Shown: piece by piece, positions 1 through 64,000 of the stretch | How positions within the stretch are numbered: position 1 is the stretch's first letter | Layout: each line of letters begins with the position of its first letter | DNA from: an uncultured bacterium | GTDB lineage: Bacteria; Patescibacteriota; Gracilibacteria; Absconditabacterales; Absconditicoccaceae | Length of the DNA stretch: 64,000 bases | Direction of reading: 5' to 3' | NCBI GenBank assembly: GCA_937872535.1 | Contig: CALMTC010000011.1 | Location: 1-64,000, forward strand | Program-made: the position numbers and the translations under genes | Notes under the pieces: model-generated | What the model was told of the DNA's origin: nothing | Database searches by the model: none | Seen by the model: the letters and a program-made list of their open reading frames with translations, nothing else

Positions 1-74
1 CCTACTATACCTATCTATCTTCTAATCTGTAAACCTAATTGCTGCAATATTAACAAAATACAAGAAACAAATAC

Positions 75-102
75 TTGACTTTTCATATTTCACAATTATA
101 AA
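75..102 (+). promoter_or_regulatory. Promoter of the first gene
   Basis: TTGACT at 75-80 and TATAAA at 97-102 are separated by 16 bp, and the start codon follows 17 bp after the -10 box. The match to a housekeeping sigma-factor promoter is good. Confidence 0.7.
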
Positions 103-118
103 CAGAAAACAAAAAAAT

Positions 119-670
119 ATGAACAATAAAAATTATAACACTGATCAAGATATCAGTAGAGCTAAAGAAATCGTAAAAGTTTTTGGTAAAAATTTGAAAA
201 AATTAAGTCCTCACCAAGTATTATGTTTCGACGAGAACTGTAGAGAAAGCGTATCTCACTTCGATAATGTAGATTACGCAAATCTCGACATAACAAAATT
301 AAGTTCAACAATAAGTATATTTCAAGCAAGTTTTGAATTCGAAGACATTGTTAAACGATATATGAAAGAATCAGAAGACGCCGATTCATTGGACTCAATA
401 GACATTTGCACTAATGGTTTTGTGATATATCACAACCACATAGTCATAAAAAATTTCTATAGAGAAAGTGAAGACGATTGGTATGGGTATATTTTGAAAG
501 AAATAGATCTCTTCGAAATATTATTTGAATGGCTTATAATAAGCTGCGACCTACTAGCTAAATCTTCTAATAGCCCAAAAAGTTTGATAAAAATATTTAA
601 AAAAATAGATCAAATTTTTGAAAAAAAATATGGGCCTCCAATAAATCTATTGGAATCAAATGATTTCTAA
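119..670 (+). CDS. Hypothetical protein, 183 aa
   Basis: I do not recognise a family. The product is acidic and probably cytosolic: there is no signal peptide or membrane segment. It contains no TGA codon; its few glycines use GGN. ATG at 119 lies just behind a good promoter (75-102), and a hairpin terminator follows the TAA stop, so it looks like a monocistronic unit. No Shine-Dalgarno is visible; the start is preceded only by an A-rich run. The C-terminal half is rich in aromatic and acidic residues. No function can be assigned. Confidence 0.8.
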   Translation: MNNKNYNTDQDISRAKEIVKVFGKNLKKLSPHQVLCFDENCRESVSHFDNVDYANLDITKLSSTISIFQASFEFEDIVKRYMKESEDADSLDSIDICTNGFVIYHNHIVIKNFYRESEDDWYGYILKEIDLFEILFEWLIISCDLLAKSSNSPKSLIKIFKKIDQIFEKKYGPPINLLESNDF

Positions 671-674
671 CTCA

Positions 675-704
675 ACTTCCACTCATATGAGTGGAGTTTT
701 TTTA
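675..704 (+). terminator. Rho-independent terminator
   Basis: A perfect palindrome CCACTCATATGAGTGG (679-694) is followed by AG and a run of T. It sits a few bases after the stop of the 119-670 gene. Confidence 0.8.
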
Positions 705-781
705 TAAAAAAAATCACCGCATCTCACAAAATAGGATCAGCTGTGATTTTTTAAATAACCAGAATAATTTTTTCAGTTAAA

Positions 782-2776
782 TTATATCAAGATATCTCCT
801 TCTGTCCCTTGTCCATGAAGAATAGTATCAGCACTTGGAGCATTATCTGGTTCATAACCACCTTGTTCTTCGAGTGTCATTCAGATAATAGCTTCATCAT
901 CAGCAATCACATCAATAATTTCATCTTTTTGATCTCTATTGATATAGACATACATCGTCAAAACCATAGGAACTCTACCAATTATTTTAGTAATTTGTTC
1001 ACCGAGATCTTCTTTGATATCTTTCATAATTTGTTTGGTATCCTTTCTTTTTTTCAGATAGTCATGATATTTTGATCTAGCAAAGTCAACTATCTTAGTA
1101 TGTACCATTCTTACTTCAGACGAATAGACAAATCATCTTGATTCGATCTGAATATTACCGACCAGTTCTTTCGTCTTCGTATCAATCTTGAAAATCAAAG
1201 CAAGAAGACCATCTTCAGCCATAATTTTACGAGCTTTGATCACATACTCTCCAGAAAGATGACCTACTCCTTTACCATCAATCAAGACAGTATTAAGTTT
1301 AACCGTATCCTTAGCAATAGTCACTCTATCATCGTACATTTCAATAATCGCACCATTTTTAGCTGGCATCATGATATTTTCCTCAGGAATTCCCATCATC
1401 AAACCTAGTTTTTTATGAGCATACCTCGACTTCGCATCAGTATAAAACGGCATAAAAAACTGTGGTTTCAAAAGTCCAATCATAATCTTATGATCTTCAG
1501 CACCTCAGTGTCCCGAAGCATGAACATCCATATCATTATTTGTAATCAAATTTATCTCTCTGACTACTAAATCATTCATCATCTTTGCTACAGCAAGTTC
1601 ATTACCAGGAATAGTCGTAGCAGACATCAAAATAGTATCTCATTTTTTGAGTTCAAATTTAGTATGTTCACCTCTAGCCATTCTAGCCAACGAGCTAAAC
1701 TCCTCTCACTGAGCTCCAGTACTCAAGATAACGATTCTATCATCAGAAAGGCCATGAATATCGTCACCAAGCTTACGAATAAGTCACTTTGGTACATTGA
1801 TATAGCCAAGTTCTTTACAGATCTCTACATTATTCACCATAGATCTTCCCGAAAGAAAAACTACTTTATTATACCTAGCAGCACTCTGAATGATCTGAAT
1901 AATTCTTCAAACATTAGAGGCAAAAGTAGCAATGAGTAATCTCGATCTCGTATTTTTGATAATATCATCGAGAGTCTGCCCTACCACCATTTCAGAAATA
2001 GCAAATCAAGGTCTTTCAGAACCCAAACTATCTCCGATATAAAGTTTCACGCCTTCAGTTCCAATTCTAGCAATTTTAGCAAGATCAGCAGGTTTATCAA
2101 TAGCTGGCGTATGATCTATTTTAAAATCGGCAGAGTTAAAAATAATTCCCTTCGGAGTATGAATAGCCAAAGCCATCGTCTCAGGAATATTATGATTCAC
2201 ATGGACAAATTCTATCGTAAAACATCCCAGTTTGATAATATCAGTTTCTGGGTTCACGATCTTATATTTAATCTTTGGTACATCTTTTGGATCTTCAAAA
2301 GATTTTTTTACGATACCTAGAGTAAGTGGAGTCGTATAAATTACGGGGAAATCAAGTTCAGGAAGAATATCTCTGAGCGCTCAAATATGATCCAAGTGTC
2401 CGTGAGTCAAAACGATTCCTCTCAATTTCTTAATATTTTTTTTGATATAAGCGATATCTGGAATAACATAATCTGCTCCCAAAATTTCTTGAGCACAAAA
2501 TTCCAATCCTGCATCAACAAGGATAATATCATCTTTATATTCGATAAAAACACACTGTCCTACTTGTTCAAGACCAAGAAGACTACAAATTCTTACTGGA
2601 GTTTCATCACCAGTAGAAGAAGCTTTTTTCACAATTTGAGGACGAGGAGAAAGTGAAGGTTTTGTTCCTTGAGGGTTGATTTTTAATTTCGGTTTCGTAA
2701 TTCTTTTCTTTGTGAAATCAATTGTCACATTACTATGCAAATTCGCGTCTACCGGTGTTTTTTCTTCTGTTGTCAT
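782..2776 (-). CDS. rnj: Ribonuclease J
   Basis: Metallo-beta-lactamase / beta-CASP RNase of the RNase J family, an endo- and 5'-3' exoribonuclease for RNA decay and processing. The zinc motif HGHLDH is around residues 125-131 of 664. A polar, basic extension of about 60 residues precedes the catalytic domain, which starts near VRICSLLGLEQVG. RNase J is usually about 555 aa, so the extra length is mostly N-terminal. The frame is interrupted by several TGA codons, all read as Gly, and ends with TAA at 782-784. ATG at 2776 gives a 19-bp gap to the divergent methyltransferase gene. Confidence 0.92.
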
Positions 2777-2795
2777 TTATTTGTTTTAATAAAAT

Positions 2796-3359
2796 ATGGA
2801 TAAAAATTTTTTGAACGAGCTGAAAGTAGACTGTAGAAATCGTAAAATTCCAATAATTTCTGACAATACAGAAACTTTTCTCACTCAACTATTGCTAACA
2901 CACAAACCACAATTCTGTCTAGAAATTGGCTCAGCTTCAGGATATAGTTCAATCATGATGGCCTCTCTTCTCGCCAATCGAGGATGAAAGATCTTAACTA
3001 TAGAAAGAGCATATCCAAGCTACAAAGAATGCATTGCCAATATAACAGCATCTAAACTGAGAAATATTTGGTCGTACCACTGAGATACCTTAGCTCTCGA
3101 TATCCAAAGATTATCTTTTGGAAAATTCGATTTTGTCTTTATAGACGGCAGAAAAAGCGAATATCGAGAGTACATTTTGAAATGTAAGTCACTAGTAGCC
3201 AGAAATTTCATAATAATTTTAGACGATGCGATCTTATACGCTAACAAATTACAGTCAGTATATGAATTTTTTTCAAAAAAGCAAATCAAATACGAAATTA
3301 AGCAACTAGATGCGGATGATGGCATCATAATTACTTCGGATCCTGCCCTCTTTTCTTAA
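2796..3359 (+). CDS. SAM-dependent O-methyltransferase family protein
   Basis: A 187-residue class I methyltransferase. The SAM-binding motif I is LEIGSASGYSS at about residues 42-52, followed by an acidic TIER at the end of strand 2 and FVFIDGRKSEY typical of the caffeoyl-CoA / tRNA hydroxyuridine (TrmR-like) O-methyltransferase group. ILDDA follows as the metal/substrate region. TGA codons at about residues 64 and 95 read as Gly. It is slightly shorter than the usual 200-220 aa. It is divergent from RNase J. The substrate is unknown. Confidence 0.8.
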
Positions 3360-3790
3360 AAATTTCACTTTCAATGTGTTTGTGAGCGTCCCGACCTGCC
3401 CTCGATGAATATCGGGGAGAGACTATCATATAGAGTCGACATCGGGATTATTCTGATTTTCGTCCACTCATCGTCATTGCGCCTGCTCCGAAGAACTGCG
3501 GAGAATAGGATGAAGTCTGCCTATCACAGACAGGTGATATATGTCGATATTTTTCTATATTCATCAGAAATTATTTTCTATAGAGACGCAATAAATTGCG
3601 TCTACATTTTTGCATTCGAAATTTTTTCTGTAGGGATACAATTTTTTGTATCCATATTTTATTTGCGTCTACATTTTTTACATTTACCAGAAAAAAAGAT
3701 GAGCATTTATTTTTCAAGCGAAGAGAAGAAAAATAAGTGGAGTTTATCCCGATTCATATCGGGAACCTTTCACATTGGATGGATTACCTT
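3360..3790. repeat. Non-coding island of short palindromes and direct repeats
   Basis: About 430 bp between convergent genes, without a believable gene. At least six short inverted repeats: 3400-3417, 3486-3503, 3515-3533, 3585-3602 (GACGCAAT/ATTGCGTC), 3634-3653 (GGATACAA/TTGTATCC) and 3747-3764 (TCCCGAT/ATCGGGA). GCGTCTACATTTTT occurs twice, near 3599 and 3665. The element at 3518-3534 is related to one at 58254-58270. This looks like an accumulation of small hairpin elements; some may act as terminators for the converging genes. Confidence 0.6.
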
Positions 3791-5527
3791 CTACTTTGAG
3801 TCAGCTTGTTGTCTCCATAAAGCAGCGTAAAGTCAGCTTTGTTTTAAGAGCTCTTGATGAGTACCTTTTTCAACAATTTTCCCTTTTTCCAGCACAAAAA
3901 TAGAATCAGCATGCATAATAGTCGAGAGACGATGAGCCACCAAGATAGTAATTAAACTATTATTTTTACTGACAACATTGCGAATTGTCTCAGTAATTTC
4001 CTGCTCCACTATCGAGTCTAAACTACTCGTTGCTTCATCAAAAACTAAGACATCTGGATTTCTCAAAAGAGCTCTAGCGATAGCAAGTCTCTGTTTCTGT
4101 CCTCCACTTAGCTTAATTCATCACTCTCAGATTTTTGTATCCAGTCATTGAGCTTGACCAGCGATAAACTCAGCCAAACTAGCCTGTTCTAGGACTTTAA
4201 GACAATCAGTATCACTCGCCTCTGGATTAACAAACAGCAAATTTTCTTTGATCGTACCAGCAAAAAGCTGAGTATCTTGAGTCACAATTCCGAGAGTTTT
4301 TTTGAAATTATTTTTGTCACATTCAGCCAAAGAAAGTCAGTTCACTAAGACATGTCACTGTTCTGGTGGATAAAGTCAGCCCAAAAGTTTCAGAATCGTA
4401 GACTTTCCAGATCCAGACTGTCATACAAAAGCAATAGTTTTACCAGAAGAAACATCAAAAGAAACTGAATGTAAAATTGATACATCTTTTTGATAACCAA
4501 AAGTCACATTTTCAAAAGCGATACTACGAACAGCAGAAATTTTTTGAGGATTTTCTGGAAGTTTTTCTGGAGCTAAATTCATCATATCCTGAAGCAAACG
4601 ATGAGCAGAAAAAGCCTCTTGATAACTTTTTACCACATCACCAAACTGATACAGTGGACCAAAAATATAGAACGAATAGAAAAACAAACTCAGCATTTCA
4701 CCAAGGCTCATAGCTCATTCGTAAACTAGCCAAAACATCACAGCATTCAAAGCTACTCTCATAGCATTGATCATCGTGCCTTGTAAAAACTGCAGAGACC
4801 TAAGAATTTTCACCTTCTGAAGTTCTAATTCCAAGATTTTCTCATTACTTTTTTCTAGCCTCACCATCTCCTGACTTTCCAGCCCGAGCATTTTGATAAG
4901 CGAAACATTGCGAATTGTTTCAGTAGTATTTCCAGCCAGTTCCGTAGACTGCAAGACAATACTCGTCTGGATAGCTTTGATTTTTTTACTCATCCAGTAC
5001 GAAGTAAATCACATTATCGGAAGAATCAAAAGAAAAAGTGCCCCCATCAATCGATGCACAAAAAATGCGTAGCAAAGGACAAAAAACACCCCGACCAGAG
5101 AAATAAAAACTACATTTATCAAGCTCTGAACATAAGCCTGAATATCATTACGAGCCTTGAGTAATTTCTGTAAAAGTTGCCCAGATTGTTGATCTTCAAA
5201 AACAGAATACGGCAGAGAAAAAATATGTTTAATCGTATCTTGATAGATGCTCATCCCCAGTTTTTGAGTCATCACATTCACAAAATAATCCTGAAAATTT
5301 TTAGCAATTCTAGAAACCATCGCCACCCCGACAATTCCAAGAAGCAAAAACGCCACTCCTTGAGAGAACTCTATCCAGCTCATAGAACCTATTTTTGAAA
5401 CATAGCCATCCACGATCATCCTAAAAATCTGCGGATCAAAAAGAGAAAAAACCTGATTGATCACAGCCAGCACCAAAGTCACCAAAAGCATCTTCCAATA
5501 ATTTTTTACATAACTCCACAAAAACAT
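3791..5527 (-). CDS. ABC exporter, fused permease and ATPase
   Basis: A 578-residue half-transporter with an N-terminal six-helix exporter domain (about residues 1-310) and a C-terminal ATPase. Visible motifs are Walker [10 protein letters not shown] (its first Gly is TGA), signature LSGGQKQR, Walker [13 protein letters not shown] and H-loop AHRLST. The first TGA near the end (3833-3835) is read through to give [13 protein letters not shown] before TAG at 3791, the usual exporter tail. I chose ATG at 5527 because a longer reading from 5596 would start inside the promoter. Substrate unknown; the class exports lipids, peptides or drugs. Confidence 0.9.
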
Positions 5528-5532
5528 TTTAT

Positions 5533-5549
5533 TCCTGATAAAAAATAAA
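5533..5549 (-). promoter_or_regulatory. U-rich leader element before the ABC exporter
   Basis: Reading leftward, TTTATTTTTTATCAGGA lies 5 nt before the ATG and about 12 nt after the -10 box, so it is inside the short 5' leader. It is one of a recurrent set (see findings). Confidence 0.45.
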
Positions 5550-5561
5550 TTTCTGCCTTTC

Positions 5562-5589
5562 ATTGTACACTTTAGAAAAAAGATTACAA
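5562..5589 (-). promoter_or_regulatory. Promoter of the ABC exporter gene
   Basis: On the minus strand TTGTAA (5584-5589) and TACAAT (5562-5567) are 16 bp apart. Its position excludes upstream start codons for the exporter. Confidence 0.65.
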
Positions 5590-5629
5590 GCTCCATCTAA
5601 AAAATTTTTCTCTACAGCAAGATTCTGCA

Positions 5630-5657
5630 TTGCAAAAACAGCAGATTTTTTTATTCT
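5630..5657 (+). promoter_or_regulatory. Promoter of the YqeY-like gene
   Basis: TTGCAA (5630-5635) and TATTCT (5652-5657) are separated by 16 bp and the ATG follows at 5690. It diverges from the ABC exporter promoter 40 bp away. Confidence 0.5.
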
Positions 5658-5689
5658 AGGAGAAATTTTTTATCAGCTTTTAAGTAAAA

Positions 5690-6136
5690 ATGACACTAGA
5701 GCAAACAATCACAGAAGACTACAAAACAGCGTTCAAAGAAAAAAACACAATCGGAAAAATAATTTTAGGAATCATCATAGCTCAGATAAAAAACAAAAGA
5801 ATTGAAATCCAAAAAGATCTTACAGACGAAGATATAATTCAGCTTCTCAAAAAAGAAGTAAAAGCTATGAACGAAGCCATCACCTACCTCGAAAAAGCCA
5901 ACAATCAAGAAGGCATTATCGAAGAACAAGAAAAAATTAAAATGCTCGAAAAATACCTTCCAGCAATGCTTTCTCTTGATCAGACTAAAGAACTCGTCCA
6001 GCAAAAAATCACCGAACTCGGCATCACAGACCTCAAAACTCAGAGAGGTCAACTCACTCAAGCCCTCATGCAAACTCACAAAGCCTCTCTCGACGGCTCG
6101 ACTCTCAATCAAGTCATCACCTCTCTCCTCAGCTAA
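5690..6136 (+). CDS. GatB/YqeY domain-containing protein
   Basis: A 148-residue stand-alone YqeY-like domain, the helical domain otherwise found at the C terminus of the GatB amidotransferase subunit. The family signature is seen in the helical N half (KEKNTIGKIILGIIIAQIK) and in the block EEQEKIKMLEKYLPAMLS near residues 85-105, then the small domain TDLKTQRGQLTQALM. Length matches the family (about 148). There are no TGA codons. Exact role is unsettled; a link to tRNA-dependent amidation is inferred from the domain only. Confidence 0.88.
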   Translation: MTLEQTITEDYKTAFKEKNTIGKIILGIIIAQIKNKRIEIQKDLTDEDIIQLLKKEVKAMNEAITYLEKANNQEGIIEEQEKIKMLEKYLPAMLSLDQTKELVQQKITELGITDLKTQRGQLTQALMQTHKASLDGSTLNQVITSLLS

Positions 6137-6159
6137 TTACGGTCCCTAAATCTATCGGT

Positions 6160-6178
6160 CCCTGAGCCTGTCGAAGGG
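6160..6178. repeat. Dispersed repeat CCCTGAGCCTGTCGAAGGG
   Basis: An intact 19-bp copy of a partly self-complementary repeat after the YqeY-like gene. A second copy, split by an insertion, lies at 58245-58299. The same motif is common in intergenic regions of many unrelated bacteria. Confidence 0.6.
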
Positions 6179-6237
6179 AAGGGAAGGAAAACAAATAATC
6201 AAAAAATAAATTTTACATAAACAAATTATTTTCCATC

Positions 6238-6849
6238 ATGAAAAAATTTTTTTCTCTGGCTATTATTACAATTTTCTGAATAGTCAGCACTCCTATTTTT
6301 GCACAGACACCATCTTGACCAAACTCTTGAACTCCAAATACTACGACCACTAGTTCTTCATCTACCACCTCAGCAACTACAGCTTGACAAGGAGCAGCAT
6401 GAGCAGCTTCTACAGCTTGACAAGGAGCAGCATGAGCAGCTTCTACAGCTTGACAAGGAGCAGCATGAGCAGCTTCTACAGCCAACCAACCTCCAAAATG
6501 TAATGGAATAAAACTCAATACAAATGTACCGTTTGTTGGCAACTGTATAGAATTCAGTTCATCAGACACAGGAAGCTCCCAATCTATCAGCGACGACACC
6601 ACCAAAGTTACAGCCCTGAATGCTTTCCCTATCCTAGCATCATGACTTATGAAAATTCTTTTGACAGCCATTCTCGTAATCTGACTCGCTGCTATCATTC
6701 TTTGAGGTGTCATGATCGCTTACTCTTGAGCCGACTCATCATACTACAATCAAGGAAAAAATCTCATCCGAGCTGTCATCACAGGAATAGCCATCATCTG
6801 AATCTCATGAGTCATCCTCAATCTCATCAACCCAAATTTCTTCAAATAA
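6238..6849 (+). CDS. VirB2/TrbC-like pilin with tandem Gly-Ala repeats
   Basis: A 203-residue secreted or membrane protein. A signal peptide (MKKFFSLAIITIFGIVSTPIFA) is followed by a Ser/Thr-rich stretch, then three exact 11-residue repeats TAGQGAAGAAS, a Cys-containing spacer and two hydrophobic segments at about residues 138-163 and 178-198. The two-helix C-terminal half with a basic polar turn (YYNQGKNLIRA) resembles the VirB2/TrbC pilins of type IV secretion-like systems common in candidate-phyla bacteria. Many glycines are TGA. The downstream gene starts 32 bp later. Two similar pilins lie at 55.5-56.5 kb. Confidence 0.7.
6379..6477 (+). repeat. Three exact 33-bp tandem repeats inside the pilin gene
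   Basis: Units at 6379-6411, 6412-6444 and 6445-6477 are identical. Each encodes TAGQGAAGAAS with two TGA and one GGA glycine codons. The identity at silent positions implies recent expansion. Confidence 0.95.
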
Positions 6850-6881
6850 GAGCAGAATATTATTTTTTATAAAAAAGGACA

Positions 6882-7520
6882 ATGAGTTATATATTTATGG
6901 ATGAAAGTTGAGAATTATGATTTAATAAAAGTAAAAGAAGTAGTAATTATTTCATAGTCACTTTCCTATTTTGCGAAAACAACAAATGTTTAGAAAAAAT
7001 AGTAAAAAAAATTTTTAGCAATCTTTCAAAATCTTCGATAAAAATATCGTGATGAGTATTACATAGTAGCAAAGAAAAAGCTGAAACCAGAAAAAAATTA
7101 CTCGAATTATGTGCAAATCAAAATTTGACAATAATGACGATATATGTCAAAAAATCAGCCATATACACGACTACGGACAAAACTTCAGAAAAACATATGT
7201 TATACAATTATATAGTGAACATACTTCTAGACAGAGTAATGACTCAAAAAATTATTCCTAACGATAAAAAAATAGAATTTATAGCATCTCGCAGAGAAAC
7301 AAATAAAGTTTTAAATGACAACTTTATAAGTTATATCAAAGATGAAAGCAAAAAGCATCCATTTGAACTAGAAATTAAGATTAAGATGCCAGCACAAGAA
7401 AAATGACTACAAGTAGTAGATTTTATTTCTCGAGCAATATATCAAAAATATGAAAAAAACAACAATCTATTTTATAATATCATCAAAAACAAAATAATAG
7501 AAGAAAAAAGTTTATTTTAA
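6882..7520 (+). CDS. DUF3800 family protein
   Basis: A 212-residue protein beginning MSYIFMDESGELGFN, the hallmark acidic N terminus of DUF3800 (an RNase H-like fold, often beside mobile or defence genes). Conserved features further on are FIVTFLFCEN, a central basic region and QVVDFISRAIYQK near the C terminus, which matches the family's late LQxADxIAxA motif. Four visible TGA codons read as Gly. It starts 32 bp after the pilin stop. AAAAGGA just before ATG is one of the few Shine-Dalgarno-like sites in the window. The biochemical role of the family is not settled. Confidence 0.82.
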
Positions 7521-7661
7521 ATAAACAAAAACCTTATGCACACTTTATGAGGAACCATCCGGAACCCCGTACATAAGGATTTACTATTGTGGTCTCAGTA
7601 TAGTCAATTTTTTTATAAAATCAAGACCGTTTTAGTTCTGCCATAAAAACCACCCATTTTT
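7521..7661. other. Convergent intergenic region with a GC-rich structured patch
   Basis: No gene. 7532-7578 begins CCTTATG and ends CATAAGG, enclosing a duplicated GGAACC motif. 7592-7636 carries a weaker GGTCT/AGACC pairing. The patch is much richer in GC than its surroundings. It may be a bidirectional terminator or a small RNA; I cannot tell which. Confidence 0.35.
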
Positions 7662-9119
7662 CTACAAACTACCTCTCACCAGCCTATCCAGATCACCAGC
7701 CGTGAAGATAACGATCACCTCAGTCTGAGTAGATTTCTCTATCAGCTCCAGCACATCAGCGACTTGTTCAGTATAAACCGCTCCGCCACTCTGAGCAAAA
7801 AGATTTCCCAGATCTGAGACAGTCTGAACAGCACTGGTATCAACAGCTTCGACCTGCACATCAGCCAACAATTCCTGTAGATTTTCTCTCGCAGTATAAA
7901 TCGAGTAAATCATCGTCTGATCAAATTTTTTGAGCACTTCAGAAAAAGGATGCCAAAATTCCAGTACTCTCTTAGCCTGATGAGGTTGAAACACAGCCAC
8001 GATTTTTTTCTCAGGGTATTTTTTCTTCACAGCATCAAAAACTACTTCGAGAGAACTCGGATGATGACCATAATCACTGTAAACAATAGCGCGTTTCCCA
8101 TCATCAACTAATTTTTCGAGCCTTCTCCAAATTCCACGAAATTGTTCTATCAAATTTTTTATCTGACTACGATCAATGTCTGTAATAGTCAACAACGAGC
8201 TATCATCACCACGAATCGCTATCCCACTGCGTTCAAACTCCAAAACATGCTCAGCCATTCACTGCACGAGGCTCGCATTAGCCTGATTAAAATCTCAAAG
8301 TAAATGCTGAAAATCAAAATAACTATTCTCTATGTCACAAGTTTTTTCGCTCTTCCTCGTTCTCAAAAAATCCACACTTTTTTCTCATTTTCTCAAAAAA
8401 ACTTCATATCTGGTTCTATCAAAAAATTCATTGAAAGCATCTTGATAATCAGCATCGTCTTTATAGTAATCGGTATGATCAAGTTCAACATTAGCAATCA
8501 TCGAATAATCGACATCCATATTCAAAAAATGTCTCTTATACTCACAGCTCTCGATCACAAAAAAATATTTTTTCAATAACGAATGATCAAAATGAGTAAT
8601 TTTTCAGGTTACAATTTTTTCAAAAATAGATTTTACCGCATCTTTATGTCCAAGTTTATAGTTTACATTTCAGAAATCTGGCACCAAAGCTCAGACAATT
8701 CAGACTCAGAAACGAGGAGACAAACTACTCAAAACCTGAATCAGAAGCGAAGTAGTACTACTTTTTCAGTTCGTTCCTGCCACAGCTACCGTAAAAAAGT
8801 GTTTAGAAATTTCTCAGATAAACTGAAAATAATTGAGAGCATAGTGATAAGGATAAATTTTTTCCTCAGTATAAGAGCGAGATAGTTTGATTTCAGGGCT
8901 ATCTTTACAAGCCTCCGAGTAAATCACATAGTCTTCTGGCTTTACGACATAGGGATGATTTCCGACATAGACTTGAATACCATGACCTTGAAGTGTTTCA
9001 GTAATCTGAGATGCCGTCGAGTCGATACACACCAGATTTTTAAAGTCGAGTTCGTGAAAAATCATAGCCAACGCACTCATTCCAGCTCCCCCAGCTCAAA
9101 CCAATACAATATTTCCCAT
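7662..9119 (-). CDS. murC: UDP-N-acetylmuramate--L-alanine ligase (MurC)
   Basis: A cytosolic Mur ligase adding L-Ala to UDP-MurNAc, the first step of the peptidoglycan stem peptide. The N terminus has the MurC Rossmann motif VLVGAGGAGMSALA (residues 5-18). The ATP P-loop is GTNGKSS near residue 115, with its second Gly encoded by TGA. Then SCEYKRHFLN and ANVELDHTDYY, the MurC metal/substrate block, and SDYGHHP in the C-terminal domain. 485 aa is close to the usual 460. MurC normally has GTHGKTT, so Asn and Ser replacements are a slight departure. ATG at 9119 restores the full glycine-rich motif. Confidence 0.87.
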
Positions 9120-9424
9120 CGTCTTCAATCAACAAGTAAATAACAAGAAACTAAAAAATAGTAAAAAAACTCAAACATTCAACTAAAAAACTCAAATTCA
9201 GACAAAATATTTTTTGATATGGACTTTTTAAGCATTTTCTCTACAATAAATTCGATCACGATGAGAATCTTACCATGATGAGCCTATCAAACCATAAGAT
9301 TTAAATCGATACGAGAATTTATACCAAAAGTCTAAGAGCCTAAAATTTTAATTAAATTAAAGAAATTTTAGTTTTCGAAGACAAATCGGTATAAATAAAA
9401 ATTTTATCCCTGATAAATGTGCAA
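9120..9424. other. Divergent intergenic region with nested inverted repeats
   Basis: About 300 bp between divergent murC and the 9425 gene; no gene seen. The right part holds nested inverted repeats: ATTTATACC (9317-9325) with GGTATAAAT (9388-9396), and inside them CTAAAATTT (9340-9348) with AAATTTTAG (9363-9371). Both outer arms contain TATAAA in outward orientation, so the structure may simply be two facing -10 boxes, or a regulatory RNA/operator. Confidence 0.4.
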
Positions 9425-9817
9425 ATGATAAAAATTGAAAAACAAACAAATGGTTATCTCATAGCAGACAAATTTTTTATTCCTGAATGAAATGAAACCA
9501 AAACAGATAAAATTACTTTGTCCTTAACGATTGGTGAAGCCATGTCATATGAAAAAGATCACAAAAAAACAATAAATTTCCCAGGAAACTACGAGATTGA
9601 AGGTTCAAATATCATAGTTTTCGACACAAACTGATCTCTAAACTTTTTCGTAAAAGATGAAGAAGAAACTTTCGCATTTATCCAAAATCCATCCGTCCTC
9701 GAAAAAGAAGAATTTGGAGCTATAGCAAACCGAATCTACAGAGAAGACAACATCCACGAAGCTCTCCTCAAAATGGAATTTGACGGAGATAAAATAAATC
9801 TCGCAGACATCAAATAA
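9425..9817 (+). CDS. Hypothetical protein, 130 aa
   Basis: Not recognised. A small acidic protein without signal peptide. Residues 51-75 (INFPGNYEIEGSNIIVFDTNG) faintly recall the FPGEYEI segment seen in some metallo-beta-lactamase-fold proteins of candidate-phyla bacteria, but no metal motif is present. Two TGA codons read as Gly. I chose ATG at 9425; ATG at 9417 is out of frame. The next gene follows 36 bp on in the same frame, so the two are probably co-transcribed. Confidence 0.6.
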
Positions 9818-9853
9818 AAAAATACGAAATTTTACTATTTCTCCAGATCCACA

Positions 9854-10975
9854 GTGAACCTCTTTCTCAGCTGCCCTACAGGTTTTGAAGCACTCATCAA
9901 AACAGAAATTCAAAGAGCATGATACCAGCCTTGAGAACAAATTTCTTGAGGAATTTTTTTCGATGGAGACCAGCAAGCCATCTCCAAAATCAATCTCCGA
10001 AGTAGAGTCTGAAACAAACTTTTTTTAGTAACAAAACAGTGATACACTAGTACATTTGACGAGCTCTTCGAACTCATCAGATCAATAAATCGAAAAGAAT
10101 TATTGCCTGCCAACCATCCTATAGCAATCTGAGTAAAATCCATAAAATCAACTCTTCATCATATACCTTCGATTCAGAGCATCTGAAAAAAAGCGATAAT
10201 AAGCCAACTCACAAACAACTCTTGAGAAAATTACTCTGAAAATAATTCTCTGGAAACTGCAAAAATAGAAATCATTCTCAACCATAATAAAACTCTCATT
10301 ATGCTAAACACCTCATGAGAGTCTCTCTACAAAAGAGGTCGAAGAGAACATCAGCTCATAGCTCCGATCAAAGAAAATGTGGCTGCAGCTCTGATCCTTC
10401 TTTCAGGATGGAAGTTTCACAGACCCTTTATAGATCCAATGTGCTGAAGCTGAACCATCGCCATAGAAGCTGCCCAGCTCGCTAGAAATATAGCTCCTGG
10501 CCTCCAGAGAAACTTTTTTTTCGAAAAATTATCTTGGTTTGATAAAAATATTCATGCAAAAGAAAAAGAAGAAGCCAGATGAAAAATTTTTCATGAAAAA
10601 AAGTATGAGATTATTGGACAAGATAGCGACCCAGAAGCCATCAAAACAGCTAAATTAAACGCAGAAAAAGCCTGAGTAGCAGACACCATTGTATTTGAAG
10701 AAAACTCATTTACCTGACCAGAAAAACAGATCGACCGATCCGCTATCTGAACAGTTTTGACAAATCCGCCATACGGAGAAAGACTCCAGCCAGCCGATCT
10801 ATGACTCATCTACGAAAATCTCAAAAAAATATTTGAAGAAAATACAAACCTCAACGGCTGATTCATCACATCGTATGAAGACATCAGACCAATTTTCTGA
10901 GATGAGTTCCGAAAAACCAAGCATTGCTACAATGGCTGACAAGAGTGCCTCTTCTACAAGATCAAAAGACTATAA
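9854..10975 (+). CDS. THUMP-domain class I RNA methyltransferase (RlmL/Trm14-like)
   Basis: A 373-residue N2-guanine methyltransferase of the RlmL/TrmN type. The N-terminal ferredoxin-like/THUMP region starts [16 protein letters not shown]. The methyltransferase core has FIDPMCGAGTIAIEAA (motif I, about residues 194-209), [14 protein letters not shown] and the catalytic NPPYGERL (about residue 300) for exocyclic amine methylation. No ATG is available between the in-frame stop of the preceding gene and the conserved N terminus; GTG at 9854 gives the expected start. The target is probably a 23S rRNA or tRNA guanosine (family inference). Confidence 0.85.
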
Positions 10976-11009
10976 AACACCAAAAAATCAGCTTTTTTCT
11001 GTCACATTT

Positions 11010-11037
11010 TTGACTTTTTTGAGTAAATAAAGATACT
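11010..11037 (+). promoter_or_regulatory. Promoter of the second ABC exporter
   Basis: TTGACT (11010-11015) and GATACT (11032-11037), 16 bp apart, 29 bp before the ATG at 11067. The -10 box overlaps the inverted repeat GATACTTTTAAAGTATT. Confidence 0.5.
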
Positions 11038-11066
11038 TTTAAAGTATTTAAAAACAGTAAAAAAAT

Positions 11067-12818
11067 ATGCAACAACGAAAAAAAATATGCAGCAATTTTT
11101 TACTCATGAAAAAATGGTTTATAGTAGCCATTATACTTCAATTCACAGGAGAAATAGCAGCAATCATTTCTCCATTAGCATGAGCAAAAATCATTGATAT
11201 GTTAGATAGCAAAATAATCTGACCAGATTTTTGGTATTTTTTAGGAATTATTTTTTTTGTTGCCATAGTTGATGCAATATGTTCAAGAACAAACCGAACT
11301 ATCAAACAATATATCACAGAAAAACTAAAAATTATCAAGACATTAGAATATATAAAAAATTTTTTTCTCATAGATTACGAAACAATAAACACCATAGGAA
11401 CAGGGAAAGTACTCACCAGAATAAAAAATTGAATAGACTCAGAGATTACAATTCTCAAAAACATAATAGACATAATATATTCAATAGTCATCAGATGAAT
11501 TTTAATCATCATCATTTTTTTCCGAACATTACCTTGGCTCAATGCATTGACGATAATCAGTTTTTTCATTGTAATAACAATAATGAACTTACTATCAAAA
11601 AAAGTAGAAAAAATCAACAAAACATACAACAAAATAACAGAAGATACAGGAAAATTAACAACCAAAATAATCATGGAGCAATCAACTATTGTACTCCACA
11701 ACAAACAAGAAAGCGAAGTAGCCACACTAGCCGAAACATACAAACCACTACCTCGCCTCAGCTGGCAAATAGAACTACGAAGCTATATTAGTTATGAAAT
11801 AATGTACATTTTCTTTGAAGGCATGAAAATAGCGACCTATATCGCACTAGGCTACCAAATCATCTCCGGAACGAGTTCAGTGGGAGAACTTGTCATGATC
11901 ATCACCTATATCGGCTACCTCCGACGACCTATCAATACAATTCTCAACCAGTCAAGCGAAATGAAAAAAAATATGATTAGATATGAAAAACTTCAAAATT
12001 TCATGTCCATAAAAAGTAAAATTCTGGATGGAACACAAGAATACAAACACACTGAGGGTTCACTTAAAATCGATAATATTTCTTTCAATCACGATAAAAA
12101 AGACTCTATTTTCGAAAATTTTTCATACACTTTTAAAGGAAAAAAAACGACAGCTCTGGTCGGACACAGTGGAAGCTGAAAATCTACACTCATCAAGCTC
12201 TTGCTCAGACTCTACGATCCAGCTCAGGGAGCTATATCAGCCGACGACCAAGATCTCAAGACACTCAAGCGCTCATCTCGATACCAGCATATCGGCTACC
12301 TACCTCAGGAGCCAGCTATCTTCGATGGCACAGTTCGAGAAAATCTAGCATACAGCCTCACAGACGACCAGCTTAGCGAAAAAAGCAAAACTCAGCTCGA
12401 AGAAATTTTTTGGCAAGCTCTGGAAAATGTGTGACTCAAAAAAACAGTAGAAGAAATGCCAAAAAAATTAGAATCGAAACTCGGAGAAAAAGGTATCAAG
12501 CTAAGCGGTGGAGAAAGACAAAGGCTCGCTCTCGCTAGGATCGTTATCAAGAATCCTGAGATAATCTTACTCGATGAGCCTACTTCAGCACTCGATAGTA
12601 TATCAGAAAATCTCATTACAGAGACGATGAAAAAAATCACAGCCAACAAGACAATGATTATCATAGCTCACAGACTTCAAACTGTCATGCACGCAGACAC
12701 TATCGTCGTTCTCGAAAAGTGAAAAATCATTCAAGAATGATCTCACAAAGAACTCATCGAAAAAGAAGGAACATACAAGACTCTCGTCGATCTTCAAAAC
12801 GAAAAAATCACAGAGTAA
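11067..12818 (+). CDS. ABC exporter, fused permease and ATPase
   Basis: A 583-residue exporter half-molecule. Several hydrophobic helices occupy residues 15-310; the ATPase follows with Walker A GHSGSGKST (its last Gly is TGA), Q-loop YLPQEPAIF, signature LSGGERQR, Walker [13 protein letters not shown] and H-loop IAHRLQT. Another in-frame ATG at 11106 gives a protein 13 residues shorter with a more typical start. It is only distantly similar to the exporter at 3791-5527, so the pair may have different cargo. Cargo is not evident from neighbours. Confidence 0.88.
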
Positions 12819-12892
12819 AAACAAAAATCCTTGCAAATCCACCAAAAAATCTATATAGATAAACTATTTTTTTAGTACAGTTAAAAATATCG

Positions 12893-14179
12893 ATGCTTAT
12901 CAAACACATCACAGCGGACCAGATCGGAAAAGAAGTCATCCTCCGCTGACGAGCAAACACTATCAGATCATCAGGAAAAGTAGCTTTCATCGAACTCAGA
13001 GACGGTTCTGGATTTATTCAGTGCGTCGTCGAAGAAAAAAATTTCTGAGCAGATCGTTACGCTGAAATTAGTTCTTGCGGCCAAGAAAGTTCTTTTGAGT
13101 TAAAAGGAACTGTCAGCAAACATCCAAAAAAAGACGAGTACGAACTGCAAGTTTCTGACTTTCTTGTCTACACCAAGACTCACGACTATCCACTCGGACA
13201 AAAAGAGCATGGACCAGATTTTTTATTTGATAAAAGACATCTCTATCTCAGATCAAAATCTCAACGAGCCATTCAAAGAGTTCGTGATACAATTATTCAA
13301 GCCACTTATCAGTGGATGAAAGATAATGACTTCATCAAAATCGATGCTCCAGTTTTCACACCAAGTGCCTGTGAAGGTACTACTGAGCTCTATGAAGTAA
13401 AACATGTCAACGGAGAAACAATGTATCTCAGCCAATCTGGACAGCTCTATCTCGAAGCAGCTATCGAAGCTCACGGTCGTGTGTTCGACTTTGGACCAGT
13501 TTTTCGTGCAGAAAAATCAAAGACTCGTCGCCATCTCAATGAATTTTGGATGATGGATGCCGAGATTGCCTTCATCCAACAAGAAGAGAATATGCAACTC
13601 CAAGAAAGTTTGATCTACTTCATTATTCAACAAGTTTTAGAAAAAAATGAAGCAGAATTAAAAATTTTAGAAAGAGACATTTCTCCACTCAAGAATATTT
13701 CTCTACCTTTCAAACGTATGACTCATACAGAGTTTATAGAAGATCTCAAAAAACATGGTTTTGATGTAAAACAATGAGACGACATTGGTTCAGATATGGA
13801 AATGCAATACATGGAAAAACAAGATCAGCCAATATTTTTGACACATTTCCCATTAGGAATCAAAGCTTTTTACACCAAAGAAGATCCACAAATGCCAGGT
13901 TTTTGACTTTGTTCAGACCTTTTAGCTCCAGAAGGCTGCGGTGAAATTATTGGTAGTTCAACTCGTGAAGACGATTATGAAAAACTCGTTTCAAAAATCA
14001 AAGAACACAATCTTCCTATAGAATTTTTCGATCGATACCTCGACACAAGAAAATACGGAGGCGTTCCACACGCAGGTTTTGGATACGGACTCGAAAGAAT
14101 CGTACGTCGAGTTTGTGGCCTACATCACATCAGAGAAACTATCCCATTCCCTAGATACGCAAACAGAATCACTCCATAA
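12893..14179 (+). CDS. asnS: Asparagine--tRNA ligase
   Basis: A class II aminoacyl-tRNA synthetase of 428 aa, the usual length for AsnRS (about 430). An N-terminal OB-fold anticodon-binding domain ([17 protein letters not shown]) is followed by motif 2 [24 protein letters not shown] and motif 3 GFGYGLERI, ending in [12 protein letters not shown]. RHLxEFWM and the FPR tail separate AsnRS from AspRS. TGA (Gly) codons are few: catalytic glycines use GGN. ATG at 12893 starts the OB domain. A likely promoter, TTGCAA at 12831 and a TATAGA-like box near 12854, lies upstream. Confidence 0.93.
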
Positions 14180-14200
14180 TTTTTCATCAAAATTAAAAAA

Positions 14201-14213
14201 TTTTTATTCTGGT
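14201..14213 (+). promoter_or_regulatory. U-rich leader element before the GH3 gene
   Basis: TTTTTATTCTGGT ends 7 nt before the ATG at 14221. It has the same form as the elements before ruvX and pyk. Confidence 0.5.
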
Positions 14214-14220
14214 AAAAATC

Positions 14221-15798
14221 ATGAAAAAGATTCTGAAAACCATTTTTAATAATTGAGCAAAAACTTTCTTCAGAAACAAAAATTTTGCTAATAGAAATGA
14301 ACAAAATAATATCTTAGCAGATATTCTAGAAAGAAACTCAAATGTCGATCAGATCAAACCATTACAAGAAGACATATTAAAAACCTTAGAAGATCCAGAG
14401 AATCTTTATGAAAACTTCAGTGAACTAGAGCTCAATAATTACGCCTCAATCAAAAAAGATATAGAAAAAATGATGCAAGGTGAAGAAAATATCCTCACAG
14501 AAAATCAACTACTATCCTTCATTAAGGCAGGAGGAACAACATCAGCATGACCATGAAAATTTTTGCCATTCACAAAAGAAAGTTTAGAACAAAATCATTC
14601 AAAAGCAGGAAAAACATTAGTTCATAATTATGTTTCAAGCCATCCAGAGTGCAAAATTTTCATGGGACAATCATTAGCTCTAACAGGATGAAAACAAGAA
14701 GAAACGCAAAGTGCCTACATTTCATATCTGTTACACTCTTACTGATTTCCGAAGATTTTAAATTACTTAAAGGCTCCAAGCCAGGAAACTAATAACATAA
14801 AAAATCGAGATGAAAAAATAGATAATCTCATTAAAGAAACAATAGATAGCGACATCCGTTCAATTAGTTGAGTACCTTCACAACTTTTGACACTTTTTCG
14901 TAAAGTATTAAACCAATATAACAAAGAATACATAGATGAAATACGACCAAACTGTGAAGTAATTTTTTGATGATGAACCAAAGTATCTTTATACAAAAAA
15001 GACCTCCTCAGTTTATTTAAAAAAGATAAAAAACCAGAAATAATAGAAGTGTACAATGCTTCAGAATGATTTTTCGCAACAGAAAACAATAATCAATTAG
15101 AGTTATTAGTAAATCATTGAGTATTCTACGAATTTTTACCAAAACAGTACTACAATAAAGACTTAAATAAAATCAATAAAAATAAAATTTTAACACTACG
15201 AAAAGCAAGTCTTAGTAATGAAGAATTAGTGATGATCATCACAACACAATGATGACTTTATAGATATATACTAGGTGATACGATAAGATTTCTTCATCCA
15301 GAATTAAACTCCCCAAATAAATTCCCCATCGAGATTACAGGAAGATTAGAAGCATATTGCGATGTTTTCAATGAACATATGATAGTATCATATACCGATC
15401 AAGCAATCGAAAAAACGCTCAAAGAAACATGAAATCAGCTTAAAGAGTATACCATTGCTCCAATTTTTTCCACCATCAATCAACCTTGATCGTATGAATG
15501 TTGTATAGAATTCACAAATACCCCAATCAATCTAGAAAAATTTGCAACCATCTTTGATACAGAACTTCAAAAAACTAACGATAATTATAAAGCAAAAAGA
15601 GAAAACGGCTCTATGAGTTCTCCTACTATAAAAATTTTACATCCTGGTACATTTGAGCTATTTCATGAGAAAAGAGAAAATCTACACGCTCAGAGCAAAG
15701 TTTTGCGCCTAGCAAATGATAGAAAAATCATTGAAGAATTAGTTATAGCCATAGGAAAAGATAAGCGAAATACGCTTCCAAACTACCAAAGTAGCTAA
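14221..15798 (+). CDS. GH3-family acyl-adenylating enzyme
   Basis: A 525-residue protein with the full set of GH3 landmarks: the phosphate-binding AGGTTSAGPGKFLPFT (about residues 102-117; canonical SGTTxGxxKxIP), EVIFGGGTK, VYNASEGFFATE (adenylate-binding ASEG), LYRYILGDTIRF and the C-terminal SKVLRLANDRKI. GH3 enzymes adenylate carboxylic acids and conjugate them to amino acids; plant members act on auxin and jasmonate. The family is rare in small parasitic bacteria and the substrate here is unknown. Many glycines use TGA. It follows asnS by 41 bp. Confidence 0.85.
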
Positions 15799-15802
15799 AA
15801 AT

Positions 15803-15830
15803 TTGCAAAATAAAAGGTTTTTTCTATAAT
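15803..15830 (+). promoter_or_regulatory. Promoter of the 15875 gene
   Basis: TTGCAA (15803-15808) and a perfect TATAAT (15825-15830) separated by 16 bp, beginning 5 bp after the GH3 stop. Confidence 0.75.
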
Positions 15831-15874
15831 AAAATATGGAATAAATTAACCACTTTATAAAACCAAACAAAAAA

Positions 15875-16330
15875 ATGGAAGTAACAGCTTATAATTCAGA
15901 AAAATATGTAAGAGATCATCGACGATATATTATTTTTTCATCATTTTTCGCAATAATCGTTGTTTTAGCCATTCTAAGCAAAAACTTTATTGGCACAATA
16001 GTACTTTTCTTTGTCCTTTGAGGATATTTATTCTTCAATGTAAGTCTCAATCAACTCATCAAAATAGCCATCACAGATACTGGTTTAGTAATTGGTTCTA
16101 AAATATACGACCGAGGAAAACTAAGAGGTTTTAGTCTAGAAATCGATCCAGACACTCGTGAGATCAAAAACATTATTTTTTCAGCAGAAAATAGACAATT
16201 AGTACACTCTTTCGAAGACAGTCAAGAAACGATTAAAAAGTTCATCATCAATCTCAATGAGTTTACGCCTATGATGGGAGAAATTCAGCTATCATCTTTT
16301 GAGAAAATCATCAGAAAACTAAAAATCTAG
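15875..16330 (+). CDS. Small membrane protein, hypothetical
   Basis: A 151-residue protein with a short basic N terminus, two adjacent hydrophobic segments at residues 19-37 and 41-60, then a soluble domain of about 90 residues rich in charged residues, presumably cytosolic. The layout resembles small PH-like membrane proteins, but no signature is clear. The stop is TAG. It lies behind its own strong promoter. Function unknown. Confidence 0.7.
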
Positions 16331-16339
16331 CAAAAAAGA

Positions 16340-16367
16340 TTGACAAAATCAAAAAATTACGTATAGA
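16340..16367 (+). promoter_or_regulatory. Promoter of the first secreted paralogue
   Basis: TTGACA (16340-16345) and TATAGA (16362-16367) with a 16-bp spacer; ATG follows at 16395. Confidence 0.7.
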
Positions 16368-16394
16368 GAGCTTGTTTATATCATACCTAAACCG

Positions 16395-17096
16395 ATGAAA
16401 AAACTCATACTCTCTATTTTTTTTATAGCAGCTACTCCACTTTTAACATATGCAGACCAATCAGATCTCGCGACAAATTGTCTAGATTTCGAGGCAGGGA
16501 CACTTTGTATTCAACTCAGCAAAATAGACAGCGACACCTACCAGGTCAGCAAATACATCGAAAATGCTCAAAACAGCTCTATGACACTAAGCTGTGACAT
16601 TTTGACACCAGATAATAAAATGCAAAACCTCGGAAAGTGTAACAGACAATTTGATTACAACGATAATGGAGAAAGAACAGTTAAGTTCTATATCAATCTA
16701 GAAAATGAGTTCAAATCTCAAGCTTTCGAGGTAAATTTTTCAGATTATCAGCCAATTTTAGCAAGAAAAGAAGCTCTTCCAGAATATTCAGTCGAAGACG
16801 AAGTAAATCAAGCCATGAGAATCGATCAAAGAGACTCTATAGACTGATTTTCAGCAGCAGAACGAGCTGACGTAAAAGCTGTTTACAAACTCTGGCCTCT
16901 CGTTATCCAAAAACTAGAAAAAAAATATCCTAAGCTCATCAATAACATCAACTGGCAAAATAAACAGCAAATCCTCTACGAACAAACTAGACTAACACTC
17001 ACAAACGATGTCAACAAAAAATATGACACTTACGAAAAATATTACAACGCTGTCATTTCTTTCGTAGAATATACCATAGAACAGAAGAAAAAATAA
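16395..17096 (+). CDS. Secreted two-domain protein, short paralogue
   Basis: A 233-residue secreted protein. A signal peptide (residues 1-20) precedes a beta-rich domain with four cysteines (NCLDFEAGTLCIQL ... LSCDILTPDNKMQNLGKCN), then a helical C-terminal domain ending FVEYTIEQKKK. Both ends align with the next gene, whose protein has the same N-terminal Cys domain and the same helical tail but a long repeat insert between them. One TGA (Gly) joins the two halves. I know no named family; surface attachment is a guess from the partner. Confidence 0.75.
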
Positions 17097-17098
17097 GT

Positions 17099-17126
17099 TT
17101 GCACTCATCAAGTATTTTTTTATAGT
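17099..17126 (+). promoter_or_regulatory. Promoter of the repeat-containing paralogue
   Basis: TTGCAC (17099-17104) and TATAGT (17121-17126), spacer 16 bp; the start codon is at 17175. Confidence 0.6.
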
Positions 17127-17174
17127 AGATAAGAAAGCAGAAATAAGACTTTTACACATTTTTAAAATAAACAC

Positions 17175-19211
17175 ATGCAAAAAAAAATTCTCTCAATCTT
17201 TTCGTTTGGATTACTTTTCTTTGGCTTTAGTAGTGCAAATTGCATTTCATTTGACGCAGGAAATGTTTGTCTTTATGTCAATAAATATGGTAGTAACTAT
17301 ACAGTTTCAAACACCATTACCAATGCTAACAACAGCCTTTTAGCTTTGACTTGTGATGTCCTCACTCCGGATGGAACTATCCAGAGCCTCTGAGCTTGTA
17401 ATGGTTCATTCACTTACTCAAACGGTGGAGTCAGAAATCTTAAGTTTTATGTCAGACTAGAAAATCAGTATCTTGCCAGAGAATTTTCTTACGATTTCAC
17501 AAACGGCGGAGCTCTCAATCCAATCTGATCGAACAATAATAATAACAACAATAATAATTATACAAATAATTTTCTGGTAACTCTCAGTGCGTCTTCAGTA
17601 TCTAAAAATCAGTATATTTCGACTACACTCTATGCTCAGTCCAATGGTTCTACAAATTCATCATACCAAGGAACAGCAAATATTACAGTACAAAAACTTC
17701 AAAACGGATACCGATCAACAGCTAATTCTTATGACTATTATCTCAATCCTACAAGTACTTATTTTTCTTCAAATAATTACGGATACAAAAATCTATCAAA
17801 CAACATCATTTTCTACAACGACGGAACATATAGATTATTTGTGACAGATAGCTCAAATTCTTCGATTCAGTGATACTCATCGCAAATCACAGTAAGTACA
17901 AATTCGTCTACTACGACACCTTATTTCCAGATTTCACTACCGACGACAGTCACGAAAAACACATCAGTAGCGTGATCAATCCAAGTTTATAACTCATCAA
18001 ATTATTACCAAGGTATAACAAATCGAACAATAGAAAAACTCCAAAACGGATATCGATCAACAGCTAGTTCTTATGACTACACGATCTTAGCTTCATCTCC
18101 TCTGTACTTTTACACACGAGAAAACAACCAGAAAAATAATCTTTCAATGATAAAATTTTTAAATTCTGGTACATACAGAGTAATTCTAAAAGATCAAAGC
18201 AATAGTTCAATTCAATGAACTTCTTCAAACATCACCGTCCAAGAAAATTCATCATACTATACGACTTCACTAGAAGTATCTCCTTCAAATTACTCTCCAG
18301 CTACAAGCAATTATGTAAATCTTACCTTGAAAGCATACCAAAACGGTTCAATTTTATCTTCTTATACAAACACCGTTTCTCTCAGAATCGAAAAATATAC
18401 GAACTGATACCGATACACTGCTAACTCATCTGAATACAGTCTATCTCCGTCTAGCACTTCTTTTTCTTCTCGAGATTACGGACAAAAAACTCTCTCAAAT
18501 GCTGTTATTTTTTACTCAGCTTGAACATACAGAGTCGTAGCAACAGATCAAAATAATATTCAGTGAATATCTTCAAATATCAATGTAGGTTGAAATTCAT
18601 CATACTACACGACTTCACTAGAAGTATCTCCTTCAAATTACTCTCCAAGAACAAGTAACTACATAAATCTCACTCTCAAAGCATATCAAAACGGTTCAAT
18701 CCTATCTTCTTATACAAACACCGTTTCTCTTAGAGTAGAAAAATATACTAATGGATATCGATGGACAGCAAACTCATCTGAATATAGTTTGTCACCATCA
18801 AGTACCTCTTTTTCTTCTCGAGATTACGGACAAAAAACTCTCTCAAACGCTGTCATCTTCTATTCAGTCTGAACTTATAGAATCGTGGCGGCAGACCAAA
18901 ATAATATTTCGACAAACTCAAGTTCTATAGTCGTATCAAACACTACCTCAAACAACTCATCAGCTGGATTTTCATCATACGAAATGAGACAAGTTAAATC
19001 AGCATACGACATTCGACCAGCTTTGATAAATCAATTAAAAATCCAATATCCAAGACTAAGCACAAATAGTTCTTGGTTATCTCAGCAGCAAACTCTCTAC
19101 CAAGACATGACTGACATTCTCAATAATGCTCTCGGAAAAAGATTTACAAGCTACCAAGCATTTTACAATGAATTAGTTAGATTCGTCCAATACACAATTC
19201 AAGTAAGATAA
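17175..19211 (+). CDS. Secreted adhesin-like protein with four beta repeats
   Basis: A 678-residue secreted protein. A signal peptide is followed by a Cys-containing domain (CISFDAGNVCLYVNK ... LTCDVLTPDG) shared with the previous gene, then four Ser/Thr/Tyr/Asn-rich repeats of about 105-116 residues, each with KLQNGYR or KYTNGYR in the middle and a YRxxxxDxxN strand at the end, and finally a helical domain (residues about 600-678) shared with the previous gene. The last two repeats are nearly identical in DNA (period 348 bp, from about 18249 and 18597). Immunoglobulin-like stalk repeats are likely. A surface adhesin is the most plausible role. Confidence 0.75.
18249..18944 (+). repeat. Two near-identical 348-bp repeats in the adhesin-like gene
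   Basis: The unit starting at 18249 recurs from 18597 with few differences (for example the first 50 bases differ at only a few positions). Each encodes about 116 residues. This is the newest duplication in the four-repeat array, and a likely site of length variation. Confidence 0.8.
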
Positions 19212-19222
19212 AAATGAGAAAA

Positions 19223-19235
19223 TTTTTACTCTGGT
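19223..19235 (+). promoter_or_regulatory. U-rich leader element before ruvX
   Basis: TTTTTACTCTGGT ends 8 nt before ATG 19244, directly downstream of the preceding stop codon. The position suggests a translational rather than promoter role. Confidence 0.45.
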
Positions 19236-19243
19236 TTTAAAAA

Positions 19244-19645
19244 ATGAAAAAAATAATAAACACATTAGGAATCGATCGATGAAGTAAATACATAGGTCTA
19301 GCAACAATGTGAGAAAATACGAATATAGCAATGCCAATTGGTTATCTACTAAACGATCAGATGATCTATTTTAATATATCCGACATCATTACAAGAAACT
19401 ATGTAAAAAAAATAGTAATCTGATATCCAAGTAAACAAAAAGATATTCAGGAAAAAATAAATAAATTTATGCAATCACTAGAATACATCATAGACAAATC
19501 AGAAATATCAATTGAAAAAATTGATGAAGATTATTCAAGTGTACAGTCTGGAGAAATAGTATCAAATTTCAAAAAAAATGTAGCCGAAGACACCGTCAGT
19601 GCCATGATAATACTAGAAAGACGATCTGAAAAAAGAAATTCTTAG
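19244..19645 (+). CDS. ruvX: YqgF/RuvX-like Holliday junction resolvase family protein
   Basis: A 133-residue RNase H-fold protein. The N-terminal LGIDRGSKYIGLA carries the first catalytic Asp; IDEDYSSVQSGE corresponds to the family's DERxTT block; AEDTVSAMIILE holds the last Asp. The family acts in Holliday junction resolution or 16S rRNA 5' processing. Length fits (about 130-150). Several glycines are TGA. It is 32 bp after the adhesin-like gene and followed by a strong terminator. Confidence 0.82.
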
Positions 19646-19665
19646 AAAAAAACATATAAATAAAG

Positions 19666-19696
19666 AAACTCTGGAGCTTTCGTTCCAGAGTTTTTT
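19666..19696. terminator. Terminator between convergent units
   Basis: AAACTCTGGA (19666-19675) pairs with TCCAGAGTTT (19684-19693), followed by T residues. It serves ruvX on the plus strand and can also end the long leftward operon whose last stop is at 19705. Confidence 0.85.
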
Positions 19697-19704
19697 AGAT
19701 AAAT

Positions 19705-22137
19705 TTATTTGGCAGAAGACTGAATTTTTTTATCAAGAGATTCGGCAGTATCTTTTATGTTTTTCAAAACATCCTGAAGTTGAACTCGGTAATTTCTATT
19801 CTGTTCAAAGAAAACATAAAATTCATCTTGAACACCGATAGAAATACTTTTTTGAAGTAGATTTTTAGCGTTTTCAAGATCATAAGGAGGCTTATTACCG
19901 ACATAATTTTTCAAAGTAGCAAGATTTTGATTATAAGCTTCAACAGTCGGCGCATCTTTAAATCAAGCATCACTAGCTCCAGGCAATCAGATAATCAAAT
20001 ATTTATTTCTCTCAGATTTTGAATTAAGAGATCATTCATTCTGAAGAATTCACTGACTTAATTTATTTTCAGTAGCAGTATTTTTATTTTGTTGAGTTTT
20101 TTTATTTTTCTGGTTAAAAATAGGTTTAAATTTAACAATAAAATCAAAGTGAAAAACTTTATTAAGTTTTATTTTTTGCATCGATGTCTCCAAAATTTCT
20201 TTAGTTTTCTTACTCTTTAAAAGTTGTCCACTATTTTTGAGAGCAATTAAAATCGAGTTTATTTCATCAACAATTTCTTCAATATTTACAAGTTGTTTCC
20301 CAGGAACAATAGGTCTACTCTGTCATGGGACAAAACAAAATCTCATCCAAAAAGGATCAGAAGTATCTCAAATAGTTTGACAAAGACACTGAGCTTTACA
20401 GACAGAATTATTGAGAAGAGAATTATATCAATTAATTGGGTAATCAGCATCACACTTTTGAACACACATATCTACAGCTCCCCCAGGAGCAGTCAGCTGA
20501 GGATCAAAAGCTGCATTTAAAAAATCATCAGTCGTGCGAACCAAATCAGTCGTTTCACAAAGAAGATCTTTTTGAGATAAAATAAGTCAACTAAAAGATT
20601 CAGTAGCTTTACGAGTACAGCATTCTGAACTATCAGTTGTTACTTTAGCAATAAGAGGCAAAAATGATAAATCAACTTTCTGCAATGCTCTACCAGTGAT
20701 AACAACAAATCAGCTAGCTCAAGCAGCGAGAGTTTGCAAACGCCATTGATAAGTATTTCCACTACCAACATAAGAAAGAACATCTAAGCTATGACTTTCA
20801 GATACAAAAATAATATCTTGAGGAAAAGTAAAAGCAACAGCAGTATTTCTAGCATTTCAAAGTCATTTATTTGCATAAGAAATTTGAAAAGAAACCAGTT
20901 CACCAGCCTGCACAAGAGAACGACTTTTTTGAATACTATCTTCTATACGAGGACCTTGACAGTCGGCTGTTTGAGAAACTTGCTGAGTACCAATAGCTGG
21001 TAAAATGTCATTGAGAATATTCGTAAGATTTGAACTATTCAAAGAGTTATAATAATCATCTTTTTCATTTTCCAAGTCATTAAGAATATTTTGTTGCAAA
21101 GGAAACGCACTCTGGTCAACACACACATTATTAATTAAAACTCACTGAGGATTAGAAACAGAAGGAGAAACAATTCACGAAGATAGCGTTAAAATACCAG
21201 ATCACAGCGAAATAGTACCAGTAGACAAAATAAGCCCTGTTAACAAATGAGCACCGGATTGAAGAGAATTTCAGGTTAGAGGTGGGTAACCTTGCCAAGG
21301 CACAAAAACAGTAGTTAAAGAATCTAGCGCTTGATTTTGAAAAATAGCTCAGCCACCGATTCACTGAAGTCCTCCAAAAGCTTGTCAAATTGCGCCAGGA
21401 CGAGGCATCTGAAAAAATACAATTTCATCAACCTTTTTATTATTACCAAAAAGTAAAGATCAAATATTCTGAATATCAATCATCAAATCATAGCTACTAT
21501 CTTCAAGCGAAGCATTCGAAAAAATATCAGTTCATCTCGATGATTGTTCAATCTTATGATGACTATAGTAAGCAGCCTCAGAAAGATAATATGCAGATTT
21601 CATCAAATTTGTACAATTCAAATAGCTTTGAGAACTATAAAAATTTTGAGTAGGAAGAGGTGTTAAAGAAACTTGATCAGAAATATATCCATTTTTTTGT
21701 AAGCACTGAGAAAATTTAGTACAAGAAGCAATGAATCATTCCATACTACCAGCTTTAGTAGTTTTTGTATCAGCGCCAAATGGACCGAGTAATCGATTTA
21801 CCTGATTACGAATATCTGGTATAAAATAAAGAACACTTGCCACTTCAGATTCAGTCATACTACATTGATATTGAGCATTTATATACTGATAAGCAGCAGA
21901 AAAAGCTTCCTTATTACTACGAAGATTAGTCTCCACCAGCATCTTATAAGCAGCATTATAAATTCCACCAATTTCAGCAGATGAAGGAAGTCAAGCAGTA
22001 GTATTATCTTGATTCACTTTCTCATATTGTTCATTCATCCAAACATCAGGTTGAAAAAATTCCAATGCAAAAACATGTTGGACAAATATAAATCCCACCA
22101 AAACACATCATAATAAAAACTTTTTATCCTGGTTCAT
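19705..22137 (-). CDS. Secreted protein with DUF11-like domain (fifth gene of the giant-protein operon)
   Basis: An 810-residue protein with an N-terminal signal peptide (FLLGCVLVGFIFVQHVFA). Residues about 30-250 are helical. Around residues 395-490 a beta domain with DSIQKSRSLVQAGELVSFQI and VVITGRAL resembles DUF11-type extracellular repeats. A Cys-rich segment follows (VCKAQCLCQTIG). The last 200 residues are Lys-rich and probably helical. Many TGA glycines. It starts one base after the stop of the gene before it. No enzymatic motif seen; a structural surface role beside the giant protein is inferred. Confidence 0.75.
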
Positions 22138-22138
22138 G

Positions 22139-23362
22139 TTATTTTTCTTGTACATTTCTGAGTTTAAAATACAACTGATGTAAAGGAGTATAAATTTGAA
22201 CAAGTGATTTCCTAAATGCTAAAAGATCTTCATAATAAATCATCAAGCCAATATGAATAGGGAATGTGAGAAAAACATCGCCTACCATCCTTTGAAGATG
22301 AGAAACTGCCTCTCTTCAAATCGCAATCTCAAAATGAAGATCACGAATTTCTTGAGCATTTTTCTCCAATCAAGAAACCACATTTGAAGAGAGAGAAAGA
22401 TCAGAATAACCAGCGTCTTGAGATAAAATATGAGAATAAAATGTAGAAAAAAGTGAATAGAAAAAAAGTTCATTATAAATCAGATTAAGAAATCTAGTCC
22501 AGTGATTTTCATTATTAGTAAAAGCACAAGCTAGCGGGTCAAAAGAAGATGTAAGTAAATCAGCTTCTGAACAACGAAGATTTGATTTGCTCATAATTTC
22601 ACGAGCATTAAGAAAATCAAGCTTATCAGTAATTTTTTTTGAATTCTTAATATATTCCAATAAAAGTGCATAAGTTTTTGGATGAGAACATTGATCAGAT
22701 TGACTTTCAGATAAAGTATTTTTTCTAACATAAATTCAATCATCACCACACAATTTAGCTCAAAAAATAGATTTACTTCCTTTCCCAAAATATCTGTCAG
22801 AGAAATCCGTTACCAATTCATCAAAAGGTTTATCTCCATATCAAAATAAAGAAGAAACTTTTAAATCTCAATACTCATTCATAAGAGCATTAAAAATACC
22901 AGGAACAAGTGAACGAAAATTACAAGCATTCATAGAACCATCGGGATTACAGCCAGCATCCAAATTAGTCACTACTTTAGATCGAGAAGAGTTTTTCACA
23001 TAACTAGAAAGCGATGGATGAAAAAAAGTATCTGCATATCAAATTTGTCAGCACAAAGAATACAAAAAAACAGAATTTCAAGGTTTATAAAAAGCAGATC
23101 ATCATTGGTCATAATTCAAAAATCAGGCAGACAAATTTTCTCACTGCAAAACAGCAGAACAAAAAATTTTCACAATTCATTTTTTAGTTTTCTCCTGAGA
23201 ATATTGAGAAATAGAACGAGTAAGATCAGTTACAAACATTCACTTCTTAAGAGAAAAATCAGCAACCTGAGATTGTTCTTGAGCAAAAACAGAAACATTC
23301 AACAAAAAAAATAGTCACAACAAAGAAATTTTTTTCAAAACTATTTTTTTTCTTAGAAACAT
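22139..23362 (-). CDS. Secreted hypothetical protein (fourth gene of the operon)
   Basis: A 407-residue protein with a signal peptide (KISLLWLFFLLNVSVFA), then a mostly helical, aromatic-rich sequence with several scattered cysteines (for example FCSAVLQG, CNPDGSMNACNF, NLRCSEADLL), suggesting disulfide bonds outside the membrane. A late hydrophobic stretch (VGDVFLTFPIHIGLMIYY) may touch the membrane. It lies 25 bp after the upstream gene and 1 bp before the downstream one. No family recognised. TGA codons divide the frame into many short pieces under the standard code, which is why it is easily missed. Confidence 0.72.
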
Positions 23363-23387
23363 TTTTATTTTTTACGATAATAAATTT

Positions 23388-24830
23388 TTAATACCAGCAT
23401 TTAGAAGGAACATTAACACATTGATTTTCACAAGAACTTCAAAGATGCTTTACAATACTAGATCTAGCAGATTGTTTATCTTGTTTTGATCAAAGCAAAT
23501 CAATTCAATCATAGACAAAGATACTGATTTCAGGCACAAGAGCTGTAGTAGTAGCAGGATCGAGAAAAGCAGCTTGAGCAAAATCATTTTCTTGACTAGC
23601 CAAGACACTAGCCATATCTTGCTCCAATGCCATCTGAAAATCAGTCAACAATCTATCCTTCATAAGAGTAGAAGCTGGAGTTCAAATAGATTGTTCTCTG
23701 ACTGATGATTTAATCTCTTGTACATTCTGATCAGCTAAAGGAGTATTCCAGCTATAAAAATCTTTCACATCTAGCGCTGCATCTTTCACAACTTTACCTA
23801 TATTTCTCATTTTTTCAGCCATATTTTTCAGACCAGGTAATCATGAATCAGAAGCATTCAAAGCATCAATACCATACTGTTTTCTCATAAGATCATTTTG
23901 CCTTCTCGTAAAAGCATCATCTCTACTTTTTTTACTAAAAAGTTGTTTCAGTCTTTTCAAAGAAGCCTTATAAACATCTACCGATTTTTTAAATCCAGAA
24001 AGTCATTTTTGTAAAATTTCTTCTGTCCTTTTTCCAAATTTTTGTAAACTCTGAGAACACATAGTTCCAGAAATACAACTATATTTTTGTTTCATTTGAA
24101 TAAAAAAATTTTCATCAAAATCAAAATATATATCTTTAGTTTTTTCCGAATAAGAAATAGTATCATTACGAAATTGAGAAATATCATGAAATACAACAAA
24201 TCTCTTAAATCTAGAGTTCAAAGCCCAGATCAAAGAAATTACTTCACTACCAGAAATTTTATAAGGAAATAAAGAAGCCTCAGCAAAAAATCAGCCTTGA
24301 GATTTTCTCTGGGAACCAATTGCACTATTTATTTTATCCACAACACTATCATCCAAAGGTCACATAAGATCTCTCTGAGAACCAAGTTCCAGAAATTTAT
24401 CAGTAAACTTAGTTTCCACAATCATAAGTTTTTTATAATCTCTAATGACAGCTTTTCATCTAACCAACACAGCAAACTCTAGTGGCACTCAAGTTACTGT
24501 CTGTACCGAAAAAGCAACCAAAGCTGTCAAACTACCAAAAGTAGTCTGAAAAGCACTACTAATTCACTTAAGAGATTGAGAAAAAGCAGTAACTAATCAT
24601 CCTCCAGCATTACTTTGAGATGAAGCAACTGGCTGCAAAGAACCAAGAACAGCTTCAGAAAAATCAATATAGCGTTGAAATTCAGGAGAAGAAGTAGAAC
24701 AAACAGCACAATCATTTTCCACAGCGAATCCAAAAAATGGCATAATCAAAAAGAAAAGCGAAAGAACAAAAATAAAGTGAGAAAATAATTTTTTGAACAT
24801 CAGAGATAACGATGAGATTAAAGAGAACAT
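23388..24830 (-). CDS. Secreted or membrane hypothetical protein (third gene of the operon)
   Basis: A 480-residue protein. A hydrophobic signal (KKLFSHFIFVLSLFFLIMPFFGFA) precedes CAVCSTSS. Residues about 90-125 form another hydrophobic segment (LTALVAFSVQTVTGV). The remainder is helical and basic (LKRLKQLFSKKSRDDAFTRRQ), ending SSCENQCVNVPSKCWY with four cysteines. ATG at 24830 lies 8 bp after the previous stop; ATG at 24800 would give a more typical signal peptide and cannot be excluded. No family recognised. Confidence 0.72.
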
Positions 24831-24838
24831 TGTTTAGT

Positions 24839-25696
24839 TCATTCCATCACTTTTTGAACCACAGTAGCAAACGATGAATCCATATCAGCAAATTTTTCCA
24901 TCAAGGTGACTCGCCTATTTTGGAGAAAATAATCTGACATATAAGAATGAAAACCATCGGTCAATATTTTAGAAGATTGATACAAAGAAACAGTTTCAAC
25001 ATAATCTACTTCTCTCTTATAACGATCAAAAGCCATAGAATTACAGCGGTTTTTAATAGTATTGCTATTCGTAACTCAAAAACCAAGACTCGTAAAAGCT
25101 TCATTTTGAACAATACAAGAAGCAGCAGCACAAACCTGTAAATACCTATTAGCAAGTCAAGCCTCAGAAATCGGTTTCAAAGAAAAATTTGAACAACCAA
25201 TCTGAGAGCCATCTTTAAATAAATTTTCTGGTTTTCGGTACTTCTGAAAATAAGCAAATATTTGCTCTGGTTTACTTCATTCAGCACTTGTTGCTAAATC
25301 TGTTATAGTATTTCTTCGTTCCATTCATCGAGAATTTAAAACAAGAGCATCATAAGAAATACGAGGATCTCCATCTAATTTTCTAAATCCCACATCTATC
25401 AAATGATCAAAGAAATATGGTGACTCTGGTACTTCTGAAGGCAAATTATTACTATCCGCACATTGATTCTTACCAAGTTTTTCTTGACAACAATAAGACC
25501 ATAAATGAACAAAAGCAACCTCTAAATCGTTTTGAGAATAAATTTGGGAATAGCGAGAAACCAGAGAAGAAGGTAAGTTAATTTTTCCTCATTGAACAAA
25601 AGTCGTTACAAGATTACAATCAGAAGTCTCCTCTGCTCTCACAAAAGACATCGACAAAACAACACCCCCTATCACCAAGACTAATTGCCTGATCAT
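24839..25696 (-). CDS. Secreted Cys-rich hypothetical protein (second gene of the operon)
   Basis: A 285-residue protein with a signal peptide (MIRQLVLVIGGVVLSMSFVRA) and several cysteines in the mature part (SDCNLV, WSYCCQEKLGKNQC, GCSNFSL, CAAASCIV). Disulfide-bonded and extracytoplasmic by inference. Its start overlaps the end of the giant gene by 16 bp, so translation is probably coupled. TGA glycines are scattered through it. No known domain seen. Confidence 0.72.
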
Positions 25697-28600
25697 ACAA
25701 GAGATTTTGCATCAAAAGTGATTGATAAAACCTGACTTCATCACAAATTTGTAATACGATAAAGAGTACTATTATTTTGATAACCATAAGTTCAATGATA
25801 CTGAGTGTGATAAGGAGCTGGAACATACAAAGATCATTGAGATCAGATATACAACTCACAATCACCATAAGTTTTCTTGAGACAAGATCATCCATCAAAA
25901 GGTCAGTAAACCTGTCAACTAAGAGGCTGTAAACTGTATTGGTTATCAAGAATCTGAAGAGGATTCAATCCAGCCAAATTTTTAGCTTGAAGTTGTATAA
26001 TAAATATAACCTTATTATCTATTTTGTCAAAAATTTGGACTGTAGGATAATAGCTTTCAAAAGACATTCTAGTTTCCAAACGAAGCTGATAAGCAGGGTT
26101 AATAATAATTTGAGTAGTTTTACCATCAATAGTAACCATTTCATCACCATTTTGAGCATACAAAACAATATCCTTACCAAGATCAAAAACTCTTCCAGTA
26201 GCAAAAAGTTGGTTTTCTTTCACAGAGAAAAGAGAACGAGAAATTCATAAATCTACACCCGTCAAAGTTTTCCATACCCCATTTCTCAATCTTTCATATT
26301 TTACAGAACCAGTGTCTATATCTTGAGAGAGTTTACTAACCAAGGAGCCAAATTCACCATTTTCAAAGTTAACATCAGTCAAACTAAGCATAGGAGAATC
26401 TATAGTCAGAGTAACTTTTTGCTTCTCAATATTACCAGCAAAGTCTTGAGCCGAAAAGATATAATCACGCTTTTGTAAACCTGTAAAAAATAATCCAGTC
26501 AAAGAAATTTCTCCACCCTGTCCAGAAGCGACAAGAGAACCAGAATATTCTATCCAGCTTTTTTCTACAGCCACGTTATCAGACCAAACAGCATTCAAAT
26601 CATAAGCTGTATTGATAAATCATTTCAGATTATATCATTGAGAAACTAATTGATTAGTTTTTATCCTAAATAGATTTGCTTGCAAAATAGGTCACTGATC
26701 ATCAGCAGCTATTTGCCTTCAAGCTACGATTTGTTGAGACCAAGGTCAATTTTTTTCAAACCTGACAAGCTGCCCATTATTTGAATAAACTGGCTTCAAA
26801 GGAGCAATTTGTAAATAATATCGCTTTCTATCAAGATCTTCAAGAGCAACTCAAACAGTTTCCAAACCAGAATCAAAAACCTTTAAAGAAATAATTTCCC
26901 CATCAGCTTGAAGACTACTTATAGTTTTATCCAATTCCTGAGGAAGCAAAAGACGAGCCTGATCAGATCCAGTAAGCGACGGCAACACAACAACAAAATT
27001 TTTATCCAATAATCATGGAGATACAAAATTTAATTCCTGCTCTTTATCATGGAAAACATCTACTCTTTCAACCAATCTAATAACATAACCATAATTGTTT
27101 CCATCATGAGACCAAGAAAAAGAAAGAGTATCAGCATTTTGTCATTTCATTGCAAAATTTTTCACCTCCCAGGTTTGGTCGTAAATCTTGACTGATAATC
27201 AATTAAATGAAGCATAACCATCATCAACTAAATCTTCCAAATCCTCTAAATCACGCAAAGATGGTAATCCATAAAAAGTTGAAGAAAAAGTATTTTGACC
27301 ATAGTTAAAATTTTGATCAGCATATTTAACATAAACATTATTTGAATCTCGCATCACTAAATCATTTTTCTGATCTTTATTCACATCACTCAAAAAGTTA
27401 TTTTCTGCAATTTGTTCAACAAAAACTGATGAGTCGACAACATTAGTAAATGTATCAATTACTCAAGTTACAAAGCCTCCTCCACTCAATGGAATTTGAT
27501 CCAAACCAGTACTAGGAACAAAAATTCCATTCACATACTGAGCAAGATCAATACCAAAACTAGATTGTGAAGAAGCTGAAGAGATAGTTGAAGAAGTCGT
27601 AGTAGCTCACTGAGCCAGTAAAGGAGCTTGCTGATCACCATAAGCGATCAAAGCCTGATGAACATCACGATCAAGTTCAGAAACATAAGTTTTTGCCTTC
27701 TGATAAGTTCCATCATCCATAGAAAGCTGCACAGCACTATAGCGAGAAAGAGCAGCTTTATAGCCAGAAACCATCTGAGCATTGAGTTCTAAATATGTCT
27801 TTTCAGGATGAGGTTGATTCAAAAGATCTAGTGTTTTATCCTTTGTAGTAAATAAAGGAGCAGAATAGTTTTTTTCTTCATCATGATCAGCTACTAATTT
27901 GTTTTTTTGCAAACCATTCAAAAAGTCATCATAAGATTTTTTAATAGTTTGATTAGTTTCAGAAAGATTTTTTTGATATGTTCTTACATCTTCAGCAAGA
28001 GTCTGATAAACACGAGCCACTCACTCTCTATTTGGTTCGACATCACTTTGGTAGTTCACTTCGTCCATCAAAGCTTTCAGTTTATTAGTTTGAGCCTGTC
28101 ATTCGACCTTAGTAGCCAAGATTTTAAGTTCTTTTTTCAGAGTATTTTTGACAGTTTGATAATCATCATTTTTACCAGACTCATAAAGCGCCCCATAATC
28201 AAAACTCAAATCATCAGAATCATATTTACCAGGTTTGTAATCAAAACTAGTAATATTAATATCAACATTTTGTTGTAAAGGATCTTGTATTTGATCTTGA
28301 TAAAACTTATTGAGATTTCTAGATCATTCATTTATTTTACTTTCCAAAATTTTTCAAGGCTTTTCAGTTCGTTGATTCACCCCATCTGCAATACTTTTTA
28401 TCACAGCATAAACTTGATCAAAATTAAATCTTAAATTAACAAAAGTATCTACTCTGATGTCCATTCACTGCAAAGGAGTTGGATTTCTTGTAATTTTTAA
28501 ACTATCGAAAGGATTCACTTCCCAAGTCCTTTGAGTAAGTTGTTCAATTTTTGATTTCACTCATTTTTCTCAAACAAGTCCGATATTTCATTTCATAATA

Positions 28601-31600
28601 CAATAAATTGTTCCCAAAAATTCGAGTACTTTGAGAGAGATATTGATACTTGGAGTAATTTTGGGAATTTTTGGTGGAGGTGGCAATGTTGGCAAATTAA
28701 TATTTATAGACGGCAAAAAAGAAGGTAATTGAGGAAGATTTGGAGGTGTTGGTAAAATAGGCAAATCAGGTATAGAAACAGATGGCAAATCCAAGAAAGG
28801 AAGATCAATAGTTCACAAGTTTAGAGTAAGTAAATCTATAGTTACTTGAGGAGGTTCTGGAAGATTTGGCACTCTTGGTAATGGTATAGAACTTGGAACA
28901 AAATTAAATTTAGGGAGCAAGACATCCATCCCCAAATCCATCTTAGAAAAATCAAGATAAATATTTGGTATTTTGATAGGAGGAATTGGAATCACTGGGA
29001 GATTAATACAAAGCATACTAAGAGAACAAGCATAAGAATCATAGTTATCATTTTTACACTTCGCACATTTACTTTGTCGATTCGTAGAAAAATCAATAAT
29101 AGCTTGCCATGTTTTAAAGATACCAACAAGCAAAATAATTGTATCAACATACTGTTCAAATCTTCTAGCATTGATATCAAACCATCTATTGAGATGAGAA
29201 ACTATTCATTCAAGAATATCAGTCAACTCAGTCAAATATCTATCATAAATATGAATCCAATCATAAAGTTTAAGAGGAAATTGTTTATATTGTTCCAAAA
29301 CTTTCATATTCTGCTTGATCACTCTCATCAATTGCTGGGCATTTCAAAGTGTATTAGTGAAATAATTAACATAATTAGAAAATCTATCAATACAACCCTG
29401 TCTACTAAAATCAGTTGGTTCATTAGCACATTTATTAGGGATATTAATATTTTTTGCAGATTGAGAAATTTTTTCATTAAGACAAGAATTTTGTTTTTTC
29501 TTATCAGTAGATAGGAGGCGACATTGTAAGACTCCTTGTTGAGATCATTCAAGTTTAGCCAAACTAATTTCTTTGGTACAGATTTTTCTATCGATACTAG
29601 ATTCTGGAAAATTAGCCTTACACTGCTCCAGAGCAGCCTTATCAGTAGCATTATACAGATCAAGCCCAAGTAAACCTAAAACATTAGCTCATAGATCAAG
29701 CCAATTATCAAGAATCACTTCATTTCTCTTTATCCAATTATCAAGAAAAGCAGTATATCTGACGATATCTTCAGAATAAATAAACGGAATAGTAACAGTC
29801 ACATCTCTGGTATTCATATTCACCAAAGGTACTTCTTCAAACATTCTTGAAATAGCATCAAATGGATTTGAAACTTTATTTCATCGATTAGTAAGCTGAG
29901 CCTGTTGAATAAGATTATTTTTTGACCAGTTCATTATTTTTTCAGCAGGCTTACCTTCAAGATTATTTTTTCTATTGATTTGAATATCAGCCTCATTTTT
30001 AGATTCATCCATCAAATTTTTTAAATTATCAAGACGAAGAGAATCAAAACCTTCAGCCACTTGAGAAAAATCTGGGAAGTAGACAGCAATAGTCATACTA
30101 GACATATTATTCACGATATATTTTATTTGATTATCAAGCCATTGTTGAATAATACACTTTGGTAGTCATTTTACATCACCAGCCAATATTTTCAAAGTAG
30201 CAGGCTTTCCACCATTTAAAGTAACTGGAGTTACATCAGCATCTCTGAGTGAAGTTCTTTTGACTGGTTGTTTATCAATCATAAAAAGTCAGCCTCATAC
30301 AGTATTTGAAGGAAGAGAATTATTGTAACCAATATTATTTGGAGCTGGAGAAACGACATCAAAAGGACTTTGTTTTTTTGTTTGACTACCAAGAGATAAA
30401 GAAGGATTAGTATCATACTCATCAATATTTTTACAAACACCAATTTCTGATAAATCTTTTTGCCAATCATAAATCTGATTAGCATCAGAATCTCAATTAT
30501 CATTTCCACAATTACTAGGAAGAGAAAGAGCTACCACAATACAGTTTCCAGCTATATTCCTAAACGGCTGAGGAATATTTTCTCCAACCTTCATAGGCCC
30601 AAGACACAAAGCAACTCCAAGTCCCATAGTCAAAGTAGGAGAAAGATAGAGTCTAATCATAGAAGGATATTGCCCTCCAGGAGCCCAGTAAAATGAGTCC
30701 ATTGGAGATTTAAGTCACCAAGGAAAAGGAATAGGACCAGCAGGAGTAACCAAAGTACCAGGGAAAAAGAAAGCAGGCAATCACTTATCAGGCATCAACT
30801 TACATCCAAAAAGATTGAAATCTCAAGGAGACAAAAATGCCATATTAAAAGGCAAAGGCAATCCTCCACAGCTATTTTTTCAGATCTTAAATCCGTTACA
30901 CAATCACTGCAAAGTTTTTTGCAATCAAGCCTCTATTTTTTCATTAATATCATTCAAAAATCCAAAAGAAACATTCAGTGATGCAGCTCAGTTATTTTGA
31001 AAAAGATTCGTCAAACTAAACTGTTCCAAAACACTACTAATTCAAGGCATATTAGTAAGAGACTGCTGTGCAATAGAATTATTAAGACCCGACATAAAAT
31101 TATTTTGAGCCTGTTGAGAATTATTTTGCAATGAATCAGTATGATTTTTTACAATATTTTGCAGATTAATAAAATTTTCAAGATAATTTCTTACATTCAG
31201 CTGATAATGTCCTATAAACTCAAAAAACATCTTCAAACAACTATCAGTAAGAAAAATTTTTATATCTGGATAAATATCCGTATCAATTTTTTTCACATCA
31301 ATTCTAACTGTCTGCGTCGGCTGATATTCCAATTCATAAGAAAAATTTACATCTTCTCACTGCTTTATCGGAAGGTTATCAATCATAAATTCATAATCAG
31401 TTCAAGGAGTCAAAATCATTTTTGAACCAGAATTTGTTGTTCCACGATCAAAAGATTTCATAAGACCATCATCGTCCACATCAATAATCCAAGGTCATTG
31501 AATTCTATCAAACAAAGAAAGTGTCGTATTTTGTTTTCCTATGAGATGAAAAGTAACACGAACCTTATCTCACTGTGACAAAATACCTCAGTTAAGATCT

Positions 31601-34600
31601 TTATAAATCTTATAAGCTTCGACAGCATCATTTGTTTCTAAGCGTTTTATGGGAACATAACGAACATCATCCAAACTCATAGCTTCATAAAAAGGTTTTT
31701 GATTGATTGGAGATTCGACATATTTCATTAGCTGACTAGCTCAGCTTTGCACCAGAGAATTTACATTAAACTGTCCAACAGCATTCATCAACGAACTACT
31801 AGCGACATTTTGAGAAAATTGTTGTATCTCATCAGCACTCACAGTACCATCATTATTAAAATCCATAGAAGGATCTTGAGCTGGTCAGCCAATAGATGGT
31901 AGTTGATGAGAAATAGGATTATTAGCTTGTACTCCATTAGAATCAATAGGCTGCAAAGGCTCAGTTAATCAAGCCCAGCGAACGAGACTATTATCATAAA
32001 TTTTTTCTCAATCAATAATTTTAAGTGAAAAATTTTTCACTACTTTCACTGCTCCAGCTTGCCTACTTTTCCATCCAGCATCACAGCCAAAAGAATCTGT
32101 ACTCAGATAATGTGGTCCAGCAGAGCTACTACCACCATAAAAAATCTTAATAGATCAATCTGAATCATTGGTAATAATATCAAGCTTATCATCCAAGTCC
32201 ATATCCTGGAAAAAAATCTGATAAACCTGACTCAAATCTTGCGGTCATCATGGAACATCAAGACAAACATTAGTTCCATCGACATCAAAAATTCACTCAT
32301 TATTTCTATAAACTCTTAGTTTTTGAGCTGGAGTTTTGACAAGCAAATCAGGATATCCATTCCCATCAACATCTCAGACATTCAAATCTTCAATTCCATC
32401 AGCAATAAGCAAAGCAGGTCCCAAATCTGTAGAAGAGACATTCCCTCCATACTCTTTGAGAAATTTCACCGTACCATCATTATAAATAATAGCCAAATCT
32501 TTTTGTCCATCAGCATTAAAATCTATCTCTTTGACCAGATGAATAGTTTTTGTACTATCAGAATAAATTGTTTTTCCAATTCATCAGTCAAAATCAGTAC
32601 TAGTAATCGGATCATTACTATCAATTCTCTTCAAAGCTGGATCACCAAAATTAACGACAAATTCAGATCCAAAAGCAAGAGAAGATTCTCCAACTGGTTG
32701 ACCAGCACTAAAAGCAGTAATATTTTTATACTGAGCTTGAAAAGCAATATTTTTCTCAGGATCTATACTATCTTGAATAGAAGAAACCGTATCAGAATCA
32801 GCAGCCAATACCACATCAATCAAAGAAATTCCAACACCACGCATACCATTAGTACTACCTTCAGCAAAAACATCAATAACACTATAAACAGAATGATCAA
32901 AAATCTGAACAAGATTATCTTTCTGATCTCCAATAAAAGTATCATCTCTGGAAAGCAACAAAGAACCTATTTTTTTACCTTCAAAAGAAACATCAAATAA
33001 ACTATGTCCTAAAATTTTTTCATGTGAATATAAAATTTCAACTCCTGGTTTGAGAAAATTTTGAGAAAAATCGACATATGTTTCACCATTGATAACTACT
33101 TTATATCATTGCAATAAATTCGTCTCTATCTCATCATCAGTAAGTTCTGGAACATAAACCACACTATTACTCAAGAAATCATTGAGAGTCACATTTTCAA
33201 GAAGTGGTTTTGATCTAAAGACATAGTCAGAATAAGATCAAAGAGCAGCACGCCCAACTCAGTCAATAAGATAAGAAAATCCAGAAGAAGAAACTTCCAG
33301 AAAAACTCTCTGATCAGGAGAAACATCAAGAGTAAGATTATTAGCTATCACAAAAGGAGTTTGTCGAACATGTGACGGATCAACAAGCATCGTCGTCACA
33401 GCCAACAATTTTTCAGAACGAGTAATCATCTCTGTCACTACTCCGCTATAGTCAGAAAAAAATCACCACATATTTCCTCGATCTGCACCAAAAAGATTCA
33501 GATACATAACATTGAGTTTATCAGTTGGCAGAAAATTATTTTTTACAAATAGTGATTTATATCATGGTTTTTGATTTTCGAGAGCAACTCATTTCAGATA
33601 AGCATAAATATATCACTTCCCTCCAGGAGCAAGACCTTGGAATGGAAAAGAAGTTTGTCACTGTTGAACAGGAACACTAAAAAGTGTAGATCCACTAGAT
33701 GAAAGCGATCCAATTAGTCAAATCTGAAGATCAACAGGATCAATAATTTGATTCATCCAAATATCTTTGACAACCACCAAAGCAGCTTGATGAGATCAGA
33801 TTTTCATTTGATCAGAATCAGTAATCACCTGAACAATTTTTGGAGAAGAAGGCTCAACTACAACAGGAATAGAAATATCCTGACTACCTGGAACACTGAT
33901 AACAATCTCATCCTGCCCAGCCTGAAAAGAAGGATAGAAATATACAGTAACAGTACCATTAGATGCCAAAAAATTAGTATGAGAAACAAAAGTTTCTTGC
34001 ACAAAAGATTGGATAGCACCACTAACAATCTGTTCAACTTGACCAGTAGCAACAGTTCACGGCTTCAAAAGAGCGTTCTTAGTTTTTACAGAAACTTGAG
34101 AATAAATTCACTGCCCAGCCAAATCTTTCACATCAATACTCAAAGCCACCAAATTATTTTCAGCAATCTGAGAAAGTCATTGAGAATCGACACTCACCAA
34201 ATCAGAACCTGCTTCAGGAAGTTTATAACTAAGCTGATTCACAGCTACACCTCCACGCGAAACACGGACCGTTCCATCAACAAGCTGAATAGTTTTTTGA
34301 TTAGCTGGCAATCAGTTAACAAATCAACTCGTACTTGGTTGAATAGAAATCTGATCATAAGAACTATTTCCACCACTAAGCGAACTACTATCATACAAAA
34401 AATATAAATTTTCAAACGAATCAACATCAAAAGAACTATAAAAACTACCATCATATAAATTTTTTCCACTGGCTACTGCTACAAAATAATTATCAGAAAC
34501 TCTAGAAATAGTATTTCCTCGTTTATCATAAGCATTCACTACAAAAGGCAAAGATGCTCATCTCAGTATTTTAGAAGAAGGACTTACCATAGAAATAGAA

Positions 34601-37600
34601 TCTATAGCTCAAGGAACAATAGAAATAGTTTGAGGTAAAATAATACAAGCCTGTCCATCACAGATTTTGACATCCAGCATCAGTAATCAAGCTTTCTTAG
34701 TAGCCAAATCCAGATCAAGTAAGAGCGGCTGAGAAAACAAATCAACATCGCTAAGAGAATAAGATTGCTGACAAAGATTTTTAGAATTGATAACTATACA
34801 ATTATTTCAAGTAGAAGAAAAACTAATATCTACAGAGCCAAAATCTTGACTACCAGCATTGAGTCCGAGAGAAAAATATTTTTTCTGTTCATAAGATTCT
34901 ACAGGTTCTACATAAAAGTTATCAGCGACTTCAAGATCAGGCACCAATCCATCAAATTTTTGCATAAAGCGAGGATTGATAAAATCCCAAATACCTTGAA
35001 GCTTATTTTTTTGAACATCAGAAAGACTCAAAAGTAAATTTTCATTATCAGATTTTGCCTGAGCAATACGACTCCATTGATCAGAAAACTTACCAATATT
35101 TAAAGCATAGTCTTGTATTTCTGATCATAAATTTTGAGGATTTTGATCTACTCAACGAAAAATACTTCCCAAAGCTTTGATAGCATCAGTTACAAAAACT
35201 GGTCCTTGAGAATTTTTATAATCAATAGTCAGAATTTGAGTTTTTAGAGTTTTTTTAAGCCAACATTTTAGAGCTTCTGGCCACTTATCCAGAGAAACAC
35301 TTCAGTCAGCGTCTAAAGAACATTCTGAACGATCTTTTTGAATTTCTAGATCTAAATCGTCATTAATTCTAGGAGCTACATCTTGATCATAACGAGCTTG
35401 AGCAGATTGAATTCTTTGAATAAATGACGGCACTTGAGACTCATCCTGAATATAATCAAATCCATCAGAATTTAAATAAGCCAATTCATATCATCAACTT
35501 TGATAAAAAGCATTACGCAAAGCTATTGTCCCAGAAGACAATCAATCATTAAGACCATACTGAAGATATCTCATCACATGAGAAATTTTTGGATTAAGAT
35601 CAAAAGATTGTTTTTTTGCTTCTAAGTCATCAATCACACCTGTCGATGAAGTTTTTTGAGACCATCAAAGATTTTGATAGTACAAAAAGTAAGCAGCGTT
35701 ACTGATAGTTTCTTCACCGAGAGTATCAATAAAATAATCCACCGGCATCAAATTATAAGTACGATTTGGTGTAGCCAAAGGATCAGACACAGAAAGAAAA
35801 TCAAAAGCAGATTGATTTTGAGTATAAAAATTTTGGCGTTTCGCTTGCTGTTGAGTAAGAGATGAATTATAAAGAACAACTTTTTTTCTTAAATAATCCT
35901 TAATACTAGAGTTAATTTCATCTGGAGTTTTAAGAGTCTGTACCAAACCATCTCTTTTAAAAACCTCTACATTATACAAATTTGGATAAACAAATTTCAC
36001 TAAGTCTCAACCAATTCATTGAAAATTAACATATCTAACACTATCAACTGGTCTATCACTAGTATACAAATTCATACCAGTTATTTGAGCAACCGTAGGA
36101 GCTTTCATTTCATTTCTCGTATCAAAAGTTTTATAATCATACTCATAAGTATTTTTATAATTTCATCAAATTGTTATAGTTCCTCCAAGAACAGAAACTT
36201 GAGCACACTGATCATCTCTTACTGTTTGATTAAAGGAAGTTCAGTTTACTTTAATAGTTACCTTTTCACCATTATCAGGAAATTTATTTTTAAAGATATC
36301 AAAAAATTCAACATCACTATAGGGAATTCTACCATCTATTCTCTCTTGAGGAAAACAATATGAAGCAACTACTTCTTCCCCTGGAGAACTAAAACTTAAA
36401 GTCAAAAAATCAAGCGGGTCATTAACTGTCTTATAACCATACTGTAATTTTATTCTCTGGATACTGGAAAAATCTTTGTAGCCCAAATATGAATAACCAG
36501 TAGTAACTTCACCTCAGACAGTAAGTGGTCCATCGAGAGAAGATACTGTTCTTGAAGGTCAAATCAATTTAGCTCCAGCGATATCGTAAATCGGCCCTCC
36601 AGCCAATCCAGCAGGTGAACTAGTCACAGAAGGATTTCGAGTATATTTATAATCAAAGTTTTTTAGCGAAAGATTCCCATCAAAACCTGTGATATTAAGA
36701 GGAGTTACTCCACCCCAATAATACCAAAGAAATTTATCCATAGCCATAACTTGAGATTGACTACCATAGTCACTAGAACATTCAGCAGGTGGAGCTGGAG
36801 TGAAAGATCACTGATCTCTAATCTGACACTCTTGATAACACTCATTGAGTCAGTTCGGATCTTGTCTCGAATTATAGACAGCAATATCATCTTTAGATTT
36901 ATCAAAATTATATCACTTATGAGCTTCGATTTGTCTATCATTTAAGCCATAAGAAGCACCTACAGACCAAAGAGAAGAATCAGTTTGAACATCACTTCCA
37001 GATATAATATCTTCGCCAGTCAAAACATCCAGAGAAGAAAAATTTTTATAACTACCTCTATAAATCGAAAGATCCTGAACACTATTTACATCAGAAGCTC
37101 TTTTTCAAAAATAAAAGTTTTCATATCTTCCTTCTAAAAGCAACTCTCAAAAAGTACAAGCTATAAAATTACTTCCCTGTACTCTATTTTTATATTTTTC
37201 ATAAATCGTCAGAATAGGAATTTTCATAAAATATTTTTCCTGCTGAATTTTATCATCCAAAGCTTTTTCAAGCTTCATCGAAATTTCAGTAAGTGGCTGA
37301 GTAAAATCCTGCTCAGCTCAAAAATTTCATAATAAAAGTGCATCTTTAGAAACAATTTTTTCCAGATGCGAATCAAACTGCTTATATCTTCCACCAGCTA
37401 AAATATTGTCTCTAGCACGGCTCAAGGATAAAGTTCAAAAATTCTCAGAATAAGGTTTTACAAGTTCAGAAACCATTTTTTTGAGAAATAAAGTCGGTGT
37501 AGCTTGTGATGAAGTGGTAGCTGGCATCTGAGAAGCAGCAGCATTCATCGTAGTCAAATACTGAGCAGCCATCTGACTAGTTGGATCAGTTCATTGTGTA

Positions 37601-38406
37601 TCAATAGAATTCAAATCAGTCATCAAAGCCGAAACTCCATCACCACTAGGTCACTTAAAATAATCAGGAATCAAATTAGTAAATCTATGAAATCAAACAT
37701 CTTCAGAAAAAAGAAAATTATGAATATAGTAAGGTAAATTAGCAGAATTAAAACTTTTTTTAAGTTCTACAAAATCATCATACCAAATAGCTTTATCAAT
37801 AAAAGCAGCCGGCTGAGCAGCATATTTTCTTAGTTTTTCAAAATAATCAAGATAAGCATTTGTTCAGCTTCCAAGTTGAATCAATCAATGCCAAATTTCT
37901 GGTACACTATAAGGTTTATCATTATATTCAAAAAACTGGCTCTTTTCATCGTAAACATATTTTTGATCACGAAAATCTACATAAGGAAAAACTGAAGGGA
38001 AAATAAATCAATTTTTTTTAACAACAGGGAGTGGCATATCACCTATCAAGACAATACCGACTAAATCACTAGTTTTATCTTTCACTCATTCAAAATACAT
38101 ATTTTCCAAAATCTTCACAATATCTTTTGCCTTAAAGTTTTTTTTATCCAAAGGCAATACCAAAGCTTTTGAATCAGAAAACTGAGATTGAAGATAATTT
38201 CTTGCATACCAAACTATTTCTTTTTTCAAAGATAGATCATCATAAAGATCAGCATCAACTACTACTGCTATAAGATGGTTAGGTGATATAGTTGGTTCAG
38301 CATTAGCAAATTTTGGCACAAAAAGAAATACATTAAGTAGCAAAGAAGCCACATAAATAGCCAAAAATGAGCTTATAGTTCTTTTATCAGAGAAAAAATA
38401 AAACAT
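25681..38406 (-). CDS. Giant secreted surface protein, about 4,241 aa
   Basis: One frame stays open for 12.7 kb when TGA is Gly; all the standard-code fragments share the same phase. A signal peptide ends FANA-EP near residue 37. Residues about 40-150 (VVVDADLYDD ... IVLIGDMPLPVV ... FPYVDF) loosely recall the fold of C25 peptidases, but no catalytic dyad is evident. Residues about 1950-2310 hold VCBS/FG-GAP calcium loops (DFNADGQKDLAI, DVDGNGYPDLLV, DMDLDDKLDII) and an EF-hand DFNNDGTVSADE. Another loop, DVNKDQKNDLVM, is near residue 3672. A Pro-rich rod (residues about 3135-3270) and Ig-like strands near 3940 follow. A giant adhesin or contact structure is the likely role. The start could be GTG at 38409. 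Confidence 0.85.
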
Positions 38407-38441
38407 CACCCATCGACAAGAAAAAATAAAATCCTACAATG

Positions 38442-38469
38442 AGTATAATGATGCCGAAATGAGTGTCAA
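38442..38469 (-). promoter_or_regulatory. Promoter of the giant secreted-protein operon
   Basis: On the minus strand TTGACA (38464-38469) and TATACT (38442-38447) are 16 bp apart, 36 bp before the ATG at 38406. It is the only strong promoter I found for the 18.7-kb leftward operon. Confidence 0.75.
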
Positions 38470-38555
38470 AGTATGAAAGCCTATAAAGTGAAAAAAGACT
38501 TTACAAAAGCAAAAAATAGAAGAAAAATAGCACATAAAAAAAATGATCAAAATTT

Positions 38556-38583
38556 TTGCAAAAAAAAATATTTTTAGTACAGT
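38556..38583 (+). promoter_or_regulatory. Promoter of the MscS pair
   Basis: TTGCAA (38556-38561) and TACAGT (38578-38583), spacer 16 bp. The -10 region TTTTTAGTACAGTTA also occurs before asnS at 12870-12883. Confidence 0.65.
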
Positions 38584-38592
38584 TATGAAAAA

Positions 38593-38606
38593 TTTATTTC
38601 TCTGGA
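38593..38606 (+). promoter_or_regulatory. U-rich leader element before the first MscS gene
   Basis: TTTATTTCTCTGGA lies about 10 nt after the -10 box and 4 nt before ATG 38611, so it occupies most of the short leader. Confidence 0.5.
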
Positions 38607-38610
38607 AAAT

Positions 38611-39588
38611 ATGAACACACAAACTGCAACAAATATAGCAAAAACAGCAGCAGATGGTACAAGTAGCGTCGTAGAAAATAACACTTGACGATTAGAACAG
38701 TATATCGGCGATGGACTTTTTGCATTTTTTGTAAAATTTGCAGGAGTTTTTGTTGTTGTCGTAGTGATGATTATGATTTCAAAAGCCATAGCAAGCATCA
38801 TAAGAAAAAAAGTTATTGAATCGAGCATACTGGAAAACAAAAAATCAAGCGATAAAATAGGAGATCTTATAAGCGATGTTGTATTTTATAGTCTCGTAAT
38901 TTTCTGCATATTTATAGGTTTTGAGCTTTTATGATTTGATGTAAGTTTATTGCTGTGATGAATCTCATTTTGAATATGATTAGCTTTCAAGGAAATACTA
39001 GGAAATATGATTGCTGGAATTATGATCTTATCAACAAAAGAAATTAAATTATGAGATATTATTGAAGTTCAAACAGATTGATGAGTTTTTTGAAGAATTG
39101 AAGAAATCACTATTAGATATACCACAATCAGAACATTAGATTTAAGACAAGTTATCATCCCAAATACTACTCTAATCACAGTTCCTATAAAAACTTATAG
39201 TGCTGAAGAAACTGTGAAAGTAAAAACAAAAATCAGAATTCACTACGATTCAGACCTAAAAAAAGCAGAAAAAGCCATAGTAGATTGATTAAATTCACTA
39301 GAGTTTACAGTAGATAAAGACAAAACAAAAGCTGTGCTCACAGAATACTGAGACAGCGAAATAATTATGACATGAATATTTTTCTTCAATCCAAATGCTT
39401 GATTATTACTAGAATATGCAGTCTGAGAAGCAAATCACAGAGTAAGAGATTACCTAGAACAAAATTGAATTGTCATACCATATCCACATGTTACAGTCAC
39501 AGTAGATCACAACGATACCGATCTATTATGAACTATGGTATATGCAAGCAAAACTTTACATAAACAGTCACCATGAACAACTCACTAG
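38611..39588 (+). CDS. MscS-family mechanosensitive channel (1)
   Basis: A 325-residue small-conductance mechanosensitive channel. Two or three N-terminal transmembrane helices end in the pore-lining TM3 motif LLLGGISFGIGLAFKEILGNMIAGIMIL (two segments, residues about 115-142), followed by the beta domain GDIIEVQ, with RYTTIRTLDLRQVIIPN, and the C-terminal alpha/beta domain. It releases solutes on hypo-osmotic shock. More than ten glycines are TGA, including pore glycines, so the gene is invisible under the standard code. The stop TAG overlaps the next gene by 16 bp. Confidence 0.9.
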
Positions 39589-40481
39589 CAAACAATCAAA
39601 TCATAGAATCTTCACGACAAATATTGGAAAATCCAGTAATCAATTTTATGATAACACTTTTATCTGCTGCTATATCAGTTTTCATTTGATATATCATCAT
39701 AAACTACATCACACAAAAAGTAAAACAAAGAATAGGAGAAAACTCACTAGAAGATAACGACGAATATCAAACAAAAATAGCAAATTTGATAGGCACAATA
39801 ATTTTCAATATTTTAATGGTTTTCAATGTCCTCCTCTGATTTCAAATACTTTGATTCAAAGTAGGAGTTCTCATGGGATGAGTAGCATTTTGAATCTGAT
39901 TTGCAATGCAACAAATACTAGGAAATATGATTGCTGGAATCATGCTCATAACAAATTCAAAATTCAAAATAGGAGATATTATTGAAGTAAAATCATTAAA
40001 AGTATTTTGAAAAATCCAAGAAATAAAGATCAGATATTCGATCATAAAAACCTTTGACAGAAGAAGAGTAATTATACCAAATTTACAATTTATGAATGAG
40101 TCAATCAGAACATTCAACTCAGAAAAAATAATTAGAGGTTACATAGATTTTTATGTTTGATTCAAAGATAATCTAGAAAAAGCAAAACAAATAATAAAAG
40201 ATGAAATAAACAAACACGAATACACTATAGAAAAAGAATACACCAAAGTAGCTATAAGTGAATTTCGAGAAAGTGGAATTACATTAAGAGCATTTTTTTA
40301 CTTCAATCCCAAAGGTTGAAAATCTGGATACATCATAAAATCTGAGCTAAGAAAATCGATACCTGAAATTTTATACGACTATAAAGAAATAAACTATCCT
40401 TACAATCATACTTCCATCAGCGTTGACCATAATGACCAAGATATTTTAGAAAGTATAAACATTCTGGGTAAAAATATATAA
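39573..40481 (+). CDS. MscS-family mechanosensitive channel (2)
   Basis: A 302-residue paralogue of the preceding channel. The pore motif is VLMGGVAFGIGFAMQQILGNM (two segments), followed by KIGDIIEVKSLKVFGKIQEI and RRVIIPN. The start ATG lies inside the end of the first gene in another frame, so the two are translated from one message and may be coupled. The shared pore motif but otherwise low similarity suggests an old duplication. Ends TAA just before a bidirectional terminator. Confidence 0.9.
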
Positions 40482-40524
40482 AAAAATCTGGAACCGAGTT
40501 AATCTCAGTATCCAGATTTTTTTA
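40482..40524. terminator. Bidirectional terminator between the MscS pair and recA
   Basis: AAATCTGGA (40484-40492) pairs with TCCAGATTT (40511-40519). A runs precede and T runs follow the stem, so it can end transcription from both sides. Confidence 0.8.
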
Positions 40525-40528
40525 TAGA

Positions 40529-41581
40529 TTATTCATCACTATCATCAGCTTCCGTCATATCTTCAAGAACTTTTTCATCAACCACTTTTTTTCACATTCT
40601 AATTTCTTTAATTTTATTTTGAATATCAGTCTCCAAAGCTTTTCTAACTTTTTCATCAGTAAGAACCAAGTTCATAGCTTTTTCTTTACCTTGAACTTTT
40701 TGTCCAGCTACAGTATAAAAAGCTCAAGCCTTAGAAATAAGACCAAAAGCAGTTCAAGCTTCTACAATATCGAGAGCTTTATCAATACCCTGTTTCCATT
40801 TTACAGCAATTTCACAAGCTTTGAAAGGAGCAGAAATTTTATTTTTTACAATTTTTACTTTTGCATAATATCAAATTTGCTCTTTTTCTTCTTCTATTTT
40901 TTCTCACTTTCTAATTTCTAGTCTTTGAGAAGCGAAAAATTTCAAAGCATTACCTCAAGTTGTAGTTTCTGGATTACCAAACATAATTCCTATTTTCATA
41001 CGAATCTGGTTGATAAAAATAACCGTAGTACCAGTTTTTGAAAGTATTCCAGTCAATTTTCTCAAACCTTGAGACATCATTCTCGCTTGAAGTCACATGT
41101 GAGAGTCTCACATATCTCATTCTATTTCAGCTCTTGGTACCAAAGCAGCCACCGAATCTATAACAATAAGTTTCACAGCTCCAGTTTTTGCCAACTCTTC
41201 AGCAATCTGAAGTGCTTGTTCTCAGTGATCTGGTTGAGATAACAAAAGATTATCAGTATCGACTCAAAGTAATCTAGCATAATGAGGATCCAAAGCATGC
41301 TCAGCATCAATAAAAGCTGCCAATTCTCATCTTTTTTGAACCTCAGCTATTGCATGAAGAGCCAAAGTTGTTTTACCAGAAGATTCTGGACCATAAATTT
41401 CTACAACTCTTCCTTCTGGATATCCTCCACCGAGAATAACATCCAAAATATAAGATCAGCTATGAAAAGTATTAACAAGTCAGACATTTCAGCTGTCTCA
41501 CATTTTCATAATAGCACCTTTACCAAATTGTTTTTCAATGTTTTTTAAAGCTTCTTGTAGTACCTGGTTCTTTGTAGTCAT
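40529..41581 (-). CDS. recA: Recombinase RecA
   Basis: A 350-residue RecA: homologous recombination and SOS co-protease. It has Walker [11 protein letters not shown] (about residues 65-74), Walker [19 protein letters not shown], the L1 region and L2 ([18 protein letters not shown]), and [11 protein letters not shown]. An acidic tail (EADDSDE) closes the protein. Several glycines are TGA, while the P-loop glycines are GGN. Length is standard (about 350). It ends at the shared terminator; the small lipoprotein gene lies 38 bp upstream on the same strand. Confidence 0.96.
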
Positions 41582-41619
41582 CGTTTCGTAAAAAAAGTAA
41601 GTAAATAGTAATTCGTGTT

Positions 41620-41856
41620 TTAGTCTTTCTTCGTGTTAGTATTCATATCATCTTCTACAGAACCTGTCATTTGATGTCAGCTCGATTCAAGAACTTCATC
41701 GAGAATTCTTTCCACTTCTTCGTTAAATTCTTCATCTGAAACAATCTCACCAGACATTGTCATCTCCTGTTCATCCACTTTTTTTTGTTGAGTATCAAAG
41801 CATCCTGCTAACACAAACAGAGTCAAAAGGACTGTTCACAAAAAGATTTTTTTCAT
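41620..41856 (-). CDS. Small lipoprotein
   Basis: A 78-residue protein with a clear lipobox: MKKIFLGTVLLTLFVLAGC, cysteine at residue 19. The mature part is short, acidic and probably helical (EEFNEEVERILDEVLE), ending in a polar tail. Two glycines are TGA. It shares its strand with recA, 38 bp upstream of the recA start, and may be co-transcribed. Function unknown. A possible promoter lies at 41891-41918. Confidence 0.72.
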
Positions 41857-41890
41857 GAATGATTTCCAACAGAAAAGATAAAACAACCGT

Positions 41891-41918
41891 ACCATAGTTA
41901 TTAGAAAAAAAATTGCAA
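41891..41918 (-). promoter_or_regulatory. Probable promoter of the lipoprotein-recA unit
   Basis: On the minus strand TTGCAA (41913-41918) and TATGGT (41891-41896) with a 16-bp spacer. The -10 match is weak. Confidence 0.4.
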
Positions 41919-41949
41919 TGAGTAAAGCAGTCAAAAAACAAGAGTAAAT

Positions 41950-41977
41950 TTGACAAAAATCCTCTTTTAGATATAAA
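41950..41977 (+). promoter_or_regulatory. Promoter of pyk
   Basis: TTGACA (41950-41955) and TATAAA (41972-41977), 16 bp apart. The predicted transcript begins upstream of the leader element at 41995. Confidence 0.75.
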
Positions 41978-41994
41978 AAATAAAACATAAAAAA

Positions 41995-42007
41995 TTTTTA
42001 TTCTGGT
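41995..42007 (+). promoter_or_regulatory. U-rich leader element before pyk
   Basis: TTTTTATTCTGGT, 14 nt before ATG 42022 and well downstream of the -10 box. This case shows the element is transcribed, not a -10 box. Confidence 0.55.
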
Positions 42008-42021
42008 TTAAAAATAAAAAT

Positions 42022-43029
42022 ATGACTTCAATTATAGCATCAATTTGACCAGCAACCAAATCTCCAGAAATTTTAAAAGAAGCCTTTGAAAACAATGTAG
42101 AAATTCTAAGATTTAATTTTTCTCACTTCAATCATAAAGATGCTATGGAATATATAAAAGTCATAGAAAATCTAAAAAAAGAAAACTATAAATTTAAAAA
42201 ATTATGAGATATCGAGTGACCAAGCATCAGAATTTGAGTTTTATCATCTCCTAAAAACTATGAAAAAGGAGAAATTTTTTCACTCTTCAGCGACGAGAAA
42301 AAAGCAATTGGGAAAAAAGATTTACGATGTGATTACGATCTAGAAAAAGATGTAAGAATTGGTCAGATAGTAAGAATAGATTCATGACTTTTTGATACAG
42401 AAGTAGTAGAAATTAAAGATAGCGAAGTAATATTAAAATCACTGAATGACGGTACAGTGACATCGAGAAGACATGTAAATTTACCAGGAATTCACCTTCG
42501 CTTACCAGCTCTCAGTGAAAAAGACAAATCAGATTTGCTCTTTTGTATAGACAATAAATTTGACATCATAGCAATGAGTTTTACAAGAGATGCAGATTGA
42601 GTAAGACAAGTAAAAAATTTTCTCAAAGAAAATGGTGGTGAGAATATAGAGATAATGTGTAAAATAGAAAATCAAGAAGGCATAGAAAACATAAGAGAAA
42701 TTGCCGACGCAGCAGACAGTATCATGGTAGCTAGATGAGATTTAGGTACAGAGTGTCCCTTTGAGAAAATACCAGAATATCAGATTTTATTGATAAAAAC
42801 ATCTAAAGAGAAAGGTAAAAAAGTTGTTGTAGCGACGCAGATGCTAGAAAGTATGATAAACAATCCTAGTGCGACCAGAGCTGAAATTGGAGACATTTTC
42901 ACAGCAGTAACTCAAGGAGCTGACCATACAATGCTCTCTGGAGAAACCACCACTTGAAAATATGCCATGAATGCCATCAAGACAATGAACACAGTAATTC
43001 AAGAAGCAAAAAATTATATGAAAAACTAA
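42022..43029 (+). CDS. pyk: Pyruvate kinase, short form
   Basis: Converts phosphoenolpyruvate and ADP to pyruvate and ATP. Visible: EILRFNFSH (Arg and Asn of the active site), a B domain, the catalytic Lys block FDIIAMSFTRDADGVRQV, MCKIENQEGIENI, MVARGDLGTE and ATQMLESMINNPSATRAEI (signature). At 335 aa it lacks the C-terminal allosteric domain of usual enzymes (about 470 aa), so it is probably not regulated by sugar phosphates. More than five glycines are TGA. It ends at a hairpin shared with the convergent gpm gene. Confidence 0.9.
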
Positions 43030-43033
43030 GAAA

Positions 43034-43059
43034 AAACTAGCCTAAAAAGCTAGTTTTTT
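43034..43059. terminator. Terminator between pyk and gpm
   Basis: AAACTAGC (43034-43041) pairs with GCTAGTTT (43049-43056), followed by T residues; the T run overlaps the stop codon of the convergent gpm gene. Confidence 0.8.
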
Positions 43060-43720
43060 ATATTTTTAGAAGTTTTCAATCAAGATAACCATAAATAATT
43101 GGAACTCAAGTTTGAAGTTCTAAAGAAGGAATTTCTTGATCTGAAATCGACTCAATATGCTTAATAATAGCTCTCAAACTATTTCCATGAGCAGAAACCA
43201 GGACATTTTTTCATTTTTGTATCTCAGGGAAAATTTTTTCAAGATAATAAGGAACTGCTCTTTTACAAGTATCTTCAAGACTTTCTCCTTCTGGAGGTCT
43301 TACAGAATAGCTTCTTCTCCACTGATGAACAAGTTCTTCACCATACTTTTGAGCAGTTTCAGCCTTATTAAGTCATTGCAAAGCACCATAGTGGCGTTCA
43401 TTCAAAGCCATATCAGAATAAATAGGTATCTCATTAGGAGAAAATTCATCAGGATGTAAGCCTTTACCAGACATTCCAGATTCATTATGAAGAAAAATTC
43501 CAACACGCTTCTGTTCAGACAAAATAGAAAACAAAGTTTGTTGAGCTCTAACAAGTTTTGAAGTAAAAGCGATATCAACATCAAAAGATGAAAGTTTTTT
43601 AGCGCATTCTAATGCTTCCTGAATTCCTACAGGAGTCAAAGGAACATCAACCCAACCAGTAAAAACATTTTTAAGATTTCGCATAGATTGCCCATGTCTC
43701 ACCAAGATCAAATAATTCAT
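43058..43720 (-). CDS. gpmA: 2,3-bisphosphoglycerate-dependent phosphoglycerate mutase
   Basis: Interconverts 3- and 2-phosphoglycerate. A 220-residue protein of the histidine phosphatase superfamily. Catalytic [10 protein letters not shown] (His at residue 8), [13 protein letters not shown], the proton donor region [18 protein letters not shown] with Glu, [14 protein letters not shown] and the second His in [11 protein letters not shown]. These features separate it from simple phosphatases. It is convergent to pyk and divergent from the ribose-1,5-bisphosphate isomerase, i.e. embedded among enzymes that feed or use 3-phosphoglycerate. Confidence 0.93.
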
Positions 43721-43753
43721 ATAATTCTAGAAAAAGATAAACACATATCAGAA

Positions 43754-43781
43754 ATAATAAACAACCTAAAAATAAATGCAA
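43754..43781 (-). promoter_or_regulatory. Promoter of gpmA
   Basis: On the minus strand TTGCAT (43776-43781) and TATTAT (43754-43759), spacer 16 bp. It is back-to-back with the 43785 promoter. Confidence 0.55.
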
Positions 43782-43784
43782 ATT

Positions 43785-43812
43785 TTGACAAAAAAAGTTT
43801 TTTTTGTACAAT
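43785..43812 (+). promoter_or_regulatory. Promoter of the AMP-salvage genes
   Basis: TTGACA (43785-43790) and TACAAT (43807-43812), 16-bp spacer. It probably drives 43857-47918 as one message. Confidence 0.8.
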
Positions 43813-43834
43813 AAAAGTGCAAATTTATAAAAAA

Positions 43835-43847
43835 TTTATTATCTGAA
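43835..43847 (+). promoter_or_regulatory. U-rich leader element before the isomerase gene
   Basis: TTTATTATCTGAA lies 22 nt after the -10 box and 9 nt before ATG 43857, inside the leader. Confidence 0.5.
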
Positions 43848-43856
43848 AAACAAAAA

Positions 43857-44804
43857 ATGTTTGATCAAAAAAAATTAGAAAAAATTCTCATAGTAACAAA
43901 AGACATCAAAGACATTAAAATTCAAGGAGCAACAAATATAGCAAAAGAAGCCTTCAAGATAATAAAATCAGAAACAGAAAATCAGTCTTTCAGTTCAAAA
44001 GAAGAACTTGAAAAATTTCTACGAGAATCATCAGAATTACTGATAAACGCAAGAGAAACTGAACCTATGCTGTTCAATGGCATGAAATATGCAAGATTCT
44101 CGTTTCAAAAAAACAAAGAAAAAAGTTTAGAAGAGCTCAAAAAAATTATTATTGATTCTTTTGATTTTTTTCTCAATTTGATAAAACAAGAAAAAATACA
44201 GAGAGCTGAAATAGGTTCAGAATTAGTAAAAGATTGAATGACAATTTTCACTCATTGCCACTCTAGTTCTGTCGTAGAGCTTCTTTTAAAAGCAAAAGAA
44301 AAAGAAAAAAAATTTATAGTATACAATTCAGAAACAAGACCTCTTTTTCAAGGAAGAAAAACATCAGCAGAATTAGTTTCATGAGGAATAGACACAACGA
44401 TGGTCGCTGACTGAGCCTGAGCATATCTGATCAATAATTCAGTAGAAAAACACGTAAATATTAACATGATTTTTTTAGGAGCTGATGCCATAAAATTAAA
44501 TGGAGATGTCATGAATAAAGTAGGTAGTTTTGCTATAGGGCTATCAGCATTTCATTCTCACATTCCGGTTTACATAGTAGGAAGCTTAGCCAAAATAGAC
44601 ACAGTAGACACAGTAGACATCGAAATGAGAGACAGCAAAGAAATTCGACCAGAAGCACCTGCATGATTAAAAATAGCAAACTATGCTTTTGACACGATAC
44701 CAGCAGAATTTATCACAGGAATAATAACCGAATTTGGAGTCATAAAACCATCTGATTTAAAAAAAACACTAGAAGAAAAATATCCTCGAATGACAGATAA
44801 ATAA
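43857..44804 (+). CDS. Ribose-1,5-bisphosphate isomerase (eIF2B alpha-like family)
   Basis: A 315-residue protein of the eIF2B / methylthioribose-1-phosphate isomerase superfamily. The N half is helical; the C half has the Rossmann-like active site with THCHSSSVVELLL (catalytic Cys region), FIVYNSETRPLFQGRKTSAEL, DGAGAYLI and the conserved GADAIKLNGDVMNKVGS. Two AMP phosphorylase-like genes follow directly, the classical partner in the archaeal-type AMP pathway, so isomerisation of ribose-1,5-bisphosphate to ribulose-1,5-bisphosphate is the most likely reaction. RuBisCO is not in the window. Several glycines in the catalytic half are TGA. Confidence 0.85.
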
Positions 44805-44818
44805 AAAAATAAAAAAAA

Positions 44819-44830
44819 TTTATTTCTGCA
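44819..44830 (+). promoter_or_regulatory. U-rich leader element before AMP phosphorylase copy 1
   Basis: TTTATTTCTGCA, 6 nt before ATG 44837 and 14 nt after the previous stop. There is no room for a separate promoter, which supports a translational role. Confidence 0.45.
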
Positions 44831-44836
44831 AAAAAG

Positions 44837-46354
44837 ATGAAAAACAAAAAAAATTCATTCTATGCAAAAACAAAAAACATAGATATTATAGACTGAGATG
44901 AGCTTATTGCAGTCATTAGTAAAGAAGATTGAGAAAAGCACTGAATGCATGCAATGGACAAAGTAGCTCTTCGACATAAGTGAAAAGAAATTGTACTCAA
45001 TGTCGATCTATCAAATCACCTTGTAAGACCAGGAGAAGTATGACTATTTGAAGATGTATATAAAAAATATAGCATTCCAGAAAACGAATCTGTAGAGTTA
45101 AAATATGCAAGAGCAAATCCGACATCTATAGAAGCAATCAGAAAAAAACTTTTAGGAGAAAAATTAACAGAACAAGAGATAGAAGCGATAGTTGATGATA
45201 TCAAAAACAATAGACTATCAGACACGCATGTGACTTATTTTACAGCCTGTGGTTTCTTTTATAAAAGCGTCAACAATGAGCTAGTACGAATGACCAAAGC
45301 TACAGCCAAATCAGGAAATTGTTTTAATTTCTGAAAAAAAGCAGTCAGTAAATATTGTATAGGTTGAGTTCCCAGCAACGAAACTAGTATGATTATAATT
45401 CCTCTGCTCGCATCATTGTGAATCACAATGCCAAAATCATTTTCAAAAGCAATCACTTCACCAGCCGCAACTGGCGAGTGTGTCAGTGTATTGATGAACA
45501 TTAAATTCACTCCAGATGAAGTAAAAAAATTAGTTAAAAAAAACAACAGCTGTCTAGTGCGATCAGAACCTCTCAATTTAGCGCCAGCAAACGATAAAAT
45601 CATAAAAGTATCAAATGCAATTTCAATGGAACCATATTCCAGAATGATCAGTTCCATAATGGCAAAACAGCATGCAATGGGAATCACAGATTGCTTAATA
45701 GACATACCAGTTTGATCAACAGCAAAAATTCCGACACTAGAAATTGGAAAAAGAATAAAAAGACACTTCAGCTATATTTGAAAAAAATTAGGAATGAACA
45801 TGAAAGTGCTTTTAACAGATGCTGATCAGCCAGTCTGAAAATCAATCGGTGCAGCACTTCAAGTCAAAGAAGTATTAGAAATATTACAACAGAAAAAAAA
45901 CAAAAGTGAACTACTAGAAAAAAAAGCTCTCTTCTTAGCCAAAGAAATCCTAGAAATGATCTGATTTGCACACTGAATCAAAGCACAAGAAATAGTTGAA
46001 GAGTGACTAAAATCATGAAAAGCTCGAAAAAAAATGCAAGAAATCATAAAAATGCAATGAGGAAGAAATTGGAACATTAAACCAGACGAAATAAAAATCT
46101 GAGAAAAAACAAAAGAAATTAAAGCCACAAAAAATTGAGAAATAGACGAAATAGACATGAAACATATAAATACCATAGCGAGAACTTTAGGTTGTCCATT
46201 TGATCTAAAATCATGAATAGTACTTCATTTCAAAAAAAACAACAAATTCAAAAAATGAGAAATATTAATAACACTTTATAGTTCAGATGAGAATAAACTA
46301 AAAACAGCAATTAAAATGTTAGACAAAAAAAATATATATTCATTCAAAAAATAA
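44837..46354 (+). CDS. AMP phosphorylase paralogue, probably inactive
   Basis: A 505-residue member of the AMP/thymidine phosphorylase family, aligned along its whole length with the next gene. It keeps structural landmarks (CIGGVPSNETSM, KAITSPAATGEC, MISSIMAKQHAMGITDCLIDIPVG), but the KHCIGG phosphate/base motif is KYCIGG, VPGNET is VPSNET, the glycine loop KHGGGLFWGGG is replaced by KNNSCLVRSEP, and TDARQPVG is TDADQPVG. It uses 20 TGA glycines by my count against 10 in the next gene. Likely a regulatory or structural subunit, or a decaying copy that is still open. Confidence 0.82.
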
Positions 46355-46361
46355 TAAAAAA

Positions 46362-46374
46362 TTTATATTCTGAT
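46362..46374 (+). promoter_or_regulatory. U-rich leader element before AMP phosphorylase copy 2
   Basis: TTTATATTCTGAT, 8 nt before ATG 46383, inside the 28-bp gap between the two paralogues. Confidence 0.45.
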
Positions 46375-46382
46375 TTAAAAAA

Positions 46383-47918
46383 ATGAAAAATCAAAAAACA
46401 ATTAAAAAATCTATAAAAAATGTTCTATTCGCAAAAGTAAAACCAATAGACATAACAGATGGAGAAGAATTAGAAATAGTAATAAACGAAAAAGATGCTT
46501 TATTATATGGAATTACAAGTCACGACAAAGTCAGTGTAGTTTATTCTGGAGGAGAAATAGTTTTGAATGCTAGTCTCACCAATTCAGTAGTAACCCAAAA
46601 AACAGTATGATTAATGAAAGATGTAACAGACAAATACGGCATCAAAGATGGGGAAATGGTAGAAATTTTTTTCACAAAAAGTAGTTCATTAGCTGTTGAA
46701 TCAATAAAGAAAAAACTACTAGGAAAAAAATTAAACTATAAAGAAATGTATGCAATTATAGACGATATTGCGAAAAACAAGCTATCAGATACTATGATAA
46801 CTTATTATGTCTCTTCAAGTTATTTTTACAAAACAACAGATGAAGAGCTATATCTTACAGCAAAAGCGATGGCAGAAACAGGAAAAACAATAAAATTCCC
46901 TGGGATCGTAGTAGATAAACACTGTATTGGTGGAGTACCAGGAAACGAAACTACTATGATCGTAGTACCAATCATCACTTCACTCGGTTACACTATGCCA
47001 AAAACTTTTTCAAAAGCAATTACTTCACCAGCCGCAACTGGCGAATGTGTAGAGCTTTTAATGAATATTTCTTTTACAGAAAATCAGATTAAAAATATTG
47101 TAAAAAAACATTGATGAGGACTTTTTTGGTGATGAGGTTTAGCATTAGCACCAGCAGACGATAGAATTATCAAAGTTTCTTATCCACTCTCTATGCAATC
47201 ATATTCAAAAATGATCAGCTCTATCATGGCAAAAAAATATGCAATGGGAGTAACTCACTGTCTCATTGACATTCCAATGGGACCTACAGCAAAAGTTACA
47301 AATAAAAAAGATGCAAATATGCTCGTAAAAAAATTCGAATTTGTAGGGAAAAAACTAGGAATGAAAATGAATATCCAAATCACAGATGCTAGACAGCCAG
47401 TTGGAAGTTGAATCGGAACAGGACTACAAGTAAGAGAAGTACTCAGAATTTTACAACAACATAGCAATAGACCAAAAGATCTAGAACTAAAAGCTATAAA
47501 ACTAGCAAGCGAAATAATCAAAATGACTGGAATGGCAAAAGGAAAAAAAGCAGAAGAAATAGCTTGGAAACAGCTAAGATCATGAACTGCACGAAAAAAA
47601 TTTCAAGAAATAATGAAAGCTCAATGAGGAAAAAATCTCACTATAAAATCAGAAGAAATTGAACTTGGGAAAGAAGCATACGAGCTCAAAACAAATAAAA
47701 ATTGAGTAGTGAAACAAATAGATATGAAAATTTTAAACAACATAGCGAGAACTTTAGGTTGTCCATTTGACAATAAAGCTGGAGTTTATCTGAATCAAAA
47801 ACTCAATGCAAAAGTAAAAAAATGAGATACGCTCTGTACACTTTATAGTAGCGACAGCAATAAACTTAAAATGGCACTAGAAATGTTGAAAACTGATTCC
47901 ATCTATGAAGTCAAATAA
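46383..47918 (+). CDS. deoA: AMP phosphorylase
   Basis: Phosphorolysis of AMP (or another nucleoside monophosphate) to base and ribose-1,5-bisphosphate. A 511-residue archaeal-type enzyme: N-terminal extension of about 85 residues, then VVDKHCIGGVPGNETTM (residues about 177-193), KAITSPAATGEC, the glycine loop HGGGLFWGGG (four of its glycines TGA), LAPADDRIIKV, SSIMAKKYAMG and TDARQPVGSGIG. All expected substrate-contact motifs are present, unlike copy 1. The upstream isomerase would take its product. The symbol follows the family name used for this enzyme in archaeal-type annotation. Confidence 0.9.
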
Positions 47919-47943
47919 AGTATACTCAATCAACATAAAAACA

Positions 47944-47982
47944 AAAAAGCTCAAGAGATTAGTCTCTCCGAGCTTTTTTTAT
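47944..47982. terminator. Terminator after the AMP phosphorylase genes
   Basis: AAGCTC (47947-47952) pairs with GAGCTT (47970-47975) around an inner AGAGA/TCTCT stem, followed by seven T. The convergent dehydrogenase gene ends at 47996. Confidence 0.8.
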
Positions 47983-47995
47983 CATAAACAAAAAA

Positions 47996-48877
47996 CTAAA
48001 TAAAATTGTATGTCGTCTCCCATATAGTCTTAACAGTAACATCAGACAAAAAAGCCACATGAGGAGTAATAAAAAAGTTATCAAGATGAGAAATTTTTGA
48101 GATTCATTCAAGACTTTCATTTTTAACTACATCCAGTGCTACAAAAGAAAATTTATTCTGGTTTTCAATCAAAGCATCTTCATCAATCAAACTTCCTCTA
48201 GCAATATTAACAAGTCATATTCACTGTTTCATCAAAGAAATAGTAGTAGAATTAATCATATTTTTATTCTCTTCAGACGCATTACAAGCCAAAATTATGA
48301 AATCTGATTTTTGCAAAATATCACCAAAAGAAGCATAACGAAAACTCATTTTTTCCTCTAATTCAGCCTGAGGAAAAAGGTCATGAGCCAGAATCTTTAC
48401 TCCCAAAGGTAAAAGCATAGAAATAATTTGCTGTCCAATACGACCAGTTCAAATTACTCCGACAGTTTTTCAAGCCAAATCAATAATTCAAGGAATATCA
48501 TAAGAGAACGAACCAGAACGAGTTATTAAAACACTATCCAAAAGTTTCCTAGCTCCCATCAAAAAAAGTCAAACAGCATGAGTAGCAATCACATGAGGAC
48601 CATAGCCAGGAATGGAACAAATCTCAATACCATTATGAACACAAAATTCCCTATCAACATGATCAGTTCCCACACTTCTACAAATAATTTTTTTTAAACG
48701 AGGAAAAAATTTAAGAATATCTGGACTAATACGAGAATGAATAAAAATAGAAATAACTTCAACTTCATCATTAAAAAAATAATTTTCTGGTTTTAAACTA
48801 TAAGAAAAATACTGATCAGACAATCTACGATAAGGAGCATCTATTTTATCTTGAACATCAAAATGGAACACAGTCAT
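47996..48877 (-). CDS. D-2-hydroxyacid dehydrogenase (D-lactate dehydrogenase-like)
   Basis: A 293-residue NAD-dependent dehydrogenase. NAD-binding GVIGTGRIGQ (about residue 140), catalytic Arg in LVNIARGSLIDEDAL and His in ITPHVAF. The substrate domain CRSVGTDHVD is typical of the D-isomer-specific family; the length is short (usual 310-330). It is the last gene of the tpiA-gap-pgk operon. Reduction of pyruvate to D-lactate with NADH from GAPDH would balance this pathway; that is inference, and phosphoglycerate dehydrogenase is an alternative. The stop is TAG. Confidence 0.82.
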
Positions 48878-48880
48878 AGT

Positions 48881-49810
48881 CTATCAAAAAAAATGTAAAT
48901 AATCAAAGAGCATATAAACCAAAGGACTAAGAAAAAAAGCCAATAAAGTACTTGAAAAAACAGCGACTGCCATTTTATGATAATCCAGATTTCGATGCTG
49001 AGCAATAACAATAGAATTAACACCCAAAGGTTTCATAGCAATAATGAAAAAAACACGATAAATATTTTCATAAAAAAGATGAAAAAAATACTGATCAAGA
49101 ACTATGAGAAAAACAATAAACAGTGGCCAGATTAAAAATTTTACAGAAAGCATATAAGCGACAAATTTAAAATCAAAATCTGATCGATCAACATGAGCAA
49201 AAGAAATTCAGACTAAAAGCATACCAATAATAACAACAGCTCCAGTAAAATAATTACCTACTGTCAAAAACAATCCAGACAGCTGAAAATCAAAAGCACG
49301 AAGCAAAAGACCAAAAATAGAAGCATACAAGACAGGTAGTTTAAGAATATTTTTTAGTCAATTTTTGAGAGAAAGAGAATGTTTAGTAGAAGAAGCCAAA
49401 TACATTCCAAGAGTATTTTCAAAAAATGCAAAACCAAGTCAAATAGCAACTACGATAGTTACAGCATCACTTCAGACAAACAACAAAGCCAAACTCATAC
49501 CAAAAAAGAGGTAATTACCTTGACCACTAGCGAATCAGATAAGTTTTCTAGTAGCATCATCAAAAAAATATCAAGACAAAAAATAGGAAAACAAAGAAAT
49601 AGAACAAGCCAAGATAAAGAATAAAAAAGGAAGAATAAATCATTCTGATCATAAAGAAGCATTCATAACACTTTTACAAATCACTACTGGAATAATAATA
49701 TAGAAAAGCAATCTAGTAAGAGATCTTTCGGTAATTCAAAAAAATCTTCAGCCTAAAAAACCTAAAAAAATCAAGAAAAAAATAGCAAACATATCAAAAA
49801 AAAGATTCAT
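48881..49810 (-). CDS. AEC-family transporter (auxin efflux / malate permease type)
   Basis: A 309-residue integral membrane protein with about ten hydrophobic segments in two sets, as in the AEC family (bile/arsenite/riboflavin transporter superfamily). Family-like blocks: GFLGWRFFGITERSLTRLLFYIIIPVVIC at the N terminus (in two parts), SGQGNYLFFGMSLALLF and the C-terminal NSIVIAQHRNLD. Its ATG abuts the pgk stop; the dehydrogenase follows after 3 bp. Export or import of a carboxylate such as lactate or malate is plausible from the neighbours. Confidence 0.82.
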
Positions 49811-51034
49811 TTATCTATGAGATTGTAAAATAATATCAAGAGCTGGAAATGTATCATAAGCCAAGAAACTAAGCATTGCTCAGCCACCAGTACTAATATG
49901 ATCAAATCAAAGAAATCCTGCCTTTTGAAGTACAGAAATACTGTCTCCACCACCTATCATTTTATAAGCATTCTTATTTTTCAAAACACTAGCCAGGATT
50001 TTCTGAGTACCAGCCATAGTAGATTCCCACTCATAAACTCAAAGAGGTCAATTAACAAGGATACTATGAGCAGACTGCAGAACTTCATCAAAAATTTTTA
50101 CAGTATCTCATCAAATATCTACAGCAATTTGGTCAGAAGGAATGGTCTGATGATTACAAACAAAAAGTTTTTCACCTGGATCTTTAAATTCCGTCACAGT
50201 CATATGATCTATCGGCAAAATAATTTTATCACCATATTTTTGAAGAATTTCCTTAGCAACTTGTAACTTATCCTCCTCTACCAGACTCTTTCAAATCTCA
50301 ATTCAGTTAGCCTCCAGCAAAGTATAAGCCATAGCTCATCAAACCAAAATCGCATCAGCTTTCTCAGCCAAAGCTTTCAAGATATCTATTTTCTCAGAAA
50401 GTTTTGCTCCTCATAAAACAGCCACAAAAGGTTTAGTAGCTTGAGAAAAGTTTTTCAGAGAGTGAACTTCTCTAAAAAAAACTGGCCCCAAAAAACTCGG
50501 TAAAAAACGAGCAACATCAAAAGTACTTGCTGATTCACGATAATCAGCAAAAGCATCATTCACAAAACAATCAAATCACATTGCTAATTTTTTAGCAAAC
50601 TCAGCTCTCTCAGTCAAGTTATCAGACTCCTCTTCTTTAAAAAATCTTATATTCTGCAAAAAATAAACACAATCAACATCAGAATGAAGTACTTTTTCAT
50701 TCACTTCTGAGATACTAGTTAAAAAAACTACTTTCTTGTGAACTCCATCTTGATCAAATTTTTCCTGTAAACTACCAACAATTTTTTCGAAGCTAAAACG
50801 AGTTTCCTGATTTTTTGGTCTACCAAGATGGGCAGTTATCAAAAGCATCTTAGCTCCAAGAGCCAATTCTTTAATCAAAGGATACGATTCAATGAATCTA
50901 GAATCATCAAGCATTTCAGCCTTTTCATTAGTTGGTACATTTAAGCATGTTCTGAGAAGAATTTTTTTTTGATCCAGAAATTGAATATTTTTATAAAAAA
51001 GTTTTTCAAGATCTGATTGAGAAATTTGATACAT
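49811..51034 (-). CDS. pgk: Phosphoglycerate kinase
   Basis: Transfers phosphate from 1,3-bisphosphoglycerate to ADP. 407 aa, normal length (390-420). LLRTCLNVPTN replaces the usual RxDxNVP (Asp to Cys, a visible departure), then SFEKIVGSL, FLQNIRFF (ExxRF-like), AVLGGAKLSEKI, the hinge, PIDHMTV and GGGDSISVLQ with STGGGAMLSFL at the nucleotide site. Second-but-one in the operon after gap (21 bp) and directly abutting the transporter. Some glycines are TGA. Confidence 0.93.
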
Positions 51035-51055
51035 GAGAAAAATATAAGGATAAAA

Positions 51056-52081
<1,026 letters not shown>

Positions 52082-52134
52082 TTTATATTTTTTTAAAAAG
52101 TTAAATATTTTTTTAATAATTTTTTAATTTTTTC

Positions 52135-52869
52135 TTACTGCTTTGAAACTACTGCACAAATCTGCAAAAACTTTTTAACATCCAAACTCGCACCTCAAAT
52201 CAGCAATCATTGAACTTCTTTACAAGCGATAATTTGCTGAACATTTTCTGGATTTACACTTCATCAGTATAAAAGTCTAGATCACTTATCACCAAGCTGA
52301 GATCTCAAAAAAGTGTGCACTTCAGAAATATAGTCCTGAGTCGGAACTTTTCCAGATCAGATAGCCCAGACTGGTTCATAAGCTACATCAAACTCTCCAG
52401 CAAGTTTGGTATCAGAGGTAATACTAGCAAGCTGTCTAGACAAAGTAGACTGAGTTTGTCATTGTTCATAGTCTTGTAAGCTCTCTCCAATACACAAAAT
52501 TGGTCTCAAGCCTGCTTCTATAGCCAAATAAAATTTTTGTTTAACAATTTCATCGCTTTCTCAAAAAAGCGTTCTTCTTTCAGAATGACCCACTAAAACA
52601 TAATCACATCAGATCTCTTTTAAAACAGCAGGACTGCTTTCTCAAGTAAAAGCACCAGCATTCTGAGTTGCAGAATTTTGAGCTGCTAACTTCAAGAGAT
52701 CAGACTGATTAAATCTATGAAAAGTAGAAAGTAGACACTGCATAGGAGCTATAAAAACATCCATTGTATCATGAGCTTTATAAACACTCTGAAAAGCAGA
52801 AATAAAACTCTTAAGTTCCCAAACTCCCATATTCATTTTAAAATTTCCACCTATTAAAAATTTTTTCAT
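52135..52869 (-). CDS. tpiA: Triosephosphate isomerase
   Basis: Interconverts dihydroxyacetone phosphate and glyceraldehyde-3-phosphate. 244 aa. Catalytic Lys in GGNFKMN (residue about 11), His in LVGHSERRTLFG, Glu in VAYEPVWAIGSGK, and the phosphate loop LLYGGSVNPEN. ATG at 52869 is chosen over an in-frame start 25 codons upstream because it gives the conserved N terminus. First gene of the five-gene operon tpiA-gap-pgk-transporter-dehydrogenase, behind a promoter at 52905-52932. Confidence 0.95.
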
Positions 52870-52904
52870 CTGGTGAATATAAAAATAAAAATAGACACTA
52901 ATTA

Positions 52905-52932
52905 AGTCTAAGAATTTTTGCATAAAGTGCAA
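52905..52932 (-). promoter_or_regulatory. Promoter of the tpiA operon
   Basis: On the minus strand TTGCAC (52927-52932) and TAGACT (52905-52910), spacer 16 bp, 35 bp before the tpiA start. Confidence 0.5.
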
Positions 52933-52948
52933 ATTTTCAGACACTTTT

Positions 52949-52976
52949 TTGACTTTATTTTTTTTTTAATTATAAT
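52949..52976 (+). promoter_or_regulatory. Promoter of the HAD hydrolase gene
   Basis: TTGACT (52949-52954) and TATAAT (52971-52976), spacer 16 bp; divergent from the tpiA promoter. Confidence 0.75.
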
Positions 52977-53009
52977 TTAGCAGTCAGTTATTTTAATTCA
53001 AAAAAATAA

Positions 53010-53714
53010 ATGGAAGAAATAAAAAAACTAAAATGAATATTAACAGATCTTGATGAAACACTTTATTCATATAATCCAGCAAATAAAGCTTGATATAAAG
53101 CTCTATTTAGTCATATAGAGCAAACAGAAAATAAAAAAACAATAGAAATAGAACACGCTTTAGAAGAAGCCAAAAATATAGTGAAAAGAAATTGTGAGCA
53201 CCAAGGAGCTTCACACTCCAGACTACTCTATATTCAATATATGGTAGAAAAACTACTTTGAAAAACAGACACGAAAAAAATAATAGAGCGAAATAAAATT
53301 TATGACACAGCATATTTGGAAGCAATGACACCATTTCCAGGAATGATCGACTTTTTAACTCAAGCAAAAAAAAACTGATTAAAAATCTGTATCATAACTG
53401 ATCTAACTGCCGAAATTCAATTTAAAAAAATAATAAGACTTTGACTAGAGGATATCATAGATTTCATAGTCACTTCAGAAGAAGCTGGTGCTGAAAAACC
53501 AGCCACAAAAAACTTTGAGATGGGACTAAAAAAATGTGGACTAGAAAAATCAGAAGTCTGTATGTTATGAGATAGTACGACTACAGACATACCTTGAGCA
53601 CAAGCCGCATGAATCAAGAAAATTTTTCATAAAGTGATAGAAAAAAAATGAGAAACTCCATGAGCCATACAGTATGAAACTTATCAAGAACTTAAAAAAA
53701 TATTTAACTTTTAA
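53010..53714 (+). CDS. HAD-superfamily hydrolase
   Basis: A 234-residue phosphatase-like protein. Motif I LTDLDETLYS (nucleophile Asp 13, Asp 15), a helical cap at residues about 25-105, motif II CIITDLT, motif III Lys in EKPATKNFE and motif IV MLGDSTTTDIPGA. The arrangement matches cap type 1 phosphoglycolate/ nucleotidase-like hydrolases. Substrate unknown; its neighbours suggest a phosphorylated sugar or nucleotide. Several TGA glycines. Confidence 0.85.
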
Positions 53715-53773
53715 ATCAAAATTTAGAGTCACAACAAAAAATATTTAAGGTAACAAGTTAAGTTTTTTAAAAT

Positions 53774-53800
53774 TTGACAAATCAAAAAAAAAGATATAAT
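53774..53800 (+). promoter_or_regulatory. Promoter of the class II aldolase gene
   Basis: TTGACA (53774-53779) and TATAAT (53795-53800); spacer 15 bp, the one clear exception to the 16-bp rule in this window. Confidence 0.7.
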
Positions 53801-53841
53801 AAAAGAGTGAAAATATTTAACTACTAAAAAAATACAAAAAA

Positions 53842-54534
53842 ATGACACTTCAAGATGAAAAATTTATGAGCAAACAATGAGAAAAATGAGTTCTGGATAA
53901 TAAATCACTAAAGTATAAATGCCATTGGGAAAAAACTCCAGCAAACATTCCTGAAGATATATTTCAGGAACTTAATAGACGAAGAAGAATCTTATACAAC
54001 ATGAAACTTATCTGAATCTATCCAAACAATATCTGATATGGAAATGTGAGTATCAGAAAACCAGGTACGAATCAGTTTTATATCTCAGGAACATCAACAG
54101 GTAGATTGACAGAGTTGACACCTGAACATTACTGTCTAGTTTCAAAAGTAGAAGCAAAAGATAATCAGCTTTACTGCGAAGGACCTATTGAAGCATCAGC
54201 AGAATCAATGACTCATTCAGCCGTGTACGAATCAGATAGCACTGTAAATGCCGTCATTCATATTCATAATTTCAGCACTCGAAGTACATACATGGACAAA
54301 GTACCAACAACAAACAAATCAGTACCATATGGAACTCCAGAAATGTCAGCTGAAGCAGCTAGAATGTTTAGAGAAACAAATGTAAAAGAAACTAAGTTTT
54401 TTGTAATGGGAGGCCATGAAGATGGAGTAATGTCTTTCGGAAAATCAATGGATGAAGCAGGAAGAATGATCGTAAAATATTTTTCTCAGATAGAAAATCC
54501 AACCTATGCTTGCGATGGTAAACACCAAGACTAG
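53842..54534 (+). CDS. Class II aldolase/adducin family protein
   Basis: A 230-residue zinc-dependent aldolase-like protein. NNIGYGNVSIRKPGTNQFYISGTSTG at residues about 60-88 (phosphate pocket), the catalytic Glu in EASAESMTH, zinc His pair AVIHIH (about 139-141) and third His in MGGHEDGVMSFG. This is the layout of fuculose-/ribulose-phosphate aldolases. The carbonyl substrate cannot be named; a pentulose or triose phosphate would fit the neighbouring pathway. Followed by a strong terminator. Confidence 0.85.
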
Positions 54535-54552
54535 TCCATAAAATAAAAGAAA

Positions 54553-54578
54553 AATCAGCTCAAGAGCTGATTTTTTTT
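54553..54578 (+). terminator. Terminator of the class II aldolase gene
   Basis: AATCAGCT (54553-54560), loop CAAG, AGCTGATT (54565-54572), then T residues. Confidence 0.85.
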
Positions 54579-54580
54579 AT

Positions 54581-54628
54581 AAATTATTAGAATAATAAAT
54601 TATTAGAATAATAAATTATTAGAATAAT
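54581..54628. repeat. Three 16-bp tandem repeats
   Basis: AAATTATTAGAATAAT is repeated exactly three times (54581-54596, 54597-54612, 54613-54628) between the aldolase terminator and the tRNA gene. Pure AT-rich microsatellite-like sequence. Confidence 0.9.
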
Positions 54629-54675
54629 AAATTTTTTGAAATAAAAAAATCCCAGAAAGGGAAATTACAAGAATT

Positions 54676-54760
54676 TGGAGGACACGAGATTCGAACTCGC
54701 GGTACCTTTCAGTACACACCCTTTCCAAGGATGCGCATTAAACCACTCTGCCAATCCTCC
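54676..54760 (-). tRNA. tRNA-Ser(GGA)
   Basis: An 85-nt cloverleaf on the minus strand. Acceptor stem GGAGGAT pairs with GTCCTCC (one G-T pair); anticodon loop TTGGAAA gives anticodon GGA for UCC/UCU; the long variable arm typical of tRNA-Ser and the T-loop GTTCGAATC are present. Discriminator is A; CCA is not encoded. It lies between the aldolase gene and a leftward type IV secretion-like operon. Confidence 0.95.
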
Positions 54761-54815
54761 AAAAATCAACAGCAAGATAGTAGTCAATAAATCTAGATAT
54801 ACAACAGAAAAAATC

Positions 54816-55526
54816 TTAGATTACCCCAGAGTAATCAGCTTGAGAATTATGAAGCATAGGATTATAAAACTTAAAAAGAAGAGAAACAATTTCAGCTGTA
54901 TCAAGTCTTTCTACATCCATCCCCAATGAACTAAGACCATCAACAACAAGAGAACATCTTGTATCCAAATATGTTTTATTTTTTACAAAAGACCTATATC
55001 TGCTAATAATTTTTTCAGGAGTTTCAGTCGAATCTAATACAGCCATAAATTGAGAAAACCAAGATTTACTAACACCAGAATTATCATCTCAATCACTATA
55101 ATAAGGCACTACAACATAAAATTCTTTAGTATAAATGAGACCTTGCTTCAAATCAATTGTTTCCAAAAATTGCAAATAATTATCACTCTGTGCCTTCAAA
55201 ACAGCATTCTCTATAAGAGAAACTTTTTGTCTCATATAGCCAATATACTGGGAAAGATCAAGATATGAATTACGAATCAAGATTTGAACAGGAAATTCTA
55301 ATCAATTTAAAAATCTTCTATACTGCTCTATAACTACCTCCTGTTCTTCAGCATTTTTTAAATCAAGATTAAGTCAAGAAACTTTCATAATAGCTCTAAT
55401 TGATCAATCTTTCATTAAAACAGTATTTCCTCTAATTTCAGAAAAAGGAAGCATCGTTTCAGTATTAAAAATTTTATCTCAACTTGATTTTATAATAGAT
55501 TGTTTTTCTTTTGTCAGAGAAGCCAT
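54816..55526 (-). CDS. Stand-alone TraC/VirB4 N-terminal-like domain protein
   Basis: A 236-residue cytosolic protein without signal or membrane segment. Residues 25-100 (SEIRGNTVLMKDGSIRAIM, then EEQEVVIEQYRRFLNGLEFPVQI) match the pattern of the N-terminal domain found in TraC/VirB4-type secretion ATPases of candidate-phyla bacteria. No Walker motif follows: the protein ends at TAA 54816, so the ATPase part is absent or encoded elsewhere. It follows two VirB2-like pilins in one operon (24 bp gap). The family call rests on my reading of the pattern only. Confidence 0.6.
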
Positions 55527-55550
55527 GTAAGTAGTCTATAAAAATAAAAA

Positions 55551-56012
55551 TTAGATAACACTCACTTGAGTAAAAACAGTAAACAAATAGCTAATAATAA
55601 ACCAGCTTAAAAAAAGAATCCCAAGTGCAATAGCTGTACCTCTCACCATCTGCTTCGCCTTATTAAATCATTTTTCCTGTTCAGCAAAAAACATACCATA
55701 AAACCCATAAATCAGTACAATAACAGCAATAAAACTAACAAGTCATAAAAAATAATTAACTACATCTCTAACATAAGCACTAGCTGGTTCATCTCCATAG
55801 GAAGCTGGCAAAGGAAATCAAATTGCTTCGAGAAGTATACCAATAATACTGTTAGAATTATCTACGACAACATCGTTAAAAACTTCTCAAATCTGATGGC
55901 TAGTATTAGCCTCTTGCGGACTAACTTGCACAAACGGAAAAGGTGTTTGTTGCATAAATCAAACTCACAAAAAACCGAAAGAAGCAAACAAAATGGAAAT
56001 CAAATATTTCAT
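55551..56012 (-). CDS. VirB2/TrbC-like pilin (2)
   Basis: A 153-residue protein with a signal peptide (MKYLISILFASFGFL), a polar stretch and two transmembrane helices: VVNYFLGLVSFIAVIVLIYGFYGMFF and MVRGTAIALGILFLSWFIISYLFTVF (each given in family order), joined by the basic turn EQEKGFNKAKQ. This is the two-helix plan of VirB2/TrbC pilins. Its start lies 22 bp after the stop of a paralogue. Confidence 0.75.
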
Positions 56013-56034
56013 AGAAATCACAGTAAAAAATAAA

Positions 56035-56529
56035 TTAAGGAAGAATAATCCAATTAAGAACAGCGAATATCATACTCACTACAAACCAACTCAAAGCCAT
56101 ACCAGCAATAGCAATAGCTGCATACTGAACTCCTTGTTGTCACTTTTTAAATTGTCAACTATCTCAAGCAGCAGTAGTCATCAAATATCCGTGATAAATA
56201 AGATAAAGCAAAGCAATAAAACTTACCATTCACAGAAAATAATTAACAATATTTCTTACAAAAGAAAGCGTCTGAGATTGAGCAATTTGAGAATCTGTAA
56301 TAGGTTGATCAAAAACAAGATTATCAATACCCTGTCAAACCGCAGTAGTTCATTGTCTCAAAGGATTATCCAAGTCATCAGCCTGCAAAATATTATCCTG
56401 CACATTATAAGGACAATTAGTAAACTTATCAACTTGTCCCAAAACAACAGAAGTTGGACATGGCTGAGCATAAGAAAATCCAAGCATCAAAGCCACAAAA
56501 ACAACAACATTCATAAAAATTTTTTTCAT
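56035..56529 (-). CDS. VirB2/TrbC-like pilin (1)
   Basis: A 164-residue paralogue of the next pilin and more distantly of the one at 6238. Signal peptide MKKIFMNVVVFVALMLGFSYA, two cysteines in the mature N terminus (CPTSVVLGQVDKFTNC), helix IVNYFLGMVSFIALLYLIYHG, basic turn with GQFKKGQQG, and second helix AAIAIAGMALSWFVVSMIF. First gene of the small secretion-like operon. A leader element lies at 56538-56551. Confidence 0.75.
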
Positions 56530-56537
56530 CTGACAAT

Positions 56538-56551
56538 CAAACAGAGTAAAA
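56538..56551 (-). promoter_or_regulatory. U-rich leader element before the pilin operon
   Basis: Reading leftward TTTTACTCTGTTTG, 8 nt before ATG 56529. Upstream lies TTGACA (56599-56604) with TATAAA at 14 bp or TAAACT at 16 bp. Confidence 0.45.
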
Positions 56552-56651
56552 TCTTTAAAATCTTGAATCTATAAACAGTTTATACAGGAATTTTTTTTTG
56601 TCAAATTTCTACAACTTCTATTTGTATTATCATCAAAAAAAATTATATAGC

Positions 56652-56666
56652 AGCTAAGTCTTAGCT
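56652..56666. promoter_or_regulatory. Palindromic operator-like site
   Basis: AGCTAAG-T-CTTAGCT, 7-bp half-sites around one base, 43 bp before the RRM gene and between two divergent units. Possible repressor site or RNA hairpin. Confidence 0.4.
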
Positions 56667-56708
56667 ATTAATAAGGTAGAGAAAGACTTTTTACAATTTT
56701 TTTTCAAA

Positions 56709-57218
56709 ATGACAAACAGTGTAAAATTATTCGTAAAAAATTTAGAGTGGCATGTATCAGACGAATCACTCAAAGACTTTTTTGCTCAGTACTGAGAAGT
56801 TATCTCTGTAAACATCCCTAGACCAGGAGGAAGAAGTAAAGGTTTTGGTTTCGTAGAATTTGCATCAGCAGAAGCTGCAAACAAAGCATTTAGTGAAGCA
56901 AACGGAGTTGAACTTGAAGGTAGAGCACTCTCAATCCAAGAGTACGAAGAAAGAGAACCACAAGAAAGACAAATTGATCCTAAAAAGCTTTTCATAAAAA
57001 ACCTAGATCGAAACACTACAGAAGAAGAGCTATCAGATTTCTTTGGACAATATGGGAAAGTAGTATCAGCAAGCATCCCTCAGTTCGAAAACAAAAGTAA
57101 AGGCTTTGGTTTTGTAGAATTTGAATCAGAATCAGATACACAAAACGCTCTCGAAAAAAGTAAAAGCCAAGAAATCAAAGGTAGAAAAATCTTTGTCTAC
57201 CCATACTCTCAGAAATAA
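56709..57218 (+). CDS. RNA-binding protein with two RRM domains
   Basis: A 169-residue protein made of two RNA recognition motifs. RRM1: RNP2 LFVKNL (residues about 7-12), RNP1 SKGFGFVEF (about 44-52). RRM2: RNP2 LFIKNL (about 95), RNP1 SKGFGFVEF (about 134). The two halves are clear duplicates, joined by an acidic linker EEREPQERQ. Bacterial RRM proteins usually carry one RRM and about 90 residues, so a tandem is less common. It may bind U-rich leaders or cold-shock messages; that is speculation. One TGA only. Confidence 0.93.
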
Positions 57219-57224
57219 AACAAA

Positions 57225-57251
57225 AAACTGCTCATCAAGGGCAGTTTTTTT
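57225..57251 (+). terminator. Terminator of the RRM gene
   Basis: AAACTGC (57225-57231) pairs with GCAGTTT (57241-57247) over a 9-nt loop, followed by T residues. Confidence 0.8.
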
Positions 57252-57252
57252 A

Positions 57253-57280
57253 TTGATTCTAAAGATAAACTCCCTATACT
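57253..57280 (+). promoter_or_regulatory. Promoter of prmC
   Basis: TTGATT (57253-57258) and TATACT (57275-57280), spacer 16 bp. Confidence 0.55.
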
Positions 57281-57295
57281 AAACAACAGAAAAAG

Positions 57296-57308
57296 TTTTT
57301 ATTCTGCC
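57296..57308 (+). promoter_or_regulatory. U-rich leader element before prmC
   Basis: TTTTTATTCTGCC lies 15 nt after the -10 box and 6 nt before ATG 57315. Confidence 0.5.
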
Positions 57309-57314
57309 AAAAAA

Positions 57315-58175
57315 ATGACAATAGAACAACTACTAAGAAGAAGAGATTTAGAAAATAAAAAAATTTTGGAAAAACTAATTTGCCATTACCAAAAATTTTC
57401 CAGAGAAGAAATTTTTTTAAAATCAGAAGAAATAATTTTTCCTGAAATAATTGAAAAAATAGAAAGAGATTATCGATCATACCAAAAAGATAAAAAACCA
57501 CTAGAATATATTTTATGATTTGTAGAATTTTCTGGGCTTAAATTTAAAGTTTCTCCTGCCACACTAATACCTCGTCCAGAAACAGAATATATGTTGGAAG
57601 CAGTAAAAGAACATTTAGAAAAATCATGAAATTGAGAAAAAAGAGTTCTTTTAGATATTGGTACTGGTTGCGGAGTTTTAGGCCTATCAACCTATAAAAG
57701 ATTTCAAGAAATTTTTTCTGAAGCATATTTAAGCGATATTTTTGAAAATGCCCTCGAAATAGCAAAAGAAAATAAACAATATTATTTCCCTGAAGAAAAC
57801 CAAAAAATAAATATTGTAAAATCAAATTTATGTGAATTTATAGTAAAAAAACCAGAAATCACAAAAAATAAAAAAGTTATTTTAATTGCAAACCTCCCCT
57901 ACATCCCAGAAGAAACTTTCGAAAACAATGTGGAAGAAAATGTAAAAAAACGAGAACCAAAACCAGCTTTTGTATGATGAGACGACGGTCTAGATTATTA
58001 CCGCCAAATGTTTGATCAAATACTATCATTAGAAGAAAAACCAGAATCTTTAGATTGTTTTCTAGAAATGATGACTCGACAACGAGAAATACTCCAAAAA
58101 GAATACCCACAGTTCCATTACTCTCTCCAAAAAACATTCCACTTCAACATCATCATACTTTCTGCATCTCTCTAA
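57315..58175 (+). CDS. prmC: Release factor glutamine methyltransferase
   Basis: Methylates the GGQ glutamine of peptide chain release factors. 286 aa (family about 280). Helical N-terminal domain, hinge KPLEYILGFVEFSGLKFKV, TLIPRPETEYM, SAM motif LLDIGTGCGVLGLS, and the catalytic NLPYIPEE, where Leu replaces the second residue of the usual NPPY. Because TGA is glycine here, UGA termination must not occur and only RF1-type release is expected; the substrate would then be RF1. The NLPY variant is also seen in related Mycoplasma-like enzymes only by memory. Confidence 0.88.
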
Positions 58176-58201
58176 AGGTATTCTCATTATAATCGACAAA
58201 A

Positions 58202-58235
58202 AAACTCTCAAGCCCTAGAGCAAGAGAGTTTTTTC
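58202..58235 (+). terminator. Terminator of prmC
   Basis: AACTCTC (58203-58209) pairs with GAGAGTT (58224-58230), followed by T residues. Confidence 0.75.
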
Positions 58236-58244
58236 TATTTCGTT

Positions 58245-58299
58245 CCCTGAGCCTGTCTATCGCAGACAAGTTTACCAATCATGGTTGGCCTGTCGAAGG
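58245..58299. repeat. Dispersed repeat interrupted by a 30-bp insertion
   Basis: The motif intact at 6160-6178 is split here: its left part ends GCCTGTC (58251-58257), then 30 bp follow, then GCCTGTC again (58288-58294) and GAAGG. The 7-bp direct repeat looks like a target duplication. The insert carries two tiny hairpins (TGTCTATCGCAGACA and ACCA/TGGT). Confidence 0.6.
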
Positions 58300-58345
58300 A
58301 AAAGGGAGATCGAAGAGAAGTTCTGAAAACAGTATCGTATAGTTA

Positions 58346-61300
58346 CTATTTAAGCTTAAAGACTACAAGCTGACTACCTCACCCAAGACTTTGTGACAAG
58401 AATTGTTGTAAGAACTGTTGAAATCTAGCTTTATTATCTTGAACTGGAGAACTCATCATATCATAAAGATTAAGATACTGAATCATGATAAATCTTTCAT
58501 CTTCAGTCATCGTATCAAGCTGAGCAAAAAGCGTAGGCTGTTTTCTATCTGTGAAGAACTGTGCAGCAGCAGACTGTAGTTTAGCTTCATCAATTACTTT
58601 ACCATACACATCAGCTATATCACCAATAGCTTTACCATCCTGCATTCTATAAGAAAAAATACTAGCAATACGATTCACAAGATCTTGAGATTGAGCAAAG
58701 AACCTAGCAACCGACATTTGAGCTCTTACCAAGACAGTTTCATCAGGAGAAAGCCCAGGAAAGAAAGAAGCAAATTCATCATCACTTAAGCTAAAAGCAT
58801 ACTTAGCACCAATATTATTTGTAGAAAATAATTCTATATAACCATCTTGAACCAATTTAACCAAAATAGTCATAGCACCATTATCTTCAATACGACTAGT
58901 AACAGGATTTATCTTAGCAAAGAATCTATTAAATAAAGTCTCATTACCACCTCACATAACCACAGTTCAAATATTCGGATCAATAACTAAATATTTCAAA
59001 TTCTGATCTTTGAGTCTTAAGTAAGTTTTACAAGTATTATTGTCTGAAGCCTGCTCCCAAAACCAATGAAGCATTCAATCTTGTTTAAGTTTCTTTTGAT
59101 TTTTCAAGAAATATTGAAGATATGTTCCAGCAATAAGTACACCATCAGTATCCTTTCTATCTTGAGTCTCTTTAATAATTTTATTATAGTGAGGAAATTG
59201 AAGATCAAAAACATCTTTTGAGGTAAAAAGATGATCTACCACTTGTTGAGGTTGGTAAGAACTTCCACTACTAAAAACAGTTTTATATCACTGATTCATT
59301 CTATACCAAACAAAAGGTCAACTACCTCACTGAGAAGCTATTCTAAAAAGATTCAAAGAAAGTTGAACAAAACACCAAAAAAGAAAAACAGCAAGCAGAG
59401 AATAATAAGCAAGCCTTTCATAAGAACTAGAATCTTTTGCTTTCAAATCTAATCAAAGATAATAGAAAAACATCAAAACAGCCAAAATAGTCCAGACAAT
59501 CATTCAAATACCATACCAAACAATTCCTCATCAAATAATCCACCAAATAATCCAACCAGCAAAAGCAACACCAGCTACTCAAACAAGTTCACGATGTTTT
59601 TGAAGAATTCCATAAATAAGACCTAAAACCACAAAAAACATACCAAACAACCAAACAAATCAAATATCAGTATAATAACTACTTAAATTTTGAAGAGATC
59701 GATTGAAAGTTACATTAAATGGAACCAAAAGTTTATAGGGAACAAAAACAGTATCAGCAGTCACTCTTACAGCATTTTCAGCAATAAAATCATTCAAAGC
59801 TTTAATCTGATCACGCATCTGTAAAATAAATTCTTCTGAAGCTTTACCAGTAAACAAATTTATTTTTTCATCACTAAGAGCAGTTTTTAAAATATCATAT
59901 CCTGATGAATTTTTATTCAATTGTGGCAAAAGAGTCGTCAAAACATTCTTATCAAAGTTATTAACTGCTCCAATATTTTCACAAAGCAACTGAGCAGAAC
60001 TATCAAAAGAATAACATCATTGCATAAAGAAAACTGATCGCCAGACATTTTTAAATTCTTTTTGACCATAACCAATATATCTTCCAACATCTTCATAAGT
60101 TCCATTTCAAACTGCAGTTCTCAAACCAGTATATAAAGAACCCGTTCATCCCTTTAAAGATTCCAAAGAACATGAAACCAAAGCATCATCAGCAACAACA
60201 GGAGAAATATGTCAAACATCAAGAACTACATTATTTGCAACCAACAAAATAGGTTTTCTCTGAGATACAGTACTACCCAAAAGAATATTTTTCAAAAGTG
60301 TTGACGGAGAAAAATCACCCTTAAGATAAGCATTATAAAGTACTTGCGGTCCCTTAAAAGCCAAAAGTGAAAGAAAAACAACACTCACCCAAATAAGAAG
60401 AAGTTTAATATAATAAAGCTTTTTCTTAAAAGATCAAAGAAAAACACCAGCTATCGTCGAAAGAAATCAAAGTCCCAAGAAAAGTTTTCACTCATTTGGG
60501 GTAACAAAATCTCTTGCTGTTAAAACTTGAAACACACTAACAATTCAAAGTGCAATCAAAGCTCATCACACCAAAACAAAACCTCAAAGAAAGAAATATG
60601 AAAGTAATAGACCGAAATTCATAACATCTAGAAAAGCTGTTTGTTTAGCTAATGCTGCTGCTGCAAAAATCACTGCAGAAATAATAATATATTTTATCCC
60701 ATCCTGTTGAAAAGAAAGATCAGTTTGGTTATTTTTCAAAGAATTTAAAGCAAAAAACCCTGAAAACATTCAAAGAATAGAAAGAGAAAGAACACCAAGA
60801 TCAGTTTTATTATCAATAAAAAGCAAAAAAGCTCACATTCAGCTAGTCAACCAAAGAAGAATCAAAAACCAGCCTAGATAAAAGAAAACATCCTTAAGCA
60901 TAGCAAGATAATCTTTTGGTTCTCAAGATTCTATTTGCAAATCTTCTTTCCCACCGACCACAAATCTCAAAACCTCATTAACTAAACCAAGTCAAAAAAT
61001 AAGAACAAAAAGTCAACTTAAAAAATTCATCTGTACAGCAACTGTATCTGGCGATATCCAAAACCAAGACTTCAAAGGTTGCATCAAACTAAACCAATAG
61101 GCAATATAAGCATACCAAAGTGGTACAGATTGAGCTCATTCAGACCAAAGCACTCAATGATTCTCAGACCATATTTTTGGCATATACATATAAGCATGAT
61201 TAGCATCCCAAGCCGTTGGATAAGGTATATAAGCCAAATTAAAACCATAATAATAATAGACAAAACTCAAAACCACAAGCAACAAAAGAGAAAAGCTAAA

Positions 61301-61951
61301 GAAACTCATAGAAGAAAGATTTTTCCCATTCACCAGAGTTAAAGTTTTTATAGTTTGAAATTTATCAAGGACAATATGAGAATAAAGCAAAAGATTTTCT
61401 TTTTGAAGAAAAGCAAGTCACACAAAAGCAATAACAATCAACCAAGAAACCAAAGGATAAAAAAGTTGAGTAAGGAGCAAGAAATAAACTACGAGCATAA
61501 AAAGAACAATCCCAAGACCTAAAGAAAGAAGACCTGTCTCAAAAGTTACACGAGTAAGTTTAAGAACTTTTTGTAAAACAAAAGATCCGAGAGAAAGTAC
61601 TCCAATGAGAAAAACAACCCCCAGAGCAAAAATAAAAAAGCTATTCAACGCAAACATAATAAGTCCAGATCCAATAAGTTGGTCCTTAATAGCAATCCAG
61701 CTCAAGCCAAATAATAAAATTCAAGAATAAATAGCCAATGCAAAATAATCTAAACGAATTTTCTTACTAAAAAGAAGATAGCTTGTTGGTATAAAAGCAG
61801 CCACTAAAACCATTAAAAGAGTTGACCAATTAGTTCCATCAGCAAACATAGTATTATAGTAAGTATGATTTGCCATAAAAGCACTAAAAGTCTCAAAACC
61901 AAACAACACTAGAAAAACCAAACTGATACCAAGAAAAATCTTTTGTTTCAT
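58346..61951 (-). CDS. Large polytopic membrane protein, possibly GT-C glycosyltransferase-like
   Basis: A 1,201-residue membrane protein. More than a dozen hydrophobic segments occupy the N-terminal half and a further group lies near residues 760-870. The first large loop after TM segments contains IPYPTAWDANHAYMYMPKIW, reminiscent of the acidic catalytic loop of GT-C glycosyltransferases (WDANHAYMYMP). A long extracytoplasmic region (residues about 550-760) and a soluble helical C terminus follow. 40 bp after secD in the same direction, so a cell-envelope function is reasonable. No signature is strong enough to name it. Confidence 0.72.
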
Positions 61952-61991
61952 CTAAAAAAATAATAGTATAAAAACTTAAAGTTATAATGAC

Positions 61992-64000
61992 TTATTTTTT
62001 TCCTTTATCAGTGAAAAAGAAATGCAAAAGCTCAACTGTCACTGGGACATTAAGAAGAAGAATCATAAACATATTAACAAGCATCATAGCACCAAAACCT
62101 TTAAATACATTAGTTCCCATAGAAAAAAGCAAGAAAGCTATCAAACCACTACTTAAATTACCATCTCTAATAGCAGACCAACTTCTCTGATATCCCAAAT
62201 CAATAGCTTGTGAAAAAGTTTTTCCTGATTGTTTCTCTTCAAGAACTCTTTCAAAAATAAGAATATTTGCATCTACTGCCATACCCAAAGTAAGAATTAT
62301 AGCTGCGATTCCACTAAGAGATAAAGCATAATCTGTAATTTTGACTACTGCAAACAAAACAATAACAAAGATCAAAAGAGTAAACAAACCAACAAGAGCT
62401 TTCTTTAAACCATACATCAACCAGAGCATAAAGAAAATCAAAACAAATCCAACAGCACCAGCAATTAAAGCTCATTGAATAGCATATTCTCAAAGACTAG
62501 GAGAAATTTTTTCCTCATTAGCAACAATTAATTTTACTGGCATCGCTCATTCATTGAGAGAAGTAATAAGTTCTTTAGCTGTTTCTACAGTAAAACCTCA
62601 TTCAATTTGAGCTGTTCATCAACAAATTTTATCATTAATTTTTGGGGCAGTTTGTAAATTTCATCATACAAAAATAGCCATCTGCTTACCAATATTTTCA
62701 GCTGTAATATTACAGAAAATTTCTTTTCCTTTATCATTAAAACTAATTTCTACAACTGGTCTACCAAGTTGAGATTGATTAATTGAAGCAAACTTAAAGA
62801 AAGCTCCATTTAAAATCTCTGAAGTAGCGCTATCTTTAGCACTTACCCAGCTATTTTTATTTCTCACAAACACCTCTTCAAAAGAATAAAGTGTCTCAAA
62901 TTGGATAGCATCCTGAAATTTTACATATTGAGGTTGAGAAACAGCATCAATAACTGCAATATCATAAAGTTTTTGGTCAGCTGCTTTTGCGGCACTTATT
63001 TTCAAAACATAATACCCATCAAACTGATCAAATAAATTAACACCAACTGAAAGTTTTTTATCTGCTCCAATATAACCCAAAATAGTTTGTTCATCTTGCC
63101 ATCACTGAACTACATTCAAAGAAGAATCTACAGAAACATTTTTTTCAAGACTTGCTTTCATTTCAAGAGCTTTTTGTTCTGCAAGAGCAAGATCTTGAGC
63201 AATTTCAGATTGATTTTTACCAATCATCTGAGGTTTTTGTATTTTATAGAGCTGTACATTATAAGCTTGTTGACCAGAAAAAATCAACCCATTATTATAA
63301 GTTAAACTTCTAGCACTTGGATTATAAAGATATTCTCAAACCTTTATAGAAGATTGTTGAGATTGAGAAGCATCTCTCACAGTAAGATTTTGAGCCAAAG
63401 CAGCATTTTTAAAGCGTTCCTTAGAAAGTGTAGTAACAGATTTCTTAGTCACTCAAAGAGATTTAACCACTAAGTATCCTTCAAGATTTTCAGTCACAGT
63501 AGCACCTGAAGCATCTACAGAAGAAACTTGATGATATAATCAAGCCAATACTCTATCTAAAACTTGACCAGATGAAAGATTTTGTAAAACAGTAAGATTT
63601 TTTGCGTAAATAGCTGGCAATTCAGAAAGAGTCACCTGAGAATAATTATTATAATAGACATCATCAGACCCTCTACCTTCAGTAAGAGACTGAAATTGCT
63701 GAGGATTTTTAGTCACTGAAACCAAAAAGTTATCAGCCAAAGATCTTCTCTTAGCCAAAAGCTCTGGAGTCGGTTCTTGCTCATTAGCAAGTTTAAATTC
63801 AAGCTCAACAGTTTTTCAAATAGTTTTTTTAGCCTCCTCTATGTCTTTAAGTCATCAAATTTCAACAATCACATAATCCTCACCATTTATATACTGGACA
63901 AAAGAATTATAATCGCTTACTCCAAGAGCAGAAATTCTAGAATCAATATTTTTCAAAATAATATCCAAAATTCTTTTTCTGACTTGATTATACTCAGTAA
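61992..64000 (-). CDS. secD: Protein translocase subunit SecD, N terminus outside the window
   Basis: Membrane subunit that assists Sec-dependent export. The C-terminal membrane part has the SecD motifs GALIAGAVGFVLIFFMLW, TLGMAVDANILIFERVLEE and RSWSAIRDGNLSSGLIA. The P1 domain is visible as RISALGVSDYNSF, VEIGGLKDIEEAKKTIGKT at the N side and SATSEILNGAFFKFA at the C side, but about 300 residues separate the two, far more than normal. 669 residues are visible, longer than most complete SecD proteins. SecF is not next to it. Incomplete at the window edge, not truncated by mutation. Confidence 0.92.

Follow-up and report, generated by a model that had tools for sequence, protein, structure and literature searches.

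The fibrous surface of Vampirococcus lugosii and its fixation to the host have been ascribed to giant proteins of up to 4163 amino acids (Moreira et al. 2021, PMC8080830). In the available part of that article, these proteins of the Absconditabacteria are assigned to the membrane by inference, carry DUF11/integrin-like domains and are thought to serve host recognition; they are treated there singly, and the same part describes no operon, partner proteins or class-wide family. The 4163-residue protein is a likely candidate for the counterpart of P1, the giant protein of the locus reported here. Large proteins are also recorded for Candidatus Peregrinibacteria, which is among the bacterial phyla richest in proteins of more than 5000 residues, with no functional assignment (PMC11573180).

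Other described systems share parts with the locus. Gingipain R (RgpB), of peptidase family C25, is similar in fold to the first ~165 mature residues of P1, but P1 has no demonstrated catalytic dyad and its gingipain-like part is small within 4242 residues. Genes for the type IV secretion system (T4SS) and PF18895 pilins of Patescibacteria are neighbouring genes in part of the class; however, none of P1 to P5 matches a known T4SS component, P4 matches no fold in the PDB, and VirB4 loci lie elsewhere. As in FG-GAP/integrin-like and DUF11 surface proteins, FG-GAP repeats are present in P1 and a DUF11 domain in P5, but these are small parts of the two proteins, whose conserved parts match no family. 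The five genes had been put forward as an undescribed system whose products may make up a multi-subunit surface complex, a reading that the present results support. As whole proteins they match no known family, and of the defining features of C25, T4SS and type IV pilus (T4P) systems, an invariant His-Cys dyad and the VirB4/VirD4/VirB11-type and PilB/GspE ATPases are missing from the cluster. Searches of family, PDB-sequence and phage libraries name none of P1 to P5 as a whole protein (PHROGs gave a stray weak match, for P2 only), and no description of the operon was found in the open-licence literature searched.

A leftward five-gene locus read with genetic code 25

The window, by which we mean the whole stretch of 64,000 nucleotides analysed, is contig C11 of a 1.25-Mb genome (23 contigs; 98.8% complete). 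Its genes are open only with genetic code 25 (NCBI table 25), in which TGA is read as glycine; under table 11, P1 contains 111 in-frame TGA codons and P2 to P5 contain 7, 12, 16 and 24, respectively. The named relatives of P1 are candidate division SR1/Absconditabacteria records, including RAAC1_SR1_1. Read with table 25, five genes run leftward at 19705-38409 in the order and on the strand given in the preliminary description. ORF calling was mechanical and the start codons are uncertain. Plausible starts are 25696 for P2, 22137 for P5 and, ambiguously, 24800, 24809 or 24830 for P3, and the gaps of -16, +8, +25 and +1 bp reported earlier are compatible with plausible start codons. The features of the locus are as follows.

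38442..38469, minus strand: promoter-like site TTGACA-16-TATACT before P1, 11/12 match
25681..38409, minus strand: P1, giant secreted protein of 4242 aa; table-25 ORF with 111 in-frame TGA, starting at GTG 38409 or ATG 38406
37804..38298, minus strand: P1 residues 38-202, N-terminal domain resembling gingipains (peptidase C25), probably without catalytic activity (AF2 and Foldseek)
32320..32523, minus strand: P1 residues 1963-2030, FG-GAP-type repeats (PF13517)
28420..29232, minus strand: P1 residues 3060-3330, Pro-rich signature segment (alignment A7)
26003..26030, minus strand: promoter-like site as strong as the one before P1, within the last part of P1, ~310 bp before P2, 11/12 match
24818..25744, minus strand: P2, ORF of 308 aa, secreted, conserved cysteines, no known family; likely start 25696
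23388..24830, minus strand: P3, 480 aa, secreted, C-terminal CxxQC-type cysteine cluster
22139..23362, minus strand: P4, 407 aa, secreted, predicted all-helical, conserved LRNVQ end, homologues across the class
19705..22203, minus strand: P5, ORF of 832 aa; likely start 22137
20674..20922, minus strand: P5 residues 428-510, DUF11 domain in the variable middle (PF01345, E 4e-7)
19666..19693, minus strand: terminator-like hairpin after P5, 10 pairs, T-rich tail

The terminator noted earlier after the last gene is present as a 10-pair stem with a T-rich tail (19693-19666). The site at 38442-38469 had been called the only strong promoter, but an equal 11/12 match lies within P1 at 26030-26003. The region holds two 11/12 matches against 1.35 expected by chance, and in relatives the sequences upstream of the giant match a promoter at 7-10 of 12 positions at best. 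Since the matches in the region are no better than chance, the single-promoter argument was dropped. Position favours 38442-38469 over 26003-26030 as the promoter.

Two tandem genes for MscS-type mechanosensitive channels (38611-40481, plus strand) lie divergent to P1 in the window, and a pair of membrane-protein genes that is similar by appearance directly follows P5 in L046 and L057. Elsewhere in the window (14221-15798, plus strand), this probably host-dependent bacterium with its reduced genome encodes a GH3-type protein in which all three GH3 domains are present. The GH3 family is best known from plants.

The giant protein and its four secreted partners

A signal peptide was recognized in all five products, as had been proposed; each is of the Sec type and has an AxA-like site. 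Past the signal peptide, no convincing further transmembrane segment was seen in P1 to P5; among the helper orthologues of relatives, an N-terminal hydrophobic stretch was present in 144 of 146 and an internal transmembrane segment in none. The labelling of P3 and P4 as membrane-associated was not upheld, as neither has a transmembrane segment and P4 is predicted to be all-helical with no membrane segment beyond its signal peptide. Because no membrane anchor was seen in P1 to P5, their release into the medium is possible.

P1 orthologues within the family are about 3600-4400+ residues long. The AF2 model of P1 has pLDDT values mostly of 81-92 across residues 38-202 and was too poor to interpret past residue ~202. 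Foldseek matched the first ~165 mature residues to RgpB (1cvr/4ief) with a probability of 1.00 but an E value of 0.02-0.03, and the rmsd to RgpB was 3.4-4.6 Å over about 160 columns. Sequence profiles of the PDB gave no significant relative for the N-terminal region or for the whole of P1, and PF01364 was matched at 0.001 in one of 27 P1 orthologues. The preliminary description saw no enzymatic motifs in the five genes; this needs amending, as these ~165 residues resemble a peptidase-C25 (gingipain) domain. None of the His/Cys pairs expected of the C25 catalytic dyad is invariant across the 27 orthologues, so catalysis by the domain is unlikely, and judging from its sequence it is probably inactive as a protease.

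These results bear on the idea of a secreted gingipain-like protease system, in which the giant would be a C25-type peptidase and its partners chaperones or inhibitors. Such a system could explain the resemblance to RgpB and the weak PF01364 match in one orthologue. It sits poorly with the missing invariant Cys-His pair in the 27 orthologues, and confident modelling covers no more than the N-terminal portion of a C25 domain. We regard a protease system as improbable, and an active protease was rejected for want of a catalytic dyad.

Further along the giant, PF13517 (FG-GAP) was found in 7/7 long orthologues scanned, with the P1 of the window falling just below the Pfam cut-off (one or two repeats, none scoring above it). 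The Pro-rich segment is the most conserved part of P1, with a mean column identity of 52% in alignment A7. The C-terminal region is also conserved among orthologues and is not swapped. This last observation weighs against a contact-delivered effector, that is, a toxin-like giant with partners serving as delivery or immunity factors. The host-dependent and partly predatory lifestyle of the group, the very large size of P1 and the T4SS neighbours in some families would suit an effector, but no toxin domain was found, there is usually one match per genome accompanied by orthologous partners, and the partners are secreted, whereas immunity proteins of that kind are cytoplasmic. An effector is very improbable, and the toxin reading was rejected as no toxin domains were present.

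Conserved cysteines occur in each of P2, P3, P4 and P5, a pattern that would fit disulphide-bearing secreted proteins. The modelled P4 (pLDDT 81.8, pTM 0.80) is all-helical and has a ~75-residue C-terminal helix (328-402). Foldseek found no fold match for it in the PDB (best E 0.75), and PDB sequence profiles yielded no significant relative for P4 or P5. Because P4 matches no solved fold, structural support is lacking for a VirB5- or pilin-type P4, and the proposal that P4 is VirB5-like was set aside as unsupported. P5 consists of a conserved N-domain (about 2-276), a variable middle and a conserved Cys-containing C-domain (about 560-830). The DUF11 domain ascribed to it earlier is genuine, with PF01345 matching above the Pfam cut-off (E 4e-7). 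P5 orthologues match mainly on the N- and C-domains, not on the DUF11-bearing middle.

Gene order in the family and across the class

The preliminary description had staked the unit on synteny in relatives, and gene order does recur, both in the family and far beyond SR1. P1 was found in 43 and P5 in 44 of the 49 genomes of the family, the giant usually once per genome. A search with P2 gave matches in 18 further genomes of the family, and no match in the 16 genomes of the same sample that belong to other families. P1 and P2 are adjacent in most family genomes, and P3, P4 and P5 are contiguous and in order in nearly all. ORFs show the five genes side by side and in one direction in G000, G004, G005, G007, G017 and G048, the giant being truncated in some of them where the contig or the region stops, and in G050 the same arrangement is seen by match coordinates only. 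The P1-P2 and P3-P4-P5 modules are convergent neighbours in, for example, G012, G018, G022, G041, G042, G045, G058, G061 and G062, and are distant from each other in other family genomes; the genomes behind these arrangement counts are partly fragmented, and the loci were selected by matches, not at random. At one locus (G011, L012 5986-6942), a P2 orthologue stands by itself among housekeeping-type genes and the giant is on another contig.

Where P3-P4-P5 is separate from the giant, P3 is preceded by a gene whose product has a single hydrophobic segment, at its N terminus (L045 11533-12426, L046 9926-10921, L056 5042-6106, L057 9571-10509, L042 5780-7306 and L044 9730-11226). The encoded protein is a candidate membrane anchor that is missing from the cluster of the window.

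The Pro-rich segment of P1 (3060-3330) was used as the marker for class and phylum searches. This giant signature was present in 166 of 242 genomes of the class, usually once. In the phylum sample it was present in 21 of 380 genomes, all 21 from the same class; none of the roughly 343 genomes sampled outside this class had it. It was absent from the near-complete genomes listed of f5 and f8, and several families of the class have no giant. The matching frame in most other families spans 3000-5800 codons (7874 in one case) and is free of TGA, and in f1, f14 and f22 the giant frame carries internal TGA. The giant thus occurs in both UGA-stop and UGA-Gly lineages, and we therefore infer that the gene predates recoding. 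It may also explain the enrichment of proteins above 5000 residues in Peregrinibacteria, if the families sampled here can be equated with that group.

Giant loci were taken from 16 other families (20 loci). In 11 of the 16 (f4, f6, f10, f16, f18, f20, f21, f23, f26, f27 and f28), the giant is followed contiguously by four helper genes in the order X, P4-like, P5-like and Z. Their products are ~200 aa (X), ~215-360 (P4-like), ~490-910 (P5-like) and ~330-630 (Z) in size; nearly all have a signal peptide, and the genes overlap or are separated by short gaps (-4, -10, -1 and 0 within the unit of L149). The same tail was recovered at loci reached through P4 (L129, L132, L142, L147, L149, L150 and others), and this four-helper tail is absent from the giant loci of f3, f7, f11, f14 and f22. 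HHalign paired P4 with the second helper gene (93.0%, E 3e-7) and P5 with the third (98.3%, E 2e-14). The best match for Z was P3 (46%) and that for X was P2 (7%), the latter not significant alone, so that the P2-X pairing rests on position. Cross pairs scored at most 5% in the helper-pairing test with the X/Z unit and below 10% in others, with several of the profiles built from 4-38 sequences. After Z, a short helix-turn-helix-like (excisionase-type) gene lies on the opposite strand in L130, L132, L139, L142, L162, L170 and L171.

Could unrelated secreted-protein genes simply have come together by chance? The promoter matches do not exceed chance expectation and the unit is split in many family genomes, both as would be expected of such a collection. 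The synteny results contradict it, as contiguity in a fixed order recurs across genera and families with overlaps or gaps of a few bases, and even the split modules (P1-P2, P3-P4-P5 and P5-P3) are conserved. We consider a chance collection scarcely credible. Because many genera and families share the gene order, the locus represents more than chance clustering, and P1 to P5 almost certainly form a conserved secreted system.

Pilus-type neighbours and the proposed extracellular assembly

In 13 P2 loci of the family, the next gene encodes a ~160-aa PF18895 T4SS-pilin protein that carries a signal peptide as well as two hydrophobic segments. In the genome of the window, the PF18895 gene is at another locus. 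In 4/4 five-gene genomes tested, the pilin homologue is found elsewhere, close to an elongation factor P-like gene (L050 1053-1541, L051 9901-10446, L052 9299-9820 and L053 10118-10648). This neighbourhood carries less weight because PF18895 genes are numerous per genome. Matches to the T4SS-pilin profile also occur in the window at 55551-56529 (minus strand) and 6238-6849 (plus strand), and the genome has several such paralogues.

Homologues of the partners are dispersed in f22 and f14. The P4 homologues of f22 (97.1% to P4) follow a VirD4-like coupling ATPase, which was found beside P4 homologues only in this family; several genomes also have a multi-domain PF18895 pilin gene in front, giving the order pilin, VirD4-like ATPase, P4. 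P5 homologues were identified in f22 by hhalign (97.6-98.9%), and at 8/10 of these loci the next gene encodes a secreted protein of 407-447 aa that matches P3 (96.9%, E 1.6e-10, 306 columns). A GspE/PilB-like ATPase, a type that scores below the NCBIfam equivalog cut-offs, lies just upstream of P5-P3 in L196 and L202 of f22 and adjoins the P4 homologues (95.9%) of f14. At two giant loci of f14, PF18895 genes are located 6-10 kb downstream. Genomes in which P3, P4, P5 and the giant have moved apart thus still retain all four.

The cluster of the window itself contains no pilus or T4SS gene and no PilB/GspE ATPase, and VirB4/VirD4/VirB11-type ATPases were found neither in it nor among the flanking genes tested. 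A VirB4-type gene is on another contig, and the VirB4 loci examined in the family contain none of P1 to P5.

The main rival to a host-contact assembly is a structural envelope layer, a fibrous coat or S-layer-like wall outside the peptidoglycan with no specific role in host contact or with a pilus. The giant is near-universal in the family, usually single-copy and large, with no toxin-like tip, and PMC8080830 attributes the fibrous surface of Vampirococcus to giant proteins, all of which would suit a coat. However, a coat would not account for the pilin, VirD4-like and GspE/PilB-like ATPase neighbours in part of the class, a lattice protein has no obvious need for four conserved partners, and the giant is missing from several families of the class. 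We consider an envelope layer unlikely.

Overall we favour, guardedly, an extracellular assembly for host contact in which the giant is a rod or adhesin that works with pilus/T4SS-like machinery. The parts of this reading differ in strength. A scaffold or adhesin outside the cell that serves host contact is probable. The host-contact role is suggested by the lifestyle of the group and by the giant proteins to which the fibrous Vampirococcus surface is attributed in the published account. Mechanical coupling to a pilus/T4SS machine, to which the gene neighbourhood points, is possible but is held with less assurance. We propose more tentatively that the five components constitute a class-defining extracellular machine, coupled to pilus/T4SS-type motors, which would be a host-contact structure of Gracilibacteria/Absconditabacteria older than the code change; equally tentatively, it would comprise a giant of about 4,000-8,000 residues and four dedicated secreted partners.

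In the favoured host-contact assembly, an ancient operon would produce a secreted multi-protein structure in one class of ultra-small Patescibacteria, the Gracilibacteria in the broad sense together with Absconditabacteria/SR1. The giant, as a string of domains comprising a gingipain-like head, FG-GAP repeats, the conserved Pro-rich stretch and a long C-terminal part, would form an elongated rod or adhesin outside the cell. Its four partners, each with cysteines, may dock on the giant or aid its assembly outside the membrane, and the structure may be held by, or work with, the type IV pilus/T4SS-like machinery of the class during attachment to host cells.

The occurrence of the unit in UGA-stop and UGA-Gly lineages makes it a marker older than recoding. 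To our knowledge, no annotation is possible for most surface proteins of these ultra-small bacteria. The gene set described here is a direct, testable candidate for part of the machinery by which they recognize, hold or feed on their hosts.

Follow-up and report, generated by a model that had tools for sequence, protein, structure and literature searches.

Two NMP phosphorylase genes lying in tandem appear, from their alignment, to have lost complementary residues of the active site, each departing from the outgroup state at different places. Since both duplicates depart from that state, it would oversimplify matters to call one of them broken and the other standard, and the residues newly fixed in the group of the first gene (Tyr164, Asn243 and Glu256 in Thermococcus kodakarensis numbering) point to a pocket that is in use rather than drifting.

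Sequence of the Tandem Pair

The window, by which we mean the whole 64,000-nucleotide stretch analyzed, covers positions 1–64,000 of the forward strand of contig CALMTC010000011.1 (GCA_937872535.1; genome handle G000) and is read under code 25, in which TGA encodes glycine. This code, taken together with the lower-glycolysis genes and how often RuBisCO occurs in the family, suggests a member of Absconditabacteria (SR1). Copy 1, an a-type NMP phosphorylase paralogue, occupies 44837..46354 on the + strand (505 aa under code 25), and copy 2, a b-type NMP phosphorylase, follows after a gap of 28 bp at 46383..47918 on the same strand (511 aa under code 25). A first-pass annotation of this DNA had described a tandem phosphorylase pair with the frame of copy 1 intact over 505 codons, and we confirmed that both genes are open under code 25; they are open solely when TGA is read as glycine, with 20 TGA codons in copy 1 and 10 in copy 2. 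At this base composition, a 505-codon open frame has a chance of about 2e-15. The TGA share of glycine codons is unequal between the copies, at 20 of 32 in copy 1 and 10 of 39 in copy 2.

The two proteins are about 53% identical, and both align to T. kodakarensis 4ga5 from residue 3 to 483–484, N-terminal domain included. Both score above the cut-off of 434.6 for the NMP phosphorylase model TIGR02645 (449 bits for copy 1 and 488 bits for copy 2) and below the cut-off of 535 for the curated AMP phosphorylase model TIGR03327 (443 and 474 bits). AlphaFold models made from 4-row alignments were too poor for both copies (pLDDT 52.0 and 52.8, pTM 0.33 and 0.36), and residue roles were derived by aligning the sequences with those of the T. 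kodakarensis enzyme, PyNP and human TP. The nearly identical stretches of DNA that had been noticed between the copies are real: a run of 30 identical nucleotides (encoding IARTLGCPFD; P 0.002) and one of 23 (TSPAATGE; P 0.0005) each exceed those of 2000 codon shuffles, and 163 codons match where the shuffles give 141 ± 6. This excess suggests short gene conversion between the copies, and because of such patches the trees described below may be blurred, with copies 1 and 2 drawn together.

Active-Site Residues of the Two Copies

Of the 59 columns invariant in the b-type and outgroup rows, 48 are unchanged in copy 1 and 58 in copy 2. On the + strand, as are all the residues that follow, copy 1 has Ser171-Lys172-Tyr173 (45347..45355) replacing Asp162-x-His164, Ser243-Glu244 (45563..45568) replacing Gly234-Gly235, Asn252 (45590..45592) replacing Asp243 and Gln278 (45668..45670) replacing Lys269, with the His relay of Asp162, His164 and Lys269 reading Ser, Tyr and Gln. 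The acid at the Asp256 position is retained in copy 1 as Glu265 (45629..45631). In copy 2 the relay is intact, His180 (46920..46922) being the equivalent of His164, and it is the acid that has been lost, to Gln272 (47196..47198). Asp256 we take, from database annotation, to be the proton donor in the phosphorylase.

Most of these changes are common to a-type rows, where Asp162, His164, Gly234 or Gly235, Asp243 and Lys269 are lost. At position 164, 13 of the 14 a rows have Tyr, and all 29 b and 15 outgroup rows have His; 13 of 14 a rows have lost Asp162 and 12 of 13 have lost Lys269, and Asn replaces Asp243 in 13 of 13. Position 256 separates the three sets completely, with Glu in the 13 a rows, Gln in the 29 b rows and Asp in the 15 outgroup rows. 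Gly168, Ser194, Ile197, Thr198, Ser199, Thr203, Ser264, Lys268 and Lys288 are retained in every a row that covers them (14/14 for the tested Ser194–Ser199 positions and Thr203; 13/13 for Ser264, Lys268 and Lys288). The exception is the a-type protein of G016, which retains the His, Asp162, Lys269 and the glycines, yet has Asn243 and Glu256, and by its residues it looks like an intermediate. Two Berkelbacteria enzymes also carry Glu at position 256 with an intact relay, so Glu is tolerated there.

The first-pass annotation had called copy 1 an enzyme with lost active-site motifs, and all four of the motif variants that it named (KYCIGG, VPSNET, SCLVRSEP and TDADQPVG) are present, although two of the four changes do not concern family motifs. 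The replacement of His by Tyr in KYCIGG for KHCIGG is a genuine, family-wide change in the a-type. In VPSNET for VPGNET, the Ser that replaces Gly171 is private to copy 1 (1 of 14 a-type rows). As for the missing glycine loop (SCLVRSEP in place of GGGLFWGGG), the second GG, residues 234–235, is conserved in the family and its loss stands, while the first GGG is peculiar to copy 2. TDADQPVG represents no loss, as the Arg of TDARQPVG is itself peculiar to copy 2. Copy 1 is also altered at Asp162, Asp243 and Lys269, which that annotation had not noted, nor had it noted the lost acid at position 256 in copy 2.

The DKH and SKK elements of these proteins align with those of thymidine phosphorylases, which makes His164, Asp162 and Lys269 the counterparts of His116, Asp114 and Lys222 of human TP (matched by counting). 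In the excerpted text of PMC2719695, His116 of human TP contacts N1 and O2 of the pyrimidine, H116F and H116K mutants have no activity, and a relay of Asp114, Glu225 and Lys222 to His116 is cited. The Glu225 equivalent (position 272) is mostly Met or Val in the rows used here. By analogy with human TP, His164 would be essential in NMP phosphorylases.

Relatives, Phylogeny and Selection

Phosphorylases were searched for in 118 relatives and in 353 genomes of the class, 49 of the genomes making up the family. They occur in 30 of the 49 family genomes: 14 have the a-type (G000, G003, G013, G016, G020, G021, G029, G030, G032, G036, G039, G042, G044 and G046), every one of them together with the b-type; 16 have the b-type alone, and none has the a-type alone. 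Both genes are partial in G036, and in G042 the b-type gene is divided between two contig ends, whose pieces have identities of 82 and 92% to the G039 b-type. The a-type paralogue is common to five genera. No second full copy was found outside the family among the 353 class genomes, with two partial pieces each in G155 and G299. The genome_contigs database gave two distant relatives only and the viral_contigs database no matches. The first-pass annotation's adverse case, relatives with only copy 2 and a frameshifted copy 1, is found in its first half alone, as copy-2-only relatives exist (16/49) and no frameshifted copy 1 was seen.

In a 56-row tree the a rows group with a support of 88/65 and the b rows with 99/95; copy 1 joins the a-types of two other genera (94/83) on a long branch (0.71). 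Support for the a group was 75 in a 43-row tree, and overall the support for a single a clade is weak. A clade of copy 1 and copy 2 is not rejected by the AU test on the 43-row set (p-AU 0.09). A tandem duplication private to the window genome is nevertheless disfavoured, though the tree alone allows it, because the Tyr164, Asn243 and Glu256 of copy 1, like its missing Asp162, recur in the paralogues of other genera.

Ten pairs of relatives gave a-type dN/dS values of 0.05–0.21, nine of them at or below 0.11, and seven pairs gave b-type values of 0.07–0.16; these ratios are rough, since almost every pair has a dS close to 1 or higher. Divergence between genomes is 1.2 times as high for the a-type as for the b-type, with the a-type farther apart in 51 of 66 pairs. 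The a-type is under purifying selection in relatives, and selection on the window's own copy 1 was judged from these relatives and from its open frame. The part of the earlier view that describes copy 1 as a conserved open paralogue is upheld by the 14 family genomes (of 49) that have it, all with the b-type, and by purifying selection in relatives.

Linkage and Gene Order

The a- and b-type genes are linked in 5 of the 14 genomes: they are in tandem in G000 and G030, have one gene between them in G046, and share one cluster with RuBisCO between them in G029 and G020. In the other nine they lie on different contigs or 65 kb apart, though linkage could have been missed where contigs are short. 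G029 and G020 have the genes in the order isomerase, a-type, RuBisCO, b-type; G012 has isomerase, RuBisCO, b-type; and the window has isomerase, a-type, b-type. Identities also disagree between the two types, with 61% (a) and 78% (b) between G003 and G032, and 86.5% (a) and 74% (b) between G003 and G044. The scattered genes and discordant identities weaken the case for a strictly co-inherited heteromer, but not for a loose one.

Among nine genomes of two other genera, eight (all but G021) have a gene for a large protein of 750–1030 aa immediately upstream of the a-type gene and in the same orientation (loci L090, L091, L096, L097, L100, L103, L104 and L105). Profile comparison suggests that the large proteins in seven of these nine genomes, among them G021, are related (hhalign probability 95.7 between two groups), and those of G013 and G032 show no clear membership in the related set by the same comparison.

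Elsewhere in the window, a 4242-codon frame open under code 25 (25681-38409, − strand) perhaps encodes a giant surface protein like those described for Vampirococcus in the excerpt of PMC8080830. At 38611-40481 (+ strand), two tandem genes that overlap encode MscS-type mechanosensitive channels and are related to one another.

Possible Pathway around the Pair

A gene for ribose-1,5-bisphosphate (R15P) isomerase of the e2b2 type (43857..44804, + strand) ends 32 bp before copy 1. Equivalents of the catalytic Cys133 and Asp202 are retained, and the protein scores 181 bits against TIGR00511, below the cut-off of 314. Neither RuBisCO domain (PF00016, PF02788) was detected in the window genome, which is 98.76% complete in 23 contigs; an assembly gap is possible. 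RuBisCO is found in 27 of the 30 phosphorylase-bearing family genomes, and the other two that do not have it are 74 and 65% complete.

At 53010..53714 (+ strand), about 5 kb from the phosphorylases, is a HAD phosphatase gene whose best NCBIfam model is NF053830 (RuBP 5-phosphatase), at 166 bits against a cut-off of 330. We considered this protein as a specific RuBP phosphatase and downgraded that assignment, since the HADs of two RuBisCO-bearing relatives score alike (170 and 147 bits); against the plasmid database the HAD matched only generic HADs. A HAD fragment at a contig end in G016 lies directly before the a-type gene, which lends weak support to a link. Next in the window, at 53842..54534 (+ strand) and adjoining a triosephosphate isomerase gene, is a class II aldolase that we consider a candidate ribulose-1-phosphate aldolase. 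Its Aldolase_II domain scores above the Pfam cut-off and its Glu and His-x-His align with FucA, with no subfamily assignment obtained. Among the 353 class genomes the aldolase is full-length in the window genome only, with one other match of 28 bits over 99 residues; a sample of 379 genomes of the phylum gave five others, all weak and including the 28-bit one, and the plasmid database gave no match. A type IV secretion pilin-like gene and a short VirB4/TrsD-like gene adjoin the aldolase (54816-56021, − strand).

In haloarchaea, according to the excerpted text of PMC9700705, RuBisCO has no part in a route by which a HAD and a FucA-type aldolase turn RuBP into DHAP and glycolaldehyde, and NMP phosphorylase is present only where RuBisCO is. 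The window genome possibly has a RuBisCO-free nucleotide pathway of its own, which would run from NMP through R15P, RuBP and Ru1P to DHAP and glycolaldehyde; it stays a possibility because the HAD match is unspecific and the aldolase falls in no subfamily. We consider it improbable that the fuller version applies, in which RuBisCO was replaced by the HAD and a newly acquired class II aldolase to give an NMP-fed, CO2-independent route with the two NMP phosphorylases split one per base class. Our literature searches, mostly at the level of titles and the starts of abstracts, found none on duplicated or inactive AMP phosphorylases or on a bacterial RuBisCO-free form of the pathway. The missing RuBisCO beside an intact isomerase makes a bacterial pentose bisphosphate pathway without CO2 fixation testable.

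Possible Roles of Copy 1

Our tentative reading is that the two copies split NMP substrates by nucleobase. The intact genes, their co-occurrence, the purifying selection in relatives, the residue patterns and the gene order are observed; an active copy 1, a division of substrates and what position 256 does are inferred. A duplication would have been followed by complementary losses in the two active sites. The a-type would have lost the His relay (Asp162, His164, Lys269) while keeping the substrate loop and an acid at 256 (Glu), and may work through that acid, as expected for a purine leaving group; the b-type would have kept the relay while its acid became Gln, and may work through the His relay as pyrimidine phosphorylases do with pyrimidine leaving groups. 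The ribose 1,5-bisphosphate made by both would pass to the isomerase, whose gene precedes copy 1. The T. kodakarensis enzyme takes all natural NMPs (excerpt of PMC8376864), and by analogy this range could resemble an ancestral state open to such a division. Against the base split, genomes with a single copy manage with the b-type alone, and copy 1 is altered at additional sites of its own, Gly171Ser among them, keeping 48 of the 59 invariant positions. Since H116F and H116K kill human TP, the Tyr in copy 1 may also simply kill the enzyme. It is nearly as likely that copy 1 is a pseudoenzyme which binds NMP or pentose phosphate without cleaving it and regulates or scaffolds copy 2 in mixed oligomers, much like the regulatory or heteromeric partner proposed in the first-pass annotation. 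A conserved paralogue that has lost the equivalent of human TP His116 and two relay residues, keeps its substrate loop and is never found without the b-type (14/14 genomes) fits such a role, as do the multimers of more than 40 subunits formed by the T. kodakarensis enzyme (excerpt of PMC8376864) and the gene pairs that are adjacent in two genomes and close together in three. The case for a fixed heteromer suffers, however, from the genes lying apart in 9 of 14 genomes, even if fragmentation may hide some links, and from the a and b identities that disagree, and the retained acid at 256 and newly fixed residues are unlike a relaxed site.

A pocket that is reshaped yet conserved would also be expected if copy 1 had taken another substrate or direction, for example deoxynucleotides or the salvage of bases onto ribose 1,5-bisphosphate, and the apparent loss of RuBisCO in the window genome leaves the direction of the pathway open. 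We find this doubtful, as identical a-type changes occur in genomes with RuBisCO and nothing points to a given substrate. Decay of copy 1 into a future pseudogene of the window genome could explain its private changes at invariant sites (48/59 kept, against 58/59 in copy 2) and its long branch (0.71), but it is very improbable and we rejected it on the open frame of 505 codons (chance about 2e-15), the old paralogue in five genera and the low dN/dS in relatives. If the base split is correct, the pair would be a clear example from nature of an active site shared out between duplicates, His relay in one and acid in the other. The pair might then show how small, host-dependent bacteria widen or tune their scavenging of nucleotides, or else that pseudo-phosphorylases exist.

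Comparison with Known Systems

Both copies resemble the T. kodakarensis AMP (NMP) phosphorylase (PDB 4ga4, 4ga5, 4ga6) in their end-to-end homology, substrate loop, Ser264, Lys268 and Lys288, and differ from it in that copy 1 is without Asp162, His164, Gly234-Gly235, Asp243 and Lys269, and copy 2 has Gln for Asp256. They belong by sequence to the fold family of the pyrimidine-nucleoside and thymidine phosphorylases such as human TP, with the DKH and SKK elements, but they have an extra N-terminal domain and predicted nucleotide rather than nucleoside substrates, and copy 1 is without the His that is essential in human TP. The operon-like array of R15P isomerase and NMP phosphorylase, with lower-glycolysis genes nearby, resembles what is known of the AMP/RuBisCO (pentose bisphosphate) pathway in CPR bacteria and Thermococcales; unlike in that pathway, the phosphorylase is duplicated and diverged and no RuBisCO was found in the window genome. 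An R15P isomerase without RuBisCO and a HAD hydrolase beside a class II aldolase recall the haloarchaeal non-carboxylating pentose bisphosphate pathway as excerpted in PMC9700705, though this is a bacterium with NMP phosphorylase, and its candidate HAD and aldolase score below cut-off or are unspecific. Finally, copy 1 is like the prozyme of trypanosome AdoMetDC (excerpt of PMC5201418) in being a duplicate that lost catalytic residues and is conserved with its active partner; for copy 1, complex formation and activation would both be hypothetical.
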